DNA from: Dielma fastidiosa
GTDB lineage: Bacteria; Bacillota_I; Bacilli_A; Erysipelotrichales; Erysipelotrichaceae
Length of the DNA stretch: 34,746 nucleotides
Reading direction: 5' to 3'
Assembly (NCBI RefSeq): GCF_000313565.1
Contig: NZ_HE578928.1
Span: 301,121 to 335,866 of the forward strand
The position numbers were made by a program, and so were the translations under genes. Below the pieces are notes generated by a model, which ran no database searches, was not told the DNA's origin, and worked only from the letters and a program-made list of their open reading frames with translations. Within the stretch, counting starts at the first letter, position 1, and each line of letters starts with the position of its first letter. Positions 1 to 34,746 of this stretch are shown here, one piece after another.

Positions 1-3000
1 CTTCCGCCGCCAAAGCTACCGCCGCCTGTTCCACCGCCGCTGCTTTCTTGTTTCTTTGGTGTTGCTTTCACAGCGACTGAAGGTTGACTTTCTTTTCCGC
101 CACTGTTAGTTAATACAACTTGAATGCCATAATACTCAATACCATTCGTCAACCCTGTCAGGGTCACATTCTTCGCATTGTTTAAGTTTTCGAATGTTTG
201 ACTCTCTGACTTTTCTTTTTCTTCGTTGATTGGCTTATTGTTTTCATCTACACCCGTTTGTTCCTTTATTTTATATTTGTATGAAACAACGGCTTTGGTG
301 ATATCCGCACCGCCATCATCTGTCACGTTCCAAGACAATGAGATACTGCTGTCTTTAGCCGTAGGTGTAACTGTTCCGATTACCGGTGCTTCTGCAGCTG
401 ATGTTTCTGGCTTATATTCATCAGACCAATCAGAATCACTGCTTACATTGGCTACTCCCTTTTGACGCTGAACGAGGATATATTCAGTATCTGCACGCAA
501 GTTATCAAACATTAAGGTACTTCCATTGCCTTTTAAAGTTTTGATCTCTGTACCATTTGATTGTTTCAAAAGGTATTCAAAGTCACTCTGAGAGGCATTG
601 ATAGTGATCGATTTATTCGTTACTGTTACATCACTTGAACTTAATGCATTTGGTTTAGTCAGCTTATTCAATACGACATTGATCGTTACTGTTGTTTGAG
701 CTGTTGAACCATTTGGATGTGTCACCTTGACTTTGAAAGTCTGACTTCCTGTAGTTTGTGGAGTAAAGGTAATGACACCGGTTGAGCTGTTAATACTTGC
801 ATTCTGCACTGTCTCCATAAGAGTGAAAGTATAATCACCACCATTAATACTTTCAGGATCTACAGTTGGTGTTCCTGATGTATATTCTTTGCCTACCTCA
901 GCACTGTTTTGAGTTCCATATGTAATACTTGTGATCGGTATTGCTTTCCAAACAGCATATAGATCAACACTCTGATTGCCTTCCTTAGTCTCATAAAGCG
1001 CATTGTCTTTATATGCAATATTTCCTGATTCTGTTAATGACCAGCCTTCAAACGTATAACCAGCCTTCTTGAAAGTATTTGCTTGTAGTTTCTCACTAGT
1101 TTTCTCAGTGATTGATTGTGTCTTTGTTCCAGTACCTCCATCATGGAAAGTAATAGTTGTCTTAGGCAGATCATTCACTGTGATCGTATATTCTGCATTA
1201 CTTAATGCATTGTATAAGTCACTGCCTGCCGTACTTACTTTTACCTTTATTGTTCCTGATTTAGTAGGGGTTATGGTTGTTTTAATTCCTTCTTCTACTC
1301 CTGCACCATTTGATTGAACTTCATATGTTACAGCTCCACTCTGCGCTATATCAATCGTTTCACCTTTGTTGTTCTTTAAGATAATCATTGAACCTAAGTT
1401 GACCTCAGTATTGATTGAAGTTGTGCCAGGTTTTTCTGACAATTTCAATGTTCCTTTTTCGATCGTTACTACAAATTCCTTTTCTGCTTCGTTATAATCA
1501 TCATTTCCTGATGCTTTCACTTTGATCTGTAATGTACCTGCTTTTGTGATATTCGTGATCGTTCCATCAGCATTGATCGTCGCTTCTGCAGTTGAAGTAC
1601 CATCCCTTTCATACGTTACAGTTCCCTGTGCATCAGAAACACTCAGCTTAGGTGACTCATTTTCGCCAACAGTTATCGTAGTTGCATTTGTACCGCCAGA
1701 TAGTGAAACTGTAAAGTTCTGCACAGCTTTATATTTGATTGTTTCTGATGGTGCTGAAGCATCTGAATCATCATAGATAGAGGAATTGTTTGAAATTGCT
1801 GTTGCTGTCACATAATAAGTGTGTCCGTCTTGTGGTATAACATCCAGTTTAGTCTCAGTGGTACTGCTTATTGTTTGAGGTGTTCCTTTTGTACCATTAT
1901 CATAAATATCAACAGTATAATTAGATACCTTGCCTGAATTACCAGCTGCATCAGTAATCGTTACATAAAGACCCTCATCACCTTTTTTAAGTACAACACT
2001 AGGTGCTGCCAATTTCACTTTACTTGCTTTAGCAGCAGCTGAGAAATCACTTTGTGCTGATTCAGCATAATCTGAATTGCTGACCGGAATTGCTTTTACC
2101 TTTGCAAAATATTCTGTATTGGCTGTTAAATTAGATAATGCAATGTTTCCCGTTTTAGCTGTTACTCTTTCAGTAAAAACAGCACTATCTTCTTTACTAG
2201 AATACAAATATAAGGTATAATCAGCTACTTCCTTGCTATCATTAGTATCTGTGATACTATACTTCAAACCACCATTTTCAGTATCTGAACTGAGTGTTAC
2301 AGATGGTGTTGACAATGTTGGTTGGGTAACATTAAAATTCATACCAATGATTAATCTATAATCACCTAAAACATCCTCATCAGTTGCACCGCCATAAGCA
2401 GGATTAAATAATGACTCTACATTGAATCCAACTTGTTTTGCGCCATATCCTTCAAAAGTAAAACTAAATTCTTCCATATTTGGCCAAGCATCTGTTATTG
2501 GTTTTACTGTCTCATCTTTCTTTGATAAGAATGCTCGAGCATATTTATTAAAATTAGTACTTATATAGGGATTCGCAGTTCCTGATGAATAATTTTCATC
2601 TTTCATGTAAAATCCTAAATCATTTACATGATTGGGATGCCAATTATCATCTTTTACTTCGAGTTTAGTACTATAGCCATTTCTGACATCTACTTGACCA
2701 CCAACAATATCTGAATTCAAATATAATAAACCAAAGGTTCCTGTGTCATATGCATAGCCTTCTAATTTCCCTTCAGTTATACCGATTCGTATTGTGATTT
2801 TATCTCCGCTTGCGACATCTCCTCCCAAAATCATCAAATCATAATCATTATAGCAATTACCTTCATATACCGCAGGTTGAAAATCACTATCTCCTTTTTT
2901 TATCTCTATGTCAAAATACCTATCAGCATACTCTGTACACGATAAAGGCAAATTGGTAGAGCTCGCTTCAATTGTTTTATTATCTGTACCCAAACAAATC

Positions 3001-3047
3001 GCAGCAGCAAGTCCCGATATTAATAATATTTTACCTAACTTTTTCAT
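1..3047 (-). CDS. Secreted multidomain FN3/Ig-like repeat protein (C-terminus beyond left edge)
   Basis: An uninterrupted reading frame starts at ATG 3047 and is still open at base 1 (about 1015 codons), so the C-terminus is missing. The first 30 residues form a signal peptide (MKKLGK, hydrophobic core, likely cleavage near IEA/SS). Residues about 35-235 are an N-terminal domain I do not recognise. Next come two FN3-like modules (about 235-430), two Ig/Big-like modules, a Listeria-Bacteroides repeat at about 626-700 (TITFHDG..., GYTFEGWS, LYAVWK), a putative cadherin-like Ig module, two more FN3-like modules, and a glycine-rich linker at the edge. The start lies one base after the stop of the giant gene, and its GGAGGA ribosome binding site lies inside that gene's last codons, so the two are co-transcribed and probably translationally coupled. 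It is likely an extracellular adhesin or scaffold. How it is anchored cannot be seen. Confidence 0.85.
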   Translation of the reverse strand, partial: MKKLGKILLISGLAAAICLGTDNKTIEASSTNLPLSCTEYADRYFDIEIKKGDSDFQPAVYEGNCYNDYDLMILGGDVASGDKITIRIGITEGKLEGYAYDTGTFGLLYLNSDIVGGQVDVRNGYSTKLEVKDDNWHPNHVNDLGFYMKDENYSSGTANPYISTNFNKYARAFLSKKDETVKPITDAWPNMEEFSFTFEGYGAKQVGFNVESLFNPAYGGATDEDVLGDYRLIIGMNFNVTQPTLSTPSVTLSSDTENGGLKYSITDTNDSKEVADYTLYLYSSKEDSAVFTERVTAKTGNIALSNLTANTEYFAKVKAIPVSNSDYAESAQSDFSAAAKASKVKLAAPSVVLKKGDEGLYVTITDAAGNSGKVSNYTVDIYDNGTKGTPQTISSTTETKLDVIPQDGHTYYVTATAISNNSSIYDDSDASAPSETIKYKAVQNFTVSLSGGTNATTITVGENESPKLSVSDAQGTVTYERDGTSTAEATINADGTITNITKAGTLQIKVKASGNDDYNEAEKEFVVTIEKGTLKLSEKPGTTSINTEVNLGSMIILKNNKGETIDIAQSGAVTYEVQSNGAGVEEGIKTTITPTKSGTIKVKVSTAGSDLYNALSNAEYTITVNDLPKTTITFHDGGTGTKTQSITEKTSEKLQANTFKKAGYTFEGWSLTESGNIAYKDNALYETKEGNQSVDLYAVWKAIPITSITYGTQNSAEVGKEYTSGTPTVDPESINGGDYTFTLMETVQNASINSSTGVITFTPQTTGSQTFKVKVTHPNGSTAQTTVTINVVLNKLTKPNALSSSDVTVTNKSITINASQSDFEYLLKQSNGTEIKTLKGNGSTLMFDNLRADTEYILVQRQKGVANVSSDSDWSDEYKPETSAAEAPVIGTVTPTAKDSSISLSWNVTDDGGADITKAVVSYKYKIKEQTGVDENNKPINEEKEKSESQTFENLNNAKNVTLTGLTNGIEYYGIQVVLTNSGGKESQPSVAVKATPKKQESSGGGTGGGSFGGG

Positions 3048-3048
3048 T

Positions 3049-6000
3049 TTATCCTCCTACTCTCGATAATAGGATAGAGACATCTGTTCCATTCAGATAA
3101 CCATCCTTATTCATGTCCCCTTCTAAAATAGGGTCACTTTCTACCAGCATACTAATTTCATATTCTACTTCCTTACTTTCATCTTCGTTCCTCAATCGTA
3201 CAATTATTGGGCTTATATATGTATTATTGAAAGTCATTTTAGTACCTTGAGAATTTATTACTCGTCCTCTAGTATCATATACTTTACCTGTGCCTACATT
3301 AAAGTTGACAATCTGTGTAGGAAGAGCACCCTTTTTAACATAAATCAAAATTTTACCATTTAAATTATCTATGAATATCTTTTCTACATCTGTCCTATCT
3401 TCAAATTCGAATGAATAAAAAATAGGATTATCAGTTATATTTTGAGTCTTGATTGTATAGATCTTCATATTTCCTTCATCATCAATCAATATCATCGTAG
3501 AATCCATACTCAAGTCAAATTCCATACCATTACTATATTTCTGACCATTCAGAAGGATATTTTTTATATTCGAAGCATCAATATACAATGTTAAATCTTT
3601 GAAATTCATTGTTAGATTTTTATCTATATCGAGGTATACTACATTATCAATTATTCTACCTAATACCTTTGTGCCATTAACCATGACATATAATTCATTT
3701 AGAGTAATTTCATTGATAATTTTCTCTACGATCTTCATCGTATAGACGCTTTCATCAGCTCCATTCTTCAAGATAAAGCTCTTTTCTGTCGTTCCTAAGT
3801 TGATTGTACTTCCTGATGTGATCTTGATTGTATTCTCATACAGCACTGAGCCATCATTCGTTGTATATATTATCGTGAACGGTTTTGTTAGATCGAACTT
3901 GTCTGCTTCTGCTTCAAAAACAACAGTTCCATTCTCATTATCTGGTGTCGCAGTTAAGGTAATCATTTCACTGCCTGATTCACCCATAATTTCCTGACTG
4001 ATTGTAATTTTTCCTGTGAACTGTGGACCTTGATGAATGACTGCCTTGATTAAATAAGCATTTTTGATTCCGTTCATCTCCACAGTTATCAGCAATGGTT
4101 GAGTGCAATCAATTGTTCCTGTCGTATATTCACTGCCACTGACCATTACTTTTGCGTTTTTATCACTTAAGGTGAATACTGGCGTAACGGCACTTAAATC
4201 TGTTCCCTTTGGCAGACTGACTGAAACTTCATTACCATTGATGACACCCAATACGCCATTTAGACTTATACCAGTCAATTCTGCTCCGCCCGTTTCCTTC
4301 GTTACGATCAATGTATAGCGGCTCTGTGCATGTTCTGCCTGACTTGCGGTGATCACGGCTTTCTTCGTCAAGTCATAGATCGCTCCAATCTGTCCTTCTA
4401 CACTTAACGTGATTTCTTCATTGCCGCTCATCGTCATCGCTGTCAGATCCGTGCTGCTTGGTACTTTCACTAAGATCAGATCGCCTTCAATGGACACGTT
4501 CTGTCCTAAGATCTCATTGCCTTCTTTATCCATCAGTTTAAATTCCGTCAGCTGCGTCTTCGGTAATTGAACGATCTGTGTGACCTGCAGTGTATATGTT
4601 ACGGTTTCTTTGCCATTGCTTAATTCAACTTTTCCCGTGTACTTCAGTTCTTTCGTATCACCAAAAGTCGTCACTGAAGTCAGCATAACTGTTCGATCCT
4701 CAGCATCGGTCATATAAGAGTCGGTAGTGAAGCTCAATGACAGACTTTCATTTAACTTGAAGCTTTCATCGACTGTGAAGCTGACAACCTCGCCTTCGAT
4801 CGTTCCTTCGATCTGTTTGCCGCCTTGACTCAGACTCATCGTCTTCGCATAAGGTCCGCTTTCGACCTGAAGCACGACATCCTGTTTTTTGCCATTCTGA
4901 CCGATCAAGGTGTAATGGATCGATCGTTCTGCTTTGACCGTACTGATACCGCTACTCTGTAACTCCGCACCGATATACACATTGGATGTATTTTCTGTTG
5001 TATATGTCACATTCATCGCGGCGCCAGACTGATACAGCACATAAGGAATCGTGACACGATATGTCTTATCATCGATCTTTTCTGCTTGATAGTCAGTTCC
5101 ATCGATTGATGCCTTCTCGATCACCATCACGGCATCTTCGCTTGGTGCATCACTCAACAGTACGCTTACCTGTTCATGAGTTACCGTACCGTCTTGGGCC
5201 GTTAACTCATACATCACTGAACCGCTAGTAAAATCGATCTGATTGCCGCTGATCTGTGCTTCATTTCCCAGCTTGACGATTGCTTCCGGCTGATTCAACT
5301 CATAGATCACTTCGATCGCTTTCCGGCTGACCGTGTTCTCTACTCTGAATACATAATCCTGACTTTGCGCATAGATTGCTTCATCATAATCGTATACCTT
5401 TCCATTTCCGTCCTTGATCTGCAGCTTCGTGAATTTCACCGGTTTTGCTTCCGGCTTCACGACACTGATGGTTATACTTCCTCGTACATCCATATCCTTC
5501 TGCGAATAGGCCGTGATCACGGCTTCACCTTCTGAAATACCGCTCACCATTCCATTTTCGCTCACTGCGGCTATATTCTTATTGCTCGTACTGTAATACA
5601 GTCCCGATTCTGCACCTTCCGGCTTGATTTCTGCTTTCAGCTGCAGTGTTTCACCAATTTCGACCACGTTCTTCCTGTTTTGACTGCTTAAGCTGATAGA
5701 AGTTGGATAAATGCTTGAATCCTGACTTTCCGTGATGTTTACCGTGATCACGACACTCTTGCTTGAATCATAAATGCTCGTGAACGTGAGGTGCACAGTC
5801 CCGGCTTTCTTGGCTGTCAGCGTCACTTGATCGCCTGCTTTTGATATCTCCACAGCACTTGGATCACTGTTGTGGACGTTGGCTGCCTGCTTCTCTGCTG
5901 GTTCAGCTGCGAATGTGAAGCCGATACTATCACCGCTGTTCATCGATATATTATTTGTGCTGTCCTTTGTATAGACCTCAGAATTACTGCCTACGACCCA

Positions 6001-9000
6001 GAAGTCACTCAATGCTGCATCTTCAACAGCTCTGAGTTTCACTTGCGCCGATGCCGGTTCATGTCCTTCAACCACTGCCGTTACTGTCACAGTATATTCA
6101 ACACCGATTCCTGCACTCTCTGTTAATGTCAGCGTTGCTTGTGGCCGATCTGCATTCTTGATCGTTATTTCGTTACTTTCCGTTTCCCATCGATAAGTGA
6201 GTGAAGTTCCTTCTTTTACCTGCGGTGTCAAGACTGCCTGTAAATCCACTGAATCACCCTTTTTCAGACTGAGATCCGTTTGATCCAACAGCACCTGATA
6301 GCAGATCTGTGGGATCACTTTGATAAAGACTTGTTTATAATAAGGATTCTTATCGCTCACCGGCCGAATCGTAATGATCACAAAGCCTGCTTCATGGCCG
6401 GTAACCATTCCGTTCTCATCCACACTAGCAATGGATTCGTCACTGCTTTGATAGATCAATGAAGTATCGGTAGCCAACGCATCTGCTTTCGCCTCTAAGA
6501 AGATCGTTGGTTCCACAGGTCCTAATTCTAATTCCGCAAAATCATCACTGAGAGCAGTCGTGATCTCACTGACCGGCGTTTCAAACTGAGTGCTTACGGT
6601 TACCTTACAGAATGCCAGATAGCCGTCGAGGTCTAATGTGATCATCGCGGTTCCTTCTGAATGCGTACTTATATTTCCTGACTCATCAACTGTTGCGATT
6701 GATTCATCACTGCTCGTCCATTCGATTGATCGAGGTCCTGAATAATCCATCGGTTCGATATCATATGTCAAAGCATGGGTACGATTCACTGAGAGACTTA
6801 AACTTGTTTCACTCAATTGTATGTATTCAAGTTTGGATGTATCTTTTTTGACAATCACCAGAAGGGGCACCGGTTCTCCTGCCGGCTTAGCACCGATATA
6901 TGGCTGATAGCTGATAACAGCACTGCCGCTGTTCACTGCCTTTAGGATTCCCGTTTCAGTATCGATCGCTGCGATCTGTTCATCGTCACTGCTCCAGATA
7001 CCGTAGACATTGACGGCATCCGTTGGCTCCGTTATAATTTCTGCCAATAAGCGCAGCTGTTCACCGAGCATCAATTCTATTGGAGAAGTGATGGACACTC
7101 CATCTGTGCCTTTTATGTTCACATTCGTGATCGATGCTTCATTTCCTTCTTCCTTTTTGATTTTTATCGTCGTTTCAGCATTCATCGCAGACTCATCGCT
7201 GCCGATACTTGCCGTTACCTTCAGCGTGATTTCGCTGATAGGAGATTCCTCAGAAGATAAGCTGTCAATGACCTCTGCCATTGTTGGACTGATGTCAAAC
7301 TCAGCATCGATGATGCCGGTCTCGGTTTCATCATGGTTTCCGGTTTCATCGATTGTATATCGAGGAGTCAATGTGAACTGTTCGAGGATCAGTGCCTGCT
7401 GGTCAGAATTTACTGACCCTAAAACTTCCACGTTCCAACGAATCAGTTCATCCTTGAGATCATAATTCAATGGCTCGCTAATCACCTTGAGACTGCCGCT
7501 GTCACCCGGCAGCAGATTCAATGTCGTCTTGTTCATGGAGATTTTTTCAAGCGTCGGTGCCGGCTGGGCAGCGATCACTTCGATCTCGATCTGATTGCTG
7601 GCCACGTTGCTGCCATCCGTACTGAAGGCCTGCAGGAACACGGTTCCTTCACTTTTTGCTGTCAATTGGTTGTCATGAATGCTGACTGCCTCAGGATCTG
7701 AACCTGTAACGTTCCATCTCAGTTCGCGCTGTGATGCATCCGATGGTTCGATTTTGATCGGCAGTTCGATGGTTTCACCAACGCTTACCTGAAGCTTACT
7801 TCTTTGGATCAGTAAGCTTTCCACTTTCTTTTCAGTGATAGCCACGATGCATGAGGTACTGATTCCATTGGTCGTCGTCGCTGTCACTTCGACGAAACTA
7901 TTTGGCTGTACGCCCGGCATCGGATAGAGAGTGATGCTCGGTTTTGTACTGTTAATCGGCTGGATGATACCCGGTTGACTCACGCTCCAGATCACTTGTT
8001 GATTCTGTACGGTACTTGGTACGATCATTGCCTTTAGGCTTTCTCCCGGACTGCTCGTACTCATCTGAATCAATCGTTTATCTAAAGTGATTCCTGTTGG
8101 TGTATTACCTGCCGTTCTGATCTCGATGCTTGCCTTAACGCCTGATCCATCATTAGCTGCTGCTTCGATAGTCACATTTCCCTGCGCTCGAATCACCTGA
8201 ACTCGTGTGAATGTTCCCGTTCGATCGAGAACTCGCACGATGCTTTCATCTTTACTGGTCCATGTCAATGTTTCATTGCTTGCCATGTCCGTATCTTTAT
8301 TGATCACTGCTTTGATGATCACGATTTCATTCAATTCGACCGCTTTATCAGGGCCTTGCAGTTCGATCGTCTGAACAAGAATCGGATCTTTTACGACCTT
8401 CACCTCACAGTTCGCTTTTTTACTCTCATCCGTATTCCCCTGCTGCTGAACGGTGATCGTTGCCGTTCCCGCCTTCAATGCTTTGATTTTGATACTTCTC
8501 GTCGTGCTCATACCTCTGATTTCTAATACTGAACTGTCACTGCTGGTCCATTCAAAATCATCGGCACTGCTTCCTTCCGGTAAAAGCAAGCGCAGTTCTT
8601 TATCCTCACTGCCTGAAAGTAGGACCATCGATGCTTGAGATAGAGTCAAACTGTCCAGAGCCGGTTCCTTTACCGTCAGTGTGATCTGTTTCATTATCTT
8701 TTCATCTTCTTTTGCTCTTGCCGTGATCGTCACTGCTCCTGCTTTTAGCGGCTTTACCGTTCCCGCCTTATCGATCTTCGCTATGCTCGGATCACTGCTC
8801 TCCCATGATACTTCCTGGGAGGAGGCCGGTGTCTTACCGTCGGATGCATAGATCTTCGCATTCAGTTCCAGACTTTCACCGCCCGCTATCAGGGGTCGTG
8901 TCTCATCATAGGTGATCTCGAGTCTACTGCCGGCCGTTCTTAAGATCATGACCGGGAATGAAGCTGTGATCGTACTGCCTTCAGCTTTTGCCTGTATCAT

Positions 9001-12000
9001 CGCACTCATGCCTGGCATCGCATCTTCGCTGGCTTTCAGATAAACTTCCTGATCCGTTGCTTCCTTGATCTCATTGCCAGCCTGATCCACGATCGTGATA
9101 CCGGCATAGCTGCTCGTCCATTCTACATTCTGATTGACGTAATCCTTTGGCTGCACGATGGCTTTTACCACACCGCTCGTTCCGCCGGCACTCAAGGTGA
9201 TGGAGGATACATTGAAGCCGATACTTTCGATCTTCGCTTCTTCTACCGTTATCACATCTGAAGTGTAAGAAACCGAGTTATTCCCTTCACCCTCTACAGA
9301 CACTCTGATTCTGAATGTTCCGGGCTTATTTGCTTTCAAAGTTCCTGAATTCATTTCAACGATATCACTGGTCGTTTCGTCCTCTGCATGGATCGCTTCC
9401 CATTTGAAATCGATCTGATTTGCATCTGCCGGTTCAAATACAGCATTGCACTGAAGCTGTCCACCTACTCGAAGAGGCATATCATTCAATAGTTTAATTC
9501 CAGTAATCTTCGTTACATATTTTTTAACGTCACTGCAAATAATTGTAATTTGAGCACTTGCTTGATTATCGCCTTCTTTTTCACCGCTTACCTTTACAAC
9601 AGCTGTTCCTGGTTTGTTATTGCCTTCATCACTTAAATTGAAACTTATCAATCCTTGATCACTGATTGATTCAATAATGCCATCTGGATCATTTATTTTC
9701 TCATAAGTGAGTTTCTTCTGAGTTGTATTAATTGGCAAATAATCAACTGTTAACTGCAATGTTTCGGTTTTATAAAAGCCTACAGTTTCTCCCTGCTTGA
9801 TGATCAGTGAGGTTGGATAGATCGCTTTTACTGTGAAGGTATGAGTCGTACTCACTGTCCCATCAAGGCTTTCTGCTTTTACTGTCACAGTTCCTTCACT
9901 TAAGAATCTGATCTCGCCATTTTCCTTGATTGCTGCGATCGTTAGGTTATCGACACTCCATTTCACTGCCTGATCACTGGCCGTCTTTGGTGTTGCTTCT
10001 GCGATCAGATTCAGTGTCTGATTCACGCCTACCTCACTTGGCAGCTCCTCGCCTGCTTCCTTATTCTTGATCGTCAGGCTCTTCAACTCCGTTCTTCCGA
10101 TCACTACTTCGATCGTATCGCTGAGTTCTTTGCCATTCTTGTCTTTCAGCTTACTCTTTGCACTGATGAGGACCTTCTCCCCATCCTTCACACTCTCATC
10201 GGCACTTAATACCGTTCCGTTCAAGGTGAATCCCGGATGGCTCTCGGCTTCCATTAATTCGTAGCTCACTCCTGCATAGGTTTCCATCGTTACATCACTG
10301 CCGCGATTCTTCACCTCCGGCAGTACGACGGATCGTAATTGGACGCTCTCGCCTCTTTCAAGAGTGATCACACTGCTTCCTTCGTCCGGCTGAATCTTCA
10401 ATGAATCGAGCACGGCCTCACTGATCGTGATCGTATATGTTTCTGTGAAATTACCATCCGCTGATCTTGCCTTGATCGTATACGCTCCAACTGAGCTGCC
10501 TTCGAATAGGACCGTTCCTTTTTCAGAAGTGATCGAACTTGTATTCTCTGTTGGTTCTTGGATCACTTCAAAGCTGACAGCTTTATCATCCGCATCTTCA
10601 TTGACTGTATATGTCAGCTCCAATGGATGAGCCGCATCACTCTTCAATTCTTGATTGAAGCTGAGTTCATGAACAGCATTCTTCACATTCAGTTCGATAG
10701 CACCGATCACGCCGTTCTCGCTCTCTGCTCGAATGATCACCGTACCGCTGTCATGAGCCGTTACGATTGCTTTTGTGAAATCGTTTAGATCCGCTTGTAT
10801 CGAAGCGATCGTTTCATCACTGCTGGTCCAAGTCAAAGAGAGTGCGTCGATCGGTTTGACAGAAGCTGAAAGATTCAATTGACTCAGATCTTCCTGATCT
10901 TCTATTGGGATATAATGATTGATCAACGTTCCGCGGTCATTTTCCGCAGTGATCGTGATCTTCGTCGGCACGGTACCGACAGTCACGAGACAAGAATCGG
11001 AATTACCGTCAACGGTAGTCGCAGTGATGAGAGCCGTCCCCGGGATCAGACCTGTGATCTGACCCTTATCATCGACATAAGCGACAGTAGGCTTAGAAGA
11101 AGACCATTTCAAAGTATTGTTGGCATTTTCAGGAAGCACAGTCGCAGTCAATGAAGCAGATTCATTGATCTTGACGGAAAGCTCATGCTTATCGAGAGAG
11201 ACGGTAGTCGTTTCACCAAAGGTAGGCACACCTTCAACGACTGTCCAAGTACGATATGTATTAGGAGAAGACAGATTCTCTTTATTGACCCATTGGTTCA
11301 GTTTATTCACCAAACTGTCTGATTCACTGGCTGGTGCACTTACTTGACTTGGTGTTACTTCGATGAGTCCTGTTTCTAATGCTTGCATGCCATCTGTTAA
11401 ATTACCGTCTGATACTCTAAACCATGTATTAAATTTATCATTTAGATATGAACTAGTATCGAAGTAACCATTAAATATTGTTTGCCCACCTATGTGCTTA
11501 TCATAAGTTCCAATCACCTTACAAAGTCGATATATATGAACATCATCTATATTTGAATCAATTTCAATTTTTAGATAATTATTATTGAAGTCATGTAATG
11601 TATCCCGCCATATCGTACCAATTAAACAACCAATTCGTGTTGTATACTGATATTCACCTTTTACATCAACTGAAAGCTTTACCAAATTATTTTCCATTAT
11701 GAATGGACCACCACCAGCTTCACCAATAACACCGCCAAAATGCTGACCTACATCGCGGTGATTTTCTCGTGTACCAATCGCTATTGTATAGTTATTAACA
11801 TCCATATTTATTTCATTATTAATAACTGTCAATTCATGATCGTAAATCTGAGCAATTATACCGCCGTTATAAGTAGCATTTGTAACATTATTAATTGATA
11901 AATCAACACTGCATCCTTCCACATATACTTTGATTTTTTTCTTATTTATGTCAAACACATCAAAATTGACAACACCTATCATTCCAGAAACTACATTGTT

Positions 12001-15000
12001 ATAATCGTGAATGTTATCAAAATCAACGTTAAAGTTTTGCACACTGCCTGCCGTATGAACATTAACGATGCTTATATTATCTGAGACCGCAGAAGCAAGC
12101 AAACTTCCCGCTTTTCCTTCAATATTGATGTTATCTATCGTTAAATTAGAAATGCTTCTGCTTCCTATACAACCAAACAAACCACCGATACCTGCATTCG
12201 TGTTATCTGTATAGATATTTTTGATACTGTGACCTAATCCATTGAAGTTACCCTTAAATTCATAGCTGCTGTTTCCAATTGGTTCCCATACTGGCTTGCT
12301 TTCCTTATTACCTCCCATGTCGATATCATTATCCAGATACAACGTATATCCTTCAAAGCCATTATATTCTCCGGCATTCGTTTTTTCAGAGATCCATGCT
12401 AATTCATTTGGGGTTTGAATATGTATGGTTTTATTTGCTGTATTCATTAACACTGGTTCTGAAGCTGTACCATCCCATACTGTACTGCTGAGCGGTTCTT
12501 TCACTGTAATAGTTATGCTTCCCTTGATTGCCGAGTTGGCTTTTGATGAAGCTACTATTATTAATTCTCCTGCCGTACTGCCTGCATTCAATGTTCCTTT
12601 TGAACTGACCGTGGCATTGGAGCCGTCAGGTTTTGATGTGATTTGCCAATTTATTGCCGTTTCATCAGCTGTATCAGGATACACCGACGCAGTTAATTTT
12701 ACTGTTTCATTTGTATATACTTCATTCTTTCCGGATAAGACGATACTTTCAATCGCATCATAGGCTGGTACGATGGTGATCGTACATGTGCTTTCAGGAT
12801 AGCTGGCATCATTCGGTGTCATTGTGATTTTGATTGTTTTACCCACTGGTGCCGTTTTAGAGACAGAGATGAAACCGTTGCTGTCAACTGTCGCATAAGC
12901 AGGATTGCTGCTTGTCCATGTTACTGCCATGTCTGGTGCACCAAATGGTGTAATAACCTTATCAAGCTGAGCGGTTTCACCTGGACGCAGAACTAATGCC
13001 GAAGGAGTTACTGTTATATTTTCTATTTCAGTAACACCTAAAGTCGGCAAACCATCTGTTCCTAACTTCCAATGTTTTAACTCCACTCCATTGTAAGTAG
13101 GATTAGAAATAACATATTCATTAAGTGATTTCACAATTGATATTGCATCATCTTTACTAAAAGATTTAACCATTGTTTCATCTGGACGACTTTCTGTTCT
13201 AACAGTACCAACTGCAATAGCTGTGGCTAGAGTTGAATTAATCTTAAATAATGAGTCTTGATAGAAATAGTTATTTTTAAAAGTCCCATCAAATGCCATT
13301 GATCCAAATAGTGATCCAACACTTCCACTATTCTTTTTAACATCCAAATCTGTTATTGAAACATTATTTTCAAATTTAAAACTTTGTGTATTTTGAGCAA
13401 CTGTCGCTCCTGTCAGGCCTCCAACACCAATTAAATCTCCTGTATAATCAATGATTATTTTTGATTTATTAAGACAGTTGATCATGCCTACTTCAAAATT
13501 ATCTCCACTTGTATTAAAACCAATTAAACCACCAATACTATCTGCTTTACTATTTAATTTTAGAGTACATCCATCTACATAACAGTTTATTATGCTCCCG
13601 CCAGCGTTGCAAATGGCTATCAGACCTGAATTAGTAGCTCCAATAAAGGTAGAATTTAAAACTGCACAATTACTTATAATACCCCCTTTTCTTATATCGC
13701 CAGTAATGGCACATCCAGCTGACATATCAATTCCATTTTTATAAATAACAGAATCAATCCTGCCAACAGTATATCCAGACACAAAAGCATTGCAATGATC
13801 TAAAACAAGATTTTTTACCAAACTGCCTTCTTCTATACCGGGAAACAAACCAAACATTGTACTATCTAAATTACTTATACTATACGATTGACCGTCAAAT
13901 ATTCCATAAAAACCAATATCTATTGTGTTATTTTGCCAGCTGTCATAATAAAGGCTTGTCCAATTTTTATTATTAACATCGATTGAATTTAATAGAACAA
14001 TTACATAATTTTCAAAACCATGATAGGCACTATCAGCTTTACCTTTACCCAATTCAGTAGCTATCCACGCTAATTCCGATGCTTTTGAAATATAAATATA
14101 TTTACCTTTTATTTCCGGCTCCTCAATCGTTTCACCATCCCACTTACTTCCTTGTTGAATCGTGATCGTACATTCTGCATGTTTGCCGCCGATACTTGCC
14201 TCTATAATCAATGTCCCGGCTTTCTTGGCAGTCAGTTTCCCGTCAGTTGTGATACTTGCATATTTCTCATAGCCTTTTTTGATTGACCAGATCACTTGAT
14301 CCTTTACTGCGTTTGCCGGTTCTATTACAGCTTCCATCTGTACACTGTCACCCGTTGAGATCGTCCCTGGATTTTTAATACTCAGCGCTGTGATCTCTGT
14401 TTCTTCCGGCATGACTGTTACCGTGATCATATCTGTGTATTGCTTCCCTGTCTCATCAACCGCTGTCATTGTGATCGTCCCCATTGAATAGGTAACTGCT
14501 GTTTCTTTAATTGTCAGCTTATTGCCTGATAATTCAAAAGAGTCTGTATCGGCATCCGCATTTAAACTCCATATCACATCAAGTGTCTTGGTAGAATTAT
14601 ACGGCTTCATTACAGCTTCCAGTTCAACACTTTCATTCCTTCTTAAATACAAGTCCTCTTGTTTGATAGAGACCGTAATTGGTGTAGTATTCGTGAGTCT
14701 TGGTGCTGTATTGCCATTACTTGTCCAAGCGAACCAGCCACTTTTACCTTCAGCATTCGCATTTAATGTATCAGCTAAGCCGCCTTCTGCCTGCACTAAT
14801 GTTTCAGCGTTTACCGACGTTGTTTTATTGGTTGCTGTATTTGAACTATCACCTACACCAAATGCTTTAATGCCCGACGTTATTAAGCTGCTGCTGTTAT
14901 AATGATCGGCATTTTTATTCCAGTAAACATTGTTTATTAAATCAAAATTTAATCCTTCTACATTAATATATCCAGCAATTGCACCTGGCAGATACCCTTC

Positions 15001-17871
15001 ACCTATTGAGTATTGGTTTTTAATTGTTCCATTCGCATAGATATTATTTAATGTAATTGTATCTATTGCTGTATTTGTGCGTAAGATCGAACCAATAAGG
15101 CCTCCTGTATATACAGGTAATGACCGCTCATTTGTTTTTATTGCCTGTACATCGATATTTGCATAAGAATTGCTGATAATAGTATTGCTAGATGTTTCTC
15201 CAATCAAACCACCTATCGACATCTTCTCAGTCTCTGCCACAGGTACAATACTATTCACTGCCTGTCCGCTGGCAGAACTATTCGTTATAGAACCGCCATC
15301 AATATAACCAATCAAACCACCTGCAATCTTGCCGTAAACATTCACATTTTCTACATGACAATTTCTTACTTCACTTCCATAAATCAAACTTACTAAACCA
15401 CCCGCATACATTTTTGAATAGATTGTTCCGTTGGATACAATAATATTCTCTAAAAGCGATTCTGATCGCACATAGCCAGCCAAACCGCCCATTTTTTGCT
15501 CAGAATTAATATTTTCAGTTGAGCCCCCTATAAAATGTTCAACCTTTAAATTTTTAATCGTTCCGCTTACGATCCAACCAAAAAGTGAATTAAACTCCTG
15601 ATTCTTATCTGAAGCAGCATAAATATTTGAGATTGTAAATCCCTGACCATCAAAGATACCACTAAAATAACTCGATCCGCCGCTGCCGATGGCAGTCCAT
15701 TCTGCAGGTGTTGCATTCTTACCACCTAAATCAATGCTGTTATCTAAGATAACTGTTTTCCCTGCAAATGTATTACCATTATTACATTGTTCTGCGATCC
15801 ATCTTAGCTCTGCCCCGCTTGTAATATGATATGTATTGCCTTCTACCTTTGGCTGTAAGCTTGTTACTCCATCCCATGTACTTGATTGTATCAATAAATT
15901 TATTTCATCAAGCATCATGTCATCAGCCCACAAAGATATAGTTACTTTACCCTGAGCTTTTGGTGTTAATAAGCCACTTTTAATGTTGATTTTAGCTATT
16001 TCATTTTCTTCAACATATAACTGCTCTCCATTTAATTCTTTCCCTTTTATCTTCCATATTAAATTGGATGAATCTGCATCGCTTGGATACACATTGGCTG
16101 TTAATTTCTTCGTATTTCCTAATTCTAATATGCCAGGATTATTGATAGAAGCCGATATAGGATAACCATTATCCAAAACCTTCAAAGTATATGTCATTGT
16201 ATTGATGCCATATCCTATATGAAGCAGATAATCACCAGCTTCAGCATTATTAGTCTTTATTAAACCCGTATTGCTGACAGAAATTTTACCTGCATCTATA
16301 TCAGCTTGATGAGAATTATCAAATTCCCATGTGAAAGATAAATTTCTGAAAGCAGAAAATGGAAACGCTGCTGCATGCAGTTGAATTTCATCAGTCGAAC
16401 TAACACTAATAATATTTGCAGATCCTTGATTTGATGGATAAACCTGAATGGATTGAACCTCTGGTTCTTTAAAAATAGGATATTTTGATGTAGGTGATGC
16501 TTCCCAATTCAAATAAGTATATGCATTTCCATTATCGTCTGTAGGTAAAATGGAAGCATCAAGATTACCTGCATTTAATAAAGTTGCGAAACTTTCACCT
16601 TGCATTTGGCTATCTTGTTTAGAAGTAAATCCTGAAAATGAACTTACGTTCACCAGCTTCCCTATGTCAGCCATTTCACTGTCTATTACATTCCATTTTG
16701 AAGCGTCTTTTAACCAATAAACATTGTCTACGGAGATTTCATATGCCACTTGCCCTATAACAGCACCTGAAGCTCCGCCCTTCTGATTGATAATTGTTGA
16801 TGTTGTATAATTACTATACAAATTTACATTTTTTATCCGTGAGCCAATCTCACCGATAAGTCCACCGCATGCGATATTTTTTAATTCTGAAATCACGGAT
16901 GTCATTACTTCAATCTTACTATCAGAATAATTATTACATATATAATGATATACACTCTCATTAATATTCTGATCCTCAGTTCCAACATATCCAATTAGAC
17001 CACCGCCAGCTAAGCTGACAGGATTCATGAAATCAATCTTAATATAATTATCTTTCGAGACTGAGTTAATAAGTCCTGATGATGAATGATTCCCAAACTC
17101 TGAACTGGTGACTGGCTGTATCAAGCCCAAGATGCCGCCAACAGTTCGACCTTTAATAACGGAGTTTTTTACAAAAGAATCAATTACCCAGCTGCCATTA
17201 CTCAGCCGTCCTGCTAAACCGCCTACTCTTTCTCCGGATAAATCAGCATTTTCAATTACAATATTTGAAACAATGGTGTGTATCAATTGAGCTGACAGCG
17301 TACCGCCATAATTACTTGTATTATTATTTGCAGCAATTACTGCATCAACAAATATTATATTTTTCAAATCCGCATTCTTCGTTACACCAAAAAAACCACT
17401 GAAAATCTCATCAGCTTGTTTTACATATAAGTTTTTTATCGTTCTTCCCTGACCGTCAAAGGTTCCGGCAAACGCATGCTCCAAATCTATACCAATCGGT
17501 GTCCATGCGATATTATCTAAATCGATGTCCCTTTCCAGTACGATTTTTTTATCCGCAAAGCTATACCCTTGATTTACCTGCTGCGCGATCCATGCCAGTT
17601 CTTCTCCTGTATAGATGTGATATGTATCTCCATCATTTCTTGGTTCAATTCCGCTTACTGTGCCAGTCCACCGTTCATCTTTTATCTGACTCGCTGCTTC
17701 TGTCGCTTTTACTTCTATTTCACTTTCAGGCACATAAGCACTGATGCCAACAGCCATACTCAGCGCGATCATCACCTTCAGTATTTTTCTTATTTCTTTC
17801 ATCATTTTCGATTCCCTCGCTTTTCCTCTTCGCTTCTTGCTTTCACCTGATTCCAATTCCTGTTTAACCAT
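3049..17871 (-). CDS. Giant secreted GLUG/Big_2 repeat surface protein with C-terminal dockerin-like motif
   Basis: This 4940-residue protein has a signal peptide at about residues 24-50 (MKEIRKILKVMIALSMAVG). Four GLUG/beta-solenoid units start at about residues 69, 666, 1244 and 1800. Each opens with W(D/T)G, then an ELAWIA-type helix, a DNDIDL strand and a GxFDGQGxxIxNL turn, followed by GGLIG-type repeats. The first three are each followed by two Big_2-like domains. About 20 Big_2-like domains (WTSSDESIATVDExG type) fill about 2215-4140, and eight cadherin-like/DUF5018-like sandwiches fill about 4143-4915. The last 25 residues contain one dockerin-type calcium loop (GDMNKDGYLNGTD). There is no LPXTG signal. 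The start at 17871 has AGGTGA nine bases upstream and overlaps the regulator by 8 bases. A second start at 17805 (GAGGG seven bases upstream) gives a more ordinary signal peptide and may be the true one. Likely an adhesin or cell-surface stalk; ligand unknown. Confidence 0.93.
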   Translation of the reverse strand: MVKQELESGESKKRRGKARESKMMKEIRKILKVMIALSMAVGISAYVPESEIEVKATEAASQIKDERWTGTVSGIEPRNDGDTYHIYTGEELAWIAQQVNQGYSFADKKIVLERDIDLDNIAWTPIGIDLEHAFAGTFDGQGRTIKNLYVKQADEIFSGFFGVTKNADLKNIIFVDAVIAANNNTSNYGGTLSAQLIHTIVSNIVIENADLSGERVGGLAGRLSNGSWVIDSFVKNSVIKGRTVGGILGLIQPVTSSEFGNHSSSGLINSVSKDNYIKIDFMNPVSLAGGGLIGYVGTEDQNINESVYHYICNNYSDSKIEVMTSVISELKNIACGGLIGEIGSRIKNVNLYSNYTTSTIINQKGGASGAVIGQVAYEISVDNVYWLKDASKWNVIDSEMADIGKLVNVSSFSGFTSKQDSQMQGESFATLLNAGNLDASILPTDDNGNAYTYLNWEASPTSKYPIFKEPEVQSIQVYPSNQGSANIISVSSTDEIQLHAAAFPFSAFRNLSFTWEFDNSHQADIDAGKISVSNTGLIKTNNAEAGDYLLHIGYGINTMTYTLKVLDNGYPISASINNPGILELGNTKKLTANVYPSDADSSNLIWKIKGKELNGEQLYVEENEIAKINIKSGLLTPKAQGKVTISLWADDMMLDEINLLIQSSTWDGVTSLQPKVEGNTYHITSGAELRWIAEQCNNGNTFAGKTVILDNSIDLGGKNATPAEWTAIGSGGSSYFSGIFDGQGFTISNIYAASDKNQEFNSLFGWIVSGTIKNLKVEHFIGGSTENINSEQKMGGLAGYVRSESLLENIIVSNGTIYSKMYAGGLVSLIYGSEVRNCHVENVNVYGKIAGGLIGYIDGGSITNSSASGQAVNSIVPVAETEKMSIGGLIGETSSNTIISNSYANIDVQAIKTNERSLPVYTGGLIGSILRTNTAIDTITLNNIYANGTIKNQYSIGEGYLPGAIAGYINVEGLNFDLINNVYWNKNADHYNSSSLITSGIKAFGVGDSSNTATNKTTSVNAETLVQAEGGLADTLNANAEGKSGWFAWTSNGNTAPRLTNTTPITVSIKQEDLYLRRNESVELEAVMKPYNSTKTLDVIWSLNADADTDSFELSGNKLTIKETAVTYSMGTITMTAVDETGKQYTDMITVTVMPEETEITALSIKNPGTISTGDSVQMEAVIEPANAVKDQVIWSIKKGYEKYASITTDGKLTAKKAGTLIIEASIGGKHAECTITIQQGSKWDGETIEEPEIKGKYIYISKASELAWIATELGKGKADSAYHGFENYVIVLLNSIDVNNKNWTSLYYDSWQNNTIDIGFYGIFDGQSYSISNLDSTMFGLFPGIEEGSLVKNLVLDHCNAFVSGYTVGRIDSVIYKNGIDMSAGCAITGDIRKGGIISNCAVLNSTFIGATNSGLIAICNAGGSIINCYVDGCTLKLNSKADSIGGLIGFNTSGDNFEVGMINCLNKSKIIIDYTGDLIGVGGLTGATVAQNTQSFKFENNVSITDLDVKKNSGSVGSLFGSMAFDGTFKNNYFYQDSLFKINSTLATAIAVGTVRTESRPDETMVKSFSKDDAISIVKSLNEYVISNPTYNGVELKHWKLGTDGLPTLGVTEIENITVTPSALVLRPGETAQLDKVITPFGAPDMAVTWTSSNPAYATVDSNGFISVSKTAPVGKTIKITMTPNDASYPESTCTITIVPAYDAIESIVLSGKNEVYTNETVKLTASVYPDTADETAINWQITSKPDGSNATVSSKGTLNAGSTAGELIIVASSKANSAIKGSITITVKEPLSSTVWDGTASEPVLMNTANKTIHIQTPNELAWISEKTNAGEYNGFEGYTLYLDNDIDMGGNKESKPVWEPIGNSSYEFKGNFNGLGHSIKNIYTDNTNAGIGGLFGCIGSRSISNLTIDNINIEGKAGSLLASAVSDNISIVNVHTAGSVQNFNVDFDNIHDYNNVVSGMIGVVNFDVFDINKKKIKVYVEGCSVDLSINNVTNATYNGGIIAQIYDHELTVINNEINMDVNNYTIAIGTRENHRDVGQHFGGVIGEAGGGPFIMENNLVKLSVDVKGEYQYTTRIGCLIGTIWRDTLHDFNNNYLKIEIDSNIDDVHIYRLCKVIGTYDKHIGGQTIFNGYFDTSSYLNDKFNTWFRVSDGNLTDGMQALETGLIEVTPSQVSAPASESDSLVNKLNQWVNKENLSSPNTYRTWTVVEGVPTFGETTTVSLDKHELSVKINESASLTATVLPENANNTLKWSSSKPTVAYVDDKGQITGLIPGTALITATTVDGNSDSCLVTVGTVPTKITITAENDRGTLINHYIPIEDQEDLSQLNLSASVKPIDALSLTWTSSDETIASIQADLNDFTKAIVTAHDSGTVIIRAESENGVIGAIELNVKNAVHELSFNQELKSDAAHPLELTYTVNEDADDKAVSFEVIQEPTENTSSITSEKGTVLFEGSSVGAYTIKARSADGNFTETYTITISEAVLDSLKIQPDEGSSVITLERGESVQLRSVVLPEVKNRGSDVTMETYAGVSYELMEAESHPGFTLNGTVLSADESVKDGEKVLISAKSKLKDKNGKELSDTIEVVIGRTELKSLTIKNKEAGEELPSEVGVNQTLNLIAEATPKTASDQAVKWSVDNLTIAAIKENGEIRFLSEGTVTVKAESLDGTVSTTHTFTVKAIYPTSLIIKQGETVGFYKTETLQLTVDYLPINTTQKKLTYEKINDPDGIIESISDQGLISFNLSDEGNNKPGTAVVKVSGEKEGDNQASAQITIICSDVKKYVTKITGIKLLNDMPLRVGGQLQCNAVFEPADANQIDFKWEAIHAEDETTSDIVEMNSGTLKANKPGTFRIRVSVEGEGNNSVSYTSDVITVEEAKIESIGFNVSSITLSAGGTSGVVKAIVQPKDYVNQNVEWTSSYAGITIVDQAGNEIKEATDQEVYLKASEDAMPGMSAMIQAKAEGSTITASFPVMILRTAGSRLEITYDETRPLIAGGESLELNAKIYASDGKTPASSQEVSWESSDPSIAKIDKAGTVKPLKAGAVTITARAKEDEKIMKQITLTVKEPALDSLTLSQASMVLLSGSEDKELRLLLPEGSSADDFEWTSSDSSVLEIRGMSTTRSIKIKALKAGTATITVQQQGNTDESKKANCEVKVVKDPILVQTIELQGPDKAVELNEIVIIKAVINKDTDMASNETLTWTSKDESIVRVLDRTGTFTRVQVIRAQGNVTIEAAANDGSGVKASIEIRTAGNTPTGITLDKRLIQMSTSSPGESLKAMIVPSTVQNQQVIWSVSQPGIIQPINSTKPSITLYPMPGVQPNSFVEVTATTTNGISTSCIVAITEKKVESLLIQRSKLQVSVGETIELPIKIEPSDASQRELRWNVTGSDPEAVSIHDNQLTAKSEGTVFLQAFSTDGSNVASNQIEIEVIAAQPAPTLEKISMNKTTLNLLPGDSGSLKVISEPLNYDLKDELIRWNVEVLGSVNSDQQALILEQFTLTPRYTIDETGNHDETETGIIDAEFDISPTMAEVIDSLSSEESPISEITLKVTASIGSDESAMNAETTIKIKKEEGNEASITNVNIKGTDGVSITSPIELMLGEQLRLLAEIITEPTDAVNVYGIWSSDDEQIAAIDTETGILKAVNSGSAVISYQPYIGAKPAGEPVPLLVIVKKDTSKLEYIQLSETSLSLSVNRTHALTYDIEPMDYSGPRSIEWTSSDESIATVDESGNISTHSEGTAMITLDLDGYLAFCKVTVSTQFETPVSEITTALSDDFAELELGPVEPTIFLEAKADALATDTSLIYQSSDESIASVDENGMVTGHEAGFVIITIRPVSDKNPYYKQVFIKVIPQICYQVLLDQTDLSLKKGDSVDLQAVLTPQVKEGTSLTYRWETESNEITIKNADRPQATLTLTESAGIGVEYTVTVTAVVEGHEPASAQVKLRAVEDAALSDFWVVGSNSEVYTKDSTNNISMNSGDSIGFTFAAEPAEKQAANVHNSDPSAVEISKAGDQVTLTAKKAGTVHLTFTSIYDSSKSVVITVNITESQDSSIYPTSISLSSQNRKNVVEIGETLQLKAEIKPEGAESGLYYSTSNKNIAAVSENGMVSGISEGEAVITAYSQKDMDVRGSITISVVKPEAKPVKFTKLQIKDGNGKVYDYDEAIYAQSQDYVFRVENTVSRKAIEVIYELNQPEAIVKLGNEAQISGNQIDFTSGSVMYELTAQDGTVTHEQVSVLLSDAPSEDAVMVIEKASIDGTDYQAEKIDDKTYRVTIPYVLYQSGAAMNVTYTTENTSNVYIGAELQSSGISTVKAERSIHYTLIGQNGKKQDVVLQVESGPYAKTMSLSQGGKQIEGTIEGEVVSFTVDESFKLNESLSLSFTTDSYMTDAEDRTVMLTSVTTFGDTKELKYTGKVELSNGKETVTYTLQVTQIVQLPKTQLTEFKLMDKEGNEILGQNVSIEGDLILVKVPSSTDLTAMTMSGNEEITLSVEGQIGAIYDLTKKAVITASQAEHAQSRYTLIVTKETGGAELTGISLNGVLGVINGNEVSVSLPKGTDLSAVTPVFTLSDKNAKVMVSGSEYTTGTIDCTQPLLITVEMNGIKNAYLIKAVIHQGPQFTGKITISQEIMGESGSEMITLTATPDNENGTVVFEAEADKFDLTKPFTIIYTTNDGSVLYENTIKITSGSTINLGTTEKSFILKNGADESVYTMKIVEKIINEITLNELYVMVNGTKVLGRIIDNVVYLDIDKNLTMNFKDLTLYIDASNIKNILLNGQKYSNGMEFDLSMDSTMILIDDEGNMKIYTIKTQNITDNPIFYSFEFEDRTDVEKIFIDNLNGKILIYVKKGALPTQIVNFNVGTGKVYDTRGRVINSQGTKMTFNNTYISPIIVRLRNEDESKEVEYEISMLVESDPILEGDMNKDGYLNGTDVSILLSRVGG
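5450..11230 (-). repeat. Array of about 20 Big_2-like Ig domains within the giant protein
   Basis: About 20 consecutive modules of 80-100 residues follow the Big_2 pattern: xLxIxxxxxxLxxGxSxxLxAxVxPxxA, then WxSSDxSIAxVDxxGxVxxxxxGxxxITA, then a closing TVTV strand. They were counted by eye, so the number may be off by one or two; several in the middle (modules 4, 6, 14, 19) are degenerate. Such arrays usually act as rigid spacers that hold a distal domain away from the cell. Confidence 0.8.
11240..17670 (-). repeat. Four-fold GLUG module array within the giant protein
   Basis: A block of roughly 560-600 residues occurs four times in the giant gene. Each begins at a WDG/WTG motif (near bases 17667, 15876, 14142 and 12475), followed by an ELAWIA-like segment, a conserved LDNxIDLxxxxW..IG strand and FxGxFDGQGxxIxNI. 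GGLIG/GGLAG turns follow. Copies 1-3 end in two Big_2-like domains; copy 4 runs straight into the long Big_2 array. The copies are diverged at protein level, so the duplications are old. Confidence 0.8.
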
Positions 17872-18295
17872 GATTGATCTTCACCTGCCGTTCCGCGATC
17901 CTTTTTCTTGTTGGTTCCGCCCAGCTATAGCCATACATGTATTCATCGTCATAGGGATACTGTTCAGTATTTCCCTTAATGTATTCATAATAATCACAGA
18001 CGACCTTCTCTTTATCGATCTTGACGACACCATAACTGACCTCGATCAGATCAGAAAGGCCCGCTTTACTCAAAGTCTCCCGCAAGAGACGAAGCGTATA
18101 ACGGCATGTCCGCTTAGCACTGATATCATGATCACGCTGCGGCCATAAAGCGCTGATGATCTTCTCATTGCCGACAAAATCGCCTTCGTTATCGACTAAA
18201 AAGGCCAACAGCTCCTTAACCTTGAGATTTTTGAAAGGTAAAACATAATTATCGATAGAAATGGCAAAACGGCCAAAAGTTTTAATAAAAATCAT
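17864..18295 (-). CDS. Short SARP/OmpR-type winged-helix transcriptional regulator
   Basis: This is a protein of about 143 residues. Residues about 1-100 match the transcriptional-activator winged helix of the SARP/OmpR type: FIKTFGRFAI, then KVKELLAFLVDNEGDFV, then EKIISALWP, a recognition helix TCRYTLRLLRETL, and a wing around YGVVKID. Family members normally continue into a BTAD (tetratricopeptide-like) domain of over 100 residues, or carry an N-terminal receiver domain. Here only about 35 residues follow and both extra domains are absent, so it is either a minimal regulator or a truncated one. ATG at 18295 is preferred because AAGGGG lies about 11 bases upstream; a GTG at 18307 is in frame but overlaps that ribosome binding site. 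It overlaps the giant surface gene by 8 bases, which suggests it controls that operon. The DNA-binding call is firm; the target is inferred. Confidence 0.8.
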   Translation of the reverse strand: MIFIKTFGRFAISIDNYVLPFKNLKVKELLAFLVDNEGDFVGNEKIISALWPQRDHDISAKRTCRYTLRLLRETLSKAGLSDLIEVSYGVVKIDKEKVVCDYYEYIKGNTEQYPYDDEYMYGYSWAEPTRKRIAERQVKINHG

Positions 18296-18322
18296 AAGTA
18301 ATAGCACCCCTTAAGTAAAGAA

Positions 18323-18352
18323 TGTCTCGAAAGGTATACTTTATAAGACAGG
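18323..18352 (+). repeat. Inverted-repeat arm A (operator-like dyad)
   Basis: The reverse complement of this 30-base element matches 18445-18474 at 25 of 30 positions. The element is itself a dyad: TGTCT-N3-AA-N-GTATAC-N-TT-N3-AGACA, 20 of 28 positions symmetric. It lies in the 5' leader of the SARP-like regulator gene, just before its ribosome binding site. Confidence 0.8.
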
Positions 18353-18366
18353 AAAAAATGAACAAA

Positions 18367-18396
18367 ATTGTTCTTAAAATTAACAGTGTTTGTCAA
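18367..18396 (-). promoter_or_regulatory. Candidate promoter for the regulator-surface protein operon
   Basis: On the minus strand a perfect -35 TTGACA (18391-18396) is followed after 18 bases by AACAAT (18367-18372, 4 of 6 matches to TATAAT). The dyad GAACAA-N2-TTGTTC overlaps the -10, a typical place for a repressor. The weak -10 suggests regulated use. Confidence 0.4.
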
Positions 18397-18403
18397 AAAT
18401 ATG

Positions 18404-18432
18404 TTTACAAATGTAAAAAAACGCCCTATAAT
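18404..18432 (+). promoter_or_regulatory. Near-consensus plus-strand promoter
   Basis: TTTACA (18404-18409), a 17-base spacer and a perfect TATAAT (18427-18432) point rightward, away from the surface operon. The -35 is part of the dyad TTTACA-N2-TGTAAA, which resembles the TACA-N2-TGTA operators of the BlaI/CopY family. No coding gene lies downstream before the terminator at 18612-18650. Confidence 0.5.
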
Positions 18433-18444
18433 GAGCGTGAACAA

Positions 18445-18474
18445 ACTGTCTCATAAAGTATACTTTTTGACACA
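18445..18474 (-). repeat. Inverted-repeat arm B (operator-like dyad)
   Basis: This is the partner of 18323-18352, with the 12-base perfect palindrome AAAGTATACTTT at its centre. It lies just downstream of the plus-strand -10 box. Together the arms bracket a 92-base promoter segment. They could be two operators for one dimeric regulator or the ends of a small non-autonomous element. No target-site duplication is visible, which favours operators. Confidence 0.8.
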
Positions 18475-18611
18475 ATATCACTTTCTGATAATTTTCGCTA
18501 AATAAAAAAAGATAAGCGTCATTCAAAGAATCCTATCTCATCAGCATATTCATAATCATTTCTTAATCTGAAAAAAGCTACAGATCTTTTTTACGTCCTT
18601 ACGTTAAACAG

Positions 18612-18650
18612 AAAAACAGGTTCAAGCATATGCCTGAACCTGTTTTTTTT
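18612..18650. terminator. Bidirectional intrinsic terminator
   Basis: A 13-bp perfect stem (AAAAACAGGTTCA / TGAACCTGTTTTT) can extend through an inner GCAT/ATGC pairing. It has a T-run on the right for plus-strand transcripts and a T-run on the complementary strand for the PTS operon, whose last stop codon is only a few bases away. Confidence 0.85.
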
Positions 18651-18656
18651 ATTTAA

Positions 18657-19478
18657 CTAAATACCAAACACAAAACAAACCGCAATACAGATTACCAACG
18701 TGCCAATCAAAATCCACGTTGTCTTAACCTTCTTGCCAAGCAGCCAGTACATCAAGCCAAATAACGCCAGCTGTGTCAGACAAGGCATAATCATATCAAG
18801 ATAATTAGATAATGGCTCCGCAAACTCCCCAGAACCAATCATAATCGGCAGATCAAGCCAAATATAACTCGCAACCATGCCGCCTATTGCCATCAAGCCT
18901 ACAATGCCAGCCACATAAGTAACCTTTTCCATAATGCCGTTCTTTTCAGCACCGGTAATAAAAGCCGCACCCTTTTCATAACCAAACTTAAGCCCGTAAT
19001 AGCGAATGATAAAACCAGGTACATTATAAATCAACAGAAACAGAATCGGTCCCAGCACATTCCCCTGAGATGCAAATCCCATTGCGATACCCGTCGCAAT
19101 AATTCTCAGTGTACCAGCAATCATTGAATCACCAATACCGGCCAGCGGACCCATCAATGAAGTTTTTACCGCCGCAATCGTATCATCATCAAAATCTGGA
19201 TTATTCGCGTTTTCTTCTTCCATGGCGGCATTAATGCCCATCAGCAGTGTTGAAACCTGCGGTGTAATCGCCATAAAATCAAGACCTCTCGCATACGCCC
19301 GCTGCTGCTTCTCACTGCCTTTATCGTGAAGCTTATTAATAACCGGTGTCATCGCATAAGAATAACCTAAATTCTGCTGCCGCTCATAGTTCCACGAAAC
19401 ATCTAACTGACATGACCGCCAGAATATCTGATTCAATTCCTTCTTCGTCAGCTTTTTATCCTTAGAATTCGTTGTCAT
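18657..19478 (-). CDS. PTS mannose/fructose/sorbose-family EIID subunit
   Basis: This 273-residue protein is the IID half of a mannose-family PTS permease, which with IIC forms the membrane channel for the sugar. The N-terminal KKELNQIFWRSCQLDVSWNYERQQNLGYSYAMTPVI segment, the ARGLDFMAITPQVSTLLMGINAAMEEE core, and SLMGPLAGIGDSMIAGTLR are all hallmarks of IID. Hydrophobic segments follow in the second half, ending in a C-terminal membrane helix. Length is normal for the family. Its start overlaps the end of the IIC gene by 17 bases, and the operon terminator follows directly. Sugar specificity cannot be read from the sequence. Confidence 0.95.
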   Translation of the reverse strand: MTTNSKDKKLTKKELNQIFWRSCQLDVSWNYERQQNLGYSYAMTPVINKLHDKGSEKQQRAYARGLDFMAITPQVSTLLMGINAAMEEENANNPDFDDDTIAAVKTSLMGPLAGIGDSMIAGTLRIIATGIAMGFASQGNVLGPILFLLIYNVPGFIIRYYGLKFGYEKGAAFITGAEKNGIMEKVTYVAGIVGLMAIGGMVASYIWLDLPIMIGSGEFAEPLSNYLDMIMPCLTQLALFGLMYWLLGKKVKTTWILIGTLVICIAVCFVFGI

Positions 19479-20226
19479 CTACAGCTACCTCCCTATTTTC
19501 CATTCCATTTGTGTTAAAAATTAAGATGGCGGCAACCACACAAGCGATTGCGGTAACGCCTACGATACTTAAATTGAAATAAGCAACTAATAAGAAACCA
19601 AAGAATAAGAAACAAGCCAGTTTTTTGTTGACAATCATTCGTGCCAGCATCGCAAAACCAATAGCTGGAATAATACCCATTGCATAATTTAAACCGTTGG
19701 TAATAAATACCGGAATTGAATTTACCAAGTTTTCCATAACTGAAGAACCAACATAGAAACCAATAGCCGTTAAGACTGAAAGGATACCAACTTGAATGAT
19801 TATCGCGATATAATGCATACGGTCAATGCCCTTATTATCACATTCGAGTGCATACTTATCAGCCTTAGCAGCCAGCATTGGAACAATAATCATCATCATT
19901 AAATTCCACAGTGACTGCATCAGCATCGATACTGGCACTGCCAATGCTACTGAAGCTGCCACATCAGAACCAGTCACAATTACATAAGCTGTTCCGATAA
20001 TCGATCCGGAAATCATATCCGGCGGATTGCTGGCACCGATTGCCATAGCTCCCAGCCAAACTAACTCAAGCGTAGCACCAACCATGACGCCAGTCTGTAA
20101 ATCACCTAATACAAGACCTACCAAAGTTCCCATTACCATCGGCCGGCAAATCATCGCACTGGCCAGATAACTATTCAAATAACCAAGTACCGCAACTACG
20201 AATATCATCAGCGTTTGTGTCATCAT
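19462..20226 (-). CDS. PTS mannose/fructose/sorbose-family EIIC subunit
   Basis: This 254-residue, very hydrophobic protein is the IIC channel component. The pattern is typical: an N-terminal helix, the ASAMICRPMVMGTLVGLVLGDLQTGVMVGATLELVWLGAMAIGAS block, and NPPDMISGSIIGTAYVIV. AGGAGG lies ten bases upstream of the first of two adjacent ATG codons (20226 and 20223); either may be used. It follows the IIB gene by 14 bases. With IID it forms the sugar translocation unit of this operon. Confidence 0.95.
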   Translation of the reverse strand: MMTQTLMIFVVAVLGYLNSYLASAMICRPMVMGTLVGLVLGDLQTGVMVGATLELVWLGAMAIGASNPPDMISGSIIGTAYVIVTGSDVAASVALAVPVSMLMQSLWNLMMMIIVPMLAAKADKYALECDNKGIDRMHYIAIIIQVGILSVLTAIGFYVGSSVMENLVNSIPVFITNGLNYAMGIIPAIGFAMLARMIVNKKLACFLFFGFLLVAYFNLSIVGVTAIACVVAAILIFNTNGMENREVAVDDNEF

Positions 20227-20240
20227 ATTCTCATTTCCTC

Positions 20241-20711
20241 CTATATAAGTTTCATGACATTTTCTGCAATGTCATCCGGAACCATCTGAACTTCAAGAGA
20301 AAGTCCCATAGCATCCAATTCCTTCAGCATCTGACAATCCTCTTCAGACACAAACATCGCCTTGGAAATTTGTTTTCTTCCTGCCGCAAGCTTTGTGCCG
20401 CCCAGATTGATTTTCTTAATCGAATCGATATGCTTTGCTAGTTCATAAGCATCCTTAATTGATTCACAGATAATAAATAAATTATATTTATCCGTCGCAC
20501 CGCTTTTAATTGCTTTAATTGAATCCTCAATACTCTTAATCACCAGCTTTGTATTATCCGGTTTTGCCATTCGAAGCGCTGACATCCGCAGCTCATCCTT
20601 AGCTACACTGTCATTGGCTATCAATATGCAATCAGTACCAATCATTTTCACCCAAGTAAAGGCTACCTGTCCATGCAGCAGCCGATGATCCACTCTTACC
20701 AGTTTTATCAT
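20241..20711 (-). CDS. PTS mannose/fructose/sorbose-family EIIB subunit
   Basis: This 156-residue cytoplasmic domain protein passes phosphate from IIA to the incoming sugar. The phospho-accepting histidine is His13 in the motif RVDHRLLHGQVAFTW, the defining IIB signature of this family. The rest (KPDNTKLVIKS, LNLGGT-like KINLGGTKLAAGRKQISKAMFVS) also fits. The ATG overlaps the stop of the preceding BtpA-like gene by 4 bases (ATGA), so the two are translationally coupled. That coupling argues that the BtpA-like enzyme works on the transported compound. Confidence 0.95.
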   Translation of the reverse strand: MIKLVRVDHRLLHGQVAFTWVKMIGTDCILIANDSVAKDELRMSALRMAKPDNTKLVIKSIEDSIKAIKSGATDKYNLFIICESIKDAYELAKHIDSIKKINLGGTKLAAGRKQISKAMFVSEEDCQMLKELDAMGLSLEVQMVPDDIAENVMKLI

Positions 20712-21457
20712 ACTTGTTCACCTCTAATGTGCTTAACGGCATCCATCATTTCTTTCACATGATCGGCGGATAATTCGCCGTCATCCTTATAACTATCCTT
20801 GAAGAAGCTGCCTACAATCGCACCATCCGCAATCTTAAATTGTTCCTCTACATTCGCAGGCGTTACACCGGCACCGATAATCAAAGGAAAGTCGCCAAGC
20901 CCCGCTCTGAATTGTCTGATTTTAACCATTGATGTTTCTTGACCTGTCGCATCCTGGGTTACGCATACGGCATCACAGCGTGTCATCGCAATCTTCAAAT
21001 CCTCCTCAACACTATTTTCTGACAGTACCGGCTGATACTTAAATCGCACACCGCCCAATATCATACCCTGATATCTTTCACGAACTAATTGAAAGAAGGC
21101 ACTCAGCGTTTCTTCATCTCTTGGTCTGACATGTCCCACAACAGAATCAAGCTGAACAAAGGATGCATAATACTTCTCTGCCAGCTCAAAGCCCATTTGA
21201 TCCACATTCAGACAATTAACTCCATAAGGAATATCAAGCTTTGCCTGTTCCACATAAGCTAACGCTTTTTCTAAATTATTGTATCGGCCAAAATAATTCT
21301 CTACAATAATCGCATCAACGCCGCCCTTCACATAGATATCTAATTCTCTTTTAAAACGTTCAAATACATCTTCATCATCACTGCCCTTTAAATGAAGCAT
21401 TCCTAAAATCGGTTTTTCATTTTTAAATATTGATAAGAAGCCTTTTTCCTTTTTCAT
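20708..21457 (-). CDS. BtpA/SgcQ family TIM-barrel protein in PTS operon
   Basis: This 249-residue protein matches the BtpA/SgcQ family: NEKPILGMLHLKG at the N-terminus, GGVDAIIVENYFGR, PYGVNCLNVDQM, FVQLDSVVGHVRP, and the C-terminal IGAGVTPANVEEQFKIADGAIVGSFFK, which has the look of a phosphate-binding loop in a (beta/alpha)8 barrel. BtpA was first linked to photosystem I biogenesis in cyanobacteria, and SgcQ is a gene of the uncharacterised E. coli sgc PTS operon; neither has a settled reaction. Placement between IIA and IIB, with a start 9 bases after the IIA stop and a 4-base overlap into IIB, suggests it acts on the phosphorylated sugar. That function is inferred. Confidence 0.9.
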   Translation of the reverse strand: MKKEKGFLSIFKNEKPILGMLHLKGSDDEDVFERFKRELDIYVKGGVDAIIVENYFGRYNNLEKALAYVEQAKLDIPYGVNCLNVDQMGFELAEKYYASFVQLDSVVGHVRPRDEETLSAFFQLVRERYQGMILGGVRFKYQPVLSENSVEEDLKIAMTRCDAVCVTQDATGQETSMVKIRQFRAGLGDFPLIIGAGVTPANVEEQFKIADGAIVGSFFKDSYKDDGELSADHVKEMMDAVKHIRGEQV

Positions 21458-21466
21458 AATTTCCTC

Positions 21467-21886
21467 CTAGAAATCCTCAGCATCCACCGCTAAATCGGAA
21501 GCTGACAATGCTTTGATACCCGATCTTGCATCGAGTACGATTTTTTGAATATCCTCATCACTCAGTTTCTCAGGATATTCCAAACAGATTACCAGCAGCA
21601 TATTGATATTCATCCCAGTAAAGAGTCTGACATTGGGATAAACCAACAAAGCGCTTAATGCACTGCATACACTGGCACCGTACAAATCACTGAGAATCAC
21701 GAACTCCTGTTCAGGTTCTGCCATTATTTCAGCTGTCAATTCTTTGGCGAATGAATCAGCGGTTTGTCCGGGCTTGAGACAATAACACTGAATCTCTGCA
21801 GCCACATTGCCAATAATCATCCGAGCTGTATCCGCGAGTCCTTTTGATAATTCCCCATGTGATGCCAAAATTATTTTCCTTTTCAT
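21467..21886 (-). CDS. PTS mannose/fructose/sorbose-family EIIA subunit
   Basis: This 139-residue protein is the first gene of the PTS operon. It accepts phosphate from HPr on His10 (motif ILASHGELSKGL) and passes it to IIB. LSDLYGASVCSAL is the second family signature. Length and fold pattern match stand-alone IIA-Man proteins. GGAGG lies just upstream of the ATG. The promoter and repeat-rich operator lie in the 153-base gap shared with the divergent GntR-type regulator. Confidence 0.95.
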   Translation of the reverse strand: MKRKIILASHGELSKGLADTARMIIGNVAAEIQCYCLKPGQTADSFAKELTAEIMAEPEQEFVILSDLYGASVCSALSALLVYPNVRLFTGMNINMLLVICLEYPEKLSDEDIQKIVLDARSGIKALSASDLAVDAEDF

Positions 21887-21900
21887 TTTACCTCCGCAAG

Positions 21901-21939
21901 TTGTATTAACTTGTATTAACTAAATACATCATAATACAA
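21901..21939. promoter_or_regulatory. Repeat operator between PTS operon and GntR regulator
   Basis: Two tandem TTGTATTAAC copies (21901-21910, 21911-21920) face a reverse-complement TAATACAA (21932-21939). The elements overlap and follow the start side of the PTS promoter. Half-sites of the type GTATTAAC suit GntR/HutC-subfamily dimers, and the only such regulator here is the divergent gene at 22040. Confidence 0.55.
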
Positions 21940-21956
21940 TGTACTCAACTTGTCTA
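21928..21956 (-). promoter_or_regulatory. Promoter of the PTS operon
   Basis: On the minus strand TAGACA (21951-21956), a 17-base spacer and TATGAT (21928-21933) stand about 42 bases upstream of the IIA start. The putative operator repeats overlap its -10 and start site, which predicts repression when the sugar signal is absent. Confidence 0.55.
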
Positions 21957-22039
21957 CTCTTTTTGTAAATTTTTTATTTTTTAAGTGCAAAGAGATTATA
22001 AAATGGTAATATATAAGGTAAGTAAGGGGAGGCGCCAAT

Positions 22040-22765
22040 ATGTCAAAGCTTAAACAGCTAAGTGCAGTCACGCTTCAGGAACAGTTATATCTTGAACTGC
22101 TTGAAAGTATTAAAAAAGGTAAATATAAACCAGGCGAGAGAATCCCCGCTGAAATGCAGCTGAGTCAGATGTATGAAGTCAGCCGGGTTACGGTAAGAAA
22201 AGCGCTGGATCAGCTCGTAAAAGATAATATATTGATTAAAAAACATGGCAAGGGTACTTTTGTACGCATACCGGCCCATGTTGAGAATGTCTTTTCAGGC
22301 GGCAGCTTTACCGACACATGTCTGCGAATGAATGCTGTTCCTTCAACAAAAATTATCAGCCGATGTATCCAGCATGTTGACTCAGAAATCGCTGATCTGC
22401 TGTCAAACACAGATAATCAGGCCATTACTATCACTCGTCTGCGTTCAGTTAACGATACACCATGTATTGTGGAGATCGATTATTTCCAAACCAGCTTTGC
22501 GTTTTTGCTTGATGAGGAATTGGAGAATAGTTCAATTCTTCAAAAAATCAGTGAAAAACTTGGTTTGATTCCATCTAAATTTGAAGATCACTTTCAAATT
22601 AAGCGGGCAACAAAAGAATTCTCCAAGCTGCTCCTGCTGCCGACCGCCACACCGATTTTAGAAGTAACGCAGACCGTCTTAACTGAAAATGATGAAGTAA
22701 TCTATATCAATAAGCAATATATCAACAGTGAGAAATATGTCTATGCGGTTAGATCTTCTAAATAA
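22040..22765 (+). CDS. GntR family transcriptional regulator (HutC/UTRA type)
   Basis: This 241-residue protein has a GntR winged helix at about residues 10-75 (PGERIPAEMQLSQMYEVSRVTVRKALDQLVKDNILIKKHGKGTFV, an archetypal signature split over helix-turn-helix and wing) and a UTRA effector domain at about 95-235 (ITRLRSVNDTPCIVEIDYF, ILEVTQTVLTENDEVIYINKQYI). UTRA domains usually bind a sugar phosphate or similar small molecule. The gene is divergent from the PTS operon and almost certainly controls it, sensing the imported substrate. GGGGAGG lies seven bases before the ATG. Confidence 0.95.
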   Translation: MSKLKQLSAVTLQEQLYLELLESIKKGKYKPGERIPAEMQLSQMYEVSRVTVRKALDQLVKDNILIKKHGKGTFVRIPAHVENVFSGGSFTDTCLRMNAVPSTKIISRCIQHVDSEIADLLSNTDNQAITITRLRSVNDTPCIVEIDYFQTSFAFLLDEELENSSILQKISEKLGLIPSKFEDHFQIKRATKEFSKLLLLPTATPILEVTQTVLTENDEVIYINKQYINSEKYVYAVRSSK

Positions 22766-22854
22766 ATCAGACATGTTAACCGCAATATCACGATTAATAA
22801 CAGAAAATTTAATCCAAGTGAAAACAAGAAATTGTAAATGGGAGGCTTTGTAAA

Positions 22855-23313
22855 ATGAAGTTTCAATTACCTTTATTAGCAGTCCAAGATGTTGAACGTT
22901 CTAAAAAATTTTATCAGGATCTTTTTGAGCAAGAAGTTGTTTTAGATTTAGGAAAAAATGTAACTTTTAGCGGTGGATTTGCAATACAAGAGGATTTTGC
23001 ATGGCTTACAGATATTGATCCGGCTTCACTGGTTAAAAAATCGCATAACATGGAGTTATACTTTGAAGTAGAAGATTTCGATGCATTTTTACTTCTTTTG
23101 AACGATCATAAAGATGTTAAACTTGTCCATCCGCCAAAGATTCACGAATGGCAGCAGCGCGTTGTCAGAATTTATGATCCTGATTACCATATGATTGAGA
23201 TAGGTGAATCAATGGAAGTAATAGCGAAGCGTTATTTATCACAAGGATTATCTGCTGAGGAAGTTGCCGAAATCATTCAGCATCCTGTGGAATTTGTACA
23301 GCAATGTCTGTAA
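22855..23313 (+). CDS. VOC superfamily (glyoxalase/bleomycin resistance-like) protein
   Basis: This 152-residue protein starts with the paired beta-alpha-beta pattern of VOC proteins (LPLLAVQDVERSKKFYQDLFEQEVVLDLG). The second half repeats it (MELYFEVEDFDAFLLLL...RVVRIYDPDYHMIEIGE), ending in the glutamate typical of the metal site. A C-terminal helical tail (about 120-152) is an addition seen in some Firmicutes members. The substrate cannot be predicted; lyase, dioxygenase and resistance functions all occur in the fold. GGGAGG nine bases upstream supports the start. It lies 89 bases after gntR in the same direction and may be co-transcribed. Confidence 0.85.
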   Translation: MKFQLPLLAVQDVERSKKFYQDLFEQEVVLDLGKNVTFSGGFAIQEDFAWLTDIDPASLVKKSHNMELYFEVEDFDAFLLLLNDHKDVKLVHPPKIHEWQQRVVRIYDPDYHMIEIGESMEVIAKRYLSQGLSAEEVAEIIQHPVEFVQQCL

Positions 23314-23383
23314 ATAAAAGCTTCATGATGTTTTAGCAATTCTAGTTTACATTTAAGAATCATAAAAATTCGAGGAGGTTATG

Positions 23384-23941
23384 ATGGCAGAATTATTTGA
23401 TGTTTTCCCATATTTAGAAAACGACAGAGTTATAATAAGAAAAATGGAACTGAATGATGTTGCAGCGTTAGCAGAAATAAGCAGCAATGATAATGTATAT
23501 AAGTTTTTGCCCCCCTTTTTATATAAGAAAAGTAATAAAGCCTTAGAAACGGCAATTAAAAATTTGGGTGGCAGAGATTTTGAAAAGAAAAAGCATATAA
23601 TAGCAGGTGTCTATCTAAAAGAGAATCCTAATAGACTTGTAGGTTTAGCAGAAATGTTTGACTACAAAAAAAGAGAAAATAAAATCACCGTTGGCTACCG
23701 TCTGAATGAAGATTATTGGAATAAGAAAATAGCAACAAACGTCTTAAAATTAATGATTGAATATTTAGTAAGTGAAGTTAATATTTCGACAGTACAAGCT
23801 TTTGTCATGCCGGAGAACATATATTCATCAAAAGTATTATTAAATAATGGCTTTGTGAAAGAGGCTTATACTTTGCAAGAAAAGAATTGGGGCGGTCAAG
23901 ATACAGTAACCCTTGATGTATATACATACAAAAAGGATTAG
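23384..23941 (+). CDS. GNAT family N-acetyltransferase (RimJ/RimL type)
   Basis: A protein of about 185 residues shows the RimJ/RimL-like acetyltransferase pattern: an N-terminal ENDRVIIRKMELNDVAAL, a central GLAEMFDYKKRENKITVGYRLNEDYWNKKIATNVLKLMIEYL acetyl-CoA-binding strand-helix, and the late PENIYSSKVLLNNGFVKE motif. The acceptor (a protein N-terminus, drug or metabolite) is unknown. Two in-frame ATGs sit side by side; the second (23384) is preferred because GAGGAGG is then five bases away instead of two. An intrinsic terminator follows. Its DNA is more AT-rich than the neighbouring PTS genes. Confidence 0.88.
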   Translation: MAELFDVFPYLENDRVIIRKMELNDVAALAEISSNDNVYKFLPPFLYKKSNKALETAIKNLGGRDFEKKKHIIAGVYLKENPNRLVGLAEMFDYKKRENKITVGYRLNEDYWNKKIATNVLKLMIEYLVSEVNISTVQAFVMPENIYSSKVLLNNGFVKEAYTLQEKNWGGQDTVTLDVYTYKKD

Positions 23942-23960
23942 ACACCTTTTAGTTTATCAT

Positions 23961-23993
23961 GCAGTTAATTTACAATTGACTGCTTTTCTTTTG
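23961..23993 (+). terminator. Intrinsic terminator after the GNAT gene
   Basis: A 10-bp stem (GCAGTTAATT / AATTGACTGC, one G-T pair) with a three-base loop is followed by TTTTCTTTT. Confidence 0.75.
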
Positions 23994-24048
23994 CATAAAA
24001 CACATAGTTTAATCATCACTTCTCCAAGGTAAAACACATTAAAAATCG

Positions 24049-24074
24049 AAAAAAAAAGTGTGCCTAAGCACACT
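24049..24074 (-). terminator. Intrinsic terminator of the lipoprotein-membrane protein operon
   Basis: On the minus strand AGTGTGC-TTAG-GCACACT is followed by nine T. The stop codon of the small membrane protein gene overlaps the hairpin. Confidence 0.85.
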
Positions 24075-24339
24075 ATAGTATTTCCTCATTCTCATCTTCG
24101 ACAAGAACACTGCATTCATCACAGCTGACATCCTTCATCCTGATTAACTTACTCGACACCAGATTCCCCCATGTCAGGATGGCAGCCAAGCTCAGCCTTA
24201 AAAGACACGCCAATCTCTTATTTCTGGCTCTTTTTCTTGCCGGTATCAGCATATTATCGGCATTAATATATACGCTGATGAATTGCATAATAAACAATAC
24301 AAATAGAAACTTCATCCCTGCATCAGCATATAGTCCCAT
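24073..24339 (-). CDS. Small membrane protein, function unknown
   Basis: This protein of about 88 residues is unrecognised. It has a hydrophobic stretch at about residues 9-25 (MKFLFVLFIMQFISVYI), a basic middle (ARKRARNKR), a second hydrophobic stretch (LACLLRLSLAAILTWGNLV) and an acidic C-terminus with two cysteines (CDEC) and EDENEE. ATG at 24339 has AGGAGG seven bases upstream; an upstream in-frame GTG at 24345 overlaps the ribosome binding site. It follows the lipoprotein gene by 11 bases and ends in the operon terminator, so the two are a unit. The clear ribosome binding site and terminator make it a real gene despite its size. Confidence 0.65.
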   Translation of the reverse strand: MGLYADAGMKFLFVLFIMQFISVYINADNMLIPARKRARNKRLACLLRLSLAAILTWGNLVSSKLIRMKDVSCDECSVLVEDENEEIL

Positions 24340-24350
24340 AAACACCCCTC

Positions 24351-24743
24351 CTATTCTTTATTTAAAAACTCCAGCAGCTCATCTTTACTAATATCAAGTC
24401 GCCCTAGTTCAATCTTAAAGGCTTCATAAATCTGCGTTGCTTTCTCCAAATCCTTTTTTCTGCAGCTGCCCTCATCAACGGCTTCCATCGTCTCCGCCAG
24501 CACTTCACAGCTTTTAACCTTTACAATATCCGAATTGAGATCATAGCTTCCCTTCTTGGAAATTGTGAATACCCCATCATAGGATAATTCATAGGTAACC
24601 CCAACCATTTCTTTAAAATATCCCTGATCATTTAACTTATAAAATTCATGAGCCAGCCGCTCTTCTATACTCATCGGCTTGGCATTAATACATCCGCTCA
24701 TGGATAATAATACCATGCTCACTACCAGCAGCATTCGTTTCAT
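24351..24743 (-). CDS. Putative small lipoprotein
   Basis: This protein of about 130 residues has a lipoprotein signal peptide: MKRMLLVVSMVLLSMSGC, with the modified cysteine at about position 18. The mature part is a charged domain (ERLAHEFYKLNDQGYFKEMVGVTYELSYDGVFTISKKGSYD...) with two further cysteines (KSCEVL, GSCRKK) that could form a disulfide, then a helical tail. I do not recognise the family. ATG 24743 is preferred; the in-frame TTG at 24755 would be one base from the AGGAG. It heads a two-gene operon with the small membrane protein, behind a direct-repeat array typical of a response-regulator site, suggesting an envelope-stress role (inference). Confidence 0.75.
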   Translation of the reverse strand: MKRMLLVVSMVLLSMSGCINAKPMSIEERLAHEFYKLNDQGYFKEMVGVTYELSYDGVFTISKKGSYDLNSDIVKVKSCEVLAETMEAVDEGSCRKKDLEKATQIYEAFKIELGRLDISKDELLEFLNKE

Positions 24744-24773
24744 AGTTCTATCCAAGCTCCTTTGTGTACCTCA

Positions 24774-24779
24774 ATTATA
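24774..24779 (-). promoter_or_regulatory. -10 element of the lipoprotein operon promoter
   Basis: A perfect TATAAT lies 31 bases upstream of the ATG. No -35 match lies at 16-18 bases. Instead the direct-repeat array 24789-24828 covers that position, as in promoters that need an activator. Confidence 0.5.
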
Positions 24780-24788
24780 AGATTGATC

Positions 24789-24828
24789 TATTAAGAACAT
24801 CTTGAGGAACATCTTAAGATTTTCTTAA
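24789..24828 (-). promoter_or_regulatory. Four direct repeats, OmpR/PhoB-type response-regulator site
   Basis: On the minus strand TTAAGA (24823-24828), TTAAGA (24812-24817), TCAAGA (24800-24805) and TTAATA (24789-24794) are spaced 11, 12 and 11 bases apart, all on one DNA face. The first two give NTTAAG-N5-NTTAAG, the form of the streptococcal CiaR box. The array overlaps the -35 position of the lipoprotein promoter. No response regulator is encoded nearby. Confidence 0.6.
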
Positions 24829-24917
24829 TTTATACTTTAAGTGTACACCGAAACATCATACTCTGACCTATCAATTTTGTAAGAAATGGTTTTTACATGG
24901 TAAAAGAATCATAATAC

Positions 24918-25631
24918 TCATTGCATATTGGCTAATCGCTTCAATTCATTTACTTCTTCAGGTGTGCATTCACGCCATTGTCCCACCGCTAATCCCTTTA
25001 TGGTCAGATTAAGGAAACGGATTCTGCGCAATGAACGAACATGATAATTCAAAGCTGAACACATCCTTCGGATTTGACGGTTATAACCCTGTGTCAAAAT
25101 GATTCTGAAATGCCGTGGGCCAGTTTGATGAATTTCACACTTCTTAGTAATAACATAGCTGTTGGTAACTGGGTTATAGATTCGAATCCCAGCTGCCATC
25201 TTTGCCAAAAACTCATCATTGATCCGGCCGTCTACTTCAACCTCATACTCTTTTGTATGCCCGTTTTCTTCTCTTAAGGTCTGATTTACAATATCACCGT
25301 CATTTGTTAGAACAATTAATCCGCTTGAATCCTTATCCAAACGGCCAATTGGGAATAAACGTTCAGGATAGTTGATATAATCAATAATATTCCCTTCGAC
25401 ATGTCTTTCCGTAGTACAGGTAATACCTACCGGTTTATTCAAAAGCAGATAAACATAATCCCTAAGCGGTTCAACTCTTTTGCCATCCACACAGACAACG
25501 TCACCCTCTTCAATCGGGGTGCTGATTAATGCCGGCTGACCATTTACCGTAACGCGTCCGTCTTGGATAAATTGCTCGGCAGCCCGGCGGGAACAAAAAC
25601 CGGTTGAACTGATATATTTATTGATTCTCAT
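24918..25631 (-). CDS. rluF: 23S rRNA pseudouridine synthase, RluF/RsuA family
   Basis: This 237-residue protein converts a uridine in rRNA to pseudouridine. An S4 RNA-binding domain occupies about residues 1-47 (MRINKYISSTGFCSRRAAEQFIQDGRVTVNG, split at the typical SRRxAE motif). The catalytic domain begins at LLLNKPVGITCT; the catalytic Asp is Asp99 in GRLDKDSSGL. The later YNRQIRRMCSALNYHVRSLRRIRFLNL is the usual RsuA-family ending. The short insertions and RRIRFLNL tail fit RluF (23S position 2604 in E. coli) better than RluB or RsuA, but subfamily assignment is by eye. GAGGG six bases upstream supports the start, and it has its own promoter at 25649-25677. Confidence 0.88.
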   Translation of the reverse strand: MRINKYISSTGFCSRRAAEQFIQDGRVTVNGQPALISTPIEEGDVVCVDGKRVEPLRDYVYLLLNKPVGITCTTERHVEGNIIDYINYPERLFPIGRLDKDSSGLIVLTNDGDIVNQTLREENGHTKEYEVEVDGRINDEFLAKMAAGIRIYNPVTNSYVITKKCEIHQTGPRHFRIILTQGYNRQIRRMCSALNYHVRSLRRIRFLNLTIKGLAVGQWRECTPEEVNELKRLANMQ

Positions 25632-25648
25632 ACGTTACCCTCGTCTCT

Positions 25649-25677
25649 ATTATAACCTGAACACTATCTATTTTGAA
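25649..25677 (-). promoter_or_regulatory. Promoter of the pseudouridine synthase gene
   Basis: On the minus strand TTCAAA (25672-25677, 4 of 6), a 17-base spacer and a perfect TATAAT (25649-25654) lie 18-46 bases upstream of the ATG. Confidence 0.55.
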
Positions 25678-25711
25678 ATCAAAAGCCTTCGACAAAACCA
25701 TGCATAAACTT

Positions 25712-26632
25712 CTAAAATAAGACAGTCTGTTTAACTTTCTGCCTTTTATCGACTAATTTATCCTCTGGTTTAAGATGACCTATCAGCATTGTAGACATCG
25801 GATCATGCTGGTGCAAATTCATTTTGACCTTTGCCTCATCATAATTGGCATAGCAATAGCTGCAGCCATGGGCACAGCAGTTGTACGCGCCAAGATCAGT
25901 ATATGCCAGACAATCACAGCCGTCACCTCTTGTTTTAGCAAGCGGATATGCGCTGTGTATGCCATAGTCAGCAAGCAGCTTTGAGGATATACAGCTGCCT
26001 TTTTGAATATTTAGATGCTGGAGATCAATTTTTTCACCGCAAGTCTGCAGCCGGATACCATAGCTTTCCGCAATCTGAGCCATCCCTCTGGCAAGCAGCA
26101 GCATTTGACTCTCACTGATTGGCAGCAGCTTTAACTCAGCTTGGTGAGCACGGGTATTTTTATATTCATCGACAAAACTAAATATAATTGTATCGATAGT
26201 GGATGACAATTGTTCACACAAACGCTGAAAAGCCTTCATGTGGTAGTCGATTGTATACCGCTGATTCAGCAGAATCGGATCATAACGAACAATTACCGCG
26301 TGTCGACCATATCGGCGGCTCAAAGTGCGGACAGCTTCTATAATTAACCTTTTATCCGCGACATTTTTCTCAATATCATGAGTATAGGGTGTAATCGTAA
26401 TTTGAAAACAGCAGTTATAACCATTTAATTGATCCAGCTTTGCCATCATCGGCAGTGGATTTTTACTCATAAATACGATTAAATCAACATTTTCCCGGCT
26501 TAGATTCACACGGTGAACAAGCTGAGGATTAAAAGGCGCGCGTACATCGGCAAAGCCTTCCTTGATTCGCTGATAAAACCAATCAGAAAAATACGCAGGA
26601 ATATCACAGCGCTGTGACACACTGAGGATCAT
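25712..26632 (-). CDS. DUF1848 family protein with radical-SAM-like cysteine cluster
   Basis: This 306-residue protein matches DUF1848: MILSVSQRCDIPAYFSDWFYQRI at the start, IVFMSKNPLPM, FQITITPY, VRYDPILL and a C-terminal cysteine-rich block. The block has C239-x-C241, then C252-C253, and C253-x3-C257-x2-C260 in CAHGCSYCYAN, the spacing that binds a 4Fe-4S cluster in radical SAM enzymes, but placed at the C-terminus instead of the N-terminus. The Pfam family is uncharacterised, and its resemblance to the radical SAM cluster motif has been noted before. It starts two bases after the phosphatase stop without a clear ribosome binding site, so translation is probably by reinitiation. A redox or radical enzyme acting with its operon partners is possible; substrate unknown. 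Confidence 0.88.
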   Translation of the reverse strand: MILSVSQRCDIPAYFSDWFYQRIKEGFADVRAPFNPQLVHRVNLSRENVDLIVFMSKNPLPMMAKLDQLNGYNCCFQITITPYTHDIEKNVADKRLIIEAVRTLSRRYGRHAVIVRYDPILLNQRYTIDYHMKAFQRLCEQLSSTIDTIIFSFVDEYKNTRAHQAELKLLPISESQMLLLARGMAQIAESYGIRLQTCGEKIDLQHLNIQKGSCISSKLLADYGIHSAYPLAKTRGDGCDCLAYTDLGAYNCCAHGCSYCYANYDEAKVKMNLHQHDPMSTMLIGHLKPEDKLVDKRQKVKQTVLF

Positions 26633-26634
26633 AA

Positions 26635-27354
26635 TTATACCAGTTGTGAGCGCAGCTCGTCAATTTCTTCTTCACTTAAGCCGGCGGATGTCAGATAACC
26701 GCGAATCGTATACCGCTGATTAAAATAAGCCAAGGTTTGGCGCATATTCTGCGGATCAGACTCAAATACATGCAGCGGCAGCTTCATGTGAATATCTTCC
26801 AATGATTTTTGAAGGCGGTGAATATAAGGCAGTAAATTCTGATAACTTGCCGCGTAATCATTAATAATCGTTTCTTCATCAACATCCGCCAGCTTCAGCA
26901 GCAGCATTGCCAGTACCCCAGTACGGTCTTTACCCGCGGTACAATGAAATAAAACGGTTCCCTTACTTGCCAGCATGATTTTAAATATTTCACCGATCAT
27001 TGCCTGACTCTTATCGAGAATACGGCAATATAATTGATCCATTGAGGAAATCGTCAAGGTCTGCATCTTTCCTGGTTCCGCATCTTCAGATAATGAAAAT
27101 GCGTAATTTTTTATATCTTTATAATTAATCAGCCGGTCAGGTTTAGTCGCTCTTTCATCCGCTGAACGTAAGTCGATAATTGTACGAACACCGTAATCAT
27201 ATAAATAAGCGCAATCTTCATCACTCAATTCAGATATCCCGCCTGAGCGTATAAAATGCCCTTGTTTTAAAGTTTGCTTATCAATATTTACATAACCGCC
27301 TAATTCACGAACATTAAATGCTGTCTGAATCGGCAGCGGTTTATTTGCTTCCAT
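26635..27354 (-). CDS. Tyrosine-protein phosphatase (Y_phosphatase3 family)
   Basis: This 239-residue protein has the CX5R phosphatase loop H137-C138-TAGKD-R144-TG, with Cys138 the predicted nucleophile and Arg144 the phosphate-binding residue. The N-terminal FNVRELGGY and FIRSGGISELSDED plus TIIDLRSADERATKPD are the family's other signatures. Relatives (LipA-, IphP- and PtpB-like) act on phosphotyrosine, phosphoserine or phosphoinositides, so the substrate is uncertain. The ATG lies inside the last codons of nadE (14-base overlap) and its AAGGAGG is part of the nadE coding sequence, so the two are coupled. Confidence 0.9.
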   Translation of the reverse strand: MEANKPLPIQTAFNVRELGGYVNIDKQTLKQGHFIRSGGISELSDEDCAYLYDYGVRTIIDLRSADERATKPDRLINYKDIKNYAFSLSEDAEPGKMQTLTISSMDQLYCRILDKSQAMIGEIFKIMLASKGTVLFHCTAGKDRTGVLAMLLLKLADVDEETIINDYAASYQNLLPYIHRLQKSLEDIHMKLPLHVFESDPQNMRQTLAYFNQRYTIRGYLTSAGLSEEEIDELRSQLV

Positions 27355-29620
27355 TTAGTTCCTCCTTTAAGACAGTGAGTGCCTTTCTGTATAGATATGG
27401 CTGAATTGCCGGATAGGTAAGCTTTTTAGGCAATTTATCTAACAGCACAATTGATTCAATTTCATATTCCGGCAAGGGTTCCAGCTCTTCAATATCCGCA
27501 AAGAATAACTGCCCCCATGATGGCTCTCCCTTACTTTCTACACAATAATTAAATAAAGGTTTGCAAGTGCATTTCACCGCACCGGTTTCTTCAAATAACT
27601 CTCTGACCGCCGTTTCCTGAATCGTTTCATTCAGCTCCCGTTTACCGCCGGGAATTTCCAGTGTATCGCGGTTTTTAGCTTGGACAAAGATCCACTTGCT
27701 TTGATAACGTGCCATAATGACCGCATACCGCACAGCCTCATGATCGTTTGGCGAACTGAAAGTAATTGTAGGTTTATTCAATATTTGCGTCTTTAAATCT
27801 AAATAGCGCTGACTTCTTTCAACCTTCATCTGATTCTCTCTGAAATCACTGCCGAAAGACCCCCGCGATACCATAACGATGGGCGGCGTCTGCAGACGTT
27901 TAAATACACCGGCAGAAAATTTAGAAAGTACCCATTCAAGATCTTCAATAAAAGCCCCTGGCTCCTCTAAATGATACAGGCGCAGCCATTTGCCAAATTC
28001 ACCCTCCATGATTGAACCATCAAGATAATCCGCGAGCAGTGTCTCAATCTGATACGTTGGATATTCACAAAGACGCTGTACCAAGTAATCATGGTAAAAC
28101 CATTTCATCGGATCACTCTGATTACTCTTTAACTCAGCACTAGGCGGCATCTGCCATTTCAGCTCACCCATAACCATTTCAGGCAATAAATTAGTTGGAA
28201 TCACTTCTTCATGAAGGGTTTCATTGATGCTTCTCGCAAGCTCAAATAATTCTGCCTTGGTCACATCGCCTAAAGGTGCAATGCAGCCAATCGTATCACC
28301 ATATAGCGTACAATAGCCCAATGCCATTTCAACCTTATTGCCATTATTGATTATGACACCATTTTCAAGCTGTGAAACGGCGCTTAACACAGAGCCTCTG
28401 ATTCTGGCTTGTATATTTTCTAAAGCAAATTCTGTAACATCCTGTGTTATATATTGTTTCAAAACTTCCTCACTTGCTGTAACCAATGACTGAATCATGC
28501 CGTCCCGGCATTCAATACCAAGACGTTTTGCCAGCTGATGAGCATTATCAATCGTTGTCGTACTGTTATATTGAGTTGCCATATTTAAACCGATGATTCT
28601 CTCTTTGCCTAATGCCATCGTCAGTAACGCGGCATTCACACTGCTGTCCAAGCCGCCTGACAGACCAATGATCCATTTTACTTTTCTATCAAACAGCTGT
28701 TCATCAAACTCCTTTAATGAACAAAGCAAGGCTTTCAACAGCTTATGTTCTGTTTTCTTAACAGCGGAAGCTTCATCAAGATCAACAACCTTCAATTCTT
28801 CCATAAACGCATCATTGCATGCGTGAATAACTTCGCCAGCTTTATTCCAAATCGTTGAATCACCATCAAAGACACATACAGTTTTAGAGCTATTCTGCAT
28901 GCCGCACGCATTTACATAGACAAAAGGCACAAATGGATAAATATCCAAGCAATGCCTCATAATCTGTTTACTTCTGCCAATTTCTTTATTTCTAGTCCAT
29001 GGAGAACTGGAAATATTAACAATCATCGATACATGCTCCCGCAGATATTCTCTGGTAGGATCAAAACTGTAATCACCATTCCACATATCTTCACAGACTT
29101 CTAATCCGATCCGCTCAACATGATTATTGATTTCAAACAGAAAGGGACTGGTCATGAAATTACGATCAACGACCAATTGTTCACATAATTCAAGAGCTGA
29201 AAGAAAGTAACGGCTGTCATCAAAAACACGGTAATCGGGATTAAGGTATTTGACATACATTCCATCATACAAGCCATTTTCACGTTTAACCCATTCTCCG
29301 TTATAAGCAAAGAATGCCGTATTTAAACGAACCTTGCGTCCATCACGGCCGCGAATCCCCTTAATCGTTCCCAGATTTCCCCAAATCACGCCAATCCCCT
29401 GTGAACATTGACGGATCTCTTCATTATATGCTATTAAACTCTCACACCAGTCATTATCCAGCCATTTATCTGCCAACAAGTAACCTGAAACACATAATTC
29501 AGGAAACACAATTAAATCCGCATGATCCTCTTTTGCTTTTTGAATCATGACTTTCATAGCCGCTATATTCTCTGAAGGCCTGCCAGCCTTTACATTCAAT
29601 TGTCCCATTGCGATTTTCAT
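27341..29620 (-). CDS. nadE: Glutamine-dependent NAD+ synthetase fused to a C-terminal NUDIX hydrolase
   Basis: This 759-residue protein makes NAD+ from deamido-NAD+, ATP and glutamine. Residues about 1-280 are the nitrilase-type glutaminase (Glu41 in VFPELCVSGY, probable Lys124, nucleophile Cys176 in LEVCEDMW). Residues about 310-600 are the synthetase, with the ATP pyrophosphatase P-loop SGGLDSS at 321-327 and the late KWFYHDYLVQRL and PPIVMVSRGSFGSDFRENQ segments. The normal enzyme ends near residue 600-640. Here about 130 more residues form a complete NUDIX domain with an intact box (G659-x5-E665-x7-R673-E674-L-x-E677-E678-x-G680-A), so it is probably active on a nucleoside diphosphate. 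The frame is continuous. It heads the operon with the phosphatase and DUF1848 genes; TAGGAG nine bases upstream supports the start. Confidence 0.95.
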   Translation of the reverse strand: MKIAMGQLNVKAGRPSENIAAMKVMIQKAKEDHADLIVFPELCVSGYLLADKWLDNDWCESLIAYNEEIRQCSQGIGVIWGNLGTIKGIRGRDGRKVRLNTAFFAYNGEWVKRENGLYDGMYVKYLNPDYRVFDDSRYFLSALELCEQLVVDRNFMTSPFLFEINNHVERIGLEVCEDMWNGDYSFDPTREYLREHVSMIVNISSSPWTRNKEIGRSKQIMRHCLDIYPFVPFVYVNACGMQNSSKTVCVFDGDSTIWNKAGEVIHACNDAFMEELKVVDLDEASAVKKTEHKLLKALLCSLKEFDEQLFDRKVKWIIGLSGGLDSSVNAALLTMALGKERIIGLNMATQYNSTTTIDNAHQLAKRLGIECRDGMIQSLVTASEEVLKQYITQDVTEFALENIQARIRGSVLSAVSQLENGVIINNGNKVEMALGYCTLYGDTIGCIAPLGDVTKAELFELARSINETLHEEVIPTNLLPEMVMGELKWQMPPSAELKSNQSDPMKWFYHDYLVQRLCEYPTYQIETLLADYLDGSIMEGEFGKWLRLYHLEEPGAFIEDLEWVLSKFSAGVFKRLQTPPIVMVSRGSFGSDFRENQMKVERSQRYLDLKTQILNKPTITFSSPNDHEAVRYAVIMARYQSKWIFVQAKNRDTLEIPGGKRELNETIQETAVRELFEETGAVKCTCKPLFNYCVESKGEPSWGQLFFADIEELEPLPEYEIESIVLLDKLPKKLTYPAIQPYLYRKALTVLKEELNGSK

Positions 29621-29693
29621 ATCATCAGCTCCTAGCTTATGGTTTTATTTTAATGCGGATTCTATAATTTATAAAGCTTTTCTTACTTAATTC

Positions 29694-29702
29694 ATTATAC
29701 CA
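29694..29702 (-). promoter_or_regulatory. Extended -10 promoter of the nadE operon
   Basis: TGG-TATAAT on the minus strand, an extended -10 with a perfect hexamer, lies about 74 bases upstream of the nadE start. The -35 position is poor, which extended -10 promoters tolerate. Confidence 0.5.
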
Positions 29703-29829
29703 TAGCAGTCAGCATAACCACCCATGAGACTATTGAAGATATAGCCATCGATTACAATAAATCACTAAACGTACACCAGAAATCGTTTATTTCCATTTAT
29801 TACCTTTAGTTGCTTTTACCTCTCAATTC

Positions 29830-29855
29830 TCTTACAATTAACTAGTAGTGTAAGA
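29830..29855. repeat. 26-base imperfect dyad
   Basis: TCTTACA (29830-29836) and TGTAAGA (29849-29855) flank a 12-base centre containing ACTAGT. A dyad of about 26 bases is the size of serine-invertase crossover sites. It abuts the left inverted-repeat arm. It may equally be an operator. Confidence 0.55.
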
Positions 29856-29877
29856 ATTAGATTATCCATATAAATAT
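29856..29877 (+). repeat. Left arm of inverted repeat upstream of the recombinase
   Basis: ATTAGATTATC (29856-29866) is perfectly repeated, inverted, at 30019-30029. The match continues through ATATAAATAT against ATATGAATAT, after a one-base length difference, giving 20 of 23 aligned positions. The region is AT-rich, but the length makes chance unlikely. Confidence 0.75.
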
Positions 29878-30006
29878 CCAGTTTATTCATACATTTTGCA
29901 GTATCAGACGCAGTTTCATTAATTCATCGCCTATTTATTCACTGCAGCTTTTTAGTGATATAAATACCAAATCATTTATGAATTAAAAAAATTATGCTTG
30001 TTTGAA

Positions 30007-30029
30007 ATATTCATATCAGATAATCTAAT
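30007..30029 (-). repeat. Right arm of inverted repeat upstream of the recombinase
   Basis: Partner of 29856-29877. The arms enclose 129 bases carrying a rightward extended -10 promoter motif and end 53 bases before the recombinase start codon. Confidence 0.75.
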
Positions 30030-30082
30030 GAAAAAAACATTCACAGTCCGATAGGATTTTTCTCATAAGGGGGGGTTCTATC

Positions 30083-30736
30083 ATGAATAAAATCTACGGG
30101 TACATACGTGTCTCAAGTAAGGATCAAAACGAAGATCGGCAGCGTGCTTCTCTGGCTGAATGGAATATTAAACCAAGAAACATTTTCATGGATAAACAAA
30201 GCGGAAAGGATTTTGAGAGACCGCAGTGGCAGCGGCTGATGAAGAAACTTAGTCTGGGGGATTTGCTGGTTGTATCAAGTATCGACCGGCTAGGCAGAAA
30301 CTACGATGAAATTCTCGAACAATGGCGAATCATAACTAAGGATATCGGCGCTGATATTGTCGTCCTTGATTTTCCGCTGCTTGATACCCGTGTTTCTGAC
30401 CGTAATCTGACCGGTATTTTTATCGCTGATCTTACGCTGCAGATTCTTGCTTATGTTGCACAGATTGAAAGAGAAAATATTAAGAAGAGACAGGCTGAAG
30501 GAATCGCCGCCGCTAAAGCGAGAGGTGTGAGCTTTGGCAGAAAGAAAATGCCGCTTCCGGATAATTTCAATGAGGATTTCCATAAATGGCGGCTGAAGGA
30601 GATATCGACAAAGGAATTAGAAGAGCGGTGCGGAATGAACAGAGCGAGTATTTATAGAAGACTGAGACAGGCAGGCATACCATTAAACAGTTATCTTCAG
30701 GATGCTTTTCTTTTAAATGATTCGGAAGATGAGTGA
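30083..30736 (+). CDS. Serine recombinase (resolvase/DNA invertase family)
   Basis: This 217-residue protein has the resolvase catalytic domain at about residues 3-145. Ser11 in YIRVSSKDQNEDRQ is the nucleophile, with Arg9 beside it. SSIDRLGRNYDEIL carries the active-site arginines, and IERENIKKRQAEGIAAAKARGVSFGRKK is the E-helix and linker. A C-terminal helix-turn-helix (about 165-205, STKELEERCGMNRASIYRRLRQAGI) binds the crossover site. Size and layout match Hin/Gin-type invertases and Tn3-type resolvases, not the large serine integrases. No transposase or transposon ends are seen, so a local invertase is plausible. AAGGGG precedes the ATG within a run of seven G. A facing inverted-repeat pair lies upstream and a polysaccharide acylation cassette downstream. 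Confidence 0.93.
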   Translation: MNKIYGYIRVSSKDQNEDRQRASLAEWNIKPRNIFMDKQSGKDFERPQWQRLMKKLSLGDLLVVSSIDRLGRNYDEILEQWRIITKDIGADIVVLDFPLLDTRVSDRNLTGIFIADLTLQILAYVAQIERENIKKRQAEGIAAAKARGVSFGRKKMPLPDNFNEDFHKWRLKEISTKELEERCGMNRASIYRRLRQAGIPLNSYLQDAFLLNDSEDE

Positions 30737-30764
30737 AATTATTATTTCTTTTTTACTGCTGGTT

Positions 30765-30794
30765 TTGATACTGCAACTAAGAGAAGGATATGAT
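30765..30794 (+). promoter_or_regulatory. Candidate promoter of the acylation cassette
   Basis: TTGATA (30765-30770), an 18-base spacer and TATGAT (30789-30794) lie about 95 bases upstream of the first DHHW gene. Confidence 0.4.
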
Positions 30795-30844
30795 ATACTT
30801 ATAGGTGTTTGACGATTAAAGATAAATAAATTTGCTTCTGACCG

Positions 30845-30868
30845 GTAAAAAACTTGGGAATTTTTTAC
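30845..30868 (+). repeat. Perfect 8-bp hairpin in the leader of the acylation cassette
   Basis: GTAAAAAA and TTTTTTAC flank the centre CTTGGGAA. It is 21 bases before the first gene's ATG. It lacks the GC content and T-run of a good terminator and may be an operator or a leader hairpin. Confidence 0.5.
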
Positions 30869-30889
30869 GAATAAAGGCAGGATAAGCGA

Positions 30890-31915
30890 ATGAAATTATT
30901 ACAGATTCTATTATTATTTACAATTGTTTTAGTCATTGCCGCAGCAGGCTTGTTTTATATGCCTAAGCGTACTGAGGCAGAACCCTTAACAAAACCAGCG
31001 GCAGTACCGATGTGTGTCAGAGATCCGAATGTTTTTTATGTAAAGGAATATGAAGCTCTGGGCGGCGGTATTTATATGTATGGAAATAGTGGTTATTTAC
31101 TTTATCGTCCTGTAGAGTCCATTGATTTTACTAATTATGAAAGATTTACAGATAAGTTTAATTCAATGATCGAGGTCATGAGTGATGTCGATTTTTTTGC
31201 TTACTATATTCCTACTTCCGGAGCTGTAGATTTCAGCAGACTTCCGATTCATGATGATTATTATACATTTATACAGTCACATTTACATGTGAAAGAGATG
31301 AAGCGGCTGGATATGAACAGCTTTTCAGATTATAAAAATTATTTCTATAAAACAGATCATCATTGGAGTTATCAGGGCTCTTATCAAGGGTATGTGGATA
31401 TATTAGGAATGCTGAAACCAGAAGCAGAGGTAATAAAGCCGCTTGATTTGAATTGTTTTGATAACTTACAGTCTTTAGGATCAAATGCTAGACAGAGCGG
31501 CAGTAATATGACAGAAAATTTCTGTGCCTATGAATTTGAAAGGAATCCTAATATTACGGTTAGGATCAATGATATTGAGAGTACCTATGGCAATGAAGAA
31601 GCTTATCGTTTAAAAATGTATGATGAAGCATTAGGCGTCAGTCATTATGGCATTTATTATGGCGGTGATGATGGCAAGCTGGTATTTACAAATCCTGATC
31701 AAGAGGGAAATCTGTTAGTCATTGGTACTTCATTTGATAATGCAATTGTGAAATTACTTGCGGAGAGTTTTAATCAGGTACATGTGATTGATATGCGCTA
31801 TTATGAAGATGATATGCAGATGCCTTTAGATTTAGAAGCTTATATGAAGGAGAATAGCATTAATCAGTGTTTGCTTGTTGGTGATAATTGGTTTTATAAG
31901 CTGGCTGGAGAATAA
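30890..31915 (+). CDS. DHHW/AlgX-like SGNH acyltransferase protein, first paralogue
   Basis: This 341-residue exported protein has an N-terminal membrane or signal segment (about 4-24) and an AlgX/AlgJ-type SGNH domain. The DxH signature is Asp156-His157-His158-Trp in YFYKTDHHW, and the likely nucleophile is Ser281 in IGTSFDNA. In alginate and similar systems such proteins transfer acetyl groups, passed outward by an MBOAT partner, to an exported polysaccharide. It is roughly half identical to the gene at 33343 but lacks that protein's N-terminal ENR...FL(N)DQ segment, starting instead with a short linker. The MBOAT gene begins two bases after its stop. Family call is firm; the polymer is unknown. 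Confidence 0.88.
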   Translation: MKLLQILLLFTIVLVIAAAGLFYMPKRTEAEPLTKPAAVPMCVRDPNVFYVKEYEALGGGIYMYGNSGYLLYRPVESIDFTNYERFTDKFNSMIEVMSDVDFFAYYIPTSGAVDFSRLPIHDDYYTFIQSHLHVKEMKRLDMNSFSDYKNYFYKTDHHWSYQGSYQGYVDILGMLKPEAEVIKPLDLNCFDNLQSLGSNARQSGSNMTENFCAYEFERNPNITVRINDIESTYGNEEAYRLKMYDEALGVSHYGIYYGGDDGKLVFTNPDQEGNLLVIGTSFDNAIVKLLAESFNQVHVIDMRYYEDDMQMPLDLEAYMKENSINQCLLVGDNWFYKLAGE

Positions 31916-31917
31916 GC

Positions 31918-33333
31918 ATGGTTTTTTCAAGTCTGAGTTTTTTATTCTTCTTCCTGCCGCTTGTTTGCTGCCTCTATTTCCCAATCAGCAATTTGAAATG
32001 GCGTAATTTAGTCTTGTTTACCGCTTCAATTATTTTCTATGCCTGGGAAGAACCAATCTATGTTTTGGTTATTCTGGCAACGATGCTGGTAGCGTATCTG
32101 TTTGGTTTATTAATTGAAATATATAAGGAAATGTATTCAAAATTAGCACTGTTTTACTTTATACTGTCAATTTTCACTTGCATCTTCTTTCTGTTTTATT
32201 TTAAGTATCAGCGGTTTATTTTTTCTAACTTAAATCTGATTCTGCCTTTTCAGATACCAATTAAAGAATTGATTTTACCGGTTGGTATCAGTTTCTATAC
32301 ATTTCAAGTATTGTCTTATTTAATTGATGTATATCAGGGAAAGGTGCAGGCTCAGCATAATTTTATTCGGCTTGGCACATATATTGCGCTATTTCCTCAG
32401 CTGGTTGCGGGGCCAATTGTCCGCTATGAAACGATTGAACAGGAATTAAGAGAGCGGCACAGCAGCATTGCGGATATTGCGAATGGTCTGCGGCGATTTA
32501 TTTTGGGCTTAGGAAAAAAGTTGATTTTAAGTAATAACATGGCTGTCCTTGCCGATTTTGTATTTAATCAGGCACCGTCAGCGAGCGGTACGGTTTTGAT
32601 TTGGCTTGGAGCGGTTGCTTATACGTTTCAGATTTATTTTGATTTTTCCGGTTACAGTGACATGGCTATCGGCTTGGGACAAATGTTTGGTTTTCACTTT
32701 TTAGAGAATTTTCGTTATCCGCTGATTGCGAAAAGCATCACCGATTTTTGGCGGCGCTGGCATATATCGCTAAGCAGCTGGTTTAGAGATTATATCTATA
32801 TACCTTTGGGCGGTAATCGATGTTCTAAGTTTAAATGGATACGCAATATATTGATTGTCTGGTTACTTACCGGACTGTGGCATGGCGCAAACTGGAATTA
32901 TATTCTCTGGGGTCTATACTTTGGCTTATGGCTGATGCTTGAGAAATTATTTCTGCTTAAATTAACTGAGAAGCTGCCTTCTATTTTGCGTTGGCTATTT
33001 ACTTTATTTGTAATCATTGTCAGCTGGGTGATTTTCAGGGTCGAGGATATGCAGGCATTGTTGGGCTTTCTGCATCGCATGTTTGTATATGCGCCTGCGG
33101 ATCTAAGCAGGATTGCCTATGAACAGCCGGATGCCGTGTATGCCTTATGTTATATGCCATTGGCTTTTTCAGCGAGCCTGCCAGCTTTCAATAAGCTTTA
33201 TCGGCGTTATTTTGCCCAGAGTCAGCGGCTTGCCGGTGTTATAGCGGATCTGATGTTTGTGATAATTTTATTCATATGCATTATCATGCTGATGAGTAAT
33301 TCCTATAATCCTTTTATCTACTATCGTTTTTAG
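31918..33333 (+). CDS. MBOAT family O-acyltransferase (AlgI/DltB-like)
   Basis: This 471-residue multispanning membrane protein moves acyl groups across the membrane for polysaccharide or wall polymer modification. Signatures are VGISFYTFQVLSYLIDVYQG (about 122-141), FPQLVAGPIVRYE (159-171), YFDFSGYSDMAIG (240-252), FWRRWHISLSSWFRDYIYIPLGGNR (277-301) and the catalytic His322 in LLTGLWHGANWNYILWG. It looks closer to the AlgI-type group, paired with SGNH proteins, than to DltB, because no dlt genes are nearby. GGAG seven bases upstream lies in the end of the preceding gene. Intact by length and motifs. Confidence 0.95.
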   Translation: MVFSSLSFLFFFLPLVCCLYFPISNLKWRNLVLFTASIIFYAWEEPIYVLVILATMLVAYLFGLLIEIYKEMYSKLALFYFILSIFTCIFFLFYFKYQRFIFSNLNLILPFQIPIKELILPVGISFYTFQVLSYLIDVYQGKVQAQHNFIRLGTYIALFPQLVAGPIVRYETIEQELRERHSSIADIANGLRRFILGLGKKLILSNNMAVLADFVFNQAPSASGTVLIWLGAVAYTFQIYFDFSGYSDMAIGLGQMFGFHFLENFRYPLIAKSITDFWRRWHISLSSWFRDYIYIPLGGNRCSKFKWIRNILIVWLLTGLWHGANWNYILWGLYFGLWLMLEKLFLLKLTEKLPSILRWLFTLFVIIVSWVIFRVEDMQALLGFLHRMFVYAPADLSRIAYEQPDAVYALCYMPLAFSASLPAFNKLYRRYFAQSQRLAGVIADLMFVIILFICIIMLMSNSYNPFIYYRF

Positions 33334-33342
33334 GAGGTTCGC

Positions 33343-34545
33343 ATGAAAAGAAATATTTTATTCTTATTGATGCTTGCGGGGTGCGGTTGGTTTGTTTTGG
33401 GTATTCCCATGCGCGGTCAGCTTGAATTTTCACTGATTGAAAACAGATCACTTCAGAAATGGCCTGAATTTAGCTTAGATGCGTTCGCGCAGGGGACTTA
33501 TCAGGAAGCAATTGACAGCTTTTTAAACGATCAGCTGATGTATAGTGAACAGATCAAGGCTGTCGTAAAAAAGGTTCAGCGGCTGCCTGCCGACTGTTTA
33601 ATTCAATTTAATGAATCGCAGAATGCAGAGGCGCCAAACAGCGAACCTGATGTCGAAAGGCCAAAAGAAGCTTTTGAATACATTGCTCTGGGAAAAGGAA
33701 TTTATCGATATGGTGACAGCGGTTATCTGATTTATCGGCCGGGTGAGACGATTGATTTCACAAGCTATCAGCGGTTTGCTGACACGATGAATCCACTGAT
33801 TGATCAGCTTAATGATATTGATTTTTATGCCTATTTCATTACTACTTCATCCGCCATTGATTTTAATGCCGAAACGCCGGCTGATCGTTATTTTCCTTTT
33901 GTCAGTCAGCATCTGCATGTGAAAAAGATCGAACGGTTCGCGGTTAATGATTTTGATGATTACCGGAAATATTTTTATAAGAGTGATCATCATTGGAATC
34001 ATGTAGGTTCATATATGGGATATCGGAATTTACTGGCTATGCTGAAGCCTGAAGAAACACCGATGAATCCCCTTGGTGAGATTTGTTTTGATGAACTCGA
34101 TTTTCAAGGTTCAAGTGCCAGATTGACCGCATATTTCGATATCCATGAAACCTTTTGTGCATATCAGATGCCCGAGGATTCAAATATCACTGTCATGATT
34201 AACGGCTTGGAAGGCAGTTATGGACAGGAACAGGAATATTTTAATCATGAATATGATGCCGAAAAGGGAGCCAGTCATTATGGCAGCTTCTATGGCGGTG
34301 ATAATGGTGAAGTGTTATTTATTAATCCGGAAAAAGAAGGTAATTTATTAGTGCTAGGCAATTCTTTTGATAATGCGGTTGTTAAACTGCTCAGTCATCA
34401 TTATCATGAAGTCAGAGTGATTGACTGGCGTTATTATGAAGCCGAGACAGGGCAGCCGTTTGATTTGACAGAGACGGTTCGAATGATGGAGGCTGATCAA
34501 GTATTGTTTATCGGAGATAATTGGTTCTTTAAGATTGATGAATAG
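33343..34545 (+). CDS. DHHW/AlgX-like SGNH acyltransferase protein, second paralogue
   Basis: This 400-residue protein follows the MBOAT gene, with TAGGAGG overlapping the MBOAT stop. It has the family's complete N-terminal segment (IENRSLQKWPEFSLDAFAQGTYQ..., about 32-66), then the SGNH domain with Asp215-His216-His217-Trp and probable nucleophile Ser341 in LGNSFDNA. The extreme N-terminus contains LAGC (Cys14), a good lipobox, but the hydrophobic stretch continues past it, so it is either a lipoprotein or a single-pass membrane protein. It is the longer homologue of the gene at 30890. The two flank one MBOAT, suggesting division of labour between two acceptor sites or polymers. A terminator follows. 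Confidence 0.9.
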   Translation: MKRNILFLLMLAGCGWFVLGIPMRGQLEFSLIENRSLQKWPEFSLDAFAQGTYQEAIDSFLNDQLMYSEQIKAVVKKVQRLPADCLIQFNESQNAEAPNSEPDVERPKEAFEYIALGKGIYRYGDSGYLIYRPGETIDFTSYQRFADTMNPLIDQLNDIDFYAYFITTSSAIDFNAETPADRYFPFVSQHLHVKKIERFAVNDFDDYRKYFYKSDHHWNHVGSYMGYRNLLAMLKPEETPMNPLGEICFDELDFQGSSARLTAYFDIHETFCAYQMPEDSNITVMINGLEGSYGQEQEYFNHEYDAEKGASHYGSFYGGDNGEVLFINPEKEGNLLVLGNSFDNAVVKLLSHHYHEVRVIDWRYYEAETGQPFDLTETVRMMEADQVLFIGDNWFFKIDE

Positions 34546-34566
34546 TGTATTTTGATTTGTTATTTG

Positions 34567-34610
34567 CAAGCATGTCGATAGGTTAAAATCTCTTGACAGC
34601 TTGTTTTTTT
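34567..34610 (+). terminator. Intrinsic terminator of the acylation cassette
   Basis: CAAGC-A-TGTC pairs with GACA-GCTTG (one bulged A) across an 18-base loop, followed by seven T. Confidence 0.6.
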
Positions 34611-34650
34611 GTTTAGCTTTGCTACCATCAAACATCGGGTTCTTAAGCAT

Positions 34651-34690
34651 AAAAAAAGAGAGTGATGAAACTTGGGGGAAAACATCACTC
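34651..34690 (-). terminator. Intrinsic terminator of a convergent minus-strand gene
   Basis: On the minus strand GAGTGATG and CATCACTC flank a 15-base loop and are followed by seven T (34651-34657). There is no T-run in the plus direction. Confidence 0.6.
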
Positions 34691-34693
34691 CCT

Positions 34694-34746
34694 TTACCGG
34701 TGGAGATTCCATCTTTCGACTTCTTCTCCATAGTGAGGAACAGATT
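34694..34746 (-). CDS. Possible C-terminal end of a minus-strand gene (start beyond right edge)
   Basis: On the minus strand one frame enters from the right edge and ends SVPHYGEEVERWNLHR at a TAA four bases before a minus-strand terminator hairpin. Only 16 residues are visible and no family can be named. A longer frame on the same strand runs through the terminator, which makes it less likely. Confidence 0.3.
   Translation of the reverse strand, partial: SVPHYGEEVERWNLHR

Follow-up and report, generated by a model that had tools for sequence, protein, structure and literature searches.

Dielma fastidiosa carries a gene in which a complete predicted NAD synthetase (NadE) continues, in a single reading frame, into a complete NUDIX domain. 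It lies in the window, the stretch of 34,746 nucleotides of contig NZ_HE578928.1 that was analysed. Both domains with their intact motifs, the junction between them, the restriction to one genome and the geometry of the insertion can be read from the DNA itself; the activity, substrate, origin and benefit are what we infer from them. With a probability of roughly one half, the gene represents a genuine, lineage-private fusion that yields one bifunctional protein, composed of NadE and an independent pyrophosphohydrolase resembling YtkD/BsRppH, whose tether gives co-expression and co-localisation.

The fusion gene and its junction

The gene and its downstream neighbours, all on the minus strand, comprise the following features (window coordinates).

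24918-25631, minus strand: RsuA-like pseudouridine synthase gene, whose homologue has a direct overlap with nadE in the nearest genus (three genomes)
25712-26632, minus strand: DUF1848 gene (Pfam), between nadE and rsuA
26635-27354, minus strand: Y_phosphatase3-type tyrosine phosphatase gene, which overlaps the fusion gene by 14 bp and has a strong Shine-Dalgarno sequence within the 3' end of the NUDIX part
27341-29620, minus strand: nadE-NUDIX fusion gene, 759 aa, a single open frame with an ATG start, AGGAG upstream and no internal stop
28769-29617, minus strand: CN_hydrolase, the nitrilase-type glutaminase domain, aa 2-284, with the triad E41/K124/C176 intact (Pfam, alignment)
28109-28678, minus strand: NAD synthetase domain, aa 315-504, with SGGLDSS at 321-327 (Pfam; matches to the PDB NadE entries 5kha and 4f4h)
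27779-27808, minus strand: final helix of NadE, aa 605-614, close to the ends of long-type NadE homologues (alignment, model)
27344-27778, minus strand: NUDIX domain, aa 615-759, of a YtkD/BsRppH-like subfamily marked by TYPxIQP (Pfam, sequence comparison, model)
27578-27646, minus strand: intact NUDIX box GKRELNETIQETAVRELFEETGA, aa 659-681 (sequence)
27398-27418, minus strand: TYPAIQP, aa 735-741, the mark of the NUDIX subfamily (alignment of 14 sequences)

The initial annotation had described an NAD+ synthetase followed in the same frame by an intact NUDIX hydrolase, and the 759-codon frame with both sets of active-site motifs complete bears this out. Pfam assigns CN_hydrolase to residues 2-284 (44.8 bits, cut-off 23.2), NAD_synthase to residues 315-504 (137 bits, cut-off 21) and NUDIX to residues 638-730 (35.5 bits, cut-off 21.1). 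Residues 1-614 unite the Glu/Lys/Cys triad and SGGxDS in one chain, as is typical of NadE of type F, and the key residues of the triad and the ATP motif are invariant across 25 long-type NadE proteins. Like the type F enzymes of PDB entries 5kha and 4f4h, the protein combines a nitrilase glutaminase with a synthetase domain, triad and ATP motif intact; it differs from them in its divergence (303 bits with NF010588, cut-off 479) and in the additional C-terminal NUDIX domain. The latter has the GX5EX7REUXEEXGU box of the NUDIX superfamily, laid out as G659-x5-E665-x7-R673-E674-L-x-E677-E678-x-G680-A681, and its model, obtained from the domain alone with 13 stand-alone relatives, has a mean pLDDT of 95.7 and matches NUDIX folds. 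The full-length model was built on NadE rows only, because the NUDIX rows were misplaced when NadE and stand-alone NUDIX proteins were aligned together; its NUDIX part is unusable and gives the domain no placement. Residues 1-614 would thus form a complete glutamine-dependent NAD synthetase, and the C-terminal 145 residues a complete NUDIX pyrophosphohydrolase predicted to be catalytically competent.

The two parts meet at L614/N615 (27779/27778) with no linker between them, and base 27790, which had been doubted earlier, falls at this junction. Two adjacent genes joined by an error of assembly or base calling would explain why only one genome carries the fusion, and the stops that both other frames contain at the junction would suit a frameshift error. 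Such an artefact is nevertheless highly improbable. NadE homology remains in frame through I613-L614, with KTQIL here and KDEIL in genome G096; the NadE of G096 ends with ...LKDEILSHAHK and a stop, and the equivalent stretch of the fusion reads ...LKTQILNKPTITF. Long-type NadE homologues stop no more than about 25 residues away from the position equivalent to 614. NUDIX homology starts a few residues past the junction, with the N-terminus of the stand-alone proteins kept except for the start codon. If an indel or a restored stop is assumed at 615-617, the first ATG, GTG or TTG available to the NUDIX part is V630 or M636, within its first conserved strand. Because NadE homology is in frame up to L614, a separated NUDIX gene would have no start ahead of V630 or M636, and GC3 is even across the junction, the join of NadE and NUDIX is taken as real.

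Other NadE proteins of the group deserve mention. The same genome encodes a second NadE of 548 aa (L062:994-2640, C1). In an alignment of this protein with 18 other homologues, including those of Longicatena and Amedibacillus dolichus, other residues take the place of E41 and C176, K124 is missing from most, and SGG-DS is kept. The short proteins with lost glutaminase residues (L062, L053, L060, L045-L061 and L039) have about 520-577 aa and are apparently pseudo-glutaminase NAD synthetases, a class on which no paper was found in our literature search. In the tree, the losses fall into at least two separate clades. The second NadE shares its downstream neighbour with the copies of Longicatena and Amedibacillus. 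A related genome contains a different fusion, NadD-NadE (L101:3823-6378, 851 aa), composed of CTP_transf_like, CN_hydrolase and NAD_synthase domains; its gene overlaps the end of the preceding nicotinate phosphoribosyltransferase-like gene.

The NUDIX domain and its stand-alone relatives

The PDB protein closest to the fused NUDIX domain is BsRppH, both in sequence (best PDB match 4jzu, E 1.7e-13) and in fold (4jzv/4jzu, Z 17.7, 2.1 A over 138 residues); the next fold group follows at Z 14.6, about 3 Z units lower. TIGR02705, the YtkD family, is matched by all 14 subfamily members scanned and is the top NCBIfam match of the fused copy, which scores 66 bits at full length and 70 bits as a domain alone and does not reach the curated equivalog cut-off of 154.4. 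The fused NUDIX is, by these scores, related to YtkD but is not a member. It shares the NUDIX box with YtkD/BsRppH (PDB 4jzs-4jzv) and differs in its identity of only about 30-33%, its TYPxIQP tail, the Ala in place of His at 648 and the attachment to NadE. T-Y-P-x-I-Q is invariant in 14 of 14 subfamily sequences, and the tail motif TYPxIQP is proper to the subfamily. The fused copy keeps 21 of the 23 positions that are invariant in the 13 stand-alone relatives; the two departures are L630V and H648A, and the His replaced in the latter also occurs in the aligned BsRppH sequence.

BsRppH acts on RNA with a 5'-triphosphate (PMC3997798) and is reported to decap NAD-RNA in B. subtilis (PMC7226252). 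The activity that defines the YtkD/BsRppH family (TIGR02705) is 5' phosphate removal from RNA, with a preference for G at position 2. Since the YtkD score lies far under the curated cut-off, the BsRppH substrate is not assured for the fused domain. It would most likely retain the activity of its stand-alone relatives, a metal-dependent reaction that cleaves the 5'-phosphate groups of NTPs or of RNA 5' ends, and NAD-capped RNA ends may be an additional substrate.

The stand-alone NUDIX genes are patchily distributed and have no common neighbourhood, and no NAD genes were recognised next to them when the neighbours were judged by eye and by cross-comparison. Members of the subfamily also occur in other combinations. 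In genomes of one genus, belonging to another family of the class (L110, L111), the domain is joined to a hexapeptide (LbH) acetyltransferase-like domain, assigned by eye, in open frames of 336-349 aa, for which reason the subfamily seems prone to fusion. A further protein (L079:1045-2016, 323 aa overall) combines it with a C-terminal region that has no Pfam match.

Distribution, neighbourhood and origin

With the NUDIX part as query against 272 genomes of the family, stand-alone homologues were found in about 15, mostly 135-160 aa in length and 34-48% identical; the fused copy is about 47% identical to the closest of them. A NadE-fused NUDIX occurs among the 272 in this genome only, which is also the sole representative of its genus in the sample. 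A 14-row NUDIX profile applied to samples of the class (395 genomes) and the phylum (392 genomes) revealed no other NadE fusion among the NUDIX carriers, and NadE loci from 196 genomes of the order and GTDB contigs contained no NUDIX of this kind beside nadE. Among phages, plasmids and viral contigs no fusion was seen, the matches listed covering NadE only (to residue about 614) or nothing, and our literature search found no paper describing a NadE-NUDIX fusion. The initial annotation would have abandoned the fusion if close relatives all had separate genes, and this check came out positive, as no other of the 272 family genomes has the fusion. The private distribution limits the fusion to an event in one genome; it does not make it unreal. 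Because it is found in one genome only, it counts as a lineage-specific gene fusion and not as a new type of system.

The most similar NadE proteins, 65-67% identical, come from three genomes of one genus and form a tree clade with support 100/100. In these genomes nadE, without NUDIX, and the rsuA-like gene overlap by 14 bp, whereas here the NUDIX domain, the tyrosine phosphatase and the DUF1848 gene separate the NadE part from the rsuA-like gene. This difference in arrangement suggests that the NUDIX was probably captured through an insertion at the 3' end of nadE; for the steps and their order, we infer that a block of NUDIX, tyrosine phosphatase and DUF1848 ended up separating nadE from the rsuA-like gene and that the NUDIX reading frame joined the 3' end of nadE. 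The related genomes that were checked have DUF1848 elsewhere on the chromosome or lack it. NUDIX, phosphatase and DUF1848 were also considered as one mobile block of common origin, an idea that was rejected as no such grouping was seen at the other loci compared.

Divergent from the fusion gene and about 0.46 kb away lies a serine recombinase (resolvase) gene (30083-30736, plus strand), which could bear on an insertion beside nadE. The phosphatase (26635-27354, minus strand) has, besides its clear Y_phosphatase3 match, a match below the cut-off (23.9 bits versus 27) to PTP-NADK, a phosphatase fused to NAD kinase. An NAD riboswitch was sought near the fusion gene, and Rfam gave no match anywhere in the window. 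Elsewhere the window contains a giant frame of 4940 aa (3049-17871, minus strand) in which bacterial Ig-like (Big_2) stretches occur at least eight times, likely a surface protein, and a gene pair for a DHHW protein and an MBOAT acyltransferase (30890-33333, plus strand) that resembles exopolysaccharide acetylation genes.

Possible functions and known NAD-linked fusions

The tether would secure co-expression and co-localisation of two activities, not a dedicated NAD reaction. A link of the NUDIX to NAD chemistry, for example by the clearing of ADP-ribose, had been supposed and was not supported: its relatives resemble YtkD/BsRppH, stand alone and have no recognised NAD-gene neighbours. The cleaning of oxidised nucleotides is possible. 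A role in NAD metabolism, with the NUDIX disposing of ADP-ribose, NaAD/NADH or damaged dinucleotides close to the synthetase, has precedents in NadM-Nudix and PncC-COG1058, which have been read as coupling NAD consumption to regeneration (PMC3680494); moreover, fusion partners often come from one pathway, as in the NadD-NadE protein of a related genome. We nevertheless regard it as unlikely, since the domain is nearest to YtkD/BsRppH and not to ADP-ribose pyrophosphatases, its stand-alone relatives are patchy and lie in unrelated neighbourhoods, and another family has the same subfamily joined to an acetyltransferase-like domain. The protein might couple NAD+ synthesis to the hydrolysis of NAD-related nucleotides or RNA 5' ends, for instance by removing NAD caps in the manner of BsRppH, such that one enzyme would both make NAD+ and control its use as a cap; that would come as a considerable surprise.

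The two domains may, on the other hand, have nothing to do with each other. A recent, near-neutral fusion, retained since neither domain was harmed, would agree with its occurrence in a single genome, with a junction that has neither linker nor adaptation and with the lack of a NUDIX beside nadE in the nearest genus. To this we give rather little credence, because 21 of 23 subfamily-invariant residues have been kept despite an identity of only about 47% to the closest stand-alone relative, so that the NUDIX is constrained at least as a domain. A nucleotide-binding NUDIX that tunes NadE allosterically, as the non-catalytic NUDIX domains of NrtR or TRPM2 do, would fit the observation that noncatalytic Nudix domains typically occur in multidomain proteins (PMC5389931), but it is quite improbable, as every catalytic residue of the NUDIX box is intact, which favours hydrolysis over mere binding. 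An independent pyrophosphohydrolase attached to NadE is the reading we prefer.

NudC, the NAD(H) pyrophosphatase that also decaps NAD-RNA, is characterized by SQPWPFPxS past the NUDIX box. By inspection, this motif is absent from the fusion sequence. Likewise, Pfam reveals no HTH domain that would correspond to the C-terminal winged helix of NrtR, and in the model one helix after the NUDIX fold ends the chain. Nor does Pfam find, in the 759 aa, the CTP_transf_like domain expected of NadM-Nudix. The fused NUDIX belongs neither to the ADP-ribose NUDIX of NadM nor to NrtR.

The known fusions of NAD-pathway enzymes with pyrophosphatases are NadM-Nudix and PncC-COG1058 (PMC3680494), and these earlier cases guided the assignment of function. 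In NadM-Nudix, NMN adenylyltransferase is joined to a Nudix ADP-ribose pyrophosphatase; the fusion described here resembles it as an NAD-biosynthesis enzyme joined to a NUDIX but contains NadE instead of NadM and a NUDIX of another subfamily. PncC-COG1058 (CinA) likewise unites an NAD-recycling enzyme and a pyrophosphatase in one protein, although in both of its parts the domains are unrelated to those of NadE-NUDIX. NadE-NUDIX is thus a further combination, of another NAD enzyme with an RppH-like branch of NUDIX. Since it is private to a single genome, it should for now be seen as a curiosity, not a system. Because BsRppH acts on both 5'-triphosphate and NAD-capped RNA, the NAD link merits an assay, not a claim, and given the reported removal of NAD caps by BsRppH (PMC7226252), the fusion offers a simple protein with which to probe whether the supply of NAD is linked to the 5' ends of RNA.
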